Shown here piece after piece: positions 1 to 64,000 of a DNA stretch of 64,000 nucleotides. A program made the translations under genes and the position numbers. The notes under the pieces are model-generated. The model ran no database searches. It saw only the letters and a list, made by a program, of their open reading frames with translations, and was not told the DNA's origin. Numbering within the stretch: position 1 is the stretch's first letter; every line of letters begins with the position of its first letter. Origin of the DNA: Pelomonas sp. Root405 (GTDB taxonomy: Bacteria > Pseudomonadota > Gammaproteobacteria > Burkholderiales > Burkholderiaceae_C); the NCBI RefSeq assembly GCF_001425165.1, contig NZ_LMDU01000013.1, forward strand, positions 385,225 to 449,224, written 5' to 3'.

Positions 1-1626
1 ATCTACAAGGCGCGCGGCATCGAGCCCTGGGCCTGGTCCTACAACTACCCAGGCAACGACGCCGCGCAGGCGCAAGCCCTGACCCTCGCGGCGCAGTACG
101 GCTACCAGGGCTTTGTGCTGGATCTGGAAAAGGAGTTTGACGGCCAGACCGCGTCGCTGGAGACCCTGCTGCAGTCCTTCTCGGCGGCCCAGGCCAATGC
201 ACGCGCCAAGGGCTGGATCAAGGGCGACTGGTACTTGGCTGCCACGACCTGGGGCAACCCCAAGGACCACGGCATGCGCATGGACATCATCGACCGATAT
301 GTCGACGCCCACATGCCGCAGACCTACCTCGACGTTTGGGGCACGGGCTATGCCGCAGATCCGAAGCGCTGGATCGAGACGGGCAATTGCGAGTACCGCA
401 GCATGGGCGCCAACAAGCCGGTCTGGCACATCGGCTCCAACGAGAAGGGCACGACATCGGCGGCGCTGCAGAACAGCTTCTTCAAGGTCGCCGGCCCGCA
501 TGCCTCGCTGTGGGTGGTGCCTGGAGGCGCCGTGCCCATGAATCAGTGGGACACCATGGGGGCGATGAACTGGCAGCAGACGCAGTGGGAGCCAACGGCC
601 TGCAGCGCCGGCAACTACGCGCTGAAGAGCGGCCCTGCCGACCCGCCGCCGCCGCCCGCCACCACCAGTTGCCCGGACGGCGCCAGCTTCAACGGCAGTC
701 TGGGTTTCTGCGCCGACGCACAGAGCGCGTACGGCCCGTTCACCGCGGCCATGGTCAATGAATGCCAGCGCCTGGGCGGCGGCGGCTCCTGCACCGAGCA
801 GCGCGCGCTGGCCTATGCCGGCAACACCGTGACCCTTCGCGCCGCGCGCTGGAGCCTTGCGATGACGCAGTCGGCCCGTGGCAGCGCCACCTGCCCGCGC
901 GGCAGCTCGGCGGCCGACGCACGCTTCTCCGGCCTGTGCGTGGAAGGTGCTGCGCCGTCGGGCAACCCATTGAATGTGTTCGGGCCCTTCCCCACCTCGC
1001 TGGCGACCAGCTGCCAGCAGAAGGGTGGCGGCCTCGCCTGCCTGCAGCAGCGCTGGTCCGGCGACTTCTACCTGAGCCTGAAGGGCACGCCGCCGCCGCA
1101 GACGATGTTCCCGTACTACAACCAGAACGAAAATCGCTCGGAAGGCTGGCGCGCCTGCAACATCACATCGCTGGCGATGGCGCTGGACTTCCACAAGATC
1201 ACCGACCCCGCCCGGCTCGGCCGCCGCACGCCGGACTATCTCTACGATAAGTACGGCATCACCGGCGCGCCCGCGTCCATGGCGAGCATCTTCAACGCCG
1301 AGGCCGCACTGGCCGGCTCGCCCATCCGCGACGCGTGGACGGGCGCCGGCAGCATCGCGCAACTGCGCAGCCTGGTGCAGGCGGGCAAGCCGGTCGTCAT
1401 CCACGGCTGGTTCACCGAGCCGGGGCACATCATGGAGGTGATCGGCTTTGACGGCGCCAACTACATCGTCAACGACCCCTACGGCGTGTGGGACGGCGTG
1501 AAGTACTCCAAGCGTTACGACACCACGCGCACCGGCAAGGGCGTCAAGTACCCGGCCGCGGCCTTCGAGGCCGTCATCACCGACACCGGCCGCGGTGACG
1601 ACCTGCTGATGCATGTCTTCCAATAG
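1..1626 (+). CDS. Partial exported protein: GH-like barrel, two Cys repeats, C39-like peptidase domain
   Basis: The reading frame is open from base 1, so the N-terminus lies outside the window; 541 residues are visible. Residues 1-200 look like a (beta/alpha)8 glycoside-hydrolase-like domain, with an acidic strand DLEKEFDG near 40-47. A proline-rich linker follows, then two copies of a roughly 65-residue Cys repeat (CP.G..F.G.C, GPF, C, GGG, C, RW) at about 222-365. The C-terminal 165 residues resemble a papain-like Peptidase_C39_2 domain, with candidate Cys386 (RACNITSLAMAL), His476 (GHIMEVIGFD) and a downstream ND pair (VNDPYG). The architecture suggests an extracytoplasmic cell-wall or surface enzyme, but the substrate is unknown. 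The stop overlaps the next gene by 14 bases, so the two are probably co-transcribed. Confidence 0.75.
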   Translation: MYKARGIEPWAWSYNYPGNDAAQAQALTLAAQYGYQGFVLDLEKEFDGQTASLETLLQSFSAAQANARAKGWIKGDWYLAATTWGNPKDHGMRMDIIDRYVDAHMPQTYLDVWGTGYAADPKRWIETGNCEYRSMGANKPVWHIGSNEKGTTSAALQNSFFKVAGPHASLWVVPGGAVPMNQWDTMGAMNWQQTQWEPTACSAGNYALKSGPADPPPPPATTSCPDGASFNGSLGFCADAQSAYGPFTAAMVNECQRLGGGGSCTEQRALAYAGNTVTLRAARWSLAMTQSARGSATCPRGSSAADARFSGLCVEGAAPSGNPLNVFGPFPTSLATSCQQKGGGLACLQQRWSGDFYLSLKGTPPPQTMFPYYNQNENRSEGWRACNITSLAMALDFHKITDPARLGRRTPDYLYDKYGITGAPASMASIFNAEAALAGSPIRDAWTGAGSIAQLRSLVQAGKPVVIHGWFTEPGHIMEVIGFDGANYIVNDPYGVWDGVKYSKRYDTTRTGKGVKYPAAAFEAVITDTGRGDDLLMHVFQ

Positions 1627-2908
1627 CGCCTGCCGCCGTCTGCCACCGGGCGTGCGCCGTCGCACCCTGGTGGGCCTGCTCACCCTGCCAACCGTGACCG
1701 CCCTCGCCCACAACACCCCGCTCGACCGCGCCCTCGCCGCCCTCGTCGACGACCCGCAACAGCCGCTGGCCAGCCTGTCGGTGCTGGTGCGCCGCCACAG
1801 CCGCGTCGTTTTCGAAGGGCAGTTCGGCCGAAGGCGCATCGCACCGGACCTGCCGGTCACGCGCGACACACTGTTTCGCATCGCGTCCGTCACCAAGCTG
1901 GTCGTGGCGGTGGCCGCCATGCGACTGGTGCAGGGGGGGCGGTTCGACCTGGACGCAGACGTCGGTGACCTGCTGGGCTACCCGCTGCACCAGCCGCTGA
2001 CACCGCGCCTGCTGTTGTGCCATCGCAGCGGCCTGAGCGACGGTGGCGACGACTTCACCGACCCGCGCGTGAACCTGCGCCGCCTGCTCGGGCAGCCGGG
2101 GCCGACATGGAATGGACGTCTGCCGGGCCGCTGGTTCGAGTACGCCAACATCAACTTCGCCGTGCTGGCCGCGGCCATGGAGCGGGCGACCGGCACGCGC
2201 TTTGACCAACTGATGCAGGACGAAGTGCTGGGGCCGCTGGGCATGCAGGGCGGCTTCGACCCGGCACGGCTACCGCCAGGCCAGCTCGGCCAAGTCGCGA
2301 CGCTCTACCGCAAGGCGCCGTCCGAAGGCGGCCCCTGGTGGCCAAGCGGGCCATGGCACGCGCAGGCCGATGACTTCTATGCCGCGCCGCCGCAGCGGCT
2401 GCTGGCCGACGGCGCGGCCTACGAGCCGGGCAGCCGCGGCGGCTTGTACGGGCCGCAGGGGCGGCTGCGCACGCGCGTCTGCGACCTGGGCGTACTGATG
2501 GGCATGCTGATGGACGGCGGGCGCGTCGGCGGCGAGCGATTCTTAAGCGAAGCCAGCGTCCGCACGCTGATGACCGAGAGCTGGCGCGCCGACGGCCGCA
2601 ATGGCGATGAGGCCGGCGGCATATTCCAGGCCTGGGGCGTCGGTCTGCAGCACTTCATCGACCGCAGCCGCCCGGGCTGGGGCGACCGCCTCGTGCCCGG
2701 CGGCGGGGTGCGAGCGTGGGGGCACCTGGGCTTTGCCTACGGGCTGGTGTCGGCCCTGCTCATGGCGCCACGGCGCGGCTGCGGCATCGTCTACGTCGTC
2801 GGCGGCACTGGCGCCGACCCCGCCACCCATCCCGGCCGGCGCAGCAGCTTTCCCGTCTGGGAAGAGCGGCTGCAGGCGCTGCTGTGGGCCGAGGCGCTGC
2901 GGGCGTGA
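1613..2908 (+). CDS. Serine hydrolase, class C beta-lactamase/esterase fold
   Basis: This 431-residue protein belongs to the Beta-lactamase (PF00144-type) superfamily of penicillin-binding-protein-like esterases and peptidases. The catalytic SxxK appears as SVTK within IASVTKLVVAVAA (about residue 91), and the YxN element as YANINF. The N-terminus carries an arginine-rich stretch followed by LVGLLTLPTVTALA, a possible Tat-like or Sec signal. The C-terminal HLGFAYG/MAPRRGCGIVYVVGG stretch matches the HxG-strand region. ATG at 1613 overlaps the upstream stop by 14 bases, implying translational coupling. The substrate (D-Ala peptide, ester or lactam) cannot be told from sequence. Its position between two putative cell-wall proteins suggests peptidoglycan or peptide processing. 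Confidence 0.85.
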   Translation: MSSNSACRRLPPGVRRRTLVGLLTLPTVTALAHNTPLDRALAALVDDPQQPLASLSVLVRRHSRVVFEGQFGRRRIAPDLPVTRDTLFRIASVTKLVVAVAAMRLVQGGRFDLDADVGDLLGYPLHQPLTPRLLLCHRSGLSDGGDDFTDPRVNLRRLLGQPGPTWNGRLPGRWFEYANINFAVLAAAMERATGTRFDQLMQDEVLGPLGMQGGFDPARLPPGQLGQVATLYRKAPSEGGPWWPSGPWHAQADDFYAAPPQRLLADGAAYEPGSRGGLYGPQGRLRTRVCDLGVLMGMLMDGGRVGGERFLSEASVRTLMTESWRADGRNGDEAGGIFQAWGVGLQHFIDRSRPGWGDRLVPGGGVRAWGHLGFAYGLVSALLMAPRRGCGIVYVVGGTGADPATHPGRRSSFPVWEERLQALLWAEALRA

Positions 2909-2974
2909 GCGCCGCCTTGTCGACTGACGGACCGCGCTCGTCGCGGCGCATTGTTTACTTCTAGACCTGTTGCC

Positions 2975-3832
2975 ATGCGTTTGAACCGATCGCTCGCCCT
3001 CGGCCTGTTCAGTGCCGCACTCGCCGCCGGCAGCGGCACGCATGCGCCGTCTGCCGCATCGACGACGGCCTATGCCTTCACCGCCGGCAGCGGCGACTAC
3101 CGCGTGCAGTTCAACTACACCGGCCAGCACTGGACGCATGCCGACGTGAAGGCGATCCCCATCGCGACCGACAAGCCCATCGCGGTGCTGCCCCAGCAGT
3201 ACACCAGCAATGGCCGCCAACCCGGCGCCATCGTCAACGGGCGCAACATCGGCCGCGTCTGGAACGAGATCACGCAGCACGAGATGGCCAAGCGCCTGCG
3301 CGCGCTCGGCTTTCATGTGTTGCTGCCGACCATCCAGATGTATGGCGAAAGCCTGGAAGGCTTCCAGGGGCTGGAGCATTTCATCGCCGGCGTGGCCAAG
3401 GGCAACCGGCATGTGCAGGTGGTGCTGCTGACCGCCGACGCCCACAACGCGAACGACGCCAACCCGCTGCCCGGCGCGCAGATGCTGGTGACGGGCCTGC
3501 ATGCGCGCGATGCGGCGTGGGAGGAAGCGATTCAGCAGCGCATCGCCCCCTTCTATGCTCGAGTCGGCCTGGGCAACCGCGGACCGCGCGTGCGGGGCGG
3601 TGGGTCCGAGGTGGAGGGTTCGTCCCAGGCCTGGCACCCGCTGATCGAGCGCGCCGCGGAGTACACGCCCGCCGTGAGCATCATGGAGGTCAGCCGCGCG
3701 ATCGACATCGAGGACCGCGTTGGCCGCATCGAGAACGGACGCGACTGGGCGGCCGACCTGTTCGACGGCGTTTCGGCCGGCATGGCGGCCTGGGCGTGCA
3801 GCAAGGGGATGAAAACGGGCGTCTGCCGGTGA
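2975..3832 (+). CDS. Exported protein, remote N-acetylmuramoyl-L-alanine amidase-like fold
   Basis: No confident family. I place the start at ATG 2975, which gives a clear signal peptide (MRLNRSLALGLFSAALAAGS); an in-frame TTG at 2951 would add eight residues without improving it. The 285-residue product has elements in the order expected of an Amidase_3 fold: PGAIVNGRNIGRVWNEITQHEMAKRL, GFHVLLPT, a TADAHNAND segment where amidases have the SIHAN motif, and PAVSIMEVSRA near the end where they have a conserved Glu. The first zinc-binding DPGHGG segment is replaced by VLPQQYTSNG, so zinc catalysis is doubtful. It lies 66 bases after the beta-lactamase-fold gene on the same strand and probably ends that operon. 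The relationship is inference only. Confidence 0.6.
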   Translation: MRLNRSLALGLFSAALAAGSGTHAPSAASTTAYAFTAGSGDYRVQFNYTGQHWTHADVKAIPIATDKPIAVLPQQYTSNGRQPGAIVNGRNIGRVWNEITQHEMAKRLRALGFHVLLPTIQMYGESLEGFQGLEHFIAGVAKGNRHVQVVLLTADAHNANDANPLPGAQMLVTGLHARDAAWEEAIQQRIAPFYARVGLGNRGPRVRGGGSEVEGSSQAWHPLIERAAEYTPAVSIMEVSRAIDIEDRVGRIENGRDWAADLFDGVSAGMAAWACSKGMKTGVCR

Positions 3833-3863
3833 ATCCACCGAGAGGCTCTGGCCCGTCGACTCA

Positions 3864-4931
3864 TCAGGCGACGGTGCCCATCGACCTCTCAGCGGGCACT
3901 TCGCTTCTCATCCGTGCACTGCCGAGCCCCAGGTCCAGCAATCGCATGACATCCAGCGCTTCTTCAGCAGGCACCGGATTGGCGCCATGTCCCAGGAGCA
4001 GGTCTCGAACCTGTCGGTAGTACTGGGGATAAGCCCCTCGCTCCGTAGCCACCGTCCGCCTGACCAGCGTGTCGCCTTCCATGACTGCCAACTCACCGTC
4101 GTCGGGGTCGGCGCCCCATTCACCTGGCGCGTCGAGCTGCGGCCGAAGTCCCTCCTTCAAGGCATCCTCCTGTCGGTCGACGCCACGTTTGACATAGCTC
4201 CCCTTCAGGCCATGCAGTTCAATCCGCGGGCCCGGGGCGGCCGCCACATTGCTCGCGTGGAGCGTGACTCTCAAGCCGTCGGCGTAGCGCAATACCGCCT
4301 GGAAATGGTCGTCGATCTGCGCCTGCGGCCTTAACAAGGCGAGATCGAGTTGGATCGCCTTCGGCCAGCCGAAGTACTGCAGCGCTTCGTCGAGCAGATG
4401 CGGTCCCAAATCCATCCACAACCCGCCGCCCTCGCCCGCCGCCTCGCGCCACCGGATGCGCGGCTGCGGCCGATAGCGATCGAAATGCATGCGCGCATGG
4501 CGAAGGGCGCCCAGCGTGTCGGCCTGCAGCAGCTTGCGGACCGTCAGGACGGTGCTGTCCCATCGCCGGTTGTGAAAGACGCTCAGGTGACGCGCCCGCG
4601 TCTGCGCCAAGGCGATCAACATTTCGGCTTGGTCAGCGCTCGCCGTGAATGGCTTGTCAACGACGACATGCCTGCCGGCCTCCAAGGCCGCAGAGGCCAG
4701 CGCGTGGTGGGTCAGATTCGGTGTCGCGATTACCACCAGGTCCACATCGGCGGAGGCGATCAAGGCTTCGGCTTCGCCATAGACCGTCACGTCAGCGCCC
4801 AACGACCGATGGACCTTCGCCGGGTCGCTGCTGCTGACCGCGGTGATCTTCAGGCCGGGAACGGCTTGGATGAGAGGCGCATGAAAGGTTTGGCTCGCAT
4901 AGCCAAAGCCCAGCAGACCGACATGAAGCAT
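3864..4931 (-). CDS. Gfo/Idh/MocA family NAD(P)-dependent oxidoreductase
   Basis: This 355-residue protein has the N-terminal Rossmann motif GLLGFGYASQ and the family's VVVDKPFT segment (the EKP motif, here DKP) with the conserved lysine near residue 94. The C-terminal alpha/beta substrate domain contains WMDLGPHLLDEALQYFG. Length and order match YdgJ/YafC-type members, which oxidise or reduce sugars, inositols or their derivatives in the cytoplasm. The substrate is not predictable. It lies downstream of and on the same strand as the TonB receptor at 5101-7953, separated by a strong terminator, so it probably has its own promoter. It is convergent with the preceding gene, leaving a 31-base gap. 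Confidence 0.88.
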   Translation of the reverse strand: MLHVGLLGFGYASQTFHAPLIQAVPGLKITAVSSSDPAKVHRSLGADVTVYGEAEALIASADVDLVVIATPNLTHHALASAALEAGRHVVVDKPFTASADQAEMLIALAQTRARHLSVFHNRRWDSTVLTVRKLLQADTLGALRHARMHFDRYRPQPRIRWREAAGEGGGLWMDLGPHLLDEALQYFGWPKAIQLDLALLRPQAQIDDHFQAVLRYADGLRVTLHASNVAAAPGPRIELHGLKGSYVKRGVDRQEDALKEGLRPQLDAPGEWGADPDDGELAVMEGDTLVRRTVATERGAYPQYYRQVRDLLLGHGANPVPAEEALDVMRLLDLGLGSARMRSEVPAERSMGTVA

Positions 4932-5044
4932 GCGGATTCCGGCGGTTGTCGATGCCGCAATTTTGCCGGCTACGCTGGGGTGCTCGGTCCGTGGTCACGG
5001 CCGACCTCCATGCGGCACTTCAGGATCGGGCTCATGTGAACAGT

Positions 5045-5071
5045 AAAAAAAGGGGGCGCCAGCGGCGCCCC
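5045..5071 (-). terminator. Rho-independent terminator of the TonB receptor gene
   Basis: On the minus strand an 8-bp perfect stem (GGGGCGCC / GGCGCCCC, loop of 3) is followed by seven T (5045-5051 read in reverse). It lies 30 bases past the stop of the receptor gene ending at 5101. Confidence 0.85.
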
Positions 5072-5100
5072 AACAACGAGGAGACAACGAAAGGGATTGA

Positions 5101-7953
5101 TCAGAGCTTGGCGCGCAAGCTCAGGAAGACTTGGCGGCCGTTGCGGTACCAGCCCAGCGGCATGGTCTCGGTGGCCGAGTAGTAGTAGCGCGTCGGGTTG
5201 TTAAGGTTGGTCGCGTCGAGCTGCGCGCTGAAGGTCGGGTTGATTCGCCAGCCGAGCGACGCGGCCAGGCTGCCTTGCGCGTCGGCATAGTTCAGGTCGT
5301 TGCGCGCCGCGGTGGCCGTGCCCGGCGTGATGAGTCCGTTGCCGATGTAGCTGACCGGGTAGTCGGTGCGGTAGTTCCAGGCCAGGCTGGCAGTCAGCGA
5401 GCCGGCCTCGTAGTAGCCGCGCAGGTTGTAGGTCCACTTCGACGTGCCGATGACCTTGGCGCCGTCCTCGTCCTTGCCGTCGACATGCGTCAGGTTGGCG
5501 ATGACGCCGAAGCCCGCGGCGATGGGGGTCTCGCCGCTGAACTCGAAACCCTTGAGCTTGGCCTTGCGGCCGATGAAGCTGTTGGCAAGGTAGGCCTCGG
5601 GTTGCTGAGTATCCAGATTGATCAGCGTGACCGAGCTGCTGCCGCGCTTGACGTAGTTCTGCAAGGACTGGTGGAACACGCCTGCCTGCACATAGGCGCG
5701 CGGGCTGGCGTACCAGGCCAGCGACGCGTCGACGTTGCTGCCCATCGTGGGCTTGAGGTTGGGGTTGCCCGAGCTGGCGGTCTTGGGCGTGACGAGGTTG
5801 TTCTGGCTGACGGCGCCGGCAAGCTCGGAGTATTCGGGGCGGGCCATGGTGCGGCTGGCCGAGAAGCGGCCCAGCAGGTTATTGTTGAACTCGTAGCGCA
5901 GGTTCAGGCTGGGCAGCAGGGCGCTATGGCTGGTGGTGATCTGCTGCTCCATGTAGCCCGACAGCCGCGAGCTGCCGATCGGGTTGGTCACCGGAACGCC
6001 GACCTTGGACGGGCAGCTGGCGGCCAGCGCGGGGCACACCTTGTTGGCCGCCACGGCCTGGTAGAAGACGCTGTTGACGTCCGTGGTCACCAGCCGCGTA
6101 CCCACATTGCCGCTCAACGCGCCCGACTCGAACTCGGCCATGGCGTACAGCGCCGTCGTCTTCTCGTTGACGATGTAGCTTCCGGTCCAGTTCTTGTTCA
6201 GCACCGGGTCGTAGTTGATGAGGCTGTTGATGCTCGCCATGGCGCCGCGGTCCAGCCGCAGCATGTCGCGCGGGAAGTTCCCAGTGATGCCGGCGCCGTA
6301 GTCGCCCGGATAGCGGCCACCGTTGATGGGTAGGCTGGCGATGGGGAACTGGGCGTCCATTTGCGCCTGGCTCGGGATGCCGTTGCCGGTCGTGACGAAG
6401 TTCCAGGCGCCGTTGATCTGGTCTTTGCTGTTGCGATGGTTGCCCGAGCGCGTGCCGAACTTGAGGCGGCTGAAGAAACCGCCCTCCTCCAGGTCGTACT
6501 CGCCGTTGAGGTAGACATAGCGGTCCTGGTCCTGTGTCCTGAACACGGCCTGGATGTCGCTGATGACCTTCCAGCCCTGGCTGAGGTCGTTCAGACTCAC
6601 GCCACTGGCGCTCCAGTTCACGCCCTCGTTGCCGAGCATCTCGTAGTTCAGCGTCTTGTTGAAGCTGCGGAACAGCAGGCCGGGGCTGGTCTGCGTTTCG
6701 CCCGTGCCCTTGGTAAAGCCGATCTTGCCGTTGAAGCGCAGGCGGTCGGTGGCGCGGAAGGCGGCGTCCAGATCGTAGAAGGCGGCTGTGGAGCCGGCGC
6801 CCAGCCTCACCTGGTGGCCGGACTGCAGTGCCGCATCGCCACCCGTGGCCGACGCGGCGGTGACGCGGGCCGGGTTGGGGTTGACGGTTGCAGCCGTCAC
6901 TACGTCGCCGTCGGTCTTCACGTTGCTCAGGATGGCGCCGTTAGCGACCAACGTGCCGATGAAGTTGAAGGTGTTGCTGTTGTAGTTGCTCGCATCCAGC
7001 TGGGAGTGGAAGGCAGTAGCGGTGAGGTCCAGGTCCTGGGTTGGCTTGACTTGCACGGCCAGAAAGCCGCCGCGGCGCTGGCGCTCACCTTCGAACAGCG
7101 CCGAAGCGATGTTGGCCGGCATGCGCTTGCCCTTGAGATCGGCATTGCCGCAGATGGGCGCGGTCCCGGCAGGTGCACCCTGCGGCACGAAGCAGCTGGC
7201 CGGATTGGTGGCAGCCTGCGTCGTGAGCGAGGTCACGCCGAAGTTTTCAATGCCATCGCGACGAAGGCTGCGGTCCTCGCGGAACACCTGGGCCAGCACG
7301 CCCAGCGTGCGTGCCGTGTTGCGCCAACCCACCAGCAAGCTCGCCTGCGGGTCGGTCTTTCCTGCCAGCGTCGTGTGCACCGCGCCGAGCGCGGCCTCGG
7401 CAGTCAGCCCGCTGCGCAGGTCCAGCGGCTTGCGCGTCTGCACGTCCACCGCGCCGCCGATGCCGCCCTCCGTGATGTCGGCCTGGCCGTTCTTGTAGAC
7501 GATGGCCTTGCCGATCAGCTGCGACGGCAGCATGCCAAAGCCGACAGCGCGCGTCGTCGCGTTCTGGTCGCCCAGAAACCAGTCGCCACTTGACAGCGAA
7601 TGGCCGTTGATGGTGATGAGGTTGAGCTTGGCCGGCGTGCCGCGGATCTGCACGCGCTCCGCCTCGTCGAAGGCAAAAGCTGAGCCGTGTGTCACCTGGA
7701 TACCCGCAAGCCGGGATAGCGAGTCGGCGATGTTTTTGTCGGGCAACTTGCCGATGTCTTCAGCTGTCACGGCCTCGATGTTGGTCAGCGCGTTTCGCTT
7801 GGTCTTGATCGATGCTTCCAGCGAAGCGCGGATTCCGGTCACCACCACCTGCTCAAGCTGGGCGGGCGCCGGGGCCTGCTGGGCCGAAGCCAGCGGAGTC
7901 ATCGCGAGCATGGCGGCGGCCGTGGCGACGAGGGTCAGACGTTGAAGAGACAT
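5101..7953 (-). CDS. TonB-dependent outer-membrane receptor (Xanthomonas/Caulobacter-type)
   Basis: The start is set at ATG 7953, which has AAGGAAC seven bases upstream and opens a classical signal peptide (MSLQRLTLVATAAAML...ASA). A longer frame reaches 8097 but only adds a spurious N-terminus. The mature 950-residue product has a TonB-box-like region (QLEQVVVTGIRASLEASI), a plug domain with EDIGKLPDKNIADSLSRLAGIQV and a long beta-barrel. This is the large TonB-dependent receptor class that imports oligosaccharides or other bulky ligands in Xanthomonas and Caulobacter. It is divergent from a GHL10 hydrolase gene, with a 170-base shared promoter region, which suggests a carbohydrate ligand. 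It is followed by a strong terminator. The ligand is unknown. Confidence 0.92.
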   Translation of the reverse strand: MSLQRLTLVATAAAMLAMTPLASAQQAPAPAQLEQVVVTGIRASLEASIKTKRNALTNIEAVTAEDIGKLPDKNIADSLSRLAGIQVTHGSAFAFDEAERVQIRGTPAKLNLITINGHSLSSGDWFLGDQNATTRAVGFGMLPSQLIGKAIVYKNGQADITEGGIGGAVDVQTRKPLDLRSGLTAEAALGAVHTTLAGKTDPQASLLVGWRNTARTLGVLAQVFREDRSLRRDGIENFGVTSLTTQAATNPASCFVPQGAPAGTAPICGNADLKGKRMPANIASALFEGERQRRGGFLAVQVKPTQDLDLTATAFHSQLDASNYNSNTFNFIGTLVANGAILSNVKTDGDVVTAATVNPNPARVTAASATGGDAALQSGHQVRLGAGSTAAFYDLDAAFRATDRLRFNGKIGFTKGTGETQTSPGLLFRSFNKTLNYEMLGNEGVNWSASGVSLNDLSQGWKVISDIQAVFRTQDQDRYVYLNGEYDLEEGGFFSRLKFGTRSGNHRNSKDQINGAWNFVTTGNGIPSQAQMDAQFPIASLPINGGRYPGDYGAGITGNFPRDMLRLDRGAMASINSLINYDPVLNKNWTGSYIVNEKTTALYAMAEFESGALSGNVGTRLVTTDVNSVFYQAVAANKVCPALAASCPSKVGVPVTNPIGSSRLSGYMEQQITTSHSALLPSLNLRYEFNNNLLGRFSASRTMARPEYSELAGAVSQNNLVTPKTASSGNPNLKPTMGSNVDASLAWYASPRAYVQAGVFHQSLQNYVKRGSSSVTLINLDTQQPEAYLANSFIGRKAKLKGFEFSGETPIAAGFGVIANLTHVDGKDEDGAKVIGTSKWTYNLRGYYEAGSLTASLAWNYRTDYPVSYIGNGLITPGTATAARNDLNYADAQGSLAASLGWRINPTFSAQLDATNLNNPTRYYYSATETMPLGWYRNGRQVFLSLRAKL

Positions 7954-8002
7954 GGTTGGTTCCTTGGACGCAGATGTGGCGAGTTCAATGTAGACCATTG
8001 TC

Positions 8003-8022
8003 CATACCAATACCAGGACCAC
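8003..8022. promoter_or_regulatory. Candidate operator: direct ATACCA repeats between receptor and GHL10 gene
   Basis: The divergent intergenic region contains two adjacent ATACCA hexamers (8004-8015), flanked by CATTGTCC and GGACCAC that form a GTCC/GGAC inverted pair. It is well placed to control the TonB receptor, the GHL10 gene or both. No cognate regulator is adjacent, so this is a weak prediction. Confidence 0.3.
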
Positions 8023-8123
8023 ATCGAGACCAACCCTAAGCCAATGGTTGAGATTTCTTCTTGCCATCGGTAAAGTCCGCGGCAGGACGGATCTCACCTA
8101 TTTAGGCCAATGGCCTCGAAACC

Positions 8124-9251
8124 ATGCATATCAAGTCTCGGAATCCGCTGCGCACGCTTGTGGCCGCTCTGGCCCTGAGCTTCACGCTCGACGCATCGGC
8201 CGCGGAGCCGGTACGCGGCGTATGGGTGGCCGGTCCTCAGCACAACCAGTTCTGGACCAGCCGCGAGGCCATGCGCGCCGATCTGCAAACCTTCAAGCGC
8301 GCCGGGCTGAACACGGTCTATGTTGTGGCGCTGATGACAGGGCGCACGCTGTATCCGTCAGAACGCATGGCACGCATCACCGGCGAGCGCCAGTTCGAGA
8401 GCCTTGGCAGCCGCGACGCCTTGCAGGAGGTGCTCGACGAAGCGCAGCCGCTGGGTCTGCGCGTTGTCGCTTGGCTGGAGCTGGGCTTCGCGAGCCACTA
8501 CGGCAGTGGTACGGCGCCCAGCGGCCTGCTTAAGCACCGGCCCGACTGGCTAGGCTTGACGCGTGACGGTAAGCCCCTGGTGAAGAACGGCTTCCACTGG
8601 ATGAACGCGTTTGACCCCGAACTGCAGCAGCTGATGATCGACCTCAGCACCGAGCTGCTGGCGCGCTACCCGCGCTTGCACGGCGTGCAAGGCGACGACC
8701 GCCTGCCTGCATCGCCCAGCAGTGGCGGATATCACGACCAAGTGCTCAAGGACTATGGCTGGCAGCCCGGCCAGCCGCTGCCCGGCGACCGAGACCCGCG
8801 CTGGCTGCAATTCCGCGCGGATCGGTTGACCGCTTTCCTCAAACGATGGCATGCCGCCGTCAAGGCCGTACGACCAAGCGCCGTACTGAGCTTGTCACCC
8901 AGCCCGTACCCTTGGGCGCTTGATGAATATCTGCAGGACTGGCCGGCATGGATGCGCGCTGGCCTGGTCGACGAGTTGCTGCCCCAGCTCTACCGACGCG
9001 ACGCGGCCGGGTACGAAAAGCTGTTGGCCGATACGCGCGCCCACGTGCCACCGGATCAGACGAACCGGGTGTTTCCCGGCATGCTGTTGGCACTAGGACC
9101 GGATGTCATTCCGAGCGCCGAACTGCTGACCCAATGGATCGCAAGTACTCGCGCAGCAGGGTTCGCAGGGGAAGTCCAATTTCACAGCGTCGGTGTGTTG
9201 AAGCGGGCGAACGTTTTCATGGCTGCGTACAAAAAAGAAGCCCGGCACTGA
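8124..9251 (+). CDS. GHL10/DUF187-type glycoside-hydrolase-like protein, exported
   Basis: This 375-residue protein has a signal peptide (MHIKSRNPLRTLVAALALSFTLDASA, then AEPVRG). The mature start VRGVWVAGPQHNQFWTSREAMRADLQTFKRAG is typical of the GHL10/DUF187 (YngK-like, former UPF0748) family of TIM-barrel proteins, whose members are predicted hydrolases of surface or wall glycans. Other family features are WLELGFASHYGSG, HGVQGDDRLPASPSSGGY and DELLPQLYRRD. Enzymatic activity has been shown for few relatives, so the substrate is open. It is divergent from the TonB receptor gene, and co-regulation is likely. Confidence 0.82.
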   Translation: MHIKSRNPLRTLVAALALSFTLDASAAEPVRGVWVAGPQHNQFWTSREAMRADLQTFKRAGLNTVYVVALMTGRTLYPSERMARITGERQFESLGSRDALQEVLDEAQPLGLRVVAWLELGFASHYGSGTAPSGLLKHRPDWLGLTRDGKPLVKNGFHWMNAFDPELQQLMIDLSTELLARYPRLHGVQGDDRLPASPSSGGYHDQVLKDYGWQPGQPLPGDRDPRWLQFRADRLTAFLKRWHAAVKAVRPSAVLSLSPSPYPWALDEYLQDWPAWMRAGLVDELLPQLYRRDAAGYEKLLADTRAHVPPDQTNRVFPGMLLALGPDVIPSAELLTQWIASTRAAGFAGEVQFHSVGVLKRANVFMAAYKKEARH

Positions 9252-9762
9252 TCGCGCATCCGCTGTGGGGGAATCCGACCTCCCCTTCTCCAATTCGGCT
9301 TCGCCGCTTGCCTGCGCTCGGGACGAACTGATGGAGGTCGGCATCGACATCAACGACCTCGGCGCCAAGCAGCTCATCGCGCTGGTGCGGCAGATCCTGA
9401 ACATACCGCGCCACATACCGCGCCACATGTCGCAGCCAGTTCGTGGCAGCTATACAAGATTTGATAGGCCAGCTTGATGATGCTGTCCGCCCTTGAATCG
9501 CCCAAAGACTACCGGAACTTGCGCGTGGCACTACGCATTGCGTAAGGATTTTGAGTCTTCAACACCGAGCCGGTACGCCCACACGCCTTACCCGGGACAG
9601 TGAGGAGGTTATGAGCAGGGAGAGGCGATGTTGAATTCTTCGATGACCGCTCACGATGCGCTGCACTGCGGTCCGGCGCTCTTGCTCTCGACTGCAACGG
9701 GGTCAGCAGCCGCCCCCTCTCCGCGACCCGGCAGAGCTGCAGGCAGTGCTTCTCCACGCTGC
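9252..9762. other. 511-bp gene-poor interval with short tandem repeat
   Basis: I see no convincing gene here. The stretch 9271-9474 can be read as a short protein on the plus strand (CARDELMEVGIDINDLGAKQ and onwards), but it has no good ribosome site or recognisable family and may be a decayed gene end. A 12-base unit ACATACCGCGCC is tandemly repeated at 9401-9424, followed by a partial third copy. The interval separates the GHL10 gene from the convergent fahA operon end. Confidence 0.4.
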
Positions 9763-11007
9763 TTACGGCAACGCCGGAAGCACGCTGCCGTCACACGCGC
9801 CGAAGCCGATGCGGCGAAAGCCTGGTTTCTCGCCGAAGGCACGCAGGCCGAGCGTGTCGCCATCGAGCACGAAGGTGCGCGTCTCGCCGTTGGGCAGCGT
9901 GATTGGCTGCTTGCCGCCACCGGTCAGCTCTAGCAGCGAGCCGGCTTCCTCAGGCGCCGGGCCGCTGATGGTGCCCGTGCCCAGCAGATCGCCCGGCTGC
10001 AGGTTGCAGCCGTTGCTGGCGTGGTGCGTCAGCATTTGCGCCAGCGACCAATAGGCGTGGCGCAGGTTGGAGCGTGAAAGTCGCGTGGGTTCGGCCATCG
10101 AAGGGGTCTTGAACCAGACTTCCAATTCGATGTCGAAGCTCGCACTCGCGCGATGCGCAGGCGAGTCCAGATAGGGCAATGGCTGCGGGTCGCCTTCAGG
10201 CCGCGTGAACGGGATGCGGAATGGCGCCAGCGCTTCCATCGTGACGATCCACGGCGAGATCGTCGTGCCAAAGTTCTTGGCCAGGAAGGGGCCGAGCGGC
10301 TGGTACTCCCAGGGCTGGATATCGCGGGCCGACCAGTCATTGAGCAGCGTCAGGCCGAAAGCATGCTCGTCCGCCTCGTCGATACCGAAGGGTTCACCCA
10401 GCGCATTGCCGGGGCCGACGAACAGGCCCAGTTCAAGTTCGCAGTCCACGCGTGCGCTGGCCTTGAAGACGGGCACGTCGGCATCCGGCGGCTTGACCTG
10501 ACCCTTGGGACGGCGCAGCGGCGTGCCGCTGACGACGATGGAGGAACTGCGACCGTGGTAGCCGATGGGTACCCACTGGTAGTTGGGCAACAAGGGGTTG
10601 TCCGGCCGGAACAGCTTGCCGATGGCGCGGGCGTGGTGGATGCCGGTGTAGAAGTCGGTGTAGTCGCCAATGCGGCAAGGCAGCGCGTACTCGGCGAGGG
10701 CCTGTGGCACCAGCGCAAGCTCCAGTTCCAGCGCGCCTTGTTTCAAGGCGTCGAACAGCCGATGCCGCAAAGCGAGGCGCTCGCTGCTCGGCCGTGCCAT
10801 CACGGCGTTCAGGTCGGTGATGCCCCAGCCGGTCAGGTCCAGGATCTGGTCGCCGATGCCAACGCCTACGCGAAAGGGCTCCAACGTGCCTTTGGTTCGG
10901 AAGCTGCAAAAGGGTAGGTTCTGCAGCGGGAAATCGGTGGACGGATCGTTGGCCGAGGCGACCCAGGAGAGGGCGGCAGCGTCGTGGGTGTGGTCGATGT
11001 GGCTCAT
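9763..11007 (-). CDS. fahA: Fumarylacetoacetase
   Basis: Hydrolyses 4-fumarylacetoacetate to fumarate and acetoacetate, the last step of homogentisate breakdown, in the cytoplasm. The 414-residue product has the N-terminal FAH domain (FPLQNLPFCSFR) and the metal and active-site region DYTDFYTGIHHARAIGKLFR, with the catalytic His in the IHHA segment. Further family features are YHGRSSSIVVSGTPLRRPKGQ, the LELGLFVG acidic ligands and LLNDWSARDIQPWEYQPLGPF. ATG at 11007 overlaps the hmgA stop by four bases (ATGA), so the two are translationally coupled. It is the last gene of the operon. No maleylacetoacetate isomerase gene accompanies it in this window. Confidence 0.96.
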   Translation of the reverse strand: MSHIDHTHDAAALSWVASANDPSTDFPLQNLPFCSFRTKGTLEPFRVGVGIGDQILDLTGWGITDLNAVMARPSSERLALRHRLFDALKQGALELELALVPQALAEYALPCRIGDYTDFYTGIHHARAIGKLFRPDNPLLPNYQWVPIGYHGRSSSIVVSGTPLRRPKGQVKPPDADVPVFKASARVDCELELGLFVGPGNALGEPFGIDEADEHAFGLTLLNDWSARDIQPWEYQPLGPFLAKNFGTTISPWIVTMEALAPFRIPFTRPEGDPQPLPYLDSPAHRASASFDIELEVWFKTPSMAEPTRLSRSNLRHAYWSLAQMLTHHASNGCNLQPGDLLGTGTISGPAPEEAGSLLELTGGGKQPITLPNGETRTFVLDGDTLGLRAFGEKPGFRRIGFGACDGSVLPALP

Positions 11008-12296
11008 GCTTTGAATTCGTCCTTGAGGCCTTGCCAGCAGCTGGCGTAGTTCGTTTCCAGCGGCGCGTCGCGCAAGGCCCAGGCGGTGGGTTTCAGGGGC
11101 CAGCGGGTCTCGAACATGAACGCCAGTGTGTGGTCCAGCTTGTGCGGCTTCAAGTCGGCGGCGCTGGCCTTGTCGAAGGCCTCGGTGTCGGGGCCATGAG
11201 GCACATAGCTGTTGTGCAGGCTGGCGCCACCAGGCTTGAAGCCCTCGGGCTTGGCGTCGTACTGGCCCAGCACCAGGCCCATGAACTCGCTCATCACGTT
11301 GCGGTGGTACCAGGGCGGGCGGAAGGTGTCCTCGGCCACCATCCAGCGCGGCGGGAAGATGACGAAGTCGACATTGGCCCAGCCGGGCGTGTCGCTGGGG
11401 CTGGTCAGCACCGTGAAGATGCTGGGGTCGGGGTGGTCGAAGCTGACGGTGTTGATCGCCATGAAGCGCGACGTGTCCCAGCGGTAGGGCACGAGGTTGC
11501 CGTGCCAGGCGACGACGTTGAAGGGCGTGTGGCCTTGACGGGCGCGCCAGAGCTGGCCGCCGTAGCGCTTGACGATTTCGTAGTCGCCGTCCTGCTGTTC
11601 ATGCCATGCGACCGGCGCCTCGAAGTCACGCGCGTTGGCCAGGCCGTTGGAGCCGATGGGGCCAAGCTCGGGCAGGCGAAAGGCGGCGCCGTGGTTCTCG
11701 CAGACATAGCCGCGCGCCGGCACGTCGAGTGGGTCGACCTTGAACGCCATGCCGCGCGGCAGCAGCGCGATGGAGCCGGGTGCGACTTCGAGCCGACCCA
11801 ATTCGGTCGTCACGAGCAGGCGGCCCTGCTGCGGTACGAGCAACATCTCGGCATCGGCATTGACGAGCGCCCGGCGGCCCATCGAGCGGGTTGCGACATA
11901 GGCCAGCGCGCCCATGCCGCCCGAGCCCGCCTCACCGTTGACGGCATAGCTGCGCAGGCCGTCGACGAAGTCGCCATCACCGTCGAGCGGCATCGGCCCC
12001 CAGCGCAGCGGGTCGGGGGAGGCGCACTCGCCCTCAAGCGCGCCGCTCTTCCACAGCGGATGCGCCAGCGGCTCGTAGCCGCCGACGACGACCGATGGAC
12101 GACGCCGGTACAGCCAGGTGCGCTGGTTGTCGGCCCGGGGCGCGGTGAAGGCGCTGCCGGACAGCAGCTCGGCGTACAGGCCATGCGGCGCGCGCTGCGG
12201 GCTGTTGCGGCCGATGGGCAGCGCGCCGAGAACAGCCTCGCTGCTGTGCTGGTTGCCGAAGCCGGTGAGGTACTGCAAAGGAGTCAGTTCAGTCAT
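11004..12296 (-). CDS. hmgA: Homogentisate 1,2-dioxygenase
   Basis: Opens the ring of homogentisate to 4-maleylacetoacetate with O2 and Fe(II). The start is ATG 12296 (MTELTPLQYLTGFGNQHSSE, the usual family N-terminus), giving 430 residues, a normal length. The cupin iron site is recognisable in PPWYHRNVMSEFMGLV (His and Glu ligands) and the downstream His. The stretches VVAWHGNLVPYRWDTSRFM and FDHPDPSIFTVLTS are strongly family-like. It overlaps the DUF2783 gene upstream by eight bases and fahA downstream by four, forming a tightly packed operon. Confidence 0.97.
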   Translation of the reverse strand: MTELTPLQYLTGFGNQHSSEAVLGALPIGRNSPQRAPHGLYAELLSGSAFTAPRADNQRTWLYRRRPSVVVGGYEPLAHPLWKSGALEGECASPDPLRWGPMPLDGDGDFVDGLRSYAVNGEAGSGGMGALAYVATRSMGRRALVNADAEMLLVPQQGRLLVTTELGRLEVAPGSIALLPRGMAFKVDPLDVPARGYVCENHGAAFRLPELGPIGSNGLANARDFEAPVAWHEQQDGDYEIVKRYGGQLWRARQGHTPFNVVAWHGNLVPYRWDTSRFMAINTVSFDHPDPSIFTVLTSPSDTPGWANVDFVIFPPRWMVAEDTFRPPWYHRNVMSEFMGLVLGQYDAKPEGFKPGGASLHNSYVPHGPDTEAFDKASAADLKPHKLDHTLAFMFETRWPLKPTAWALRDAPLETNYASCWQGLKDEFKA

Positions 12297-12489
12297 GCCG
12301 TTCGCTGGCGAGCGCAAAGGCTTCACGAAGCACCTTGCGGTCACCGATGTGGTTGCAAAGAATCAGGGTCAGGCGCGCCAGCCAGTCGGCCGCTGCCTCG
12401 TCGGTGAGCCCCGCCTGGGCGCTGATGAGCTCGGCGTAGAAGGCGTCGGCCTCGCGACCGAAGTTCGGGGTCAGCTTGAGTTCATGCAT
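12289..12489 (-). CDS. DUF2783 small protein, probable coupling subunit (MhaB-like)
   Basis: A 66-residue protein (MHELKLTPNFGREADAFYAE...) matching DUF2783 in length and pattern (DAFYAELISA, LTLILCNHIGDRKVLREAFALA). It starts at ATG 12489, overlapping the hydroxylase stop by eight bases, and its own stop overlaps hmgA by eight. The 3-hydroxyphenylacetate 6-hydroxylase of Pseudomonas putida U (MhaA/MhaB) is known to need a small coupling protein of about this size. By position and size this protein is the best candidate for that role here. The function is inferred from context. Confidence 0.75.
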   Translation of the reverse strand: MHELKLTPNFGREADAFYAELISAQAGLTDEAAADWLARLTLILCNHIGDRKVLREAFALASERHD

Positions 12490-14077
12490 GTTGTCTGCCT
12501 TGCTCGTGGGCCAGTGCACGCGCGAGTGCTGCGTCGACCACTTCGGCGTCGAAGCGGTGCCAACGCGCCGCCACCACGGCGTCGGGGCGGATCAGGTGAA
12601 CGCTGCCCGGCCGGGCGCCGTAGCGCGTGGCGGCGATGCCTTCGCCCGGCAGCTCGATGACGCGCAGGCCGTCGACTGCGACGGGCCAGCCGAAAGCCAG
12701 CAGGGCGAAGTCGCCGGCCAGCCGCTCGCTCAGCCAACCACCGCCCTCCAGAGGCACATCGGGCGCCGGGCAGCCGGGTTCGGGACCACCGGTCCAGTGC
12801 TCGGCATCGGGCGTGCTCAGCGGCGAATCGACATGTTCGGTCGGCGTCGACAGCCGTCCGCTGTTGACCAGCGGCTTGGCGAAATCGGCATGGGCGGCCA
12901 GGTCGAGGGCGGCGCGGCGCAGGCGTCGGCTGAGCGCGGTCTTGGGGCTGATGAAGTCGGTGGCGCGGGTGGAGTGGGCGATGTTGTCGTCGGCGGCCTC
13001 GATGCGCTCGAACTCATAGGCATCGAGCAGGGCCTCGCCGCCCTCCCCCTTGATGACGGCGGCCAGCTTCCAGCCGAGGTTGTCGGCATCCTGCACGCCG
13101 CTGTTGGCGCCCCGCGCGCCGAAGGGAGAGACCTGGTGGGCCGCGTCACCTGCGAGCAGCACACGCCCGATGCGAAAGCGGTCCGCACGACGACAAGCGA
13201 ACTGGTAAATGGACGACCAGGCCAGCTCGAACTGATCACTGCCCAACATGGCGGCCACTCGCGAATGGATTCGATCCGGATCCCGCTCGGCCTCCACATC
13301 CGCATCACGTCCCAACTGGAAGTCGATGCGCCACAGCCCATCCGCCTGCGCATGCAGCAACACCGACTGGCCGCGGTGAAACGGCGGGTCGAACCAGAAC
13401 CAGCGCTCGGGCCGGGCCGGGTCCAGGCCGCGCGGCCGCAAGCCAGGCGCCAGGCGCACATCGGCGATCAGGAAGCGGTCTTCGAAGACCTGGCCCTGGA
13501 AGCTCAAGCCCAGCAGCGTGCGGGTGGGGCTGCGCGCGCCGTCGCAGCCGACCACCCAGTCGGCGCGCATGTCGAACAGCCCGTCCGGTGTTCGCACGTT
13601 CAGCGTCACACCGTCGGCGTCCTGTTCCAGCCCGATCAGCTCATGCTTGCCGCGCAACTCGATGCGAGGGTCCAGTTGCACCGCGCGAACGAGCCGAGCC
13701 TCCACAACGTCCTGCTGCAGGTTGACCATCGCCGGCATCTTGTGATGCGCCTCGGGCAGCAGGTCGAAGGCATAGGCCTCGCGCTCGCCGTGGAAGACGC
13801 GGCCGCGCTGCCAGCGCACGCCCTCGCGCGCGACCGCTTCACCCACGCCGAGACGGTCGAGCACCTCCAAGGTCTTCTTGGCCCAGCAGACGGCGCGTGA
13901 GCCCTCGCCGATGCGGTCGCTGTCGTCGATGACGACGACGGGCACATCGCGCCTGGCCAGGTCCAGCGCCAGCGTCAGGCCGACCGGGCCGGCGCCGACG
14001 ATGACAACCGGGCGGCGCTGCGGCTGGCCAGAGCGTTGTTCAACGCTCTGGTGATACAGGTAGTGCGGCTGGCTCAT
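12482..14077 (-). CDS. FAD-dependent aromatic hydroxylase (PheA/TfdB/MhpA class; MhaA-like)
   Basis: A 531-residue flavoprotein monooxygenase starting at ATG 14077. FAD motifs are VVIVGAGPVGLTLALDLARR (GxGxxG), VVGCDGARS (DG motif) and LLAGDAAHQVSPFGARGANS (GD motif), all in order. The family hydroxylates phenolic rings with NAD(P)H and O2. Because the next genes are a DUF2783 protein, hmgA and fahA, the likely product is homogentisate, which makes 3-hydroxyphenylacetate 6-hydroxylation (MhaAB-type) the best guess; a related meta-hydroxyaryl substrate is possible. The C-terminal 150 residues form the thioredoxin-like extension usual in this class. The gene begins eight bases after the MBL-fold gene. 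Confidence 0.85.
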   Translation of the reverse strand: MSQPHYLYHQSVEQRSGQPQRRPVVIVGAGPVGLTLALDLARRDVPVVVIDDSDRIGEGSRAVCWAKKTLEVLDRLGVGEAVAREGVRWQRGRVFHGEREAYAFDLLPEAHHKMPAMVNLQQDVVEARLVRAVQLDPRIELRGKHELIGLEQDADGVTLNVRTPDGLFDMRADWVVGCDGARSPTRTLLGLSFQGQVFEDRFLIADVRLAPGLRPRGLDPARPERWFWFDPPFHRGQSVLLHAQADGLWRIDFQLGRDADVEAERDPDRIHSRVAAMLGSDQFELAWSSIYQFACRRADRFRIGRVLLAGDAAHQVSPFGARGANSGVQDADNLGWKLAAVIKGEGGEALLDAYEFERIEAADDNIAHSTRATDFISPKTALSRRLRRAALDLAAHADFAKPLVNSGRLSTPTEHVDSPLSTPDAEHWTGGPEPGCPAPDVPLEGGGWLSERLAGDFALLAFGWPVAVDGLRVIELPGEGIAATRYGARPGSVHLIRPDAVVAARWHRFDAEVVDAALARALAHEQGRQHA

Positions 14078-14084
14078 GCCGACC

Positions 14085-15053
14085 TCAAGCGCCTTCGAGG
14101 GCCTTCCACATTTCCACGTCGCGCTCCGCGGTCCAGATCCGCGGGTGGGCCGTGCCGCCAGCCTCGTCATAGGCGCGTGTCACGTCGAAGGGCATGCAGT
14201 GATCAAAGATGACCCAGTGCCCGTACCTGGGACGCAGCGCGGCCATCGTGCGCTGGTAGACGGGCTTCAGCGCATCACCTGCCGCCACGCCGGCCTGCAC
14301 GGCGGCGTACAGCTCACTGACGAAGGCGCGCGTGCCGCTCAAGCCCGCGGCCACTTGCTCCGCGCCTTTCAACGCCGGGCCGCGCCCGGGAACGAGCGCG
14401 TTGGCGTCAAGCGCAGCGACGGCGTCCAGCGTGGCCGGCCAGTCGGCGAAGTGAGCATCGCCGCAATAAGGCGTCGCGTCGAATTCGACCAGGTCGCCGC
14501 TGAACAGCACGCGCTCTTCAGGCAGCCAGGCTACCGTGTCGCCGGCCGTGTGGCCGCGCCCGGGCGAGAACATCTCGACCTTGACGCCGCCCAGGTCCAG
14601 CGTCAGCCGGCCGCTGAAGGTCAGCGTTGGCCAGGTCAGGCCGGCAGGCACCGACTCGACGTTGCGGAACAGCCGCGGGAAGCGGCCGATCTCGCTGGCC
14701 TTGTCCTGCTCGCCGCGCTCCTTGATCAGGGCCAGCGTCGCCTCGCTGGCGATCACCTGCTCCAGCCCCTCGGCCTTGAAGGCGGAGGCGCCCAGCACGC
14801 GCACCGCGTGGTAGTGGCTGAGCAGCACGTACTTGATCGGCGCGGCCGTCACCTCGCGGATGCGACGGATGACGTCGGCCGCCATGACTGGCGTGGCCTG
14901 GGTGTCGATCACCATCACCGCATCGCGACCGATGACGATGCCGGTGTTGGGGTCGCCCTCGGCCGTGTACGCCCACGCGTGCTCGGACAGGCGTTCGAAA
15001 GTGACCTTCTTTTCTTCCAGGTCGGCTTGCGAGGCAAAGGCTTTGGTCGTCAT
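14085..15053 (-). CDS. MBL-fold metallo-hydrolase with altered HxHxDH motif
   Basis: A 322-residue metallo-beta-lactamase-fold protein. I choose ATG 15053, which has GGAG seven bases upstream, over an in-frame TTG at 15065. The core GIVIGRDAVMVIDTQATP, SPGRGHTAGDTVAWLPEERVLFSGDLVEF and the C-terminal H near HCMPFD are family-like. The first metal box reads SHYHAVRVLGAS, so the usual HxHxDH lacks its Asp and third His; either metal binding is altered or this subfamily uses one metal. It is the first gene of the homogentisate operon and is divergent from the IclR gene. It may hydrolyse an ester or lactone leading into the pathway, which is speculative. Confidence 0.83.
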   Translation of the reverse strand: MTTKAFASQADLEEKKVTFERLSEHAWAYTAEGDPNTGIVIGRDAVMVIDTQATPVMAADVIRRIREVTAAPIKYVLLSHYHAVRVLGASAFKAEGLEQVIASEATLALIKERGEQDKASEIGRFPRLFRNVESVPAGLTWPTLTFSGRLTLDLGGVKVEMFSPGRGHTAGDTVAWLPEERVLFSGDLVEFDATPYCGDAHFADWPATLDAVAALDANALVPGRGPALKGAEQVAAGLSGTRAFVSELYAAVQAGVAAGDALKPVYQRTMAALRPRYGHWVIFDHCMPFDVTRAYDEAGGTAHPRIWTAERDVEMWKALEGA

Positions 15054-15122
15054 GCGGGTCTCCAACGTCGATCCCGAAATTTAGCCTATTCCAAATCAAT
15101 TCACCAATATAGAATTTTTTGC
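15054..15122. promoter_or_regulatory. AT-rich divergent promoter of the homogentisate operon and iclR-type gene
   Basis: The 69-base gap between divergent starts is strikingly AT-rich for this genome (15080-15119: a run of A/T with ATTC and GAAT half-elements 20 bases apart). Both the operon and its IclR regulator must be transcribed from here, so the regulator probably binds this segment. No perfect palindrome was seen. Confidence 0.6.
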
Positions 15123-15845
15123 ATGGTTGATTCCAAGGCCCCACGTGGCATCCAGAGCATCGAGGTCGGCGGCCAACTGCTGTTGGCGCTGGCCCACCAA
15201 GGCCGTCCGATGGCGCTGAAGGATCTCGCCCGCGAGGCGGGCATGACGCCGGCCAAGGCGCACCCCTACCTCGTCAGTTTCATCAAGCTGGGCCTGGTCG
15301 AACAGGCAGGCGGCAGCGCCTATGGCCTGGGACCTCTGGCGCTGCAACTGGGCCTGATCAGTTTGCAGCAGTACGACCCCATCCGCCTGGCAACGCCGGT
15401 CATCGAGGAGTTGGCACTGCAGCTCGGCCACACCGTGGCGATTGCGGTCTGGGGCACACGCGGGCCGACCATCGTGCGCGTGGCGGAGGGGCCGACGCCT
15501 GTGCACATCAGCATGCGCCACGGCACGGTGATGAGCCTGGCGGGCACAGCGTCGGGGCGGTTGTTCGCGGCTTGGCGCGCCGAGGAGGCGGCGGCCCTGG
15601 GCGAACCGATGCCCGCCAAGACCGTGACCGCCGCCGTGCGCGCCACCGGCTTGGCGACGTCGCGCGACAGCGTGGTGGCTGGCGTCAGCGCAGCAGCGGC
15701 GCCGGTCTTCGAGGCGTCAGGACGGCTGGTGCTGTCGCTGACGGCCATCGGGCCCAGTGCCAGTTTCGACACCGCGCTGGAGGGGCCGCTGGTCGGCGCG
15801 CTGCGCGACGCCGCGGCGCTGCTATCGCGACGCCTTGGTCACTGA
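15123..15845 (+). CDS. IclR family transcriptional regulator
   Basis: A 240-residue regulator starting at ATG 15123. The N-terminal winged helix-turn-helix spans about residues 10-70 (GIQSIEVGGQLLLALAHQG, LKDLAREAGMTPAKAHPYLVSFIKLGL). The C-terminal IclR effector domain has VAIAVWGTRGPTIVR and LAGTASGRLFAAW. It is transcribed divergently from the MBL-hydroxylase-hmgA-fahA operon, 69 bases away, and is the obvious local controller. The effector is likely homogentisate or the hydroxyphenylacetate substrate, by analogy with pathway-linked IclR regulators. Confidence 0.93.
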   Translation: MVDSKAPRGIQSIEVGGQLLLALAHQGRPMALKDLAREAGMTPAKAHPYLVSFIKLGLVEQAGGSAYGLGPLALQLGLISLQQYDPIRLATPVIEELALQLGHTVAIAVWGTRGPTIVRVAEGPTPVHISMRHGTVMSLAGTASGRLFAAWRAEEAAALGEPMPAKTVTAAVRATGLATSRDSVVAGVSAAAAPVFEASGRLVLSLTAIGPSASFDTALEGPLVGALRDAAALLSRRLGH

Positions 15846-15853
15846 CCGCACGA

Positions 15854-15876
15854 CCTGACCCCGCCGGGCAGGTTTT
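15854..15876 (+). terminator. Weak Rho-independent terminator after the IclR gene
   Basis: Stem CCTG-a-CCC / GGG-CAGG with a four-base loop, followed by TTTT, nine bases past the IclR stop. One bulge and a short T-tract make it weak. An overlapping inverted repeat GGTTT/AAACC (15871-15885) could instead be an operator for the next receptor gene. Confidence 0.45.
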
Positions 15877-16029
15877 ACCGAAACCTTTTCAGTCAGCTCA
15901 TCGAGCGACGCCTTGCAGCGCTCAGGAGGACGTGCGGCCGCATCCCGGCAAGCCCCGCACAGGCGGCAGGTTTGTCATTTGCTGCGGCCCGCCACACCCC
16001 TCGGGTGACCCTTCTTCTCTGGAGCAGTC

Positions 16030-18714
16030 ATGAAGCAAACCAAAGTCGCCGCCGCGGTCATGTTGATCGTGGGCGGCATCAACGCCTGGGCCCAACCGAC
16101 GCAACAGGGCCAGCCGGCCGAGCCGCAGCAGATTGAACGCGTAACGGTGACCGGCTCGGCCATCAAGCGCCTGGACGCCGAGACCGCCGTGCCGGTCACG
16201 GTGTTTCGGATGCGCGACATCAGGCAACAGGGCCTGACAACCGTCGAGCAGATCATGACCACGTTGACGGCCAGCCAGACCAGCCTGGGCACCAGCCAGG
16301 CCGTGGGCTCGGCGACCGGCGGCGCCTCCTTCGCCGACATGCGCGGCATCGGCGCCAACAAGACCCTCGTGCTGCTGAATGGCCGTCGGATCGCGAACAA
16401 CGCATTCGACGGCTCAGCGCCCGACCTGAACATGATCCCGATGGCGGCCATCGATCGCATCGAGGTGCTGCGCGACGGCGCGTCGGCGCTGTACGGCACG
16501 GACGCCATCGGCGGCGTCATCAACTTCATCACGCGCAAGGACTACCGCGGCGGCACCGTCACCGTCGGCGCGGACGTGCCCGAGCATGCCGGCGGCAAGT
16601 CGCACAACGCCAATGCGGGATTTGGCTACGGCGACCTGTACACGCAGGGCTTCAACGTCTTCGGCTTTGTGGACTTTCAGAAGCAGGACCGCATCACCGG
16701 CTCGGAGCGGCCGTTCAACACCCGCTATCCGGGCGGCATCTCGGGCTCGCCCTTCCCGGCCAACTACTACCAGGACCCCGACGTTTGGTACAACCCAAGC
16801 GCGCCAGCTTGCACCGAGGGCACCTTCATCGTCCCGGCCGGCGACAACACCTCCTGCTACATGACGACGTCCAACTTCGTGGACTACATCCCGAAGAGCG
16901 AACGGGCCTCGGCCATGCTCAAGGGTGACGTGAAGCTGGGCGAGCACGTGTTTAGCGCGGAGTACTTCATCACCCGCAGCAACGTGAAGACTCTCATCGC
17001 GCCGGTCCCGTTCGGCTTCCTGCCGATGAACCGCCTGCGGCCCGACGGCACGCCCAACCCCTACTTCCCGACCAACCCGGCGCTGGACCCGGCCTTCGAC
17101 GACGGCCTGGTCGGCGAGACGGTGACCGAGGGGGGCGCCACCATCCAGCCGGGCTACGTCATCGCCCGCTGGCGCGACATGCCCAACGGGTCGCGCGGCG
17201 ACAGCAACACCAACACGCAGCAGCGGTTGACGCTGTCGCTGGAAGGCGTGGCCGCCGGCTGGGACTACGCGGTGGGCGTGAGCCGCAACCGCAACAAGGT
17301 CGACCAGGAACTGACCAGCGGCTATGCCAGCGGCCCACTGGTCTACGAAGGCGTGCTGACCGGCGTGATCAACCCCTTCGGCCCGCAGAGCAGCGCCGGC
17401 CAGGCCCTGCTCGACCAGGCCGGCGCGTCCGGCCTGATCCTGTTCGGCAAGGGCACGACGACCAACCTCGACGCGCGCGCCAGCCGTGAGCTGGGCGACT
17501 GGCTGGGTGCGGGCCGCCGGGCTGCCATCGCCGTCGGCGCCGAGTTCCGCAAGGAGCGCTTCGTGCAGCAGGCCAACCCCGACTACGCCACGCTCGTGGT
17601 CGACTCAACGGGCATCGACCCTGCCACCTACAGCGCCGGCTCGCGCAAGGTGTCGGCGGCGTACACCGAGTTGAACGTGCCGCTGTCGCAATCGCTGGAT
17701 GTCACCGCTGCCGTGCGCCACGACAGGTACAACGACTTCGGCAACACGACGAACCCCAAGTTCAGCTTCCGTTTCCAGCCGACCCGGCAGGTGCTGGTCC
17801 GCGGCTCCTATTCCACCGGCTTCCGCGCCCCGTCGCTGTTCGAGTTGAACGCGGCCCAGACCTTCACCAACTCGGGCACTGTCAATGACCCGCTGCTGTG
17901 CCCCAGCGGCACCGGCAGCCCGGCGGTGTGCAAGGCCCAGTTCATGGTCCTCAACGGCGGCAACATGGAACTGGAACCCGAGAAAAGCAAGAACGCCACG
18001 CTCGGCGTCATGGTCCAGCCGCTGGCCGACCTGAGCGTCGGTATGGACTTCTGGTGGCTGCGCCTGAAGAACCAGATTGGCGTGGTGGGCGACGCCTCTC
18101 TGTTCGACCCCGCGAACTACGGCTTGTTCGGCCAGTACTTCCATCGCAACCCTGCGGGGCAGCTGTCCACCAACGGCAACCAGTGCCCGGGCGCCAACTG
18201 CGGCTACGTGGATGTGCGCCAGCAAAACCTCGGCGGCACCAACACCAATGGCGTCGACATCACCGCCAACTATCGGCTGCCCTCGGCAGTCGGCACCTTC
18301 ACCTTCGCCCTGAACAGCACCTACGTCGACAAGTACGAGTACCAAGACTTCGGCGGCGGCCCGTGGAACCAGAACGTCGGCGTCTATTCCGGTGCCGGCC
18401 CGGTGTTCCGCTGGCAGCACACGCTGTCGGGCGTCTGGACGCGGAACGCCTTCACGGCGGGTGCGACGGCGTACTACAAGTCCGGCTACGTCGACGTCGA
18501 CCCGACGCACCGCGTGAGCAACTACGCGACGATGGACGTGTTCGGCTCCTGGCGGCCGATGAAGGGCGCCTCGTTGACGGTGGGTGTGCGCAACCTCACC
18601 GACCGCGACCCACCGTTGAGTTATCAGACGCAGGTCTTCCAGGCCGGCTACGACCCGCGCTACACGAACGCCATCGGCCGCACCTACTACGTGCGCGCGT
18701 CCTACGACTTCTGA
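16030..18714 (+). CDS. TonB-dependent outer-membrane receptor
   Basis: An 894-residue receptor with ribosome site GGAGCAG just before ATG 16030 and signal peptide [21 protein letters not shown]. The TonB box is near [23 protein letters not shown]. The plug domain has [21 protein letters not shown] and [30 protein letters not shown], and the barrel ends in RASYDF with the terminal Phe recognised by the BAM machinery. Its plug is of a different type from the other two receptors here. It faces the GH27-GPH operon and opens the mannan-type locus, so an oligosaccharide ligand is likely but unproven. Confidence 0.93.
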
Positions 18715-18734
18715 TCGTTCGGTTGCCAGCCCAG

Positions 18735-18763
18735 GCCGCTCAGCACGCGCCGAGCGGCTTTTT
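18735..18763 (+). terminator. Rho-independent terminator after TonB receptor
   Basis: A perfect 7-bp stem (GCCGCTC / GAGCGGC, loop of ten) followed by five T, 20 bases after the receptor stop. It lies in the short gap to the convergent alpha-galactosidase gene. Confidence 0.8.
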
Positions 18764-18782
18764 CATGACCGCTGGCAGCGCA

Positions 18783-19997
18783 TCAAGGCGTCGGCGTGAT
18801 CCGGAACATCAGCACGCCATGCGGCGCCACGCGGCCGCCGAACTCGCCGGCGACGCCGCGCGTCTTCTTGCCGGACCACAGGTCATGGACCTCGGCCTTC
18901 AGCTTGGCGGGCAGGTCCAGTTGGTCCCAGCTGACCTTCATATCCGCCGGCTTTTCACCGCGGTTGAACAGCACGACCGCGCGGTCGCCGCCCGCCAGCG
19001 TGCGCACCCAGATCTCCAGGTCACCCTGGCGCCAGATGCGGCGGCCCTGGCGGCCCAGCGGGTCCTGGTCGACCTTGATGATCTCGGCATTGGTCAGGAT
19101 GCGCTTGGTGTCGGCGTTCATCTTGCTCATGTCGTTGCCGGCGATCAGCGGCGCGGCAAGCATGGCCCAGATGGAGAAGTGGCTCTCGTACTCGGTCGTC
19201 GTCATGCCGCCGTTGCCGATCTCCAGCATGTCGGGGTCATTCCAGCCGTTCGGGGCGGATTCGCTCCACAGGTCGGCGTTCATGTCGATGATGTCGAGCA
19301 TGCCGTGCGACCACTCCTTCTTGCCCTTCCAGGCGTCCCAGATGTCGCCCGTGGTGCGCCACAGGTGGCCGACCGGGTGAGCCCAGCGGCCCGGGCGGCT
19401 GTTGCCCCATTCGCAGATGGAGAAGACGATGTCGCGGCCGGATTCGCGCAGGGCCTTGGCCATGATGGTGTAGGCCGCCTCGGGGTTGCGCGGGCCGGTG
19501 TAGCACCAGTCGTACTTCAGGTAGTCCACGCCCCACTTGGCGTACTGGCGCGCGTCCTGGAACTCATGGCCAGCGCTGCCGGGGCGTCCGCCGCACGTCA
19601 ACGCGCCGGCGTCGGAGTAGAGGCCGAACTTCAGGCCCTTGCTGTGCACGTAGTCGGCCAGCGCCTTGATGCCGCTGGGGAAGCGCTCGGGGTCCGCCTG
19701 GATATTGCCGTCCGCGTCGCGGCTCTTCTGCCAGCAGTCGTCAATGACGATGTACTGGTAGCCGGCGGCCTTCATGCCGGACGAGACCATCGCGTCGGCC
19801 TGTTCGCGGATCAGCTTCTCGCTGACGTCGCACTTGAACTTGTTCCAGGAGTTCCAGCCCATCGGCGGCGTGGGCGCGAGGTTGGGCTTGGGGGCGTCGA
19901 GCTTGAGGGTTTCGTGGCCGATCTGCGCCTGCGCGGCCGTGGCGGCGGCGCAGGTCAACACGGCCAGCAACGCATGGCGCAGCCAGGGTGAGGTCAT
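18783..19997 (-). CDS. Alpha-galactosidase, GH27, exported
   Basis: Removes terminal alpha-1,6-galactose, for example the side groups of galacto(gluco)mannan. The 404-residue product has a signal peptide (MTSPWLRHALLAVLTCAAATAAQA) and the GH27 hallmarks PPMGWNSWNKFKC, VIDDCWQ, YLKYDWC (nucleophile Asp163), WRTTGDIW (acid/base Asp218, by alignment with human alpha-Gal A Asp231) and GWNDPDML. A C-terminal beta-sandwich follows. It begins 24 bases after the GPH symporter on the same strand and so shares its operon and the LacI-type operator upstream. It should act in the periplasm or outside the cell. Confidence 0.95.
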   Translation of the reverse strand: MTSPWLRHALLAVLTCAAATAAQAQIGHETLKLDAPKPNLAPTPPMGWNSWNKFKCDVSEKLIREQADAMVSSGMKAAGYQYIVIDDCWQKSRDADGNIQADPERFPSGIKALADYVHSKGLKFGLYSDAGALTCGGRPGSAGHEFQDARQYAKWGVDYLKYDWCYTGPRNPEAAYTIMAKALRESGRDIVFSICEWGNSRPGRWAHPVGHLWRTTGDIWDAWKGKKEWSHGMLDIIDMNADLWSESAPNGWNDPDMLEIGNGGMTTTEYESHFSIWAMLAAPLIAGNDMSKMNADTKRILTNAEIIKVDQDPLGRQGRRIWRQGDLEIWVRTLAGGDRAVVLFNRGEKPADMKVSWDQLDLPAKLKAEVHDLWSGKKTRGVAGEFGGRVAPHGVLMFRITPTP

Positions 19998-20021
19998 GGA
20001 GAACTCCGTTGGGGGGTGGGA

Positions 20022-21485
20022 CTAAACGGTGCCGCGGCGGGCTTCCAGCTCGATGCGGATCTCGTGCATGCGCTGCTCGGTCAGGAAGTAGCGCGACACC
20101 ACGACCAGCGCGATCAGCAGGCCGATGATGGGGATGCCCGAGAGGCAGACACGGATCAGGAAGATGGCGTCTTCACCCTGCACGGGCAGCTTGGCGTTGA
20201 AGCCCGTGAAGGCCAGCACCCAGCCCGAGGCGCTATTGCCCAGCGCCAGGCCGACCTTGCTGATCCACGAGCCGCAGGCCGCGAACGAGCCCTCGCGGCG
20301 CTGGCCGCTGGAGAGTTCGTCGTGGTCGATGACGTCGGCCATGGCGGAGCCGTAGATCGTCCAGAAGCCCGCGCCGATGAAGGCCACGCCGCCGCTGGCG
20401 AACAACTGCAGCCAGGGCAGCTGCGGGTTGTAGAAGAACCAGTCGCCGATGAATGCGGCGATGCCCAGCCAGAGCACGGTCATCAGCGCATTGCGCTTGC
20501 CCCAGCGCTTGGCCACCCAGCCCGCGAAGGCGATGCCGACGAGGCCACTGACCAGCCCGGCCACGCCCATCAGGGAGTTCCACTTCGTGGCCGCCACGAC
20601 GTCGCCGCCGCAGACGTAGTAGACGGTCGCGTAGTAGCCCAACAGCCCGACCATGGCGGTGGCCATGTTGTAGGTGAGCATGGTGCCCAACATCAGCCGG
20701 AAGGGCTTGTTCTTCAGCGTGCGGTACAGGGTGTCCTTGAACGGCACCCGCTGGCGGCTCTGGGCGACGAAGCTCTCGTAATAGCGCTCTCGCGTCAGCG
20801 AGAAGATGACGATGGCCAGGACCACCAGGATGCCGCCCAGGATGGCGGTGTAGACCTGGGCACCCAGCAGGATGTCGGGCTTGCCGCTGGCGTCGTGGAA
20901 GAAGTAGAGCGTCGTGAACTGCGCGGCGACGAACATGCCCAGCTCAGGAATCTTCTGGATCGCGTTCTTGATGGACATCACGCGCGTGCGCTCGTGGTAG
21001 CCCGGCGTCAGCTCGGCACCCAGGCTGTTCCAGGGCATCGCGAAGCAGCTCATGACCGGCGCGTAAAGGCAGGTCGAGACGAGGAGGAAGATGAAGTACT
21101 CGGTGTCCGTCCAGCCGCGGCCGACGGCGAACAGCAGCGGCAGGCCGATGCCCGTCAGGATGCCGCCGACGAGGATGAAGGGGCGACGGCGCCCCCAGCG
21201 GCTGCGGGTGTTGTCGGAGATCCAGCCGAACATCGCGTCGGACACCGCGTCCGCAAAGATCTTGATGCCCATGGCCATCGAGATCAGCTGCGGCGCCACG
21301 CCCAGGCCGATGTTGAAGACGTGGAAGACCAGGGACTGGTAGAGCCAGTGGCCCCACATGTCGTGGAAGGAGCCGAGGCCGAAGCCGACTTTCTGCGACG
21401 TCGGCACGCGGTCATTGGCCACCGGCGCGGGCGCCGCTGCAGGGCGCATCAAGGGCGCGGCGGCCCCAGCGGAATCGGCAAGCAC
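20022..21485 (-). CDS. GPH-family sugar:cation symporter (MFS)
   Basis: A 12-helix inner-membrane transporter of the glycoside-pentoside-hexuronide type. I choose GTG 21485, which has AAGGAG six bases upstream, over a GTG at 21515 without a ribosome site; this gives 487 residues. Family features are KVGFGLGSFHDMWGHWLYQS, DAVSDAMFGWISDNTRSRWGRRRPFIL and SCFAMPWNSLGAELTPGYHERTRV. It is followed after 24 bases by alpha-galactosidase, suggesting import of mannose-, glucose- or galactose-containing oligosaccharides. Upstream is a LacI-type palindrome (21515-21529), then the LacI gene on the same strand. Confidence 0.92.
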   Translation of the reverse strand: MLADSAGAAAPLMRPAAAPAPVANDRVPTSQKVGFGLGSFHDMWGHWLYQSLVFHVFNIGLGVAPQLISMAMGIKIFADAVSDAMFGWISDNTRSRWGRRRPFILVGGILTGIGLPLLFAVGRGWTDTEYFIFLLVSTCLYAPVMSCFAMPWNSLGAELTPGYHERTRVMSIKNAIQKIPELGMFVAAQFTTLYFFHDASGKPDILLGAQVYTAILGGILVVLAIVIFSLTRERYYESFVAQSRQRVPFKDTLYRTLKNKPFRLMLGTMLTYNMATAMVGLLGYYATVYYVCGGDVVAATKWNSLMGVAGLVSGLVGIAFAGWVAKRWGKRNALMTVLWLGIAAFIGDWFFYNPQLPWLQLFASGGVAFIGAGFWTIYGSAMADVIDHDELSSGQRREGSFAACGSWISKVGLALGNSASGWVLAFTGFNAKLPVQGEDAIFLIRVCLSGIPIIGLLIALVVVSRYFLTEQRMHEIRIELEARRGTV

Positions 21486-21514
21486 GTCTGTCTCCTTGGC
21501 CGCCTGAGGCAGCA

Positions 21515-21529
21515 CTTTTTAGTAAACAG
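21515..21529. promoter_or_regulatory. LacI-type operator upstream of GPH-GH27 operon
   Basis: CTTTTTAGTAAACAG is an odd-centred palindrome (6 of 7 base pairs, perfect core TTTA-G-TAAA). It starts 30 bases upstream of the GPH start, between the lacI-type gene and its neighbour. Its reverse strand matches the palindromes at 22738-22750 and 33335-33349. Confidence 0.75.
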
Positions 21530-21574
21530 ACGAATTTTTGTTCGACTCACGCGCGAACAAAAGCGGTGAAACAC

Positions 21575-22618
21575 CTAGGCCGGCTGGCGCTTCGGCTTGC
21601 GCGTTAGGGCTGGGGCGACCACTGGCGGGCGTGCGGCCATCGAGCTTTCTCGCACGACGAGCTCCACGGGCAGCGAGGCGTCGTTGGGTGCGATATCGCC
21701 TTCGATCAGGGCGCGCGCGGCCACGTTGCCGAGGGCTTCCTTGTCCATCTTCACGGTGGAGAGCGGCGGCTTGTTGCGTGCGGCAGCCTCGATGTCGTCG
21801 TAGCCGATGAAGCGGATGTCCTCGGGCACGCGCAGCCCCATCTCGTGGCAGAGCTCGATCGCAAAGATGGCCGTCGAGTCGTTGTAGGCGAAGACGGCAT
21901 CGGGCCGTTGGGGCAATGCCAGCAGGCGACGCATCGCGTCGCGGCCCGCCTCGCGGTAGTCCAGCGCCGGGTCCAGGGTGACCTCATAGTCGGGGTCGAA
22001 CAGGCGGCCCGCCTCGAACAGCGCGCGGCGGAAACCCTTGGCGCGCAGTGAGGTGGAGTAGTGCGCCAGCGGCCCGAAGATGGCCGCGATGCGCTGAGAG
22101 TCTCCGTCCAGCAGATGCCGCGTTGCCAGCCAGGCGCCCTGCAGGTTGTCATCGTTGACGCAGCGCACGCCGGGGTGGAAGTGGTCCACCAGCACCAGCG
22201 GCAGCTCGCAGCGACGCACGGCCTCCATGGCTTCCGGGTCGAAGTACCCCGCCCCCAGCAGTGCGTCCGCCTCGTGGCGGCGGACCTGGCCGGCGATATC
22301 GTCACCCGCCACCACCGACATGATGCTCAGCGGTACGCCGGCCTCGCGGCAGGCTGTCTCGGCGCCGTGCAGCACATAGGAATAGAACGGGTTGTTGGCC
22401 AGCGAGCCGAGGTGGCGGCTGTAGATGAAGAGCATGCGGCGCGGCTTGCCGGTGCGCAGTTTGGCCGTGTCATAACCCATCTTCTGCGCGACACCGAGCA
22501 CCTGGCTGCGAGTCTGCTCCGACAAGCCCGGCTGGCCCTTCAGCGCGCGGGACACCGTCCCGATGGACACGCCGGCGGCCTCGGCCAACTCGCGAATCGT
22601 CACTCCCTTGTCGGCCAT
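21575..22618 (-). CDS. LacI family transcriptional regulator, probable mannan-regulon regulator
   Basis: A 347-residue regulator. The N-terminal helix-turn-helix and hinge (VTIRELAEAAGVSIGTVSRALKGQPG, LSEQTRSQVLGVAQKMGY) precede a periplasmic-binding-protein-like sensor domain (DALLGAGYFDP, IAAIFGPLAHYSTSLRAKGF, AVFAYNDSTAIFAIELC, IRFIGYDDIEAAARNKPPLSTV). It sits between the GPH-GH27 operon (same strand) and GH1 (divergent). Candidate operators lie on both sides and again at 33335. The likely inducer is a manno- or gluco-oligosaccharide breakdown product. An imperfect palindrome 18 bases upstream of its own start suggests autoregulation. Confidence 0.94.
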   Translation of the reverse strand: MADKGVTIRELAEAAGVSIGTVSRALKGQPGLSEQTRSQVLGVAQKMGYDTAKLRTGKPRRMLFIYSRHLGSLANNPFYSYVLHGAETACREAGVPLSIMSVVAGDDIAGQVRRHEADALLGAGYFDPEAMEAVRRCELPLVLVDHFHPGVRCVNDDNLQGAWLATRHLLDGDSQRIAAIFGPLAHYSTSLRAKGFRRALFEAGRLFDPDYEVTLDPALDYREAGRDAMRRLLALPQRPDAVFAYNDSTAIFAIELCHEMGLRVPEDIRFIGYDDIEAAARNKPPLSTVKMDKEALGNVAARALIEGDIAPNDASLPVELVVRESSMAARPPVVAPALTRKPKRQPA

Positions 22619-22636
22619 GGCCCGAACTCCAGCTGT

Positions 22637-22652
22637 TGTTTAGCGCTGCACA
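22637..22652. promoter_or_regulatory. Even-centred LacI-type operator upstream of the lacI-type gene
   Basis: TGTTTAGCGCTGCACA pairs at 6 of 8 positions around a central C/G and lies 18 bases upstream of the regulator's start codon. The same GCTAAACA half-site recurs at the GH2 gene start (33213-33220). Candidate autoregulatory site. Confidence 0.5.
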
Positions 22653-22737
22653 TCGGCGGCGATTGTGTCATCGGCGCTCGAGTACGCCCTGTGCATCGGC
22701 GTCCCGCCGACCCCGGGGCAAAACCTAGGCTCAACAT

Positions 22738-22750
22738 TGTTCACTAAACA
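22738..22750. promoter_or_regulatory. LacI-type operator upstream of GH1 gene
   Basis: TGTTCACTAAACA (5 of 6 pairs around a central C), 50 bases before the GH1 start, in the divergent lacI/GH1 interval. An A/T-rich stretch that could hold the -10 region follows it. Confidence 0.7.
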
Positions 22751-22800
22751 TTTGTTGTTGCATAGAATATTCCGTTACCCAACCCTAGCCGCCGCGCGAT

Positions 22801-24186
22801 ATGGACCTGAACTCGCCTCCCAACTCCCTGGCCGACCTCGTCGCCCCGCCCGCTGGCTCACCGATGCGCCGCCGAGATTTCGTCTTCGGCGCGGGCACCT
22901 CGTCCTACCAGATCGAAGGCGCCGCCCACGCGGACGGCCGGCTCGAATCCATCTGGGACCGCTTCTGCGCCACGCCCGGCAAGGTGCTGCGCGGCGAGAA
23001 CGGTGATGTGGCCTGCGACCACTACAACCGGCTGGACGAAGACCTGGACATCCTGAAGCGCCTGGGCGTGGACGCCTACCGCTTCTCCATCGCCTGGCCT
23101 CGCGTCATGGACGAGGCCGGCAAGCCCAACGCGCGCGGCATCGACTTCTACAAGCGCCTGCTGGACGGCTTGGGCGCGCGCGGCATCAAGGCCTTCGTGA
23201 CGCTCTATCACTGGGACCTGCCGCAGTATCTGGAAGACCGCGGCGGCTGGCTGAACCGCGACACGGCTTATCGCTTCGCCGAGTACGCGGACCTGATGAG
23301 CCGCGAGCTCGCCGGCCATGGCGACGTGGCCGCCTGGACGACGCACAACGAGCCCTGGTGCTCGGCCTACCTGGGCTATGGCGATGGCCACCACGCGCCT
23401 GGCCTGAAGAACAACCGTTGGGCCGCGCAGGCCATGCACCACCTGCTGCTGGGCCACGGCCTGGCGCTGCCCATCCTGCGCGCCAACGCGCCGCAGGCGC
23501 TGCACGGCATCGTCATCAACTGCGCGCCGGGCTATGCCGACAAGGACACGGCCGAGGACCGCGACGCTGCGTCTCTGTTCGAGACCTACCAGAACCGCTG
23601 GGTGCTCGACCCGCTGCTCAAAGGCGAGTACCCCGCAGACCTGTGGCGGCTGTGGAAGGGTTGCGAGCCGCTGGTGCTGGACGGCGACATGGACATCATC
23701 AAGCGTCCCATCGACTACCTCGGCATCAATTACTACAGCCGCGCCGTGCTGGCGTCCAAGGGGCCGGACACCATCGACTGGGTGCGCCACCCCGAGGTGG
23801 AGCGCACGACGATGGACTGGGAGGTCTACCCGCAAGGCCTGCAGGACCTGTTTGAGGCGTTCAAGCGCGACTACGCCAACCTGCCGCCGCTCTACGTCAC
23901 GGAGAACGGCATGTCGAGCCATGACACCGTCGAAGGCGGCGAGGTCAACGATCTGCAGCGCCAGGCCTATCTGAAGGGCCACTTCGCGGCCTGCTCGCGG
24001 GCGATGGACAACGGCGTGGACGTGCGCGGCTACTTCGTCTGGTCGCTGATGGACAACTTCGAATGGGCCTTCGGTTACGAGCGCCGCTTCGGCCTCGTGC
24101 ATGTGGACTTCGAGACGCAGCAGCGCACGCTCAAGCGCAGCGCGCTCGCCTATGCGGATTTCCTGAAAGAGCGCGCAGCCGGCTGA
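22801..24186 (+). CDS. Beta-glucosidase family GH1
   Basis: Hydrolyses beta-linked disaccharides and short oligosaccharides from the non-reducing end (beta-glucosidase, possibly also beta-mannosidase or beta-galactosidase activity). The 461-residue product shows FVFGAGTSSYQIEGAA, RFSIAWPRV, THNEPWCSAYLGY (acid/base Glu184), INYYSR and YVTENG (nucleophile Glu368), with the C-terminal WSLMDNFEWAFGYERRFGLVHVD. There is no signal peptide, so it is cytoplasmic and acts on imported oligomers. It has its own LacI-type operator and is convergent with the second halogenase gene, leaving only three bases. Confidence 0.96.
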   Translation: MDLNSPPNSLADLVAPPAGSPMRRRDFVFGAGTSSYQIEGAAHADGRLESIWDRFCATPGKVLRGENGDVACDHYNRLDEDLDILKRLGVDAYRFSIAWPRVMDEAGKPNARGIDFYKRLLDGLGARGIKAFVTLYHWDLPQYLEDRGGWLNRDTAYRFAEYADLMSRELAGHGDVAAWTTHNEPWCSAYLGYGDGHHAPGLKNNRWAAQAMHHLLLGHGLALPILRANAPQALHGIVINCAPGYADKDTAEDRDAASLFETYQNRWVLDPLLKGEYPADLWRLWKGCEPLVLDGDMDIIKRPIDYLGINYYSRAVLASKGPDTIDWVRHPEVERTTMDWEVYPQGLQDLFEAFKRDYANLPPLYVTENGMSSHDTVEGGEVNDLQRQAYLKGHFAACSRAMDNGVDVRGYFVWSLMDNFEWAFGYERRFGLVHVDFETQQRTLKRSALAYADFLKERAAG

Positions 24187-24189
24187 AGC

Positions 24190-25722
24190 TCAGCGAGTGC
24201 CGACCAGGCGGCCCAGATAGGCCGCGTGGTCGGGCATGTCATCCACCGTCTTGGAGATGGCCATGTGCAGCCGCTTGAAGTGCTCCCGCAGTGTCGCCTC
24301 GTCCACCTGCGCCAAAAGCGGGTGCAAGGCTTCGGGCCTCATGCCCAGGCCGAGGTAGAGCGAGTACCACGAGTCCTCGCCGAAGCTGTCCCGGTCGAGG
24401 ACGACGACGCGGCCGTTGCGACGGAAGTTGTCCATCTGGTGCGCCAGCGTGTCCGGGATGGGCATGGCCTTGCAGTAGCGCCAGAACTCGCTGTCGTCGC
24501 GCGCCGTCTCCTTGTAGTGCAGGATGATGAAGTCGCGGATGGACTCGTACTGCCGCGTCATGCGGCGGTTGTATTCATCGACCAGATGCGGCTCGCAACT
24601 GCGGTCGGGGAACAACTCCACCAACGCACTGACACCATGGATGACGAGGGACAGGCTGGTCGATTCCAGCGGCTCCAGGAAGCCTGAGGCCAGGCCCACG
24701 GCCACGACGTTCTTCTCCCAGATGCGCTTGCGCATGCCGGTCTTGAAGCGCAGCTGCCGCGGCTCGCCCTGGGGTGCGCCGTCAAGGTTGCTCATCAGCA
24801 CGCGCCCGGCTTCCTCGTCGCTGGTGTAGCCGCTGCAATAGACATGGCCGTTGCCCGTTCGGTGCTGTAGCGGTATACGCCATTGCCAGCCCGCGCTGCG
24901 CGCCGTGGACGTCGTGTACGGCGTGAGCGGCACGACCTTGTCACAGGGCGCGGCCTGGGCGCTGTCGCAGGGCAGCCAGTGCGTCCAGTCGTCGTAGCCG
25001 GCCTTCATCACACCTTCAATCAGCAGCGCACGAAAGCCTGAACAGTCGATGAACAGGTCGCCCTCGATGCGCCGGCCATCAGCCAGGGTCACGGCGGTGA
25101 CAAAGCCATCGCCGGGGCGCAGCGACACATCGACGATGGTGCCCTCCTCGCGCTTGACGCCGCGCGCCAATGCGTAGTCGCGCAGGAAGTTCGCGTACAG
25201 ACCGGCGTCGAAGTGGAAGGCGTAGGAATACGAGTTGGCCGCCGACGGCGGGCCGCCTTCGGGCGGCACGAAACGATTGCGCTGCGCCATCACGCTGGCG
25301 GTCGACCAGTCCTCGTAGCTGGGCATGCCGCCCGTGCGGTTCAGCCGCATCCAGTGCGCCACTGACGAGCGGTTCACGATGGGCGGGCCGAAGCCGCCGA
25401 AGCCGTGGAAGAAGCGGTTGCCGATGTGGCCCCAGTCCTTGAACTCGATGCCGAGCTTGAAGCTAGCCTGGGTCTTGCGCATGAACTCGGCGTTGTCGAG
25501 CTCCAGCGCGTCGTTGTAGTAGCGGATGCTGGGCAGCGTGGCCTCACCGACACCGACGGTGCCGATGTCCGCCGACTCAACCAGCACGATTTCGCAGCCG
25601 ACGGGGTTGGCCGGGCCGCCCGGCTGCGTGCCGAACATCTGGCTGAGCGGCGCGGCGGTCATCCAGCCGGCGCTGCCCCCGCCCACGATGACGATGCGGC
25701 GAATGGCCTGTTCGTTGCTCAT
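24190..25722 (-). CDS. Flavin-dependent tryptophan-halogenase-like protein (second of tandem pair)
   Basis: A 510-residue homologue of PrnA-type FADH2-dependent halogenases. It has the FAD motif GGGSAGW (14-20), a lysine at 89 (ASFKLGIEF) in the position of the catalytic Lys79 of PrnA, the signature WQWRIP (279-284, the WxWxIP motif) and GFLEPLES (347-354). ATG 25722 overlaps the upstream stop by one base (TGATG). A stretch of about 50 residues around GVKREEGTIVDVSLRPGDG is identical to the upstream paralogue, so this is a tandem duplication. Such proteins are often found beside TonB receptors in glycan-using Proteobacteria. A natural substrate is not established, and no flavin reductase is adjacent. 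Confidence 0.9.
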   Translation of the reverse strand: MSNEQAIRRIVIVGGGSAGWMTAAPLSQMFGTQPGGPANPVGCEIVLVESADIGTVGVGEATLPSIRYYNDALELDNAEFMRKTQASFKLGIEFKDWGHIGNRFFHGFGGFGPPIVNRSSVAHWMRLNRTGGMPSYEDWSTASVMAQRNRFVPPEGGPPSAANSYSYAFHFDAGLYANFLRDYALARGVKREEGTIVDVSLRPGDGFVTAVTLADGRRIEGDLFIDCSGFRALLIEGVMKAGYDDWTHWLPCDSAQAAPCDKVVPLTPYTTSTARSAGWQWRIPLQHRTGNGHVYCSGYTSDEEAGRVLMSNLDGAPQGEPRQLRFKTGMRKRIWEKNVVAVGLASGFLEPLESTSLSLVIHGVSALVELFPDRSCEPHLVDEYNRRMTRQYESIRDFIILHYKETARDDSEFWRYCKAMPIPDTLAHQMDNFRRNGRVVVLDRDSFGEDSWYSLYLGLGMRPEALHPLLAQVDEATLREHFKRLHMAISKTVDDMPDHAAYLGRLVGTR

Positions 25723-27275
25723 CACTTGGTCATCTCCATCGCAGGAGCCTTGACATGCTTGTTGATGAAAGCGCCGTGGTCAGGCATGCCCTCCACGGTC
25801 TTGGCGATGGCTGTGCGCAGGCGCTCGAAGTGGCCGCGAAGCGCGTGCTCGTCGACCTGCCCGAGCAGCGGGTCGTGGCGCTCCGGCGAGAGCCCCAGGC
25901 CGAGGAACAGCGACACCCAGGAGGGCTCGGCAAAGCTGTCGGGGTCCAGGATGGCAACGCGGCCGCTGCGGCGAAAGACCTCGATCTGGTGCGTCAAGTC
26001 GTCGGGGATGGGCATGGCCGCGCAGTAGCGCCAGAACTCGCTGTCATCGCGCTTCGTGAGCTTGTAGTGCAGCACGATGAAGTCGCGGATGGACTCGTAC
26101 TGCCGGGTCATGCGGCGGTTGTACTCGGCCGCGAGATGAGCATCGCAGCGGCGGTCCGGCAACAACTCGATCAGGCGGCCGATGCCGTCCATGATGAGCT
26201 GGATGCTGGTGGATTCCAGCGGCTCCAGAAAGCCCGACGAAAGGCCGATGGCGACGACGTTCCTGTCCCAGGCCTTCTTGCGCATGCCGGTCTTGAAACG
26301 CAGCTGGCGCGGGTTGCCCTGCGCGGCGCCGTCCAGGTTGCGCATCAGCACCTCGCCGGCCTCCTCGTCGCTGACGTAGCCGCTGCAGTAGACATGCCCG
26401 TTGCCAGTGCGGTGCTGCAGCGGGATGCGCCACTGCCAGCCGGCGCTGCGTGCGGTGGACGTGGTGTAGGGCGTCAACGGCTCGACGCGGGCGCAAGGCA
26501 CTGCCTGAGCGCTGTCACAGGGCAGCCAGTGACTCCAGTCCTCATAACCCGCCTTGCACACGCCTTCGATCAGCAGCGCGCGGAAGCCCGAGCAGTCGAT
26601 GAACAGGTCGCCCTCGATGCGCCGGCCGTCGGCCAGTGTTACGGCGGTCACGAAGCCGTCGCCGGGGCGCAGCGACACGTCGACGATGGTGCCCTCCTCG
26701 CGCTTGACACCCCGCGCCATCGCATAGTCGCGCAGGAAGGCCGCATACAGGCCGGCGTCGAAATGGAAGGCGAAGGAGTACGCATTGGCGGCCGACGCCA
26801 CGTCCCCGTCCGGCGGGACGAAACGGTTGCGCATCGCCATCACCGTGGCGGTGGACAGGTCTTCGTAGCCCATCCCGCCAGCCTGGCCATGCACACGCAA
26901 CCAGTGGGAAACGGAGGAGCGATTCAGGATGGCCGGCCCGAACTCGCCAAAGCCGTGGAAGAAGCGGTTGCCGAGGTGGCCCCAGTCCTTGAATTCGATG
27001 CCGAGCTTGAAGCTCGCCTGCGTCTTGCGCATGAACTCCGCGTTGTCGAGCTTGAGCGAGTTGTTGTAGTAGCGGATGGTGGGCAGCGTGGCCTCGCCGA
27101 CACCGACCGTGCCGATCTCGGGTGACTCGATCAGCACGACCTCGCAAGTCGCGGCGTGGTCGCCGCCGCCCATCAGCTGACCCAGCGGCGCAGCAGTCAT
27201 CCACCCTGCGGTGCCGCCGCCGACGATGACGATGCGGCGCAGCGGTCCGCCGTCAGGCATGCGTTGTTTCTCCAT
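25722..27275 (-). CDS. Flavin-dependent tryptophan-halogenase-like protein (first of tandem pair)
   Basis: A 517-residue paralogue of the next gene. I choose ATG 27275, with GAGGG upstream, over an in-frame TTG at 27296. It carries the same landmarks: GGGTAGWMTAAP, VGVGEATLPTIRYYNNSLKLDN, ASFKLGIEFKDWG with the catalytic-type Lys, GWQWRIPLQHRTGNGHVYCSGY with WxWxIP, and SGFLEPLESTS. It begins 97 bases after the stop of the TonB receptor on the same strand, but a strong terminator intervenes, so expression with the receptor would need read-through or its own promoter. The reaction is presumably halogenation or another FADH2-dependent oxidation. The substrate is unknown. Confidence 0.9.
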   Translation of the reverse strand: MEKQRMPDGGPLRRIVIVGGGTAGWMTAAPLGQLMGGGDHAATCEVVLIESPEIGTVGVGEATLPTIRYYNNSLKLDNAEFMRKTQASFKLGIEFKDWGHLGNRFFHGFGEFGPAILNRSSVSHWLRVHGQAGGMGYEDLSTATVMAMRNRFVPPDGDVASAANAYSFAFHFDAGLYAAFLRDYAMARGVKREEGTIVDVSLRPGDGFVTAVTLADGRRIEGDLFIDCSGFRALLIEGVCKAGYEDWSHWLPCDSAQAVPCARVEPLTPYTTSTARSAGWQWRIPLQHRTGNGHVYCSGYVSDEEAGEVLMRNLDGAAQGNPRQLRFKTGMRKKAWDRNVVAIGLSSGFLEPLESTSIQLIMDGIGRLIELLPDRRCDAHLAAEYNRRMTRQYESIRDFIVLHYKLTKRDDSEFWRYCAAMPIPDDLTHQIEVFRRSGRVAILDPDSFAEPSWVSLFLGLGLSPERHDPLLGQVDEHALRGHFERLRTAIAKTVEGMPDHGAFINKHVKAPAMEMTK

Positions 27276-27310
27276 CGGACGCCCTCTCGTTGTCAACGGG
27301 ACAGTAACCC

Positions 27311-27342
27311 AAAAAAAAGGCCTGGCGCCGCAGCGCCAGGCC
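27311..27342 (-). terminator. Rho-independent terminator of TonB receptor gene
   Basis: A perfect 10-bp stem (GGCCTGGCGC / GCGCCAGGCC, loop CGCA) followed on the minus strand by eight T (27311-27318), 30 bases beyond the receptor stop. Confidence 0.92.
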
Positions 27343-27372
27343 TGTGTGGAACCGGGACAAACCCGGTTTCGA

Positions 27373-30300
27373 TCAGAAGTTCAGACGTGCGGACACCGAG
27401 TAGCGCGGGCCCGAAACGAACCAGCTCCGACCCGTGAAGCCGATGTGCTGCTGCATCAACTGTTTGTAGATCGCGTCGGTCAGGTTCTGACCTTCGAACG
27501 CGAACGTCAGGTTGTTGTTGAACCTGTACTGCACGCCGAGGTCGAGCTGGCCGAAGTCATCCGTCCAGATCGGCAGGCCGAGCGGCATGTTGTTGCGTCC
27601 GTACTGCGGGCTTTGCGGATTGGCATTCAGGCCGTTGGTCTGGTTCGGGCCGGTGTTGTCCGGGAAGGCCACGCCGTTCATGTACTTGCCACGCCAGGCA
27701 TAGGCAATGCGCGCCGAGATCGGGCCGTGGTCGTACAGGATCGCCAGGTTGGCGGCCTTGCGCGACAGGTTGGGCAGCGGGTGGTCACCGTAGGACTGGC
27801 CGTTGGTGTCGCAACCGTTGACGAACAGGCTCAGATTCCGGCCGTCACTGGCGCTGCTGCACCACTCGTTGCCACCGACGGCGTTGTAGCGCTTCTGCTT
27901 GCTGTCAACGTAGGTCACGTTGGCCTGCACACCCAAGCCAGCGAGCAAACCAGGCAGTCCGTTGAAGTAGTGCTGAACTGCAAGCTCCACGCCGCGCGCC
28001 CAACCCTTGGCACCGTTCACCTGCGTCGAATAAGCGAACTCGTACGGCTTGCCTGTGTTGTCAACCTCCGTCAGGATGCCCACCTGATTGACGATCACGT
28101 CCTTCAGGCGCTTGTTGAACACAGCCATCGTGACCGAGCTTGCCTTGTCGAGATACCACTCGGCCGACACGTCGAACTGATCCGACTTGACCGGCTTCAA
28201 CATCGGGTTGCCCAAGGCCTGACCGCGGTTGCGCAGATCGTCCACATAGTTGGTACGCACCTCCGGCGTCACCGTCCGATCAACGATCGTACGAACGGTG
28301 GCGCTGCCAGCATCCAAGATCACGTTGGGCTGCAGTGCGCTGAGGTCGGGGCGTGCGACCGCCTTCGCATACGCGAATCGCAACTGCATCTTGTCGTTGA
28401 ACTTCCAACGCAGATTCAGGCTAGGCAGAACGTCGGTGTAGCTGTTCTTGATCTCAATTGGCCGCCGGTAGCCGGTGAACACAGGAATCGGACCTCCGAT
28501 CAATGGGCCGGTCACCGCATCGGTATCGTCATAGTTCAGCGACTGGTAGCCGGTCGAGTTGTAGTTGGTGTTGACGACACGAAGACCCACGTTGCCGTCG
28601 ACAGGCACGTTCCACTCGTCGAACCCGAAACGCAGCTGCGCATACGCAGCCTTTGTGGTTTCGTGCTGCTCGTTGTCGCGCGCCGAGACCGTGCCGGGAG
28701 CGACCGGGGTGAACGCCGGGGCACAACTGTTGCCGGGATTGCCGCCCTTCGAGATCTTCTCGGCCTTGTACTCCTCGCACAGCGTGGTGTAGTAGCTGTG
28801 CAGTTCAGAGTAGGAGGTGGGGTAGTTCGCGGCCACCGCCATCGTCGGCAGCACAAGCGCTGCGACGTTGTTCTTGCCGTTCATGAAGTTGTTGAACGGC
28901 TTGACCTGCGTTTGACCGCCGAAGCGCGACAGGTAGGCCAGGCTCTTGATCGGGTGCCAGTCCCAATTCTGGCCAATGGCGCCCTGGTCGAACTCTGCGG
29001 ATTGCCAAGTCTGCGTGACCGCCTGCCAGTTGTACCAGCGGGGCGATTGATTGCTCACGTCACGGTCGGTGAGTCGCAGGCCGAAGCGCAAGTCTTGGAG
29101 CACCGGGTGGTCAAAGTTGTACCTGACGTCACCCTTCCACGCCTTTTGCTTGGCTTTGCTCTCTGACAGCCTCTCCATGGTGAAGCCCCAGTAGTACTTG
29201 GACGGGTCGGCCAGGTAAGCCTGGTCCGCAGCATCCAAAACCAGGCGCGGCAATTCGCCGGTCAAGTCCAAGGTTTCCTTGGGCATGTTGATAGCGGTCG
29301 CCACGGTCGAGTCGAAGGTGCCGCTCCTGGACTCAATGAACTGGAAGTCGTTGGCGATCCGCCAATTGGAACTCGGCGTCCAAACCAGATTGAAGGTCGT
29401 TTCCTTCGTGTCCGAACTGCTTGTGGAAAAGCGCGTGTTCGCATTGAAGGGAATGCCGCCCTTCGCAGGATCCCTGAGCGTGCCCGTCAGCAGTGCACCG
29501 TTGCTGCCCCAAGTCGCATTCGACACGGTCGACGAATACGGATCTGCCTGGCTGGCGATGGAGCTTTCATCCCAGTAGAAGTCGTACTTGGAACGGAAAT
29601 GGGTCAGTGCCGCCTGCAGTGTGTCCTTCTTCCATTGCGCTGCCACATACGTGCCCTTGCGCGAGCGGTCGAACGCAAGCGTCTGCCAACCCAACGCCTT
29701 GGGGAACCAATGGTTTTCAGCGGTAGGGAGGTAGTAGGCGTTGTTGGTATCGCTGTCCTTGTTCCAGCGAGCGACTTCCCGGAAGTACGGATCCGCGGAC
29801 ATGCCGTCGGTGCGGGTCGAGCTCTTGGAATTGGCCATGTGGACCAGCAGGCCGACCTTGCCGATGTCGGTGTTCCAAGTGTTGGACAGCAGGCCCGAAA
29901 CGGTCGGCTTCTGGTCGTCGCGCAGCACGTTCTTCGTGAGCGACACGCCCAGCCCGGCCTTGAAGCCGTTGTAGTCAAACGGCAGCGCGGTGCGCAGGTT
30001 CACGAGGCCACCGATGGCGCCCTCGATCTGTTCGGCGGACGGGTTCTTGTAGACGTCGACGCCAGCCATCAGCTCGGGCGGCACGTCCTCGAAACTCAGA
30101 CCACGGCCGCCGTTTGCGGAAAAGCTTTCACGGCTGTTCAACTGGGACGACACATAGGTCAGGCCGCGGATTAGCACGCCCGAACCTTCGACCGAGAAGC
30201 GAGCCGGGTCGCCGCGGGCCATCACACGGTCCATCGTCACGCCGACGATGCGTTGCAGCACCTCGCTGACGGAGCGGTCGGGCAGCTTGCCGATGTCGTC

Positions 30301-30522
30301 CGCCACGACCGAGTCAACGATCTCGTCGGACTCCTGTTTGAGCTTCTGGGCCGACTGCAGTGCGGCCCGCTGGCCCGACACCACGACCGTCTCCAACTGC
30401 TGTGACTTGGCCGGTGCAGACGCTGCCGCAGCGGGCGCCTGCTGTGCCATCGCCGGCATGGCCAAGACCATCAAGGCCTGGGCTGCCGCCAATGACAAGG
30501 TTGTCTGTTTGAAATGTCTCAT
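27373..30522 (-). CDS. TonB-dependent outer-membrane receptor, large
   Basis: A 1049-residue receptor starting at ATG 30522 with AGGAG ten bases upstream and signal peptide MRHFKQTTLSLAAAQALMVLAMPAMA. A TonB-box-like QQLETVVVSGQRAAL is followed by a plug domain (VADDIGKLPDRSVSEVLQRIVGV, FEDVPPELMAGVDVYKNPSAEQIEGAIGGLVNLRT) and a barrel ending in SARLNF. It belongs to the same broad Xanthomonas/Caulobacter receptor class as the gene at 5101-7953. It lies between the halogenases and GH2 beta-mannosidase, all on the minus strand, so a mannan-derived oligosaccharide is the likely ligand. Confidence 0.93.
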   Translation of the reverse strand: MRHFKQTTLSLAAAQALMVLAMPAMAQQAPAAAASAPAKSQQLETVVVSGQRAALQSAQKLKQESDEIVDSVVADDIGKLPDRSVSEVLQRIVGVTMDRVMARGDPARFSVEGSGVLIRGLTYVSSQLNSRESFSANGGRGLSFEDVPPELMAGVDVYKNPSAEQIEGAIGGLVNLRTALPFDYNGFKAGLGVSLTKNVLRDDQKPTVSGLLSNTWNTDIGKVGLLVHMANSKSSTRTDGMSADPYFREVARWNKDSDTNNAYYLPTAENHWFPKALGWQTLAFDRSRKGTYVAAQWKKDTLQAALTHFRSKYDFYWDESSIASQADPYSSTVSNATWGSNGALLTGTLRDPAKGGIPFNANTRFSTSSSDTKETTFNLVWTPSSNWRIANDFQFIESRSGTFDSTVATAINMPKETLDLTGELPRLVLDAADQAYLADPSKYYWGFTMERLSESKAKQKAWKGDVRYNFDHPVLQDLRFGLRLTDRDVSNQSPRWYNWQAVTQTWQSAEFDQGAIGQNWDWHPIKSLAYLSRFGGQTQVKPFNNFMNGKNNVAALVLPTMAVAANYPTSYSELHSYYTTLCEEYKAEKISKGGNPGNSCAPAFTPVAPGTVSARDNEQHETTKAAYAQLRFGFDEWNVPVDGNVGLRVVNTNYNSTGYQSLNYDDTDAVTGPLIGGPIPVFTGYRRPIEIKNSYTDVLPSLNLRWKFNDKMQLRFAYAKAVARPDLSALQPNVILDAGSATVRTIVDRTVTPEVRTNYVDDLRNRGQALGNPMLKPVKSDQFDVSAEWYLDKASSVTMAVFNKRLKDVIVNQVGILTEVDNTGKPYEFAYSTQVNGAKGWARGVELAVQHYFNGLPGLLAGLGVQANVTYVDSKQKRYNAVGGNEWCSSASDGRNLSLFVNGCDTNGQSYGDHPLPNLSRKAANLAILYDHGPISARIAYAWRGKYMNGVAFPDNTGPNQTNGLNANPQSPQYGRNNMPLGLPIWTDDFGQLDLGVQYRFNNNLTFAFEGQNLTDAIYKQLMQQHIGFTGRSWFVSGPRYSVSARLNF

Positions 30523-30605
30523 CCTGGTTTGCTCCTCTTTGGTGGGAAACATTCGACCCTTGCGGGCTCATGTCGCGGTTGCAGGCACATGACCTCAACC
30601 TGTTT

Positions 30606-30619
30606 TGGTAACGGTAACA
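30606..30619. promoter_or_regulatory. Candidate operator: tandem GGTAAC upstream of TonB receptor
   Basis: TGGTAACGGTAACA holds two perfect GGTAAC copies and pairs at 5 of 7 positions as a palindrome. It lies 84 bases upstream of the receptor start, in an A/T-richer patch. It differs from the GTTTACTAAAC sites, so a second regulator may act here. Confidence 0.45.
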
Positions 30620-30694
30620 ACTATCAAGCCCCGACCACATCGGGAAATCAACTACAGGGGATTCACTCATTCCGCCTGGGGTTGCACTCCTCTA

Positions 30695-33208
30695 TCAAAA
30701 CAAGTCGATCCGTCGCGTGGCGTGGTCCACGGCAACGCATTCCAAGGCGCTTGGTAGCGCTATCTGTGATTTGATGCCGCGCGGCGCACCGGGCATCAGG
30801 TCGATGAAGTTGTCCGAGAGCGCCAAGCCGTTGCCCGAGAGCCACAAGCCTTTCACGGGCCTGTCGCAGCTGAGCTGCAGCTCCTGCCCTTGGACGGTGA
30901 TCTCGATGCGCGCACCACCCAGCCGGTAGAACTTGAACGGCTCCGTCCAGGCGCAGTCGCGCGCGAGCTCGGCACCTTCGGCGTCGACCGCGCACAGTTC
31001 GGCCACCACCGGTTCAGCGAAAGCAGGCAACGGCTGCGTGGCCTCGACACAGCAGGCGGCCGGCACGCCTTGCGGCAACTGCGCCGCGGCCAGCTGGCGG
31101 CCATCCATCGCGAACAAGCGCAGCCGCAGCGTGACCGCCATGTCCGCCATGCCGCCGTTCATGACCGCGAGCCGCGCACCACCCTCTTCCAGCCGCACGG
31201 CAACCGCCAGCTTGCTGAGCGCGCGGCGAACTGCATGCCAAGCCGGCTTCACCGTGCCGCTCGAATCGATCAGTGCCCAGCTCGTCACCGGCCAGCAGTC
31301 ATTGAGCTGCCAAACCAGCGCGCCACCCACCGCGCGGGCGCCCGGCTGCTGCCAGCGACGGCGGAAGTCCTGGTAGGCCACGCGCATGGCCTCGGCCTGC
31401 ACGAACTGCGTGGCGTAGACGTGATCCGCCAGCGTGCTCCCCACCCGCAGGTTGTCGGCCAGGTAGACGGACAAACGGCGGTGGCCGTCCGGCCCGGCCG
31501 CGGAGCCGGCCTTGTTGTGCCACTGCACCGTGCGGCTCTCCGGAAAGCGCTCTTCCTCAGGCAGCACCGATTCGAACAATGCCAGCGAGGGATGCGACTG
31601 CATGCCGAACTCGCTGACGAAGCGGGCCTGCACATCGCCATAGCGCTGATAGGGCAGCATCTGCTGGTGCCATACCTCCCAGCTGTGGCGGTCGCCCACC
31701 GTGGCGTCGGACGACTTGGCATCGCCGGGTGTGAATGGGCTGCCGGGCCAGTAGATGCCGTCCGGATCCAGCGCTGCGCACACCTCGGGCAGCAGCCGCT
31801 CGTAGATCGCCCGCGCCTCGAAGCGTTCAGCTGGCACGCCCGGGCCGGCCAGGCCGAGCGACTCGGCAATCATGTAGTCCTCGTTGTTGCCGCACCAGAG
31901 CGCCAGGCAGGCGTGATGGCGCAGCCGCTTCACCGCGGCTTCAGCCTCGGCCCGCACGCTGGCGAGGAAGGCCTCGTTGGCCGGGTAGATGCCGCAGGCG
32001 AACATGAAGTCCTGCCACACCAGGATGCCTTGCTCGTCACAGGCCTCGTAGAAGGCTTCGTGCTCGTAGATGCCGCCGCCCCAGACTCGCAGCATGTTCA
32101 TGTTGGCCGCAGCCGCCTGACCGACTCGCTCGCGATAGCGGGCGGGCGAGATGCGCTCCAACAGGTTGTCGTCGGGAATCCAGTTGGCGCCGCCTGCAAA
32201 AAGATCCTGCCCGTTGACCTGCAAGTGAAAGCTGCTGCCGGCCTCGCCGTCCACCGGCGCCTGCACCAGGCGGACGGTACGCAGGCCGATGCGGCGGCTG
32301 TCCCGGGCCAGCTCACGCTCGCCATCCAGCACGCGCGCCACCAGCGTGTAAAGCGGCTGGCCGCCCAGGTCGCGCGGCCACCAAAGCTGGGCGTCGGCCA
32401 GGTTCAAGGTCGCCCGGGCGACGCCGGCCGGCACGGTCTGCGCCGCGACGCTGCGGCCATCCGGGCCGAGCAGCTCGAAGGCGCAGAGCAGCCCGGCGCC
32501 GGCACCGTGCAAGCGTGCCGAGACTTCCAGCGTCGCCTGCCGGCCGGCCAAATCCACGTCGCTGCGGCACTGCAGCTCGTCGATACGCGCCGCCCAGCTG
32601 TGCCGCCGCACCGGTCGCCAGGGGCCACTGACCAGCAGCTCGGGGCCCCAGTCCCAGCCGAAGTGGTACTGCGCCTTGCGCGCATGCAGCCGGGCGCTGT
32701 CACCGTTCCAGAGCTGGCGCTTGCCGTGCACCGCTTCCACCTCGCGGGCGCTGGCGAGCGGCGGCTCGAAGCACAGCAGCAATTCGTTGCGGCCCGCCCG
32801 CAGGTGCCGGCGCACATCCACACGGTGCGGCACGAACATGTTGTCCGATGCAAACAGCCGCTCGCCGTTCAGCCACACGGTGCAATAGGTGTCCAGGCCT
32901 TCAAAGACCAGCTCCTCGTGCGGCGCCAGCTCGCCTTCGACGTCGAAGCCCAGGCGCCAGATCCAGCGGCGCTCGCCCACCCAGCGCACATCGGCCTCGT
33001 TGCGGCCGTAGAAGGGGTCGGGAATGCGGCCGGTGGCCAGCAGCGCGCCATGGGCCGTGCCGGGCACGGCGGCAGGCAACCACTCGGCCGCGTCAAGGGC
33101 GGCCAGGGCCGCGCCGGCGGGCACTTCCGCCACTTGCCAGCCTTCATGGAGATCGATCAGGTGTTCGGAGATCACTGCGCTCAAGGTCCTCGCGCCGCCG
33201 CACTGCAT
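30695..33208 (-). CDS. Beta-mannosidase, GH2
   Basis: Releases mannose from beta-1,4-manno-oligosaccharides. The 837-residue product has the GH2 layout: N-terminal jelly roll (WVGERRWIWRLGF, FEGLDTYCTVWLNGE, FGWDWGPELLVSGPWRP), an immunoglobulin-like domain, then a TIM barrel with LRVWGGGIYE, ALWCGNNE (acid/base Glu443) and FVSEFGMQS (nucleophile Glu533). FGWDWGP and the GGGIYE/CGNNE spacing favour beta-mannosidase over beta-galactosidase. The start could be ATG 33208 or GTG 33175, the latter with AGGA upstream. There is no clear signal peptide, so it is probably cytoplasmic. A GCTAAACA half-site overlaps the region just before ATG, and a perfect LacI-type palindrome lies 127 bases upstream. 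Confidence 0.93.
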   Translation of the reverse strand: MQCGGARTLSAVISEHLIDLHEGWQVAEVPAGAALAALDAAEWLPAAVPGTAHGALLATGRIPDPFYGRNEADVRWVGERRWIWRLGFDVEGELAPHEELVFEGLDTYCTVWLNGERLFASDNMFVPHRVDVRRHLRAGRNELLLCFEPPLASAREVEAVHGKRQLWNGDSARLHARKAQYHFGWDWGPELLVSGPWRPVRRHSWAARIDELQCRSDVDLAGRQATLEVSARLHGAGAGLLCAFELLGPDGRSVAAQTVPAGVARATLNLADAQLWWPRDLGGQPLYTLVARVLDGERELARDSRRIGLRTVRLVQAPVDGEAGSSFHLQVNGQDLFAGGANWIPDDNLLERISPARYRERVGQAAAANMNMLRVWGGGIYEHEAFYEACDEQGILVWQDFMFACGIYPANEAFLASVRAEAEAAVKRLRHHACLALWCGNNEDYMIAESLGLAGPGVPAERFEARAIYERLLPEVCAALDPDGIYWPGSPFTPGDAKSSDATVGDRHSWEVWHQQMLPYQRYGDVQARFVSEFGMQSHPSLALFESVLPEEERFPESRTVQWHNKAGSAAGPDGHRRLSVYLADNLRVGSTLADHVYATQFVQAEAMRVAYQDFRRRWQQPGARAVGGALVWQLNDCWPVTSWALIDSSGTVKPAWHAVRRALSKLAVAVRLEEGGARLAVMNGGMADMAVTLRLRLFAMDGRQLAAAQLPQGVPAACCVEATQPLPAFAEPVVAELCAVDAEGAELARDCAWTEPFKFYRLGGARIEITVQGQELQLSCDRPVKGLWLSGNGLALSDNFIDLMPGAPRGIKSQIALPSALECVAVDHATRRIDLF

Positions 33209-33334
33209 GGGCGCTAAACATTAATTTGTTGCGCATTCTGTTTCTCTTAAGAAATCCCGGCGATCAGGGATAGCACCGATTAAATAAGGGGGCGTGTCAC
33301 TATTGCGCGTCCCTTGGCTTGCGGATAATCAATT

Positions 33335-33349
33335 TCGTTTACTAAACGA
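33335..33349. promoter_or_regulatory. Perfect LacI-type operator between GH2 and ABC transporter operon
   Basis: TCGTTTACTAAACGA is a perfect 15-base odd-centred palindrome, 26 bases before the GTG start of the binding-protein gene and in the divergent interval with GH2. It shares the core with 21515-21529 and 22738-22750. It is the strongest copy. Confidence 0.85.
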
Positions 33350-33374
33350 TTGACGTATTGCCGCCGTTCGAGCC

Positions 33375-34598
33375 GTGCCTCACACCCTTGCCAAGCTCGC
33401 CATCTCGCTATGCCTGACCGTCGGCTGCGGTCAGGCGCTGGCCGCCCGCCTGGTCATCTGGATGGTGGGCGACGACAAGACGCCACGCGTGATGCAGCCA
33501 GCCGTCGAGGCGTACCGCGCCCGCCACCCCGGCGTGGTCATCGAAGTGCGGGACGTGCCCTGGGCCGACGCGATGACCAAATACTCCGCGGCGCTGGCCA
33601 GCAAGCGGGGCCCCGATCTCGTCACCGGCAGCACGTCCTACGCCATCGCGCTCGGTGCCAAGGGCGCACTGGTCGACCTGAACGAGGCCGCGCCCGATCT
33701 CGCCCAGCAGTTGGAGCAACACGCCAACCCCGGCGCGCTGCGGGCCATCCGCAGTGCTGACGGCCGGCTCTATGGCGCACCCTTCGACATGCACGTGCAG
33801 CTGCAGTACTACCGCAGCGATCTGGCTGCGAACGCGCCTGCCGATTGGGAGGGTTTCATGGGCTCGGCCCGCGCTTTGCGCACGCAAGGCCACGGGTTTG
33901 CGCAGCAGTGGGGCAACACAAGCTGGCTGGGCTTCTATCCTTATCTGCGCCAAGCCGGCGGTGCGGTCTATGACGCGACTTGTAGCCGCGCCGTCATCGA
34001 CACTCCGGAAGCGACGCGCGCGCTGACCTACTACGCCCGTCTGTACCGCGAGCTCAAGGCGCCCACCGATGGCTGGCCCGACGCCGACGGCGGCCTGGCG
34101 AGTGGCGCCTACGGCCTGATGCAGTCGGGCACCTGGCTGCTGTCGCGCATGGACATGGTGCACAAATCGCTGGTGGGCAAGTGGGCCGCCGCGCCGCTGC
34201 CGACCGGCCCAACGGGCAAGCGCACGGCGGTGCTGGGGGGCACGGTGCTGGCCATCACGCGCTTCTCGCCTAACCGCGCCCTCGCGCTCGACTTCATGCG
34301 CACCGTCTACCAGCCCGAGGTCACGCGGCGCATGGCCGAGGCGGCGCTGCAGCACGGCGGCATGTGGCTGCCCTCGGGCCGGCAGGACCAGATCGCCAGC
34401 CTGCCCCTGCCCTTTCGCGAGGCGCTGCTCACCCAATTGGCCGACGCCGAGGGCCCGCCGCCCTGCCCGGCCTGGATGCGGCAGGACTACATCGTCACGC
34501 GCGCCGTGCAGCGCGTCGTGCTCGCGGGTGGCGATGCGCAGACCGAGCTTAGCCGCGCCGCTGCCGTGATGAATCGCGCGCTGGGGGTCTCCCGATGA
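33375..34598 (+). CDS. ABC transporter sugar-binding protein
   Basis: A 407-residue extracytoplasmic binding protein of the MalE/family 1 type. It begins at GTG 33375 with signal peptide MPHTLAKLAISLCLTVGCGQALAA. The mature start RLVIWMVGDDKTPRVMQPAVEAY, then RDVPWADAMTKYSAALASKRGPDL, LMQSGTWLLS and NRALALDFMRTVYQPE are family-like. It is the first gene of a packed plus-strand operon (binding protein, two permeases, esterase, two GH5), so the ligand is probably a manno- or gluco-oligosaccharide. The stop overlaps the next start by four bases. The ribosome site is weak. Confidence 0.9.
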   Translation: MPHTLAKLAISLCLTVGCGQALAARLVIWMVGDDKTPRVMQPAVEAYRARHPGVVIEVRDVPWADAMTKYSAALASKRGPDLVTGSTSYAIALGAKGALVDLNEAAPDLAQQLEQHANPGALRAIRSADGRLYGAPFDMHVQLQYYRSDLAANAPADWEGFMGSARALRTQGHGFAQQWGNTSWLGFYPYLRQAGGAVYDATCSRAVIDTPEATRALTYYARLYRELKAPTDGWPDADGGLASGAYGLMQSGTWLLSRMDMVHKSLVGKWAAAPLPTGPTGKRTAVLGGTVLAITRFSPNRALALDFMRTVYQPEVTRRMAEAALQHGGMWLPSGRQDQIASLPLPFREALLTQLADAEGPPPCPAWMRQDYIVTRAVQRVVLAGGDAQTELSRAAAVMNRALGVSR

Positions 34599-35479
34599 TC
34601 TGGCGCCGCCACGGCCGCGACATCCTGCTGGTCGCTCCCTTCTTCGCCCTCTTCGGCCTCTTTGTCGCCTGGCCTGTACTGCGGTCGGCCTGGCTGAGCT
34701 TCACCGACTACCACGCCACCGACGAGCCGGTCTTCGTGGGCTTGCGCAACTACGCCGAACTTTTCGCCGACGAGCGCTTCTGGACCGCGCTGGGCAACAC
34801 CACCGCCTACATGGCCTCGGTGTCGATCATCGCAGTGCTGCTTGGCTTGGTGCTGGCGCTGAACTTCGGCAGCAACTCGCGCCTGCACCAATGGGTACGT
34901 GTGGCGTTCTTCCTGCCTGCCGTCGCCGGCGGCGTGGGTGCCATCTCGGCCTGGAAGTGGCTGGCCAACTCCGAAGCCTATGGTCTCTTCAACAGCATCC
35001 GCGCCGCATTCGGCCTGGACCCGGCGCGCTTCCTCGGCGACCCGCAATGGACGCTGCCGATGCTGGTGCTCGTCGGCGTGTGGTCGGTGCTCGGCTACAA
35101 CCTCGTCATCTTCGTGGCCGGGCTGCGCGCCATTCCCGAAGAGCTGTACCAGGCCGCGCGCCTGGATGGCGCCTCGCCCTGGCAGCAACTGCAGCACATC
35201 ACGCTGCCCAACCTGCGGCCGACGCTGGTCTACGTCAGCGTGACCGGCATGGTGGCCAGCTTCCAGGTTTTCTACGAGCCGTATTTGCTCTACGGCGCGG
35301 TCGATACGCTGGGCGGCCCGCTGGACTCGGCGTTGATGCTGGTCACCTACCTCTTCGACCGCGGCTTCCGACACCTCGACCTGGGCCTGGCTTCGGCCGC
35401 CGCCTGGGTGCTCACGACCATCCTGTTCGGCCTGACCTGGCTGAACCTGAAGTTCATCGGCAGGGAGGGCATGCGATGA
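34595..35479 (+). CDS. ABC sugar transporter permease, MalF-like
   Basis: A 294-residue inner-membrane permease with six predicted helices. The cytoplasmic EAA loop reads EELYQAARLDGASPWQQLQHITLPNLRP, the contact site for the ATPase. ATGA overlaps on both sides (34595-34598 and 35476-35479) show translational coupling. It pairs with the next gene to form the sugar translocation pore. Confidence 0.94.
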   Translation: MIWRRHGRDILLVAPFFALFGLFVAWPVLRSAWLSFTDYHATDEPVFVGLRNYAELFADERFWTALGNTTAYMASVSIIAVLLGLVLALNFGSNSRLHQWVRVAFFLPAVAGGVGAISAWKWLANSEAYGLFNSIRAAFGLDPARFLGDPQWTLPMLVLVGVWSVLGYNLVIFVAGLRAIPEELYQAARLDGASPWQQLQHITLPNLRPTLVYVSVTGMVASFQVFYEPYLLYGAVDTLGGPLDSALMLVTYLFDRGFRHLDLGLASAAAWVLTTILFGLTWLNLKFIGREGMR

Positions 35480-36354
35480 AGTGGGCCGCATGGCTGCGCG
35501 CGCCGCTGTGGCTGCTGGTGCCGGCCATGCTGCTGCCCTATTACTGGATGGCAGTCGGCGCCTTCAAGACAGTGGCCGAGCTGCTGCGCCAGCCGCCCAC
35601 GCTGTGGCCGGCCGCGCCCACCTGGCGCAATTTCTTCAACCCCGACTGGGCCGGCACCACGGCCGACCCCGACAAGCTTGCCGGCATCCTGCAGGTCAGC
35701 GTCGAAGGTCATGGCTTCCTGCGCTTCTATGCCAACAGCCTGCTCGTCACCGTCGTCGTCACGGTGGTCAGCTTGCTGGCCGCGTCGCTGGTCGCCTTCG
35801 TGCTGACCAAGAAGCCCTTTCCCGGCAGCCGCTGGCTGTTCCGCGCGCTGCTCGTGTCCATGATGCTGCCATGGGAAGTCACCATCGTGCCCAACTTCGT
35901 CACGGTGGCGCAGCTAGGCTGGATCAACTCCTACGCCGCGCTGCTGGTGCCCGGTCTTGCCAAGGCCTTCGTCGTCTTTTATTTCCGCCAGGTCATGCTC
36001 AGCGTGCCCGACGAACTCGTCAGCGCCGCGACGCTGGACGGCGCCGGCACGCTGCGCATCTGGTGGAGCGTCGTGCTGCCCATGCTGCGGCCGGCGCTGG
36101 CGGCCATCGCCATTCCGGTGGCGGTGGGTGAATGGAACAACTTCCTGTGGCCGCTGCTCGTCGTCAACGACGCAGCCACGCTGACCCTGCCGTTGCAGCT
36201 GGGCAAGATGGCCGGCGACCTGAGCTTCAACCCGCAGTCGGCCGCCGTGCTGATGGCCGGCTCGCTGCTCGCATCGCTGCCGGCCATCGTGCTGTTCCTG
36301 GTCTTCCAGAAGCAGTTCGTCGCCGGCCTGCAGGCCGGCGCCACAAAAGGTTGA
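35476..36354 (+). CDS. ABC sugar transporter permease, MalG-like
   Basis: A 292-residue permease starting at ATG 35476, within the preceding stop. The EAA loop is DELVSAATLDGAGTLRIWWSVVLPMLRPA. The helix segments WLLVPAMLLPYYWMAVGAF and LLVTVVVTVVSLLAASLVAFVL are typical. No ATP-binding subunit is encoded in the operon, so a shared MsmK/MalK-type ATPase elsewhere in the genome must energise it. It is followed after one base by the esterase gene. Confidence 0.94.
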   Translation: MKWAAWLRAPLWLLVPAMLLPYYWMAVGAFKTVAELLRQPPTLWPAAPTWRNFFNPDWAGTTADPDKLAGILQVSVEGHGFLRFYANSLLVTVVVTVVSLLAASLVAFVLTKKPFPGSRWLFRALLVSMMLPWEVTIVPNFVTVAQLGWINSYAALLVPGLAKAFVVFYFRQVMLSVPDELVSAATLDGAGTLRIWWSVVLPMLRPALAAIAIPVAVGEWNNFLWPLLVVNDAATLTLPLQLGKMAGDLSFNPQSAAVLMAGSLLASLPAIVLFLVFQKQFVAGLQAGATKG

Positions 36355-36355
36355 C

Positions 36356-38521
36356 ATGAACTGGTTGAAAGGATTTGCGTTGTCTTTGTCTTTGATGTTG
36401 CCGGCAACCGGACAGGCCGATGCGCGACTGCAGCGCGTCATGCAACGACTGGAGGCCGGTGAGGCGATCACCGTTGCCGGCATCGGCGGCTCGATCACCA
36501 CGGGCTACGCCGCCCAGCCGCCGCGGGAACGCGGCTGGGCCGCGCTGCTGGCCAAGTCGCTCGGCCCCAAGGTGAGGCTGGTCAACGCAGGCGTCAGTGG
36601 CACCGACTCTGCAGCCGCGGTTCAGAGGCTGCAGGCGCACGTGCTGGACAAGTCGCCCGACCTGGTCATCGTCGAGTTCGGCGTCAACGACCAATGGCTG
36701 GACGCAACCGTGCGCAGCAGCAGCTTTGAGGCCATCCTGCGCCGCCTACTGACGGCGAAGAAGCCACCCGCCGTCGTCGTGCTGGGCCTGACCCAGCAAG
36801 GCAACCAGGCGCGTGACGCGGTCGATTTGCAGCTCAAGCTCGCCGCGCACTACGGCCTGTCGGCGCTGGACTTCGGCCGCTGGATGCAGGCCCGCGTCGA
36901 TGCGGGCGAAGACCGCTGGGCGTCGCTCTACGACGAGCCTGTGCACCCCAATGCGACTGGTCACCAGCGCATCGCACTGGCCCTGGCCGAGATGCTGCGC
37001 GCCGCTGCCCGTGCGACGACCGCCGCAACCGCGGCGCTGCCGGAACCGCTGAACGGCCACGCCCATGAATTCACGCGCCTGCTGGGGGGGGACACGCTCA
37101 AGCCCTATCAGTCGCACGGCTTCGAGCGCGGCGGCGAGGTCCATCCCGAGTGGGTTGGCCAGCAGCCCGGCTGGGTGACGAAAGCCGACAGCGCCGAAGC
37201 CCGCTTCCTCGTCTACGGCAGCGAGGTCGCCGTCTTCCATGCCGAAAGCGAGCACTACCGCAACCTTGAAGCCCGCGTGGACGACGGCCCCTGGGTCACC
37301 TTGCAAGGCCATGTGCCCGAGCGCAAGGGCTATCTCGGCTGGCACTACCGCGTCGTCGGCCGCGACCTCGAACCTACCGCGCACCTGCTGCAGGTGCGCA
37401 TGAAGCAGGACGAGTGGGCCGGCAGCGGCCGCACAGCCAGCCTGCTGGCCGTCATGTCGGCCGGCCTGTATCCGCGCGAGCTGCGTCCCAGCGACTTCGT
37501 GCGCGAGGCGCCCACCAACCGCATGGGCCTCATCCCTGCCGACGATCCCAGGCTGCGCTGGGTGGGCCGCGTCGGCAGCGGTGCGCTGCCCGCGTCCAAG
37601 CTGCTGGCCTGGAGCGGCAGTGAACTCCGTGCGCGCTTTACCGGCCGCGAGCTGAGCCTGGAGTTCTCGTCCACGCACTGGGGCACCAGCCACTTCAGTG
37701 TCGAGATCGATGGCCGCGTGCGCCCGCTGGCGGTGCCGGGCCAGGCATTGACTGTGTGGCGGCTGCGCGAGCCGCTGGCCGATGGCGAGCACACGCTGCG
37801 CCTCATCAAGCGCACCGAAGGCTCGATGGCCGAGGTGTCCTTGCACGGCCTGCGCCTGGCCGAGGACGCAAGGCTGCTCGACCCGCCGCTGGCCCGCCCG
37901 CTGAAGCTGGCCTTCTACGGCGACTCCATCACCGCGGGAGCATGCAACGGCGATGTCGGCGACGACCAGTACGACGACCTCTACCCCCACGACGGCACGC
38001 GTGCCTATGGCGCGGTGACCGCCGAGCGCCTAGGCGCGGACTATGTTGGCATCGCCGTCAGCGGCATCGGCATCACGGCCACCTGGCATGACCTGCTGAT
38101 GCCCGACGTGTGGACGCGAGTCGCGCCGCGCAAGGACGCGGCCATCGCGCCACCCGACCCGCGCGCACCGGATGTCGTGCTGCTCAACCTGGGACAGAAC
38201 GACCACGGCTTTCCGGCGTCCAAGGGTCAGCCCATCGCGGCCGACTTCGGCGCGCGCTACCTCGCCTTCGTGCGTCAGCTCCGCGGCCGCTATCCCAACG
38301 CCAGGCTCGTGCTGCTGATGGGCGGCATGTCCGCGCCCCGCGAGCAGCCTGCCATCCCGCGCGCCGTGACCGGCGCGGTACAGGCGCTGCGTGACGAGGG
38401 CGACGCCAAGGTGTGGAGTTACCGCTTCGAGGCTTTTGCGTGGGCCCATCCGCGCATCGACGTGCATGCCCAGATGGCCGATGAGCTGACGCGCTTCCTG
38501 AAAGACGAGGTACTCAAATGA
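36356..38521 (+). CDS. Double SGNH hydrolase with CE2-like C-terminal acetylesterase module
   Basis: A 721-residue exported protein (signal peptide MNWLKGFALSLSLMLPATGQADA) with two esterase units. The N-terminal SGNH domain (about 35-220) has GGSITTGYA (Ser46), GVND (110-112) and DEPVHPNATGH (His197, with Glu rather than Asp three residues before it). The C-terminal half (about 395-720) matches carbohydrate esterase family 2: a small beta-sandwich (RWVGRVGS... FSVEIDG) followed by FYGDSITAG (Ser524), NLGQND and AWAHPRIDVH. CE2 enzymes deacetylate xylan or glucomannan. With mannan enzymes on both sides, acetyl-glucomannan is the likely substrate. It is coupled to GH5 by an ATGA overlap. Confidence 0.87.
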   Translation: MNWLKGFALSLSLMLPATGQADARLQRVMQRLEAGEAITVAGIGGSITTGYAAQPPRERGWAALLAKSLGPKVRLVNAGVSGTDSAAAVQRLQAHVLDKSPDLVIVEFGVNDQWLDATVRSSSFEAILRRLLTAKKPPAVVVLGLTQQGNQARDAVDLQLKLAAHYGLSALDFGRWMQARVDAGEDRWASLYDEPVHPNATGHQRIALALAEMLRAAARATTAATAALPEPLNGHAHEFTRLLGGDTLKPYQSHGFERGGEVHPEWVGQQPGWVTKADSAEARFLVYGSEVAVFHAESEHYRNLEARVDDGPWVTLQGHVPERKGYLGWHYRVVGRDLEPTAHLLQVRMKQDEWAGSGRTASLLAVMSAGLYPRELRPSDFVREAPTNRMGLIPADDPRLRWVGRVGSGALPASKLLAWSGSELRARFTGRELSLEFSSTHWGTSHFSVEIDGRVRPLAVPGQALTVWRLREPLADGEHTLRLIKRTEGSMAEVSLHGLRLAEDARLLDPPLARPLKLAFYGDSITAGACNGDVGDDQYDDLYPHDGTRAYGAVTAERLGADYVGIAVSGIGITATWHDLLMPDVWTRVAPRKDAAIAPPDPRAPDVVLLNLGQNDHGFPASKGQPIAADFGARYLAFVRQLRGRYPNARLVLLMGGMSAPREQPAIPRAVTGAVQALRDEGDAKVWSYRFEAFAWAHPRIDVHAQMADELTRFLKDEVLK

Positions 38522-39678
38522 AGCTTTCCGGCCTTGGCCGCCTGCGCATGCTGTTCAACCCTGCGCTGCTGGTTTCGCTGCTCGCCGCATGTGGCGGTGG
38601 CGGCGGTGGCGCGACCGCCGCCACCGCGCCCGCTGCCGCCGACCCCTGGGCCGCCTACCCGACCATGCCGGCTGGCACGCTCCCGGGCGCCTCGGCCCAG
38701 GCTCGCGCGGCCGCTGCGGCGCTGGCGGGCGGCATCAACTTCGGCAACATGCTGGAGGCACCCACCGAGGGCGCCTGGGGCCTGCGGGTGGAGGACGAAT
38801 TCATCGCGCTCGTCGGCCAGGGCGGCAGCGCCGCCGCGGGCCACGTCATCAAGGCGGTGCGCTTGCCGGTGCGCTGGAGCAACCACGCCAGCCCCGACGC
38901 CGCCGCCACCATCGATGCAGCCTTCATGAGCCGGGTCGAGAGTATCGTCAACCGCCTGTTGGCGCGCGGTGTCACCGTGGTGCTGAACATGCACCACTAC
39001 CACCAGCTCGACGGCGACGCCGCCGAGGCGGGCGAGGCCAGCGTCGCTGGCGACGTAGTGCAGTTGCGCTTCCTGGCGATGTGGCGGCAGATCGCCGAGC
39101 GCTTCGCGGCCGCGGGGCCCGGCCTGGTGTTCGAGCTCTACAACGAGCCGCACAACAAGCTCGAAGCTGACTGGAACACCTTGGCCTCGCGCGCTCTTCG
39201 CGTGGTGCGGGCCAGCAACCCCAGCCGCGTCGTCATGATCGGCCCGGTGCAGTGGAACAGCCCGTGGGCGCTGTCCAGGCTGCAACTGCCGGCCGACGCC
39301 AACCTGCTGCTGACCGTCCACCACTACGAGCCCTTCGCCTTCACGCACCAGGGCGCCGAATGGGTCAACCCGTCGCCGCCGGTTGGCGTGGACTGCTGCG
39401 ACGCGACCCAACTGGCCAAGATCCGCGAAGGCCTGGACCTCGCCGCCAACGAGGCCAAGCGCCTGGGCTACCCAGTCGTGGTCGGCGAGTTCGGCGCCTA
39501 CAGCCGCGCAGCGCCGGCGGCCCGCGTGCGTTATCTGCAGACCATGCGTGCCGAGATGGCCAGCCGCCAGCTGTCCTGGATGTACTGGGAGCTGGCCTCG
39601 GGCTTCGGCCTCTATGACCCTCAGGCCCATGCCTGGCGGACCGACCTCGTGCGGGCGCTGTACGGCGCCACGCCCTGA
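38518..39678 (+). CDS. GH5 glycoside hydrolase, lipoprotein
   Basis: A 386-residue cellulase/mannanase-superfamily enzyme. The lipobox LLAAC (Cys25) followed by a glycine run indicates a lipid-anchored protein, perhaps at the cell surface. The catalytic pair is visible: acid/base Glu210 in LVFELYNEPHN and nucleophile Glu324 in VVGEFGAYS, with VVLNMHHYHQL and TVHHYEPFAFTHQ between. GH5 members of this type act on beta-glucans or beta-mannans; the operon favours a mannan or glucomannan backbone. Start ATG 38518 lies within the preceding stop. Confidence 0.92.
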   Translation: MKLSGLGRLRMLFNPALLVSLLAACGGGGGGATAATAPAAADPWAAYPTMPAGTLPGASAQARAAAAALAGGINFGNMLEAPTEGAWGLRVEDEFIALVGQGGSAAAGHVIKAVRLPVRWSNHASPDAAATIDAAFMSRVESIVNRLLARGVTVVLNMHHYHQLDGDAAEAGEASVAGDVVQLRFLAMWRQIAERFAAAGPGLVFELYNEPHNKLEADWNTLASRALRVVRASNPSRVVMIGPVQWNSPWALSRLQLPADANLLLTVHHYEPFAFTHQGAEWVNPSPPVGVDCCDATQLAKIREGLDLAANEAKRLGYPVVVGEFGAYSRAAPAARVRYLQTMRAEMASRQLSWMYWELASGFGLYDPQAHAWRTDLVRALYGATP

Positions 39679-39699
39679 CCCCTTTTGAGGAGACCACCC

Positions 39700-40725
39700 A
39701 TGAAACTGCTCATTGGCGCCATGCTGCTGCTGGCCGCGGCCACCGCCCAGGCCGCTCCGCTCGAATGGCGCGGCATCAGCCTGTCCAGCGCCGAATGGGG
39801 CGAGAAGCTGCCCTTCCCCGGCGTCTACGGCAAAGACTTCGTCTATCCGACGGTGGCCAGCACGGCCTACTACCAGGCCAAGGGCATGAACCTGATGCGC
39901 ATCGCCTTCCGATGGGAACGCCTGCAGCCGACATTGAACGGAGAGTTCGACCCGACCGAGCTGGCCCGCCTGCGGGAGTTCGTCGACGGCACCACTGCGC
40001 GCGGCCTGCACGTGCTGCTGGACCCGCACAACTACGCCGCCTACAAGGAGGTGCATGTCGGCAAGCCCGAGGTGCCCATCGCCGCCTTCGCCGACTTCTG
40101 GCGCCGGCTGGCACTTCAGTTCAAGGGCAATGCCAAGGTGCAGTTCGGCCTCGTCAACGAGCCGCGCAACATGCCGACCGAAACGTGGGCCAACGCGGCC
40201 CAGGCGGCCGTCGATGCCATCCGCAAGACGGGCGCCACCAACCTCATCACCCTGCCCGGGAACGGCTACACCGGCGCCTGGAGCTGGTTCGAAAGCAAGT
40301 GGTACGGCACGCCCAACGCCGATGTGATGGGCCGCGTGCGCGACCCGCTGGACAACATGGTGTTCGAGGTGCACCAGTACCTGGACAAGGATGGCTCGGG
40401 CACGCACACCGAATGCGTCAGTCCCACCATCGGCGTCGAGCGGCTGCAGCGCTTCACCGCCTGGCTCAAGGCCAACAAGAAGCGCGCCCTGCTGGGCGAA
40501 CTGGGCGGCGGCGCCAATGCCGTCTGCGAGCAGGCCGTGACGGGCGCGCTCAAGCACCTGCAGGCGAATACCGACGTCTGGACGGGCTGGCTGTGGTGGG
40601 CGGGCGGCCCGACCTGGGGCGACTATTTCCTGTCGCTGGAGCCCGGCAAGGACGGCAAGGACAAGCCGCAGATGCGTTGGCTGGCGCCTTTCCTCAGCCC
40701 GGCAATTGCAGTTCGACGTCCTTGA
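39700..40725 (+). CDS. GH5 endoglucanase/mannanase, exported
   Basis: A 341-residue enzyme starting at ATG 39700 with GAGGAG nine bases upstream; an in-frame TTG at 39685 lies within that ribosome site. Signal peptide MKLLIGAMLLLAAATAQA. GH5 landmarks are NLMRIAFRWERLQP, VLLDPHNYAAYK, FGLVNEPRNM (acid/base Glu154), FEVHQYLDKDGSGTH and ALLGELGGG (nucleophile Glu267). The HNYAAYK and DGSGTH segments resemble endo-beta-1,4-glucanases of the EngXCA type (GH5_5-like), so glucomannan or cellulose is a reasonable substrate. It is the last gene of the ABC-esterase-GH5 operon and overlaps the convergent reductase gene by 32 bases. Confidence 0.92.
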   Translation: MKLLIGAMLLLAAATAQAAPLEWRGISLSSAEWGEKLPFPGVYGKDFVYPTVASTAYYQAKGMNLMRIAFRWERLQPTLNGEFDPTELARLREFVDGTTARGLHVLLDPHNYAAYKEVHVGKPEVPIAAFADFWRRLALQFKGNAKVQFGLVNEPRNMPTETWANAAQAAVDAIRKTGATNLITLPGNGYTGAWSWFESKWYGTPNADVMGRVRDPLDNMVFEVHQYLDKDGSGTHTECVSPTIGVERLQRFTAWLKANKKRALLGELGGGANAVCEQAVTGALKHLQANTDVWTGWLWWAGGPTWGDYFLSLEPGKDGKDKPQMRWLAPFLSPAIAVRRP

Positions 40726-41677
40726 GCGACTGCAGGAAATCCTTGGCCTCAAAGGCCTCGCCCAGTGCCAGCGCACCGCTGAGCTTGAAGGAGGGTTGCA
40801 GCATGCGCTCGGCCGCCTCGACCACCAGCGGTGCCGACAGCGCGTAGATGTCCTGGCCGCGCGCGATGGCCTTCCTGTCGCCGGCCTGGACGACCATCTC
40901 GAATCGTTGCGCCGAGCGCCCCTGAGCATCGCTGGCCGTGGGGGGCGGCGTCGCGGTGTCGCGGATCTCCTGCAGTGAGGACAAGGTGAGCCACGAGCGC
41001 AGGTTCTTCACGTCAAGGTGTCGGGCAATGGTGATGACCTCGCTGAACGGCAGTTCCACCACCGCTTGTTCGCCATGCCCGCTACCGAATACCCATGCCT
41101 GCTGGGCCGCGGGGGTCGGCATGCGCACCAGTTGGCCGTCCTGCAGCACGACGCGCGGTACCTGGTTGCGCTCGCCGGTCTTGCGAGTCCCCTCAGTGGG
41201 CCACCAGTGGTCCAGCGCGATGGCGACGCCCAGCTCGCTCACCGGGCCGCCGAACGCGAGCGCGCTGGCCAGCAGGTCCGCGAGCCCGCCATAAAAGCCG
41301 GCGGCCGGGATCACGGCCACGCCAGCCGCTCGGGCGCGCGCATCGAAGTCCTCGAACACGGCCCGCGCGCTGGCTTGCTCGGCCGCCACGTCGATATAGC
41401 CGCAGCGCATCCGCAAAGCCGCCTCGATGACCGGTGCAGCCGTGTCGAGAAACGGACCGGCGCAGTTGATGACAACGCCGCAGCCCTTCAGCGCTTCATC
41501 CAACGCGCCCGCATCGTCGACGGCCGCTACCCGCCCCTGCACGCCCGCAGGAAGGCGGGACGCGTCCCGGCCTATGGCCACCACCGTCAACCCTCGGCTC
41601 AACGCCTCGTCGACGACGAATCGCCCGGTGTGCCCGCCCGCGCCATAAACCGCAACGGCCTTGCCAATTTGCTTCAT
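40694..41677 (-). CDS. Saccharopine dehydrogenase-like NAD(P)-binding protein
   Basis: A 327-residue protein starting at ATG 41677 with AAGGA eight bases upstream. The N-terminal Rossmann fold AVYGAGGHTGRFVVDEAL and INCAGPFLDTAAPVIEAALRMRCGYIDVAAE match the saccharopine-dehydrogenase NADP-binding family, whose members include trans-acting enoyl reductase-like proteins. AAGFYGGLADLLAS is also typical. The substrate is unknown. It is divergent from a TetR regulator, and a perfect 24-base palindrome lies between them, so it is very likely repressed by that protein. Confidence 0.87.
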   Translation of the reverse strand: MKQIGKAVAVYGAGGHTGRFVVDEALSRGLTVVAIGRDASRLPAGVQGRVAAVDDAGALDEALKGCGVVINCAGPFLDTAAPVIEAALRMRCGYIDVAAEQASARAVFEDFDARARAAGVAVIPAAGFYGGLADLLASALAFGGPVSELGVAIALDHWWPTEGTRKTGERNQVPRVVLQDGQLVRMPTPAAQQAWVFGSGHGEQAVVELPFSEVITIARHLDVKNLRSWLTLSSLQEIRDTATPPPTASDAQGRSAQRFEMVVQAGDRKAIARGQDIYALSAPLVVEAAERMLQPSFKLSGALALGEAFEAKDFLQSLKDVELQLPG

Positions 41678-41691
41678 ATCAATCCTTTCAA

Positions 41692-41715
41692 ACGATACAG
41701 ACCTGTCTGTTCTTT
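41692..41715. promoter_or_regulatory. Second, imperfect TetR operator
   Basis: ACGATACAGA-cctg-TCTGTTCTTT repeats the left arm of the perfect operator two bases downstream (41718-41741), with a degraded right arm. It is closest to the reductase start codon. Confidence 0.6.
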
Positions 41716-41717
41716 GA

Positions 41718-41741
41718 ACGATACAGAATGGTCTGTATCGT
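41718..41741. promoter_or_regulatory. Perfect TetR operator
   Basis: The ten-base arms ACGATACAGA and TCTGTATCGT are perfectly complementary around the spacer ATGG. The site lies between the divergent reductase (start 41677) and tetR-type gene (start 41771), 29 bases upstream of the latter. Confidence 0.9.
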
Positions 41742-41770
41742 GTCAACATTGAATCAAGCGGGATAAAGAC

Positions 41771-42358
41771 ATGGCTGAAACCGCCCTCAAAACCCTGAAC
41801 GTCCGCGAGCGCCTGCTGGGCGTGGCATCCGAGCTGTTCTACAAGAACGGTGTGCGGGCCGTTGGCATCGACCTCGTCATCGAGCAGGCCGGCGTCGCCA
41901 AGAGCAGCCTTTACCGCCACTTCCGAACCAAGGACGACCTCATCGTTGCCTTCCTGGAGCGTGAGGACGTGGACTTCTGGGCCACGTGGGATGGCGTCGC
42001 CGCGGAGAACACCGGCGACGCGAGCGCCGAGCTGGCAGCCCAGATGCGTTGGATCGGCGAGCGGTTGGGCCGCGCCAACTACCGCGGCTGCCCGCAGATC
42101 AATGTGGCCGCCGAGTTCGCCGAGCAGGATCACCCGGCCCGCCAGGTGGCACGTGCCCACATGCAGGCACTGCGCTCCCGCTTGACGGACCTTGCCAGGC
42201 GTCTTGATGTGCTCCGGCCGGACATGCTGGCTGCCCAGCTCGCCGTGCTCGTCAACGGCGCCTTCGTCAGCGCCGAGTTGCTGGCACCCTACGAAGCGAC
42301 GGCCGTGCTGCTTGAGGCACAGCGCGCCCTCGTGGAATCCGCACGCCGCGCGGTGTGA
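41771..42358 (+). CDS. TetR family transcriptional repressor
   Basis: A 195-residue regulator. The N-terminal helix-turn-helix is RERLLGVASELFYKNGVRAVGIDLVIEQAGVAKSSLYRHFRTKDDLIVAFL. The C-terminal ligand domain (about 75-195) resembles TetR_C_11/YcdC-type members. It probably represses itself and the divergent saccharopine-dehydrogenase-like gene through the palindrome at 41718-41741. The inducer is unknown. Confidence 0.94.
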   Translation: MAETALKTLNVRERLLGVASELFYKNGVRAVGIDLVIEQAGVAKSSLYRHFRTKDDLIVAFLEREDVDFWATWDGVAAENTGDASAELAAQMRWIGERLGRANYRGCPQINVAAEFAEQDHPARQVARAHMQALRSRLTDLARRLDVLRPDMLAAQLAVLVNGAFVSAELLAPYEATAVLLEAQRALVESARRAV

Positions 42359-42381
42359 CACATGCCGCAAGGCATGAGCAC

Positions 42382-42412
42382 ATGACAAAAGCTTTGTTGG
42401 GCTTTATGTCAT
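42382..42412. repeat. Inverted repeat in the leader of the amidotransferase gene
   Basis: ATGACAAAAGC pairs with GCTTTATGTCAT (one bulge, loop of eight). It lies 24 bases after the TetR stop and 56 before the next start, with no T-tract. A small CATGCC-GCAA-GGCATG hairpin (42361-42376) precedes it. It may be a weak terminator or leader structure. Confidence 0.4.
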
Positions 42413-42467
42413 CCATCGTCAGACTTGTGGCGTTGCAATCAGCACCGACAGCTTTGCGCCCCACCCG

Positions 42468-43268
42468 ATGTGTGAGCTTTTCGCCCTCAACAGCCGCCAG
42501 CCAGCCGCCGCCACCTTCTCCCTGAGTGGCTTTGCCGCCCGCGGCGGGCGCACCGCAGACCATGTCGACGGCTGGGGAGTCGCCTTCCACGAAGGCGAGG
42601 ACTGCGAAGTGGTCGTCGAGGACAGCCCGGCAGCCGACTCCGCCAAGGCCCGGCACTACGGCCACCACCCGGTGCGCGCACGCAACATCCTGGCCCATAT
42701 CCGCAAGGCCACCCAGGGCGCCCGCGCGATGGAGAACTGCCACCCCTTTCGCCGCGAATGGGCTGGGCGCATCTGGGTCTTCGCCCACAACGGCGACCTC
42801 AAAGACTTCCACCCACAGCTTTCCGGCGGCTTCAAGCCCACCGGCCAGACGGACAGCGAGCGCGCCTTCTGCCTGTTGATGCAGCGTCTGCAACAGCACT
42901 TCGGCAACCACCTGCCTGACTGGCCCGAGCTGGCCGAGACGCTGACGCCCTGGATCCACGAGATCGCCGAGCACGGCCGCTTCAACCTGCTGCTGACCGA
43001 TGGCCGCGCCATGCTGGCGCATGCATCCACAAAGCTGCACTGGCTGCAGCGCCGCCCGCCCTTCGGCCACGTTTCCTTGCGCGACGGCGATCTCAGCGTG
43101 GACCTGGCCACCGTGAACAACCCGGCCGACCGCATGGCGCTGGTCTCGACCGAGCCGCTTACCCATGGCGAAGCCTGGCAGCCGTTCACGGCCGGCGAGG
43201 TGCGCGTGTTCGAGGACGGCGACTGCATCTTCGTCAGCGAAGGCGTCGCCGTGGCTGCTGCCGCCTGA
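42468..43268 (+). CDS. Class II glutamine amidotransferase, YafJ-like
   Basis: A 266-residue N-terminal-nucleophile amidotransferase: after Met removal, Cys2 (MCELFALNS) is the nucleophile. GATase_2-type features are DHVDGWGVAFHEG, ILAHIRKATQG and NCHPFRREWAGRIWVFAHNGDL. It matches the DUF/YafJ stand-alone family found in many Proteobacteria. The physiological acceptor is not known. No linked synthase is present. Confidence 0.9.
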   Translation: MCELFALNSRQPAAATFSLSGFAARGGRTADHVDGWGVAFHEGEDCEVVVEDSPAADSAKARHYGHHPVRARNILAHIRKATQGARAMENCHPFRREWAGRIWVFAHNGDLKDFHPQLSGGFKPTGQTDSERAFCLLMQRLQQHFGNHLPDWPELAETLTPWIHEIAEHGRFNLLLTDGRAMLAHASTKLHWLQRRPPFGHVSLRDGDLSVDLATVNNPADRMALVSTEPLTHGEAWQPFTAGEVRVFEDGDCIFVSEGVAVAAAA

Positions 43269-43324
43269 GGCGCAGAGCCCAGGGACGCCCCCGTCGCGCG
43301 TGGCGGGGGGGCGCTTCGGTCAGC

Positions 43325-43506
43325 TCAATCCAGGCGGATGCTCGTGGCCGCACGCGGGTAGAAGGCGTTGTCCCCCGCCGTGCCGCTGCCGCCCTCACCC
43401 CACGCATTGCTGCCCCAGCTCCACACAGAGCCATCACGGCCGCGCGCCAGCACATGGGCGCCAAAGGCCAGCTCGTCGATGGCGGGCAGGCCAACTGAGG
43501 GTCCAG
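43325..43506 (-). pseudogene. C-terminal remnant of an RCC1-repeat protein
   Basis: The last 50 or so residues before the stop at 43325 form one RCC1/BNR-type repeat (VGLPAIDELAFGAHVLARG, DGSVWSWGSNAWGEGGSGT, then YPRAATSIRLD). Upstream the frame stays open but the sequence loses any repeat pattern, and no proper start or further blade is found. A seven-bladed RCC1 propeller needs about 350 residues, so this is the tail of a deleted gene. Confidence 0.65.
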
Positions 43507-43593
43507 CACGCCGCTGCGCAGGATGGTGCCCGATCCATGCTGACGGCGCGGCGGCCGGCCTCAGGCACCGCGCTCCTGCCCGGGCGGGTTGCG

Positions 43594-44757
43594 TCAGCGG
43601 CCCGGCCGCCTCTTGATCCGCTCGATGCCGGCCTTGGCCAGGTCCAGCGTGCGCTTGGCGGCTCCCTCGACCTGCTCGGGCGCTGGCAGCTTGTCTTGCG
43701 CCCATGAAGCGGCCTTCTGTACCGTCTGCTGCACCTGCGTCGCGGCGGTGCTCGTCATGGCCTGCAGCTGCTCGGGCGTCGGCAGCCGCTCGCGCGTCCA
43801 GTCGGCGGCTTCCTTGGCCGTGGAGCCCAATTGCTCGGCACCCGAGCGGGCACCGAGCCAAGCTTTGCTCGCCGCGGTGCCGGCCGCCGCCTGCAATTCC
43901 TCCGTCTTGGGCAGGCGCTCGCGCGCCCATCCGGCCGCGTCCTTGGCCGTGCTGCCCAGCTGCTCGGCCGCCTTGCCGGCACCGGACCTCGCCGCAAGCC
44001 AGGCCTTGGCGAGCGGGCCATCCGGCTCCTCCAGCAACCGCGCCAGGCTGGCGGCGAGCGCCACTTCCTCCGCCTCGCTCAGCGGCCCGCCGGCCTCCAG
44101 CAGCTTGCGCAGAAACTGCCCCAGATCAGTGGCGATGGCCTTGTGGTTGCAATCGGGGTTGGCGTGTAGGAAGGCCGACAGCTCCGCCGCCATTTCCTCG
44201 ACCGATCCCTGCATGACGCCGGGCTCGATCTTCTCGATGGCCTGGGTGACGAAACCTTCGTCCAAGCCCCAGTCGTCCACCAGGTGCTGCACCAGCGCCT
44301 GCCGTTCGGCGGACTCGATGCGGCCGTCCACCGCGGCCAGCCGCAGCGCCAGCGGCGCGATGAGGTCGAACAGCGCCAGGCCGAGCGTGTCCAGCGGCGT
44401 GTTCAGGAACTTCGGGATCTCGATGACACGCGAGCCCTTGGTGTCGCCCAACCAGCGATAGAGGCCGTAGCAGGCGCCACCGGAAGCGAGTGCCGCAACG
44501 GCTACCCAGCCGACCGGCGTGGCAGCCGCGCCCAAGCCCAGGGCGCCCGCCTTGGCCAGCGCTGCGCCGGCCCCGGCGGCGCCGAGCACGTCCCAGATCT
44601 CGCGGGTGCGGTTGATCATGCGCAGCGACGCATAGGCGTTCTCGCCGATGGCCAGCTTGGCCTTAAAGCGCAGGGGTTCGGCGACGACTTGCGTGACGCC
44701 CTGGAGCGCGGTTCCGGGTTCGGCTGTAGGGACGGTGGGCTGCTGCTGGGTGCTCAT
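43594..44757 (-). CDS. TerB-like domain protein with C-terminal amphipathic repeats
   Basis: A 387-residue protein starting at ATG 44757. Residues about 60-95 form a hydrophobic hairpin (AALAKAGALGLGAAATPVGWVAVAALASGGACYGLY). The middle (about 110-225) looks like a TerB-type helical domain: LALRLAAVDGRIESAERQALVQHLV, then HANPDCNHKAIATDLGQFLRKL. The C-terminal 150 residues consist of about three similar 36-residue amphipathic units with GSTAKDAAGWARERLPKTEE, GSTAKEAADWTRERLPTPEQ and KAASWAQDKLPAPEQ. TerB-like domains are linked to membrane stress and tellurite-type responses; a membrane-associated role is plausible. No operon partner. Confidence 0.65.
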   Translation of the reverse strand: MSTQQQPTVPTAEPGTALQGVTQVVAEPLRFKAKLAIGENAYASLRMINRTREIWDVLGAAGAGAALAKAGALGLGAAATPVGWVAVAALASGGACYGLYRWLGDTKGSRVIEIPKFLNTPLDTLGLALFDLIAPLALRLAAVDGRIESAERQALVQHLVDDWGLDEGFVTQAIEKIEPGVMQGSVEEMAAELSAFLHANPDCNHKAIATDLGQFLRKLLEAGGPLSEAEEVALAASLARLLEEPDGPLAKAWLAARSGAGKAAEQLGSTAKDAAGWARERLPKTEELQAAAGTAASKAWLGARSGAEQLGSTAKEAADWTRERLPTPEQLQAMTSTAATQVQQTVQKAASWAQDKLPAPEQVEGAAKRTLDLAKAGIERIKRRPGR

Positions 44758-44810
44758 GGCAGCCAATATAGAGGGAGAGGGTGGGAGGGGATCCGGCGTG
44801 CCCGAAACGG

Positions 44811-44901
44811 CTCGTCAAAGCGGTCCAATCTAGGCACAAAGCGCAGTCGTAGCTGAGGCTACGGCGAGCATTTGCAACGACGAGTGGGCCGCTTTGGCGA
44901 G
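44811..44901. repeat. 91-base nested inverted-repeat element
   Basis: The outer arms CTCGTCAAAGCGGTCC (44811-44826) and GGGCCGCTTTGGCGAG (44886-44901) pair over 16 positions, with the two non-canonical positions being G-T wobbles in one strand. Inside is a perfect 6-bp stem CGTAGC/GCTACG with a TGAG loop (44848-44863). It has no coding sense that I trust. It could be a dispersed repeat or a structured RNA. Confidence 0.6.
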
Positions 44902-44935
44902 GCAAGGCGGGCTTGCAGGATTCCCTTCCACCCTC

Positions 44936-46525
44936 TTAGGTCACCGGCGCCGGATTGAACAACACCAAGCTGTTATGCAGCTTCCAGTGCTCAGCCCAGG
45001 TCTTCTTCCGTCCACTGGCGACGTCAAGCAGCAGGCGGAACATTTCCCAGCCGGTCTCCTCGATCGTCGCTTCGCCGTCAGCGATGCGGCCGGCGTTGAT
45101 GTCCATCAGGTCGTGCCAGCGGCGCGCCAGGTCCGTGCGCGTGGCGACCTTGACGACCGGGCATTCGGCCAAGCCGTAGGGCGTGCCGCGGCCGGTGGTG
45201 AAGATGTGCAGGTTCATGCCGGCCGCCAGTTGCAGCGTGCCGCAGATAAAGTCGCTGGCCGGCGTGGCGGCATAGACGAGGCCGCGCTGGTCGCGCCGCA
45301 GCTTCTCGCCCGGCGACAACACATGCGAGATGGCCGAGCTGCCGCTCTTGATGATGGAGCCCATGGCCTTCTCGGCGATGTTGCTCAGGCCGCCGGCCTT
45401 GTTGCCGGGCGTGGTGTTGGCCGAGCGGTCGACGCGGCCGCGGTCCAGGTAGCGGTCGTACCAGCCCAGCTCCCGAATGATCGCGTCGGCGACTTCCGGC
45501 GTGGCGGCGCGGCTGGTGAGCTGCTCGACGGCGTCGCGCACTTCAGTGTTTTCGCTGAACATGATGGTGGCGCCAGCGCGCACCAGCAGGTCGGCGCAGA
45601 AGCCCACCGCCGGATTGGCCGTCACGCCGGAGAACGCGTCGCTGCCGCCGCATTGCACGCCGACGACGAGTTCGCTGGCCGGCACGGTCTCGCGCTTGCG
45701 GGCGTTCAGGCGCTCCAGATGCGGCCGGGCGCTGTTGAGGATGTCGTCGAGCATGGACATGAAGCCGACGTGCGAGTCGTCCTGGAGGCATATCGTCTCC
45801 GGCCCGCTAGCCGGGTCGCGCTCGTCGGTGATCGGAAAGGAGCCGGGCGGCAGCAGCCGTGCGGGCTGCAGCTTTTCGCAGCCGAGGCTGACGACCATGA
45901 CCTCGCCGCCGAAGTTGGGGTTCAGCGCGATGTTCTTCAGCGTGCGGATGGGAATGATGGCGTCGGGCGCGTCGATGGCCACACCGCAGCCATAGCTGTG
46001 CTCCAGGCCGATGACATCGTCGACGCTCGGGAATTGCGGCAGCAGTTCAGCTTTGATGCGCGCCACGGCCTGGGCGACGACGCCGGAGACGCACTGAACG
46101 GTGGTCGTGATAGCAAGGATATTGCGCGTACCCACCGAGCCATCCTTGTTGCGATAGCCCTCGAAGGTGAAGCCCTCCAGCGGCTCGGCAGCGGGCGGCT
46201 TCACGGTGGCGATGGGCAGACCTTCCAGCGCACGGGCTGACGGCATCTGCAGCAAGCGCTCGTGCACCCAACTTCCGGCTGAAATGGACTTCAGCGCATA
46301 GCCGATGGGCACGCCATAGCGCAGCACCGCCTCGCCCTCGGCAATGTCGCGCAGCGCGACTTTGTGGCCCTGGGGCACCTTGTCGAGCAGCGCCAGGCCG
46401 GCGCCCGGCACGCCCTCGGGCAGCACGGTGCCCGCGGCCAAGCCGCCGTCATTGGCCACGATGGCGACGTTGTCCTCCGCGCGCATGCGCAGCGTCAGGG
46501 GCGGACGGGGGGAAACATCAGGCAT
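44936..46525 (-). CDS. garD: Galactarate dehydratase
   Basis: Dehydrates galactarate (and related sugar diacids) to 5-dehydro-4-deoxyglucarate. The 529-residue product has the N-terminal SAF-type domain ([40 protein letters not shown]) and the main UxaA/GarD domain ([79 protein letters not shown]-like [23 protein letters not shown]). The length and C-terminus ([12 protein letters not shown]) match E. coli GarD rather than altronate dehydratase. It is divergent from a GntR regulator with a palindrome between. Confidence 0.95.
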
Positions 46526-46568
46526 GGCGGCGGCGAGCGTTGCTAAAGTTGAGTGGACGTACGTCGTC

Positions 46569-46585
46569 TAGTTGTCGTACAACTA
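46569..46585. promoter_or_regulatory. GntR/FadR-type operator between garD and its regulator
   Basis: TAGTTGT-CGT-ACAACTA is a perfect palindrome with 7-base arms, in the 106-base divergent interval. A second palindrome, GACGTACGTC (46556-46565), lies next to it. The AGTTGT half-site recurs upstream of kdgD (47418-47439). Confidence 0.8.
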
Positions 46586-46631
46586 ACGTCACTTTAGACG
46601 CGCTGTCCATTTCAAAACCTCGGGTTAACCC

Positions 46632-47384
46632 TTGAATCAAGCTCTTGGCCGCCGCCGGCCGCGCACGCTGGCCCTCGAACTGGTCGATTCGCTCGGTGAT
46701 CGCATCCGGGCCGGCCAGTTGCAGACGGGCGACAAGTTGCCTACCGAAGCGGCCATCATGGGGGAGTTCGAGGTCAGTCGCACTGTCGTGCGGGAGGCCA
46801 TCTCCAAGCTGCAGGCGGCCGGGCTCGTGGAGACGCGGCATGGCATCGGCACCTTCGTGCTCGGCGCTGGCGATGCGCCCTCTTTCAAGATCACGCCGGA
46901 GCAGTTCGGCACGCTGCAGGACGTGATTGCCGTGCTGGAGCTGCGCATCGGGCTGGAGACTGAGGCCGCAGGGCTGGCCGCCCAGCGCCGTACTGCCGGC
47001 GACCTCACCGCCTTGCGCAAGGCGCTCGACGCCGTGATCGCTGCCGTCGAAGCCGGCGAGGACTCGGTCGCCGCCGACTTCCAGTTCCACCTGGAGATCG
47101 CGCGCGCCACGCAGAACGGCCATTTCGCAGAACTGATGGCGACGCTGGGAAGTCAGATCATCCCGCGCGCCCGGCTGGAGCCGGTGGCCGACATGAGTGC
47201 CGAGCGGCTGGCCTATATGCGGCGGGTGAACGCCGAGCACGAGAGCATCCTCGACGCTATCGCCAGTCAGGACGCCGAGTCCGCCCGCGCAGCGATGCGC
47301 ACCCACCTTTCCAACAGCCGCGAGCGGCGCCGCCGCGCCCAGGCAGAACTGCCCAATCTGGGCGGTGTAAAGAACCGCCGATAA
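46632..47384 (+). CDS. GntR family regulator, FadR subfamily (sugar-diacid regulator)
   Basis: A 250-residue regulator with TTG start 46632. The winged helix-turn-helix (ALELVDSLGDRIRAGQLQTGDKLPTEA, VSRTVVREAISKLQAAGLVETRHGIGTFV) is followed by an FCD domain (LELRIGLETEAAGLAA, DFQFHLEIARATQNGHFAELM, EHESILDAIASQDAESARAAMRTHL) with the usual metal-binding His and Asp residues. It lies between garD (divergent) and kdgD (same strand). AGTTGT-type palindromes occur in front of both, so it probably represses the whole glucarate/galactarate locus, with a sugar diacid or downstream keto acid as inducer. Confidence 0.92.
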   Translation: MNQALGRRRPRTLALELVDSLGDRIRAGQLQTGDKLPTEAAIMGEFEVSRTVVREAISKLQAAGLVETRHGIGTFVLGAGDAPSFKITPEQFGTLQDVIAVLELRIGLETEAAGLAAQRRTAGDLTALRKALDAVIAAVEAGEDSVAADFQFHLEIARATQNGHFAELMATLGSQIIPRARLEPVADMSAERLAYMRRVNAEHESILDAIASQDAESARAAMRTHLSNSRERRRRAQAELPNLGGVKNRR

Positions 47385-47417
47385 CGGGTTATCCCTAGTC
47401 TACTGTGATTTGATTGG

Positions 47418-47439
47418 AGTTGTACGATGACCTACAACT
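47418..47439. promoter_or_regulatory. GntR-type operator upstream of kdgD
   Basis: AGTTGTA and TACAACT are perfect 7-base arms separated by eight bases (CGATGACC). The site ends 29 bases before the preferred kdgD start and engulfs the alternative ATG at 47427. It shares its half-site with 46569-46585. An adjacent palindrome GATAAC-GG-GTTATC overlaps the regulator's stop codon (47380-47393). Confidence 0.65.
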
Positions 47440-47468
47440 TCTTTATTCCACACGACGGAGACCTGCCC

Positions 47469-48380
47469 ATGTCGCCCCAAGAACTCAAAGCCGTCCTCGA
47501 AGCAGGTCTGCTGTCCTTCCCGCTGACCGACTTCGACGCGCAGTTGAATTTCGCGGCCAAGCCGTATGCCGAGCGCCTGGAATGGCTGCAGCCCTACGGC
47601 GCGTCGGCGCTGTTCGCGGCCGGTGGCACGGGTGAGTTCTTCTCGCTGGAGCCGGGCGAGTACAGCGACGTCATCAAGGTGGCGCTGGACACCTGCCGCG
47701 GCCGCACACCCATCCTGGCCGGTGCCGGTGGCGGCACTCGTGTGGCCATCCAGTACGCCCAGGAAGCCGAGCGCCTCGGCGCCCAGGGCGTGCTGCTGCT
47801 GCCCCACTACCTGACTGAGGCCAGCCAGGAAGGATTGATCGCCCACGTCGAGGCCGTCTGCAAGAGCGTCAAGTTCGGCGTCGTCGTCTACAACCGCGGC
47901 GCCTGCAAGCTGACGCCCGCGTCGCTGCTGGTGCTGGCCGACCGCTGCCCCAACCTGATCGGCTTCAAGGACGGCCTGGGCGACATCGAGAAGTTCGTCT
48001 CCATCCGCCAGACGCTGGGCGACCGCTTCGCCTACCTGGGCGGCCTGCCCACGGCCGAGTTGTTCGCCGGTGCCTACAAGGCCATGGGCTGCCCGGTCTA
48101 CTCGTCGGCCGTCTTCAACTTCATCCCGAAAACGGCGATGGAGTTCTACAACGCGCATGCCGCCAACGACACCGAGACCTGCAACCGCCTGGTGCGCGAC
48201 TTCTTCATCCCTTACGTGGCGCTGCGCAACAAGGGTGAGGGCTATGCCGTGTCCATCGTGAAGGCCGGCGCCACGCTGGTCGGCCACACGGCCGGCCCGG
48301 TGCGCCCGCCGCTGTCCGACATGCTGCCCGCCGAGGTCGACCAGCTCAGCGCGCTGATCTCCAAGCTCGGCCCGCAGTAA
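47469..48380 (+). CDS. kdgD: 5-dehydro-4-deoxyglucarate dehydratase
   Basis: Converts 5-dehydro-4-deoxyglucarate to 2-oxoglutarate semialdehyde with loss of CO2 and water. A DapA-type TIM barrel with Schiff-base Lys167 in [10 protein letters not shown], Tyr141 in VVYNRG and [15 protein letters not shown] prefer ATG 47469 (GGAG eight bases upstream; [20 protein letters not shown] matches family N-termini; 303 residues is the usual length). ATG 47427 is in frame, also has GGAG upstream, and would add 14 residues, but it lies inside a palindrome. It is the first gene of the kdgD-Bug-gudD-dehydrogenase operon. Confidence 0.93.
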
Positions 48381-48414
48381 GCCCGTTCCCGAACAACCAC
48401 CTGGAGACAAACCA

Positions 48415-49386
48415 ATGAAGCGACTGCTGACCTCCGTGCTGCTCAGCCTCACGGCTCTTTCGATCACCGGCACTGCTGTGGCCCAGGCCTGGCCGGCCAA
48501 GCCGGTGACGCTGCTGGTGCCCTTCCCGCCCGGCGGCTCCACCGACGCCATTGCACGCCTGCTGAGCAACAAGCTGCCGGAAAGCGTCGGCGGCAGCTTC
48601 GTCGTCGACAACCGCGGCGGCGCGGGCGGCACCATCGGCACGGCCATGGTCAAGCGCGCGGCGCCGGATGGCTACACCGTCCTCGTCACGTCGCTCGGGC
48701 CGCTGGTCATCGGCCCGCATCTGCTGAAGAACCTGCCCTACGACCCGACCAAGGACCTCGACTACATCACCGTTGCCGTGCAGGCGCCCAACGTGCTGGT
48801 CGTGCCCGCCGCGTCGCCGCACAAGACCATGGCCGAGGTGCTCGCCTTCCTAAAGGCCAACCCGCAGAAGATGAGCTTCGGCACGTCTGGCAACGGCTCC
48901 AGCGACCACATCACCGCCGAGCTGTTCTGGCAGCAGACGGGCACCACCGGCCTGCACATTCCCTACAAGGGCGGCGGCCCGGTCATGACCGATCTGCTGG
49001 GCAACCAGGTGGATTCCAGCTTCATGAACATCAACACCGCGCTGCCGCAGATCAAGGCCGGCAAGCTGCGCGCGCTTGGCATCACCAGCACCGCCCGCTC
49101 GCCGGTACTGCCCGACGTGCAGACCATGGACGAGCTGGGCATCAAGGGCGTGCAGGTGTACTCGTGGCAGGCTGTCGCGGCGCCCAAGGGTCTGCCCGCC
49201 GACGTCAAGGCCAAGCTGCACGCCGGCATCGTCAAGACGCTGAACGCCGCGGACGTGAAGCCAAAGTTGCTGGAGCAGGGCTTCGAGATCGTTGCCAACA
49301 CGCCCGAGCAGTTCACCGCCTTCCAAAACGCCGAATTCGAGCGCTGGAAGAAAGTCATCATCGAGCGAAAGATCACTGCAGATTGA
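48415..49386 (+). CDS. Bug/TctC-family periplasmic solute receptor
   Basis: A 323-residue extracytoplasmic receptor of the tripartite tricarboxylate transporter type. Signal peptide [23 protein letters not shown]. Family landmarks are [60 protein letters not shown] and [13 protein letters not shown]. Within the operon it should bind glucarate, galactarate or a related diacid. No TctA/TctB membrane subunits are next to it, as is common for the many orphan Bug proteins of Burkholderiales. Confidence 0.93.
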
Positions 49387-49394
49387 CTCTCGCC

Positions 49395-50726
49395 ATGAGC
49401 AGTTCCACACCCGTCATCAAAGAGCTGCGTGTCATCCCCGTCGCCGGGCGCGACGGCATGCTGCTCAACCTCAGCGGCGCCCATGCGCCGTTCTTCACCC
49501 GCAACATCCTGATCCTGACAGACAGCGCCGGGAACACCGGCGTCGGCGAGGTGCCGGGCGGCGAGAAGATCCGCCAAACGCTGGAGGACGCGCGCGCACT
49601 GGTTGTCGGCCAGCCGGTCGGCTCGCACCAGGGCCTGCTGCAGACGGTGCAGAAGGCCTTCGCCGACCGCGACGTCGGCGGCCGCGGGCTGCAGACCTTT
49701 GACCTGCGCACCACCATCCATGCCGTCACGGCCATCGAGTCGGCGATGCTCGATCTGCTCGGCCAGCACCTCGGCCTGCCGGTCGCCGCGCTGCTCGGCG
49801 AAGGCCAGCAGCGCGACGCGGTCGAGATGCTGGGTTATCTGTTCTTCGTCGGCGACAAGGGCAAGACCGACTTGCCCTACCACTCGGAGCCTGACGCCGA
49901 CAACGACTGGTTCCGCCTGCGCCACGATGTGGCGATGACCCCCGAGGCGGTGGTGAAGCTCGCCGAAGCCGCGCGCGAGCGTTACGGCTTCAACGACTTC
50001 AAGCTCAAGGGCGGCGTGCTGCGCGGTGACGAGGAGGTCGTGGCCATCCGCGCGCTGCACGAGCGCTTCCCCGACGCCCGCGTGACGCTGGACCCGAATG
50101 GCGGCTGGCTGCTGAAGGACGCGATCCGGCTGATGCGCGACATGAAGGGCGTGCTGGCCTACGCCGAAGACCCCTGCGGCGCCGAGGACGGCTTCTCCGG
50201 TCGCGAGGTGATGGCCGAGTTCCGCCGCGCCACCGGCCTGCTCACGGCCACCAACATGGTCGCCACCGACTGGCGCCAATTGAGCCACGCGCTGTCGCTG
50301 CAGAGTGTGGACATCCCGCTGGCCGACCCGCACTTCTGGACCATGGCCGGCTCGGTGCGCGTGGCGCAGACCTGCCGCGACTGGGGGCTGACCTGGGGCT
50401 CGCACTCCAACAACCACTTCGACATCTCGCTGGCGATGTTCACGCACGTGGGCGCCGCCGCGCCAGGCAAGGTCACGGCCATCGACACGCACTGGATCTG
50501 GCAGGACGGCCAGCGCCTGACGAAGGAGCCGCTGCAGATCGTCGACGGCCACGTCAAGGTGCCGGCCAAGCCGGGTTTGGGTGTTGAGCTGGACATGGCC
50601 GAGGTCGAGAAGGCCCACGCGCTCTACAAGCAATACGGCCTAGGGGCACGCGATGACGCCATCGCGATGCAATATCTGATCCCCGGCTGGACCTTCAACC
50701 CCAAGCGCCCCGCCCTAGACCGCTAA
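49395..50726 (+). CDS. gudD: Glucarate dehydratase
   Basis: Dehydrates D-glucarate (and often L-idarate) to 5-dehydro-4-deoxyglucarate. The 443-residue enolase-superfamily enzyme starts at ATG 49395. Every key residue of E. coli GlucD is present with a constant shift of two: Lys203/Lys205 (DFKLKGG), metal ligands Asp233 (LDPNGGW), Glu264 and Asn287 ([10 protein letters not shown]), and the Asp311-His337 dyad ([16 protein letters not shown]). It feeds kdgD upstream in the same operon and begins eight bases after the Bug receptor gene. Confidence 0.96.
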
Positions 50727-50738
50727 CCCGCTCATCCC

Positions 50739-52178
50739 ATGTTCAAGAACCTCATCAACGGCGAATGGCTGGACGGCCATGCCGTCTCCCGCAACATCAA
50801 TCCCTCCGACACGCGCGACCTGGTTGGCGAGTACGCCCAGGCCGATGCGGCGCAGGCCGACCTGGCTATCGCTGCCGCAAGCGCCGCCTTTCCGGCCTGG
50901 AGCCTGTCTACGCCGCAGCAGCGCTTCGACATCCTGGATGCCGTTGGCACCGAAATCCTGGCCCGCCGCGCCGAGCTGGGCGACTTGCTGGCTCGCGAGG
51001 AAGGCAAGACCCTGCCCGAAGCCATCGGCGAGGTCGCTCGCGCCGGCTACATCTTTAAGTTTTTTGCCGGCGAGGCGCTGCGGCCGGGCGGTGAAACCAT
51101 GCCCTCGGTGCGCCCCGGCGTTGGCGTCGAGGTGACGCGCGAGGCCGTCGGCGTCGTCGGCTTGATCACGCCGTGGAACTTCCCCATCGCGATTCCAGCC
51201 TGGAAGATCGCGCCGGCGCTGGCCTGGGGCAATTGCGTCGTCTTCAAGCCGGCCGACCTGGTGCCCGGTTCGGCCTGGGCGCTGGCCGAAATCCTGTCGC
51301 GCAGCGGCCTGCCGGCCGGCGTGTTCAACCTCGTCATGGGCCGCGGCTCGGTCGTCGGCGAGAAGCTGCTGAACGACGCACGCGTTGCCGCCGTCAGCTT
51401 CACCGGCTCCGTCGCCACGGGGCAGAAGGTGGCTGCCGCCTGCGTCGCCCGCATGGCCAAGTTCCAGCTGGAGATGGGTGGCAAGAACCCGATGATCGTG
51501 CTCGACGATGCCGACTTGAGCGTGGCCGTCAACGCCGCCGTCAACAGCGGCTTCTTCTCCACCGGCCAGCGCTGCACCGCATCGAGCCGCCTCATCGTCA
51601 CCGAGGGCATCCATGACCGCTTCATCGCGGCCATGGTCGACAAGATGAAGACGCTGAAGGTGGACGACGCCCGCAAGGCCGGCACCGACATCGGCCCCGT
51701 CGTCGACGCCAGCCAGCTCGGTCAGGACACCGACTACATCGGCATCGCCAAGGGCGAAGGCGGCAAGCTGGCTCAAGGCGGCGAGCGCATCGAGACCAAC
51801 GCCGCCGGTGCGCCGGGCTTCTACCTGACGCCGGCGCTCATCACCGACACGACGCCCGACATGCGCATTAACCGCGAAGAGGTCTTCGGCCCAGTGGTGA
51901 GCGTGCTGCGCGCCCGTGACTACGAACATGCGCTGGCGCTGAGCAACGACACGCCGTTCGGCCTGGCCGCCGGCATCGCCACGACGTCGCTGAAGTACGC
52001 CACCCATTTCAAGCGTCACTCGCAGGCCGGCATGGTGATGGTCAACCTGCCGACGGCCGGCGTGGACTATCACGTGCCCTTCGGCGGCCGCAAGGGATCA
52101 AGCTACGGCCCGCGCGAGCAGGGCCGCCACGCAGCGGAGTTCTACACAACCGTGAAGACGGCCTACACCCAGGCCTGA
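50739..52178 (+). CDS. 2-oxoglutarate semialdehyde (2,5-dioxovalerate) dehydrogenase
   Basis: A 479-residue NAD(P)-dependent aldehyde dehydrogenase that would oxidise the kdgD product to 2-oxoglutarate. ALDH features are ITPWNFPIAIPAWKIAPAL (Asn in the oxyanion hole), VSFTGSVATGQKV, FQLEMGGKNPMIV (Glu245) and FFSTGQRCTASSRL (catalytic Cys279). The operon position (kdgD, receptor, gudD, this gene) fixes the likely substrate among the broad ALDH family. It begins 12 bases after gudD and is convergent with the pectate lyase gene with no gap. Confidence 0.93.
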   Translation: MFKNLINGEWLDGHAVSRNINPSDTRDLVGEYAQADAAQADLAIAAASAAFPAWSLSTPQQRFDILDAVGTEILARRAELGDLLAREEGKTLPEAIGEVARAGYIFKFFAGEALRPGGETMPSVRPGVGVEVTREAVGVVGLITPWNFPIAIPAWKIAPALAWGNCVVFKPADLVPGSAWALAEILSRSGLPAGVFNLVMGRGSVVGEKLLNDARVAAVSFTGSVATGQKVAAACVARMAKFQLEMGGKNPMIVLDDADLSVAVNAAVNSGFFSTGQRCTASSRLIVTEGIHDRFIAAMVDKMKTLKVDDARKAGTDIGPVVDASQLGQDTDYIGIAKGEGGKLAQGGERIETNAAGAPGFYLTPALITDTTPDMRINREEVFGPVVSVLRARDYEHALALSNDTPFGLAAGIATTSLKYATHFKRHSQAGMVMVNLPTAGVDYHVPFGGRKGSSYGPREQGRHAAEFYTTVKTAYTQA

Positions 52179-53462
52179 TCAGGACGGCTGGCCTACACCC
52201 CAGCGCTTTGCCCAGGCATCGTAGGCCGCCAGCGTCTGCAGCGGCCAGTTGCCCCACCAGGCATAGCCTCGGCGGCGCTCGGCGCTGACACCGTGCACGT
52301 CGTCGTGCAGGCTGCGGTCGCGGTCGCCGAACACGGGCTTGAGCGTCACCGGGTCGTAGTAGCGCGACCACAGCGGCCCCGCGCCGGGCTCCTCGATCAG
52401 CCGCTTGCCCTGCACCGCGTCCACCATGACCCAGGCGCGGTCGTGCACGGCCAGTTGCTTCAGCGTGGCGATGCCGGCGCGCACCGCCTCGATGACGGCC
52501 GGTGACGGCTCGGGCAGGCTCATCAGCAGGGCCAGCACCTTGGTGCTTTCGCCGCTGCTCAGCGCCGACGGCTCGTAGTTGCGCGCCGCGGACGGCGCCT
52601 GCGTCAGCGGGTCGTACTGCTGGGCCCAGAGCGTGAGCTTGCCGCCCGCGCGCACCTGCGTGGCCAGCAGCAGCTGCACCGCCCGCGCCTCGGCGGCGGT
52701 GGCCTCGGCGCGCAGCGGCGCCGGTAGCGCGTCCAGCCCGGCCTCGCCGCGCGCGACGGCGCCCATCAGCTCGGCCACCGCCACCAGCGCGTTGTCGTTC
52801 AGCGTGATCGCGTCGTGATAGCCGCCCTGCAGCGGCCACACCTGCGGCCAGCCGCCGCGCGGGTACTGCGCCGCCAGCAGATAGGCCACGCCGCGCTGCG
52901 TCGCCCGGCGCCAGGGCTCGCCGGCCGCGCCCGGGTGTGCAGCGGCCACGCGGGCCAGGAAGCGGATCTCGGTGATGGTGGCGTCGTTGTCGATGGTGCC
53001 GACGAAGTTCCAGGGCGCGTCACTCGCGCCCGCCGGGCTGTTGTCAGCCACAAAGGACTGGCCCGGCTGGCGCGGCGCCATGTTGCGCGGCTGGTTCTTG
53101 CCCCAGCCGCCAGCGGGGGTCTGGTAGCTCAGGATGTTGTGGGCGACCAGCAGCGCGGCGTCGCCGGCATACCACTCTGCTGGCTTGTCCAGCGGCATGG
53201 TGGCCGCGCCGTTGCCGCTGGCGGGCGCGGCGGGCCAAGTCGCCATGCCCTTGCGCTCGGCGGCCAGCGCGGCGCGGTCGGCGGCGCGCTGCGCGTCGGA
53301 GCGGGCCAGGTAGCCCGCCCATGCCGCACGCTCGGCCGCCGGCAGCGCCGCCACGCGCTCCGCCATCAGCGCCTGGGCCGGCGGGATGGTGCCGATCTGC
53401 GCAGCGTAGGTCGACGAGCACAACGCCAGGGCAAGCACAGCAACACGTTTGGCAACAGGCAT
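52179..53462 (-). CDS. Pectate lyase, PL10, exported
   Basis: Cleaves polygalacturonate by beta-elimination. I place the start at ATG 53462, which opens signal peptide MPVAKRVAVLALALCSSTYA; 427 residues. PL10 landmarks are AGGWGKNQPRNMA, GTIDNDATITEIRFLARV, YPRGGWPQVWPLQGGYHDAI followed by LNDNAL, WVMVDAVQGKRLIEEPGAGP followed by WSRYYDP, FGDRDRSLHDD and RRGYAWWGNWP. Its convergent position beside the glucarate/galactarate operon fits a pectin-derived diacid supply. The frame runs open much further upstream, but that part overlaps the divergent phosphoesterase and is not coding. Confidence 0.94.
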   Translation of the reverse strand: MPVAKRVAVLALALCSSTYAAQIGTIPPAQALMAERVAALPAAERAAWAGYLARSDAQRAADRAALAAERKGMATWPAAPASGNGAATMPLDKPAEWYAGDAALLVAHNILSYQTPAGGWGKNQPRNMAPRQPGQSFVADNSPAGASDAPWNFVGTIDNDATITEIRFLARVAAAHPGAAGEPWRRATQRGVAYLLAAQYPRGGWPQVWPLQGGYHDAITLNDNALVAVAELMGAVARGEAGLDALPAPLRAEATAAEARAVQLLLATQVRAGGKLTLWAQQYDPLTQAPSAARNYEPSALSSGESTKVLALLMSLPEPSPAVIEAVRAGIATLKQLAVHDRAWVMVDAVQGKRLIEEPGAGPLWSRYYDPVTLKPVFGDRDRSLHDDVHGVSAERRRGYAWWGNWPLQTLAAYDAWAKRWGVGQPS

Positions 53463-53555
53463 GAGGGGCAACGAAGTTGGGGGTGGCGGCAATCTACAGG
53501 CTGCCGCCCGCCGCGACCGCGCTAATCTGCCGACGCTCACACAGTTGATCGACAC

Positions 53556-54941
53556 ATGATTCATCGCGCGCGTTTCACCTGGCAGGTCGCGCTGATCGCC
53601 CTGCTGACCCTGGCCGGCTGCGCCACGCCACCGCCGCCCGCCCCGCCACCGCCGGTCGGCCTGCAGCAGGCCTGGGTGCAGGCCGTCTCCGGCCCCGGTT
53701 GGGCCGTGCGCGCGCTGACCGACGAGGTCTGCCCCACACTGCGCTGGGGTGACAGCACCGTGCCGATGCAGCAGCGCAGCGCACCCGGCGACGAGGCGCC
53801 CCCGCCCGGCAACACCCAGCCCGAGCGCAAACCCACCCGCTTCACGCTGCGCGCCTGCGAAGCGCCCTGGCCTGCGGGCGCGGCCAGCGTGCAAGTCGGC
53901 CACCTGACGCTGCACGCCCCCAAGGCCGAGCTGCGCCGCATCGTCGTCATCGGCGACACCGGTTGCCGGCTCAAGGCCTCGGAGCGTGACTTCCAGCCCT
54001 GCAACGACGCGTTTGGCTGGCCCTTCCCGCGCGTGTTGGCGCGCGCACTGGCGCTCAAGCCTGACTTGGTCGTGCATGTGGGCGACTATCACTACCGCGA
54101 AAGCCCCTGCCCGACCGGCATGGCGAGCTGCGCGGGCAGCCCCTGGGGCTACGGGGACGACGCCTGGCAGGCGGATTTATTCCGGCCGGCCGGGACCCTG
54201 CTGGCTGCCGCGCCCTGGGTGTTCGTGCGTGGCAATCACGAGGCCTGCTCGCGCGCCGGCCAGGGCTGGCTGCGCTATCTGGATGCGGAGGCCGGCCCGG
54301 CCCGCGTCTGCCAGCCCGAACTCGCGCCCGGCGATTTCAACAACGGCGACTTCACTGAGCCCTTCACGGTGCCGCTGTCGCCTCGCAGCCAGCTCATCGT
54401 CTTCGATTCATCGGCGGTCGGCAGCCGAACGCCAGCCAGAAATTCACCCGCCTGGGCGCGCTGGCGCCAGCAGCTCGACCGCGTGGCCGATTTGGCCCAA
54501 GGCCGCATCCAGAGCCTGTTCGCCAGCCATCACCCCAGCTTGGCCTTCGGCCCCAGCCTGACGGGGGCGCCGCGCAAGGCATCGTCTGGCCTGACACCGC
54601 TGCTGCAGGACGCGACGCCGGGCCGCCTGTTCCCGCCGGGGGTGCAGGCCACGCTGCACGGACATCTGCACATCCACCAGGTGCTCGGTTTCGCGAGCAA
54701 TCAGCCAGCCAGCCTGGTGATAGGCAATGGCGGCTCGGCCGCATCGGGCCGCATCAACGCGGCGGCTGCGCTGAAGGCCGAGCTGCTGCCCGGCGTCAGC
54801 CTGGAAACATTTCAAAGTCACACCGATTTCGGCCTGTCGCTGCTGACCGCAACGCCCGAAGGCTGGCAGTTGCAGGCCTTCAATGCGCTGGGCCAGCCGC
54901 TGGCCACCTGCAGGCTGGCCGGGCAGAAGCTGAGCTGTTGA
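53556..54941 (+). CDS. Metallophosphoesterase lipoprotein
   Basis: A 461-residue protein with lipobox LAGC (Cys22) and a Pro-rich segment (PPPPAPPPPV), so it is anchored in the cell envelope. The calcineurin-like metal motifs are in order: VVIGDTGC, VHVGDYHY, VRGNHEACSRAG, SHHPSLAFGP and LHGHLHIHQV. Catalytic residues are intact. The substrate (phosphomonoester, phosphodiester or nucleotide) is unknown. It is divergent from the pectate lyase gene, with 93 bases between starts. Confidence 0.88.
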   Translation: MIHRARFTWQVALIALLTLAGCATPPPPAPPPPVGLQQAWVQAVSGPGWAVRALTDEVCPTLRWGDSTVPMQQRSAPGDEAPPPGNTQPERKPTRFTLRACEAPWPAGAASVQVGHLTLHAPKAELRRIVVIGDTGCRLKASERDFQPCNDAFGWPFPRVLARALALKPDLVVHVGDYHYRESPCPTGMASCAGSPWGYGDDAWQADLFRPAGTLLAAAPWVFVRGNHEACSRAGQGWLRYLDAEAGPARVCQPELAPGDFNNGDFTEPFTVPLSPRSQLIVFDSSAVGSRTPARNSPAWARWRQQLDRVADLAQGRIQSLFASHHPSLAFGPSLTGAPRKASSGLTPLLQDATPGRLFPPGVQATLHGHLHIHQVLGFASNQPASLVIGNGGSAASGRINAAAALKAELLPGVSLETFQSHTDFGLSLLTATPEGWQLQAFNALGQPLATCRLAGQKLSC

Positions 54942-55124
54942 GGAAGCACGCCTGGTAACGACTGACTTTCGTCACGTAGGCCAACGCGCATTTCGTCACT
55001 GCACGCTGGATTTGAAGGGTTTCCGCAGGGTAAATGGGCCCGGATTTCTAGGGGGGCCGGGCTACACTTGGCCTCACCTGTCCAGCTGTTTAGGCAGGAT
55101 CACGTTGATAGAGGACTCGGCTTC

Positions 55125-56558
55125 ATGAGCTCCAAGTTGAAAGTCGCTGGTTGGGTTGCCCTCGGTTGCGTTGCAGGCGCGCTCACCACGATGCAGTTGC
55201 AGGCCAACGCCCGCAGCAGCCTCTCCCCGCTGCCGTTGGACGAAATGCAGCAGCTCGCTGCCGTCTTCGGGCTCGTCAAGGCTGAATATGTCGAGGCCGT
55301 CGACGAGAAGAAGCTGATCAACGACGCCATCGCCGGCATGGTCTCCGGGCTCGACCCGCACTCCCAGTTCTTCGACAAGAAGACTTTCAAGGAATTCCGT
55401 GAAGGCACGTCCGGCAAGTTCGTCGGCGTCGGCATCGAGATCGGCATGGAAGACGGCTTGGTCAAGATCGTCTCCCCCATCGAAGGCTCGCCCGCCTTCC
55501 GCGCCGGCCTCAAGAGCGGCGACCTCATCAGCCGCATCGATGACTCCGCCGTGCGCGGCCTGAGCATCGAGCAGGCTGTCAAGAAGATGCGTGGCGACCC
55601 GGCCACCAAGGTCAGCCTGACCATCTATCGCAAAGCCGAGAACCGGACCTTCCCGGTGACCATCGTCCGCGAGGAGATCAAGGTCCAGAGCGTGCGCGCC
55701 AAGGTGCTGGAGCCGGGCTATGCCTGGATCCGCGTCAGCCAGTTCCAGGATCGCACGGTCGAAGACTTTGCCAAGAAGCTCGAAGAAATCTACAAGCAAG
55801 AGCCCCAGCTCAAGGGCCTGGTGCTCGATCTGCGCAACGATCCGGGCGGCCTGCTGGAGGCGTCCGTCGCCGTCTCAGCTGCCTTCCTGCCCAAGGACGT
55901 CGAGGTTGTGTCGACCAACGGCCAGATCGCCGAGTCCAAGGCCAGCTACAAGGCCACGCCGGACGACTATCGCCGCCGCGGTGGCGACGACCCGTTGAAG
56001 CGCCTGCCGGCTGCGCTGAAGACCGTGCCCCTGGTGGTGCTGGTCAACGAAGGCTCAGCCAGCGCGAGCGAAATCGTCGCCGGCGCCCTGCAGGACCACA
56101 AGCGCGCCACCGTCATGGGCGCCCAGACCTTCGGAAAGGGCTCGGTGCAGACCGTGCGCCAGCTCGGCCCCGAGACGGCGCTGAAGATCACCACGGCCCG
56201 TTACTACACACCGGCCGGCCGCGCCATCCAGGCCAAGGGCATCACGCCCGACGTCATGCTGGACGAAACCGCCGAGGGCAATGTCTTCGCCGCGCTGCGC
56301 ATGCGCGAGGCCGACCTGGAAAAGCACCTGAACAACGGTCCGGAAGACAACGAAGAACGCCAGAAGGCCCGCGAGGAAGCCCGCGCCAAGCTTGAAGCCG
56401 AGTACGCCAAGCGCGCCGAGCCGCCCAAGCCGCTGCCTGAGTTCGGCTCGGCCGAAGACTTCCCGCTGGTGCAGGCACTGAACCAGCTCAAGGGCCAGCC
56501 AGTGATTGCGTCCAAGGCGCCGCTGGAACGCAAGGCCGAAGCCAAGACCACGGAATAA
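55125..56558 (+). CDS. ctpA: C-terminal processing protease, S41 family
   Basis: A 477-residue periplasmic serine protease starting at ATG 55125. The N-terminal membrane anchor/signal (LKVAGWVALGCVAGALTTMQ) precedes a PDZ domain (about 95-180, FVGVGIEIGMEDGLVKIVSP then GSPAFRAGLKSGDLISRID). The S41 core has the catalytic set Ser313 (NEGSASASEI), Lys338 (TFGKGSVQ) and Gln342, with spacing identical to B. subtilis CtpB. The Lys/Glu-rich C-terminal tail is typical of betaproteobacterial members. A strong terminator follows. Confidence 0.95.
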   Translation: MSSKLKVAGWVALGCVAGALTTMQLQANARSSLSPLPLDEMQQLAAVFGLVKAEYVEAVDEKKLINDAIAGMVSGLDPHSQFFDKKTFKEFREGTSGKFVGVGIEIGMEDGLVKIVSPIEGSPAFRAGLKSGDLISRIDDSAVRGLSIEQAVKKMRGDPATKVSLTIYRKAENRTFPVTIVREEIKVQSVRAKVLEPGYAWIRVSQFQDRTVEDFAKKLEEIYKQEPQLKGLVLDLRNDPGGLLEASVAVSAAFLPKDVEVVSTNGQIAESKASYKATPDDYRRRGGDDPLKRLPAALKTVPLVVLVNEGSASASEIVAGALQDHKRATVMGAQTFGKGSVQTVRQLGPETALKITTARYYTPAGRAIQAKGITPDVMLDETAEGNVFAALRMREADLEKHLNNGPEDNEERQKAREEARAKLEAEYAKRAEPPKPLPEFGSAEDFPLVQALNQLKGQPVIASKAPLERKAEAKTTE

Positions 56559-56590
56559 GAACAATAAGCTCCTGACTATGTTTCAAGCAC

Positions 56591-56620
56591 CGGGCCTCGC
56601 AAGAGGCCCGTTTTTTTTTT
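56591..56620 (+). terminator. Rho-independent terminator of ctpA
   Basis: A perfect 8-bp stem CGGGCCTC/GAGGCCCG with GCAA loop and ten T, 32 bases past the ctpA stop. The T-tract overlaps the stop codon of the convergent MFS gene. Confidence 0.96.
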
Positions 56621-57782
56621 AGCGGCGCCGGGTGATGCGCCAGGCGGCGAGTGCCGCCGCCGCGCCGAGCACGGGCACGGCACGCCAGCCAAAGGCCGCC
56701 AGCAGCGTTGAGCCGAATGCCGCGCCGCTGGCCATGCCGACGAACATCACGCTGACCAGCACGGCGTTGAGCCGGCTGCGTGACGCCGGGTCCAGGCTGT
56801 AGATGACGCTCTGGTGAGAGATCAGCGCCGCCTGCACGCCCAGGTCGAACACGATCGCCACGGCCACCAACAGCCACAGCGAGGCCGGCGCCAGCGCCTG
56901 TACGGCAAAGGCGATGAAGACCAGCAAGGCGCCGATGCGGATGACCGCATGCGGCCCGCGCCTGTCGGCCATGCCGCCGGCCAGCGGCGCCACCAGCGCG
57001 CCAGCCGCGCCGGCCAGCCCAAAGGCGCCCGCCACGGCGCTACCCTGTCCAAACTCCGGCCCGGCCAGCACCAGCGCCAACGTGGACCAGAACGCGCTGA
57101 ACGCCACGCTAAGCAGACCCTGCGCCAATGCCGCGCGGCGCAGCGGTGCGTGCTGGATCCACAGCCGCGCCATGGATGCCAGCAATGCACCGTAGCTGAG
57201 CTGTGTCGCCGGCACGAAACGCGGCAGCGACCACCAAAGCAGCGGGATCAGCAGCGCAACCGCCACGGCCGCTGCCGCATAGACGGCCCGCCAGCCCGCC
57301 CACGCCGCCACCGAGCCGGCCGCCACGCGCGACAGCAGGATGCCCAGCAGCAGCCCCGTCATCACCTGCCCCACGCGCTTGCCGCGTTCCGCCTCTGGCG
57401 CCAGCGTGGCCGCGGCAGGCACCAGGTCCTGCGCGAGCGTGGCCATCAGGCCGATGGCCACGCTGGCGACGCACAAGGACGCGAAGCCCGGCGCCATGGC
57501 CGCAAAGGCCAGCGCCGCGACGAGGGCGGCCGCCTTGATGACGATGATGCGGCGGCGGTCGTACCGATCGCCCAGCGGCGACAGCAGCAGGATGGCCGCG
57601 GCATAACCGAGCTGGGTCAGCGTGGGCAGCAGCCCGATGGTGGCGGTTCCGACGCCGAACTGGTCGGACAACAGGCCCAGCAGCGGCTGCACGTAATAGA
57701 TGGACGCGACGGCGAGGCCCGTAGCTGTGGCGAGCAGCAGCGTCTGCGCGGAGCCGTGCCGGGTCGTGGTGGGTGGCTGCAT
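56619..57782 (-). CDS. MFS transporter (drug/sugar exporter type)
   Basis: A 387-residue, 12-helix major-facilitator protein starting at ATG 57782. The signature between helices 2 and 3 is SPLGDRYDRRRII, and helix 1 reads GLAVASIYYVQPLLGLLSDQFG. This pattern is typical of AraJ/YfcJ/EmrD-like exporters. No substrate is predictable. It is inserted between ctpA and moeB, which often neighbour each other in Burkholderiales, and is divergent from moeB by 83 bases. Confidence 0.88.
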   Translation of the reverse strand: MQPPTTTRHGSAQTLLLATATGLAVASIYYVQPLLGLLSDQFGVGTATIGLLPTLTQLGYAAAILLLSPLGDRYDRRRIIVIKAAALVAALAFAAMAPGFASLCVASVAIGLMATLAQDLVPAAATLAPEAERGKRVGQVMTGLLLGILLSRVAAGSVAAWAGWRAVYAAAAVAVALLIPLLWWSLPRFVPATQLSYGALLASMARLWIQHAPLRRAALAQGLLSVAFSAFWSTLALVLAGPEFGQGSAVAGAFGLAGAAGALVAPLAGGMADRRGPHAVIRIGALLVFIAFAVQALAPASLWLLVAVAIVFDLGVQAALISHQSVIYSLDPASRSRLNAVLVSVMFVGMASGAAFGSTLLAAFGWRAVPVLGAAAALAAWRITRRR

Positions 57783-57865
57783 GCGCGCCAGTGTCGGCGC
57801 CGCCGCAAGCCTTTGCCGGGCGCGGGCTTGTACCTGCACCCTGACCGTGCCGCTATCCTGACGCA

Positions 57866-58615
57866 ATGACCGACGACGACCTGCTGCGCTATTCGCGCCA
57901 TCTGCTCCTCGACGACATCGGCATCGAAGGCCAGCAGCGCCTGCTGGATGCCAAGGCGCTGGTGATCGGCGCCGGCGGCCTGGGCTCGCCGGTGGCGCTC
58001 TACCTGGCGTCCGCGGGCGTGGGCCGCATCACGCTGGTGGACCACGACACCGTGTCGCTGACCAACCTGCAGCGCCAGATCGCCCACGACATGAGCAGCC
58101 TGGACCAGCCCAAGGTCGACTCAGCCGCGGCGCGCATGGCCGCACTCAACCCTGGCGTGCAGGTGCGCGCGCTGGCCGAGAAGGCCGACGCCGCCCTGTT
58201 GGATGCCGAGGTGCCCCGCGTGGACGTCGTGATCGACTGCACCGACAACTTCGCCACCCGCCACCTCGTCAATGCCGCCTGCGTGCGTCACGCCAAACCG
58301 TTGGTTTCGGGCGCTGCCGCCGGGTTCGACGGCCAGATCAGCGTCTATGACAGCCGCTCACGCGAGTTGCCCTGCTACGCCTGCCTGTTCCCACCCGAGT
58401 CGGGTTTCGAGGACGTGGCCTGCTCGACCATGGGTGTGTTCGCGCCGCTGGTGGGCATCATCGGCAGCATGCAGGCCGCCGAGGCGTTGAAGCTGCTGGC
58501 CGGCGTGGGCGAGCCGCTTGCCGGCCGGCTGCTGATGCTGGACGGTCGCCGCATGCAGTGGAGCGAGATCGCCATGCAGCGAGACCTGGAGTGCTCGGTC
58601 TGCAGCGGTGGATGA
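57866..58615 (+). CDS. moeB: Molybdopterin-synthase adenylyltransferase / ThiF-MoeB family E1-like protein
   Basis: Adenylates the C-terminal Gly-Gly of MoaD or ThiS. The 249-residue product has LLRYSRHLLLDDIGIEGQQR, the ATP site VIGAGGLGSPVALYLASAGVG, the NLQRQIAHD arginines, DCTDNFATR, and two CxxC zinc pairs (CYACLFP and CSVCSGG). There is no rhodanese domain. MoeB and ThiF cannot be separated by motif alone; the MoeB-type N-terminus favours MoeB. It overlaps the extended frame of the next gene, but the next chosen start is 67 bases downstream. Confidence 0.92.
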   Translation: MTDDDLLRYSRHLLLDDIGIEGQQRLLDAKALVIGAGGLGSPVALYLASAGVGRITLVDHDTVSLTNLQRQIAHDMSSLDQPKVDSAAARMAALNPGVQVRALAEKADAALLDAEVPRVDVVIDCTDNFATRHLVNAACVRHAKPLVSGAAAGFDGQISVYDSRSRELPCYACLFPPESGFEDVACSTMGVFAPLVGIIGSMQAAEALKLLAGVGEPLAGRLLMLDGRRMQWSEIAMQRDLECSVCSGG

Positions 58616-58682
58616 AATCCCGCGGGGCCGCAGCATTGCGGCACAAAATTCGGCACTGACCTGCCCACAATCGCCCCCGCCC

Positions 58683-59558
58683 ATGAAGCCCACCGACGTC
58701 CCGACGCGCAACTTCCCGACAGCCAAGGAAGAAGTCCGCACGCTGCAGCCCCACCCCGAGTACGACCAGCCCGGCAGCGCCTACCAGCTCGCGTTCGCCG
58801 ACGACACCTTCCTGTTGCGCCAGGACATGCGCCACGTGCGCATGCAGCTGGAGCTGATGAAGCCCGAGGTCATGCAGAACGAGCAGGGCGTCAAGTCGAC
58901 CATCGTCATCTTCGGCAGCGCGCGCATCCTGTCGGCCGAGGCCGCCCAGGCGCTGTTGACCGTGGCCGAGGACCGCGGCGACGAGGCCGGCGCCGTCAAG
59001 GCGCGCCGCCAGCTGGCCATGAGCCGCTACTACGAGGAGGCGCGCCGCTTCGCGCAGATCGTGACCAGCGCATGCTCAGAGCGCAGCCAGCCCATCGTCA
59101 TCGCCACCGGCGGCGGCCCCGGCATCATGGAAGCCGGCAACCGCGGCGCCTACGAGGTGGGCGGCAAGAGCGTCGGCCTGAACATCGTGCTGCCACACGA
59201 GCAGTACCCCAACCCCTACATCACGCCGGAACTGTGCTTTCGTTTCCACTACTTCGGCCTGCGCAAGATGCACTTCCTGATGCGCGCCATCGCGCTGGTG
59301 TGCTTTCCTGGCGGCTTCGGCACGCTGGATGAGCTGTTCGAAAGCCTGACGCTGATCCAGACCAAGAAGAGCCGCCCCCGCCCCATCCTGCTGTTCGGGC
59401 GCGAGTTCTGGACCAAGCTGATCAACATCGAGCTGCTGCTGGAGACGGGAATGATCAGCCCCGGCGACGAAAAGCTCTTCCACTACGTCGAGACGGCCGA
59501 AGAGGCATGGGCCGTGCTCCAAGGCGAACCCGAACTTTCAATCGTTCCCGCACCATGA
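58683..59558 (+). CDS. LOG family protein (TIGR00730-type nucleotide hydrolase)
   Basis: A 291-residue protein starting at ATG 58683. The Rossmann-like core has TIVIFGSARIL, VIATGGGPGIMEAGNRGAYE, GLNIVLPHEQ and the signature CFPGGFGTLDELFE (PGGxGTxxE). LOG proteins are phosphoribohydrolases that release cytokinin bases or nucleobases from nucleoside monophosphates; this longer subtype is less studied. The stop overlaps the arginase start by four bases (ATGA), so they form an operon. Confidence 0.9.
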   Translation: MKPTDVPTRNFPTAKEEVRTLQPHPEYDQPGSAYQLAFADDTFLLRQDMRHVRMQLELMKPEVMQNEQGVKSTIVIFGSARILSAEAAQALLTVAEDRGDEAGAVKARRQLAMSRYYEEARRFAQIVTSACSERSQPIVIATGGGPGIMEAGNRGAYEVGGKSVGLNIVLPHEQYPNPYITPELCFRFHYFGLRKMHFLMRAIALVCFPGGFGTLDELFESLTLIQTKKSRPRPILLFGREFWTKLINIELLLETGMISPGDEKLFHYVETAEEAWAVLQGEPELSIVPAP

Positions 59559-60475
59559 CCAAGCTCAGAAACGTTTCCCTGATCGGCGCACCCACCGACG
59601 TCGGCGCCGGCGTACGCGGCGCCAGCATGGGCCCCGAGGCCATTCGCGTGGCCGGCCTGGCCGAGGCGCTGCGTGCGCGGGGCGTCGATGTCGTCGATCG
59701 GGGCAACCTTGTCGGCCCGTCCAACCCCTGGGCGCCGCCGGTGGAAGGCTATCGCCACCTCGACGAGGTCGTGGCCTGGAACCGCATCGTGCACGACGCC
59801 GTCTACAACGAGCTCAAGACCGGTCGCATGCCCATGCTGCTGGGCGGCGACCACTGTCTGGGCCTGGGTTCCATCGCCGCCGTGTCCCACCACTGCCGCG
59901 ACACCGGCAAAAAGCTGCGCGTGCTGTGGCTGGACGCCCATGCCGACTTCAACACCAGCGAACTGACGCCGAGCGGCAACATCCACGGCATGCCGGTCGC
60001 CTGCTTGTGCGGCTTCGGTCCCAAGGAACTCATCGAGATCGGCGGCCATGTGCCTGCGGTCAGCCCGAAGTGGATACGCCAGATCGGCATCCGCAGCGTC
60101 GACGAGGGCGAACGCCGCTTCGTGCATGAACACGACCTGGAAGTGTTCGACATGCGCTTCATCGACGAGATGGGCATGCGCCACACCATGGAGCTGGCGC
60201 TGGCTACGCTGGACGACAACACCCACCTGCACGTCAGCTTCGACGTCGACTTCCTCGACCCCGTGATGGCGCCAGGCGTCGGCACGACGGTCGGTGGCGG
60301 CCCGACCTACCGCGAAGCCCACCTGTGCATGGAGATGATTGCCGACACCGGCCGCATGGCGTCCATGGACCTGATGGAACTGAACCCGGCGCTGGACGAG
60401 CGAAACAAGACGGCCCTGGTGGCGGTGGATCTGATCGAGTCGCTGTTTGGCAAAAGCACTTTGATGCGGAAATGA
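59555..60475 (+). CDS. rocF: Arginase
   Basis: Hydrolyses arginine to ornithine and urea with two Mn ions. The 306-residue ureohydrolase shows all metal motifs: GGDHCLGLGS, WLDAHADFNTSE, and SFDVDFLDPVMAPGVGTTVGG. NIHGMPVACLCGFG and GGGPTYREAHLCME favour arginase over agmatinase. The C-terminus is FGKSTLMRK. It is translationally coupled to the LOG gene. A second copy of the KSTLMR coding sequence follows 25-30 bases later. Confidence 0.94.
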   Translation: MTKLRNVSLIGAPTDVGAGVRGASMGPEAIRVAGLAEALRARGVDVVDRGNLVGPSNPWAPPVEGYRHLDEVVAWNRIVHDAVYNELKTGRMPMLLGGDHCLGLGSIAAVSHHCRDTGKKLRVLWLDAHADFNTSELTPSGNIHGMPVACLCGFGPKELIEIGGHVPAVSPKWIRQIGIRSVDEGERRFVHEHDLEVFDMRFIDEMGMRHTMELALATLDDNTHLHVSFDVDFLDPVMAPGVGTTVGGGPTYREAHLCMEMIADTGRMASMDLMELNPALDERNKTALVAVDLIESLFGKSTLMRK

Positions 60476-60498
60476 GTTTGCCCTGCTTCGCAGACGAC

Positions 60499-60522
60499 AA
60501 ATCCACGTTGATGCGCAACTGA
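60499..60522 (+). repeat. Duplicated arginase 3' tail
   Basis: Bases 60499-60522 read KSTLMRN-stop, repeating the end of rocF (KSTLMRK-stop) in a different frame relative to rocF. It is likely a small tandem duplication scar in the 63-base gap before the next gene. Confidence 0.5.
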
Positions 60523-60538
60523 AACCAGGACGCTGACC

Positions 60539-61372
60539 ATGGACGCCACACCCTATTTGCTGGTCCAGCTCAGCGACCCCCACATCACCCATCCGGGCCG
60601 GCTCATCTCCGGCCGCGTCGACACCGCGGCCGCACTGCGCCATGCGGTCGATCGGGTGCTGCAGGTCCGCCCCCGGCCGGTGGCCGTGTTGATCAGCGGC
60701 GACCTCGTCGATGCGGGTCACCCGTCCGAGTACGCGCAGCTGCGCGATCTGCTGGCACCGCTGACGGCCGCCGGCCTGCCGCTGGCGCTGCTGCCGGGCA
60801 ACCACGATGCGCGCGCGCCGCTGCAGGAAACGTTCGCCGGCATCAGCGGCGTGCAATGCGGCGCACCGGGCCATGCGGCCATCCAGTACGCCTTGGACCT
60901 GCCCGGCCCGCTGCGCCTGGTCGTGCTTGACAGCCTGATGCCTGGCCGCCCCGAGGGCGGCTTCGATGCGTCCAGGCTGAGCCAGGCCCAGGCCCTGCTG
61001 GCCGAGCGGCCCGCCACGCCCACCATCGTCGCCCTGCACCACCCGCCACACGGCACCGGCCTGGCGGCCATGGATGCGATGGGCCTGCAGCAGGGCCTGA
61101 CCGAGTTCGAGGGGCTGATCGCCAGCCATCCCCAGGTGGACCGCGTCGTCTGCGGCCATCTGCACCGCATGACACTCGGCCGCATCGCGCACGCCAGCGT
61201 CATCTCCGCACCGTCCACGGCCCACCAGGTCGCCCTCGACCTCGCGCCCGATGCGCCGCTCGCCATCGCGCTTGAGCCGGCCGGCTGGCTCATCCACGCC
61301 TGGGGCCCCGGTATGCCGCTCGTCAGCCACCTTGCGGTGGCCGGCCACCACGAGCGCATCCCCGACCTTTGA
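60539..61372 (+). CDS. Metallophosphodiesterase, CpdA-like class III
   Basis: A 277-residue cytoplasmic calcineurin-like enzyme. Motifs in order are LVQLSDPHIT, VLISGDLVDAGHP, LLPGNHDARAP, ALHHPPHGTG and VVCGHLHRMTLG. They match class III cyclic nucleotide phosphodiesterases such as CpdA, so cAMP hydrolysis is plausible, but other phosphodiesters are possible. It lies 63 bases after rocF on the same strand and may be co-transcribed. Confidence 0.88.
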   Translation: MDATPYLLVQLSDPHITHPGRLISGRVDTAAALRHAVDRVLQVRPRPVAVLISGDLVDAGHPSEYAQLRDLLAPLTAAGLPLALLPGNHDARAPLQETFAGISGVQCGAPGHAAIQYALDLPGPLRLVVLDSLMPGRPEGGFDASRLSQAQALLAERPATPTIVALHHPPHGTGLAAMDAMGLQQGLTEFEGLIASHPQVDRVVCGHLHRMTLGRIAHASVISAPSTAHQVALDLAPDAPLAIALEPAGWLIHAWGPGMPLVSHLAVAGHHERIPDL

Positions 61373-61694
61373 ACCGCCCCTACGAGGATGCGGCGCTCGC
61401 AAGAAGCGCTCGCCCTCCTCGCATACCTGTTCTCGGGCTGGCCAAGCGGACCAATGCGCCTCCCGACCGCGCGGCAACACCAAGCGCTACACGTTCTTCA
61501 GCAGCCCCGGCGCACCGGTGAAGGTAAACGGGAAAGGTCCTTGGGGCCTTAGCGCCTATCCACAAGGTTGAGTATGGGCGCCGGGAAAGTGGCTGGTTGC
61601 TGCCCCTCGCCCTTGCCCCCCGCGTCAAACTGCCATCTCATTGCCGGCGCTCACATCAGCGTTGAAACCGTGGCCGCCGGATTAGGAGGTCATC
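61373..61694. other. 322-bp interval without a recognised gene
   Basis: I see no convincing coding sequence. An imperfect GGCGCT/AGCGCT repeat near 61393-61412 and a short AAGGTCC/GGGGCCTT pairing near 61534-61552 could be weak terminator structures after the phosphodiesterase gene. The 3' end carries the strong AGGAGGT ribosome site used by the mini-ORF at 61695. Confidence 0.4.
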
Positions 61695-61745
61695 GTGCCG
61701 AACAAAACAACGCACCCCGATCTGCAAGGTGTCATCAGCTCATGA
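61695..61745 (+). CDS. Possible 16-codon leader ORF
   Basis: GTG 61695 follows a perfect AGGAGGT (61684-61690) by four bases and encodes VPNKTTHPDLQGVISS. Its TGA overlaps the ATG of the next gene (ATGA at 61742-61745). The next gene itself has only a distant AAGGTG, so this mini-ORF could load ribosomes by translational coupling. It is too short to judge by family. Confidence 0.4.
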   Translation: MPNKTTHPDLQGVISS

Positions 61746-62350
61746 ATTCACCATTCCCCACACTCCATGCACCGCTGTTCGTGCTGGTGGTTTTCGGTAC
61801 GCTGGTCGGGGCGCGTCTCAGCGCCTTGTTGATCCCGATCGACTTCTATTTCACCTTCGAGTCCCTCTTCTCAGATCGGACGGCGCATAACCACGTCCTT
61901 GCCCTGTTGACCAAGACGGCGTCGCCGCTGTTGGTCGGCCTTGCGGCTGGCGTGTACATCGTTGCGTTTTCCAGACCCGGGGGCGCGCGAGCAGTCAGAT
62001 CCAGCCTCGCCCGGCGCGTTCGCAACCTCTATGGACCGACGCTGTTCGCCGCGGGGTTCTTCGCTTCGCTGCTCTCCGCTTGGCCTGCCATGGTCTATTG
62101 GGATCTGCTGGCCAATCCCGCCGTGGCGCACCTCAAGCCCGCATTCCTGGGCTTGTACGCGATCTACATGCTGGCTTTCGGCTATGTGACCGTGCTCGGG
62201 ATGCTGTTCGGCATCTACCTGGTTGAACACTGGGCCGCAGGCCCGCCCGGCACAGAGTCGGTATCAATGAAGGAACTGGCCCGGGTGGGCGGGCTCTGGC
62301 TGCTGAACTCCAGCATCGCGTCCTTCGCCATGAAGGCGCTCACGACGTGA
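61742..62350 (+). CDS. Uncharacterised inner-membrane protein
   Basis: I do not recognise a family. The 202-residue product has four to five hydrophobic segments (about 11-33, 57-77, 94-118, 132-160 and possibly 183-200). Between the first two lies a short loop, IDFYFTFESLFSDRTAHNH, with acidic and His residues. The frame is open upstream to 61568, but ATG 61742 gives a sensible first helix. Its stop overlaps the GTG of the next gene (GTGA), so the two proteins are probably made together and may form a membrane complex with the periplasmic partner. Confidence 0.65.
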   Translation: MNSPFPTLHAPLFVLVVFGTLVGARLSALLIPIDFYFTFESLFSDRTAHNHVLALLTKTASPLLVGLAAGVYIVAFSRPGGARAVRSSLARRVRNLYGPTLFAAGFFASLLSAWPAMVYWDLLANPAVAHLKPAFLGLYAIYMLAFGYVTVLGMLFGIYLVEHWAAGPPGTESVSMKELARVGGLWLLNSSIASFAMKALTT

Positions 62351-63261
62351 AGCGGTTTCGCCTACGGCAATCGGCCCCTGCAGTCCCGCCGCTCAGCACA
62401 CCGGGAACAGGTGCGCTGGCAATGCCGCTGCTGCTCGGGACACTGGCGATCGCTGCCTGCCTCAGCCTGACGGGCCCCGAGTACCTCAAGCCCTCATCTG
62501 AAGGCAATGAGGCGAAGGAGTCCAGCGCAGCGTCGCCCAGCCGCGCCGTCCTCGTTCCCCTGATTCCGTTGGAGCGGCAGGGCACGCTGGCTCGCCCGGT
62601 CAACGACGCCATCCACGGTGCCGCGAGGAACCGTGTCGCTGCGAACGTCCTCCTGCGGTCCGGGTACCTGTCCAGCTTTGCCATCGAAACTGACCCCTCG
62701 ACAGGCCTGCGCGCATTCACGGCGGTTCCGGATCCGAACATCGAAGGTTGTGCGTTCGCCGGCGGCGGCGAGCGCGAAACCCAGCAACTGGCCCGGTTGG
62801 CCATGGCCGTCGTTGCGGTCGAGAAGTTCAATCGCAGCTGGCCGCAAAGACGCATGGAGTGGTGGCTCGCGAAGACGGCGCTGGCACTGTCCGGCCGTAT
62901 CCCCGACCTCTCGTTCGGTCCGGCCCAGATCCGCCCGTCCACAATCGCAGGCATGGCCGCACAAGCCAAGGCACTTCCTGCGGTGCATGCATACGGGCAG
63001 CTACCGCCGGCCAAGTTGCTTGGACAGTTGATGGACGAATGCGCCGCCTTGGGCATGGCGGCGAACCTCTTGATGCAGTGGCGCGAAGAGAAGGGCAACC
63101 TCTCGGCGGCCATTCAGGCCTATGGCGGCCAGAGGCGTGAGACCTACGCCGTCGTCGACTACGTTCCTGTCGTCTTCGCCATCGCCGGGCTGTTTGTTGA
63201 CCAACGCCCGCCCTTGGAGGAAAGCACCGACACTGAACTCGGCGAGTCGAGTTCACAGTGA
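62347..63261 (+). CDS. Uncharacterised membrane-anchored protein, transglycosylase-like
   Basis: A 304-residue protein with GTG start 62347. One N-terminal helix (about 24-42) anchors a presumably periplasmic domain. Within it, MAVVAVEKFNRSW (Glu159) followed by LSFGPAQIRPSTI (189-200) resembles the catalytic Glu and SxGxxQI motif of SLT/lysozyme-like transglycosylases. LSAAIQAYGGQRRETYAVVDYV near the end is where such enzymes carry an AYNxG-Y segment. The relationship is remote and inferred. It is translationally coupled to the upstream membrane protein. Possible roles are local peptidoglycan remodelling for an envelope complex or a stand-alone lytic enzyme. Confidence 0.6.
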   Translation: MKRFRLRQSAPAVPPLSTPGTGALAMPLLLGTLAIAACLSLTGPEYLKPSSEGNEAKESSAASPSRAVLVPLIPLERQGTLARPVNDAIHGAARNRVAANVLLRSGYLSSFAIETDPSTGLRAFTAVPDPNIEGCAFAGGGERETQQLARLAMAVVAVEKFNRSWPQRRMEWWLAKTALALSGRIPDLSFGPAQIRPSTIAGMAAQAKALPAVHAYGQLPPAKLLGQLMDECAALGMAANLLMQWREEKGNLSAAIQAYGGQRRETYAVVDYVPVVFAIAGLFVDQRPPLEESTDTELGESSSQ

Positions 63262-63277
63262 GCGCGAAGCAGGGGCC

Positions 63278-64000
63278 TCAAGCGCTGGCCGCACGCCCCA
63301 TGCAATCGTCAACCCAGCACAGCACGCCCTCTGCGCTACGGAACTCGTCGACGGAGCGCGCCGGGATGGCCGGATGGCGGTTGCGCCACATTGCCGCGAG
63401 CCCCGAGCCGGGGCCGACCTCCAGCACGCAACGCACGCCGCGCTCAGCCACGGCATCCATGCAGTCGTCCCAGCGCACGGTGCTTGCAATCTGCTGGGAC
63501 AGCGCGTTGGCCAGAACGGCAGAGTTGCGACTCGCGCTGCCGCTGAAGTTGCAGACGATGGATGTCGACGGTGGCCTCAGGGTCAGCACGGCCAGGCGTT
63601 GAGCGACCGCCGCTGCGGCAGCGGACATGGCCGGCGTGTGGGAGGCGACGGCGATGGGCAGGCGCGTGCAGCGAAAGCCCGCGGCGGTCCAGTTTGCCGC
63701 AGCGGATTCCAGCGCAGTGACCGCACCGCCGACGATGGCGCGCTCGGCGTTGATGCGGATAGCGACCGCCAGGCCCGGTGAAGCTTCGGCCAAAGCCAGC
63801 GCACCCGGACCCTGCACGGCCAGCAGCCCGGTGGCCTGACCGGCCACACTGTCGCTCATGGCCCGCGCGCGAAGAGCGGCCAGCTCAAGCGCCGTGTCGG
63901 TGTCGAACACCCCGGCCACTGCATGGGCTGCAAGTTCGCCCACGCTGTAGCCGGCGACCACGGCGGGCTGCGGCAGCACAGGCGCCAGCACCCGCCAGGC
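63278..64000 (-). CDS. mdcH: Malonate decarboxylase epsilon subunit, partial (malonyl-CoA:ACP transacylase)
   Basis: The frame runs off the right end, leaving 240 residues of the C-terminal part. The acyltransferase active site GYSVGELAAHAVAGVFD (GxSxG, nucleophile Ser) and VASHTPAMSAAAAAV (active-site His) mark a FabD-type malonyl transacylase. Its SSIVCNFSG-like stretch (TSIVCNFSGSASRN) and the end VLEVGPGSGLAAMWR fit MdcH, which loads malonyl onto the malonate decarboxylase carrier protein. Other mdc genes should lie upstream on the minus strand, beyond the window. FabD or a polyketide acyltransferase is less likely because of the low conservation and small domain. Confidence 0.82.
   Translation of the reverse strand, partial: AWRVLAPVLPQPAVVAGYSVGELAAHAVAGVFDTDTALELAALRARAMSDSVAGQATGLLAVQGPGALALAEASPGLAVAIRINAERAIVGGAVTALESAAANWTAAGFRCTRLPIAVASHTPAMSAAAAAVAQRLAVLTLRPPSTSIVCNFSGSASRNSAVLANALSQQIASTVRWDDCMDAVAERGVRCVLEVGPGSGLAAMWRNRHPAIPARSVDEFRSAEGVLCWVDDCMGRAASA

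What the first reader, a model, noticed from the sequence alone, without database searches (positions are those of the whole stretch)
21515..33349. A shared palindrome links four transcription units into one mannan regulon
Three odd-centred palindromes with core GTTTACTAAAC lie at 21515-21529, 22738-22750 and 33335-33349 (the last perfect over 15 bases). They stand respectively before GPH-GH27, before GH1, and between GH2 and the ABC-esterase-GH5 operon. Even-centred half-sites with GCTAAACA sit at the lacI-type gene (22637-22652) and the GH2 start (33213-33220). A single LacI protein is encoded in the middle. The mix of odd and even spacing might distinguish strong from autoregulatory sites.
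Basis: partly seen in the sequence, partly recalled or inferred. Interest (0 to 1): 0.72.

Follow-up and report, generated by a model that had tools for sequence, protein, structure and literature searches.

The report
LacI operators of a glucomannan regulon
A short mirror-image DNA word conserved across Roseateles-type bacteria most likely lets one sugar-sensing repressor control a set of plant-glucomannan-eating genes; the regulon itself is ordinary, but the repressor's shortened hinge and its unusually arranged half-sites are worth a bench test.

Summary
The three odd-centred palindromes are real and look functional. Only 10 places in 5.81 Mb match GTTTANTAAAC within one mismatch; three lie in this 12 kb (scan P=0.0014). 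At orthologous loci site 1 is kept in 15 of 15 genomes read, site 2 in 15 of 15, site 3 in 17 of 17. The word stands beside 8 of 11 more distant relatives of this LacI and 0 of 17 other LacI proteins, so the encoded LacI very probably binds it. It is the known EbgR-type LacI operator; the class is not new.

Corrections: the 'even-centred' sites are not palindromes in relatives. At GH2 and at site 2 the conserved unit is CTAAACA-N6/N5-TGTTGC, found almost nowhere else in 20 genomes (27 of 28 matches). Before lacI only one half-site is conserved. A distant secreted GH5 gene carries TAAACA-N4..9-TGTTTAG (14 of 14 matches), and a 66%-identical LacI sits in a second mannan locus. The substrate looks like glucomannan.

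This LacI subfamily lacks four hinge residues (26 of 26 rows; 0 of 17 outgroup rows), which may permit several half-site geometries, as in CytR. That last step, like binding itself, is inference.

The parts
21517..21527 (.). Site 1, odd operator TTTTAGTAAAC before the GPH transporter-GH27 unit (minus strand)
   Evidence: present within one mismatch in 15 of 15 genomes read
20022..21515 (-). GPH/MFS_2 sugar transporter; the ORF start touches site 1, the likely start codon is GTG near 21485 behind AAGGAGA (read by eye), which would put site 1 in the promoter/leader
   Evidence: Pfam MFS_2 5.4e-60
18783..19997 (-). GH27 alpha-galactosidase
   Evidence: Pfam Melibiase_2 1.4e-75
21575..22618 (-). 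LacI-type regulator, 347 aa, hinge four residues short
   Evidence: Pfam LacI, Peripla_BP_3; hinge alignment
22637..22644 (.). Single half-site TGTTTAGC in the lacI leader
   Evidence: TGTTTAG in 15 of 15 genomes, TGTTTAGC in 13 of 15; partner half not kept
22738..22750 (.). Site 2, odd operator TGTTCACTAAACA; overlaps the -35 of the only sigma-70-like promoter found in 21400-33500 (TTCACT-17-TAGAAT, 22740-22768)
   Evidence: identical in 15 of 15 genomes
22756..22761 (.). TGTTGC five bases from site 2 (CTAAACA-N5-TGTTGC)
   Evidence: N5 in 15 of 15 genomes, with TGTTTGC in G303 and TGTTAC in G312
22801..24186 (+). GH1 glycosidase (beta-glucosidase-like); a PfkB kinase gene precedes it in relative G030 (L065)
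30695..33208 (-). GH2, beta-mannosidase-like, first gene before a TonB receptor and two halogenase-like genes
33214..33232 (.). GH2-side element CTAAACA-N6-TGTTGC, next to CAGAAT (-10-like by eye, minus strand, 33240-33235)
   Evidence: N6 in 16 of 17 genomes; nearly unique in 20 genomes
33263..33280 (.). Second conserved partial palindrome (many relatives: TCGGGGATATTCCCGA), between the two divergent promoters
33335..33349 (.). Site 3, perfect odd operator TCGTTTACTAAACGA, seven bases before its 11-mer core from GATAAT (33324-33329)
   Evidence: kept in 17 of 17 genomes
33375..40725 (+). SBP, two ABC permeases, CE2/GDSL esterase, GH5a, GH5b
27373..30552 (-). TonB-dependent receptor in the GH2 unit

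Best explanation
The 347-residue LacI protein is a local repressor of a glucomannan utilisation regulon. Without inducer its dimer sits on the 13-bp odd operator TGTTTA-N-TAAACA: over the -35 of the GH1 promoter, and just behind -10-like words of the GPH-GH27 and ABC-esterase-GH5 promoters. The GH2-TonB receptor promoter and the promoter of a distant secreted GH5 gene carry everted half-site pairs (halves pointing away from each other) just behind their -10-like words. A sugar released from glucomannan by the pathway lifts the repressor. Shown: the sites, their conservation, the near-uniqueness of the paired words, their company with this LacI subfamily, the short hinge. Inferred: promoter assignments made by eye, binding, repression, inducer, and that the same protein reads the everted pairs.
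For: Three of 10 genome-wide sites lie in the locus. Site 1 15/15, site 2 15/15, site 3 17/17 genomes; palindrome windows are 97-100% conserved where the aligned promoter stretches average 61-70%. The four genus genomes with neither a LacI nor a GH2 orthologue (G306, G307, G310, G313) hold 1-2 sites against 5-11 in the 14 with the LacI. A PWM hit of at least 16 bits lies in the roughly 4-kb stretch (gene plus 1.5 kb each side) of 8 of 11 more distant subfamily lacI genes (7 of 10 without G314, whose site was in the training set), 0 of 17 outgroup lacI genes, 0 of 55 base-shuffled stretches. The word equals the EbgR-type operator of lactic acid bacteria (PMC2329647, passages) and occurs in the E. 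coli ebg region. CTAAACA-N4..8-TGTTGC: 27 of 28 matches in 20 genomes are at site 2 or GH2; reversed control 0. TAAACA-N3..10-TGTTTAG: 14 matches in 20 genomes, all 14 before the secreted GH5.
Against: No binding data. The palindrome is not enriched genome-wide. 3 of 11 distant subfamily lacI genes (L027, L028, L031) show no site; the 17 outgroup rows are not independent of each other. lacI itself has only one half-site, so autoregulation is uncertain. Of 14 extra-locus stretches fetched from relatives, 7 have the site inside a reading frame and look like chance. Other words in these promoters are as conserved as the palindromes. The reversed control of the GH5 pattern gives 10 matches in 20 genomes, so its weight rests on all 14 falling at one gene. 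In G000 the paralogous LacI could bind the same word.
Confidence: 0.82

Rival explanations
1. Another regulator (for example the 66% identical LacI paralogue in the C12 mannan locus) is the real reader of these palindromes, and the local LacI binds something else.
For: The paralogue has similar words before its own gene and before a symporter gene; the DNA-binding helices are alike.
Against: At E <= 1e-85, 13 of the 14 genus genomes with the LacI orthologue have no 66%-type paralogue (G300 has only a 50% identical second copy), yet carry the palindromes.
Confidence: 0.08
2. CTAAACA-N5/6-TGTTGC and the everted GH5 element belong to a different factor or to an RNA hairpin in the 5' leader, not to LacI.
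For: TAAACA...TGTTTA can pair as an RNA stem with a loop of 4-9; in G156, G303 and G308 neighbouring arm bases change together (by eye). A second conserved palindrome at the GH2/ABC promoter shows that other factors may act there.
Against: The halves equal the operator half-site and do not change themselves in the 14 GH5 elements; at site 2 the element shares its first half with the palindrome; TGTTGC lies upstream of the -10 at site 2 and, on the GH2 strand, downstream of the -10-like word at GH2.
Confidence: 0.35
3. The palindromes are chance or neutral shared ancestry.
For: Counts are below the reversed control in 17 of 20 genomes.
Against: Near-complete conservation inside diverged DNA, presence beside distant LacI relatives, placement at promoters.
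Confidence: 0.02

Closest known systems
EbgR-like LacI regulators (E. coli EbgR, lactic acid LacR/GalR; PMC2329647)
   Same: Odd operator with a single central C or G, nearly letter for letter (L. delbrueckii LacR O2 TTGTTTAGTAAACGG; TTTTACTAAAC in the E. coli ebg region); atypical hinge; a longer stretch after the hinge as in EbgR.
   Different: 29% identity to EbgR, and RbsR scores best of five E. coli members compared; lacks the insertion before helix 3; hinge four residues short instead of one; predicted glucomannan, not galactoside, targets.
ManR-type LacI regulons for mannose and mannosides (PMC4052901)
   Same: Local LacI control of mannoside use.
   Different: That survey lists five ManR groups (passages only); their operators were not seen. 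1251 of its 1303 LacI regulators have even motifs.
CytR (PMC3454398)
   Same: LacI-family protein with half-sites at varied spacing and order; linker described as flexible and unstructured in the title of a paper it cites.
   Different: CytR acts by anti-activation with CRP; its hinge is not shortened; flexible spacing here is inferred from DNA alone.

Membership tests
LacI/GalR family | LacI HTH plus periplasmic-binding-like sensor domain | tested here: met
   Pfam LacI 2.5e-11, Peripla_BP_3 2.8e-30
LacI/GalR family, canonical majority | Full-length hinge helix and operator with central CG | tested here: not met
   Four-residue deletion in 26 of 26 subfamily rows, 0 of 17 outgroup rows; operators have no central CG; model has helix 51-54 only and pLDDT under 50 at 53-59 (weak)
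EbgR-like subfamily | Odd operator with single central C or G | tested here: met
   compared with PMC2329647 and E. coli ebg DNA
EbgR-like subfamily | Conserved insertion before helix 3 | tested here: not met
   EbgR has two extra residues there, this LacI none
EbgR-like subfamily | Lack of the hinge Ala and Leu | tested here: inconclusive
   Part of the region is deleted; which residues align depends on gap placement
CytR-like relaxed spacing | Protein binds half-sites at several spacings | not testable with these tools
   Only DNA evidence: N1 inverted, N4-N9 everted
Mannan/glucomannan regulon | Target genes encode the degradation pathway | tested here: met
   By family only: GH27, GH2 beta-mannosidase-like, CE2, GH5, GH1, transporters; activity not tested

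The most novel reading that the evidence does not exclude
A LacI subfamily of Burkholderiales has lost four hinge residues and with them the fixed even operator. One and the same protein reads TGTTTA-type half-sites as a compact 13-bp inverted repeat, as everted pairs with 4 to 9 bases between, and as composite three-half-site operators, giving each promoter of one regulon its own geometry.
Probability: 0.33. Interest if true: 0.62.

Novelty: new variant of a known kind. Interest (0 to 1): 0.42.

Why it matters
It gives a ready-made set of natural operators, checked in 17 genomes, for asking how hinge length sets operator geometry in LacI proteins, a question so far argued from CytR and EbgR-like cases. 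It also assigns a likely regulator and targets to a glucomannan locus of environmental Betaproteobacteria, including a secreted GH5 far from the locus.

Tried and rejected
Single cases remain: TTTTAGATAAAC before the secreted GH5 in G000 and TGTTTATCTAAACA on the GH2 side in G314. Other listed places, such as GTTTAGAAAAAC a few kb beyond lacI in G299 and G300, were not followed.

Helical phasing between the lacI half-site and site 2 (72-125 bp): P=0.017 over 15 genomes, 0.11 on distinct values, so not claimed.

Extra-locus palindrome matches in relatives: 14 stretches fetched (L087-L100). By eye: 7 inside reading frames and probably chance (L087-L090, L092, L096, L099), 4 before the secreted GH5 (L091, L093, L095, L097; in L097 a mechanical antisense frame covers the site), 1 before an MFS gene (L094, likewise), 2 unresolved (L098, L100).

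The second palindrome as a global regulator site: 12 of 20 genomes have one copy with at most 2 mismatches, each at this locus; 4 further matches have 3 mismatches; G000, G156, G308 and G314 have none at that level; the reversed control gives 18 matches.

Literature: searches for a mannan or glucomannan LacI of Roseateles or Burkholderiales with this operator showed none in their listed results; only part of the matching papers is listed and only open-access papers are held. GH5 subfamily numbers, which I could only recall, are left out.
Full report
What is there. The window lies in a genome (G000, 5.81 Mb) whose 14 named relatives at this LacI are Pelomonas, Roseateles and some Burkholderiales MAGs (one labelled Methylotenera). 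Around one lacI-type gene (21575-22618, minus) stand GPH-GH27 (minus), GH1 (plus), GH2-TonB receptor-two halogenase-like genes (minus) and ABC transporter-CE2 esterase-GH5-GH5 (plus). The three odd palindromes are at the stated places.

Chance. GTTTANTAAAC with at most one mismatch occurs at 10 places in the genome, three of them here; the chance that any 3 of 10 random points fall within 11.8 kb is 0.0014. The count itself is not raised: 17 of 20 genus genomes have fewer matches than the reversed control. The stronger evidence is conservation.

Conservation. Orthologous loci were read in 13 further genus genomes with a LacI orthologue of 82-91% identity, in G084 (another genus, 76%), and in part in G309 and G314. 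Site 1 is present within one mismatch in 15 of 15 genomes (G314 has another gene order beside lacI). Site 2 is TGTTCACTAAACA in 15 of 15; G314 has TTTTACTAAAC there. Site 3 is present in 17 of 17, all genomes in which searches found the GH2 gene. In the alignments the palindrome windows are 97-100% conserved while all columns average 61-70%; some neighbouring windows, described below, are as conserved. Among the 20 genus genomes, the 14 with the orthologue hold 5-11 matches and G314 (59% LacI) 3; G306, G307, G310 and G313, with neither LacI nor GH2 orthologue, hold 1 or 2. G309 also holds 2; it has the GH2/ABC part with site 3, but its contig ends before lacI would be reached.

Link to this LacI. 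In the stretch of gene plus 1.5 kb on each side, 8 of 11 more distant relatives (47-67% identity) have a strong site, 7 of 10 if G314, whose site was in the matrix, is left out. None of 17 LacI proteins at 33-36% identity has one (several of these are near-copies of each other), nor any of 55 base-shuffled stretches. L027, L028 and L031 are the misses.

Where the sites sit. The only sigma-70-like promoter that the scan finds in 21400-33500 is TTCACT-17-TAGAAT at 22740-22768; shuffles give 1.2 on average, but this one has its -35 in site 2. Site 3 lies seven bases behind GATAAT (CATAAT in most relatives). Site 1 lies before GPH, whose mechanical GTG start touches the site and whose real start is probably near 21485 (by eye). 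In 12 of 15 genomes about 1 kb lies between site 2 and GH1; in the one tested (G030) this is a PfkB kinase gene. These placements suit a repressor (inference).

The even-centred sites. TGTTTAG lies 14-21 bases from the lacI start in 15 of 15 genomes (TGTTTAGC in 13), but what follows differs, so the even mirror in the window is accidental. At GH2 the conserved word is CTAAACA-N6-TGTTGC (16 of 17 genomes; TGTTAC in G084; absent in G314, which has TGTTTATCTAAACA), and the same word with N5 is attached to site 2 (15 of 15, with TGTTTGC in G303 and TGTTAC in G312). G238 has in addition a full GTTCACTAAAC on the GH2 side. CTAAACA-N4..8-TGTTGC has 28 exact matches in 20 genomes, 27 at these two places and one elsewhere in G304; the reversed control has none. 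The distance from the GH2 half-site to the centre of site 3 is 128-129 bp in 14 genomes, 127 in G308 and 126 in G084, although the middle part of the 14 has only 47% mean pairwise identity (range 19-94%); lacI-site 2 distances run from 72 to 125.

Beyond the locus. A secreted GH5 gene is found elsewhere in 15 of 20 genomes. Eight of 15 carry the odd palindrome about 170-215 bases upstream. Fourteen of 15 carry TAAACA-N-TGTTTAG behind a -10-like word, N being 4 (six), 5 (one), 8 (three) or 9 (four); G314 is the exception. Over 20 genomes this pattern occurs 14 times, all 14 at this gene; the reversed control occurs 10 times. Halves that stay while spacing changes suggest a flexible reader; an RNA stem is the rival. 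In the window genome a second locus, GH2b-TonB receptor-GH26-AGE epimerase-PfkB-LacI2, has related words before lacI2 and before a sodium-solute symporter gene.

What kind of regulator. The operator matches that of EbgR-like LacI proteins (PMC2329647, passages: single central C or G; loss of hinge Ala and Leu coincides with loss of the central CG), and E. coli's ebgR-ebgA region has TTTTACTAAAC twice and TTTTAGTAAAA once. PMC4052901 (passages) counts even palindromes for 1251 of 1303 LacI regulators. PMC2978694 (passages) ties the conserved hinge Leu to the central CG. The protein here lacks four hinge residues in 26 of 26 subfamily rows and 0 of 17 outgroup rows; in the same kind of alignment EbgR lacks one, and LacI, PurR, CytR and RbsR of E. 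coli none. The AlphaFold2 model shows helix only at 51-54 and pLDDT below 50 at 53-59; it is middling (mean 75; the other four 56-72) and no control was run, so this is weak. CytR has half-sites with varied spacing (PMC3454398, passages). I propose, but have not shown, that the short hinge permits both the compact operator and the everted pairs.

Substrate. Among solved structures GH2 is closest to beta-mannosidases (5n6u, 1.9e-138), GH5a and GH5b to endoglucanases, GH1 to beta-glucosidases, the binding protein weakly to Lin1841. With GH27 and CE2 this fits acetylated galactoglucomannan (inference). The inducer is unknown.

Noticed in passing
window 33263-33280; e.g. G302:C37:260841-260861: Second conserved partial palindrome (TCGGGGATATTCCCGA in relatives, degenerate in the window) in the GH2/ABC divergent promoter, about -43 from the GH2 start and -64 from the ABC start by eye; both promoters lack a clear -35, so an unknown activator may sit there.
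   Followed up: partly
window 24190-27296: Two tryptophan-halogenase-like genes next to a TonB-dependent receptor inside a sugar locus; related genes in either orientation in relatives.
   Followed up: no
G000:C12:647759-664421 (L063, L101): A second mannan locus with paralogous GH2 and LacI and a GH26 mannanase, plus a sodium-solute symporter and DUF5060/GH5 genes with GTTTAATAAAC upstream.
   Followed up: partly
L126, L128, L125, L102 upstream of secreted GH5: In G156, G303, G308 and G000 the everted pair is extended into a longer inverted repeat with a third half-site; in the first three, arm bases change together between genomes.
   Followed up: partly
G000:C2:60964, G301:C10:34605, G299:C12:473681 and others: An even-spaced word GTTCAG(G/A)TAAAC lies about 1.3-3 kb downstream of the secreted GH5 in each of the 10 genomes whose listed places allow a check; it may belong to a neighbouring gene or leader.
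   Followed up: no
L094:6299 (G301): A strong odd site (31 bits) stands about 130 bases before an MFS transporter gene in one relative.
   Followed up: no
L100:2289-6019 (G301): A kinase-like frame beginning like the PfkB gene of L065, near a weaker site; possibly a further sugar locus.
   Followed up: no
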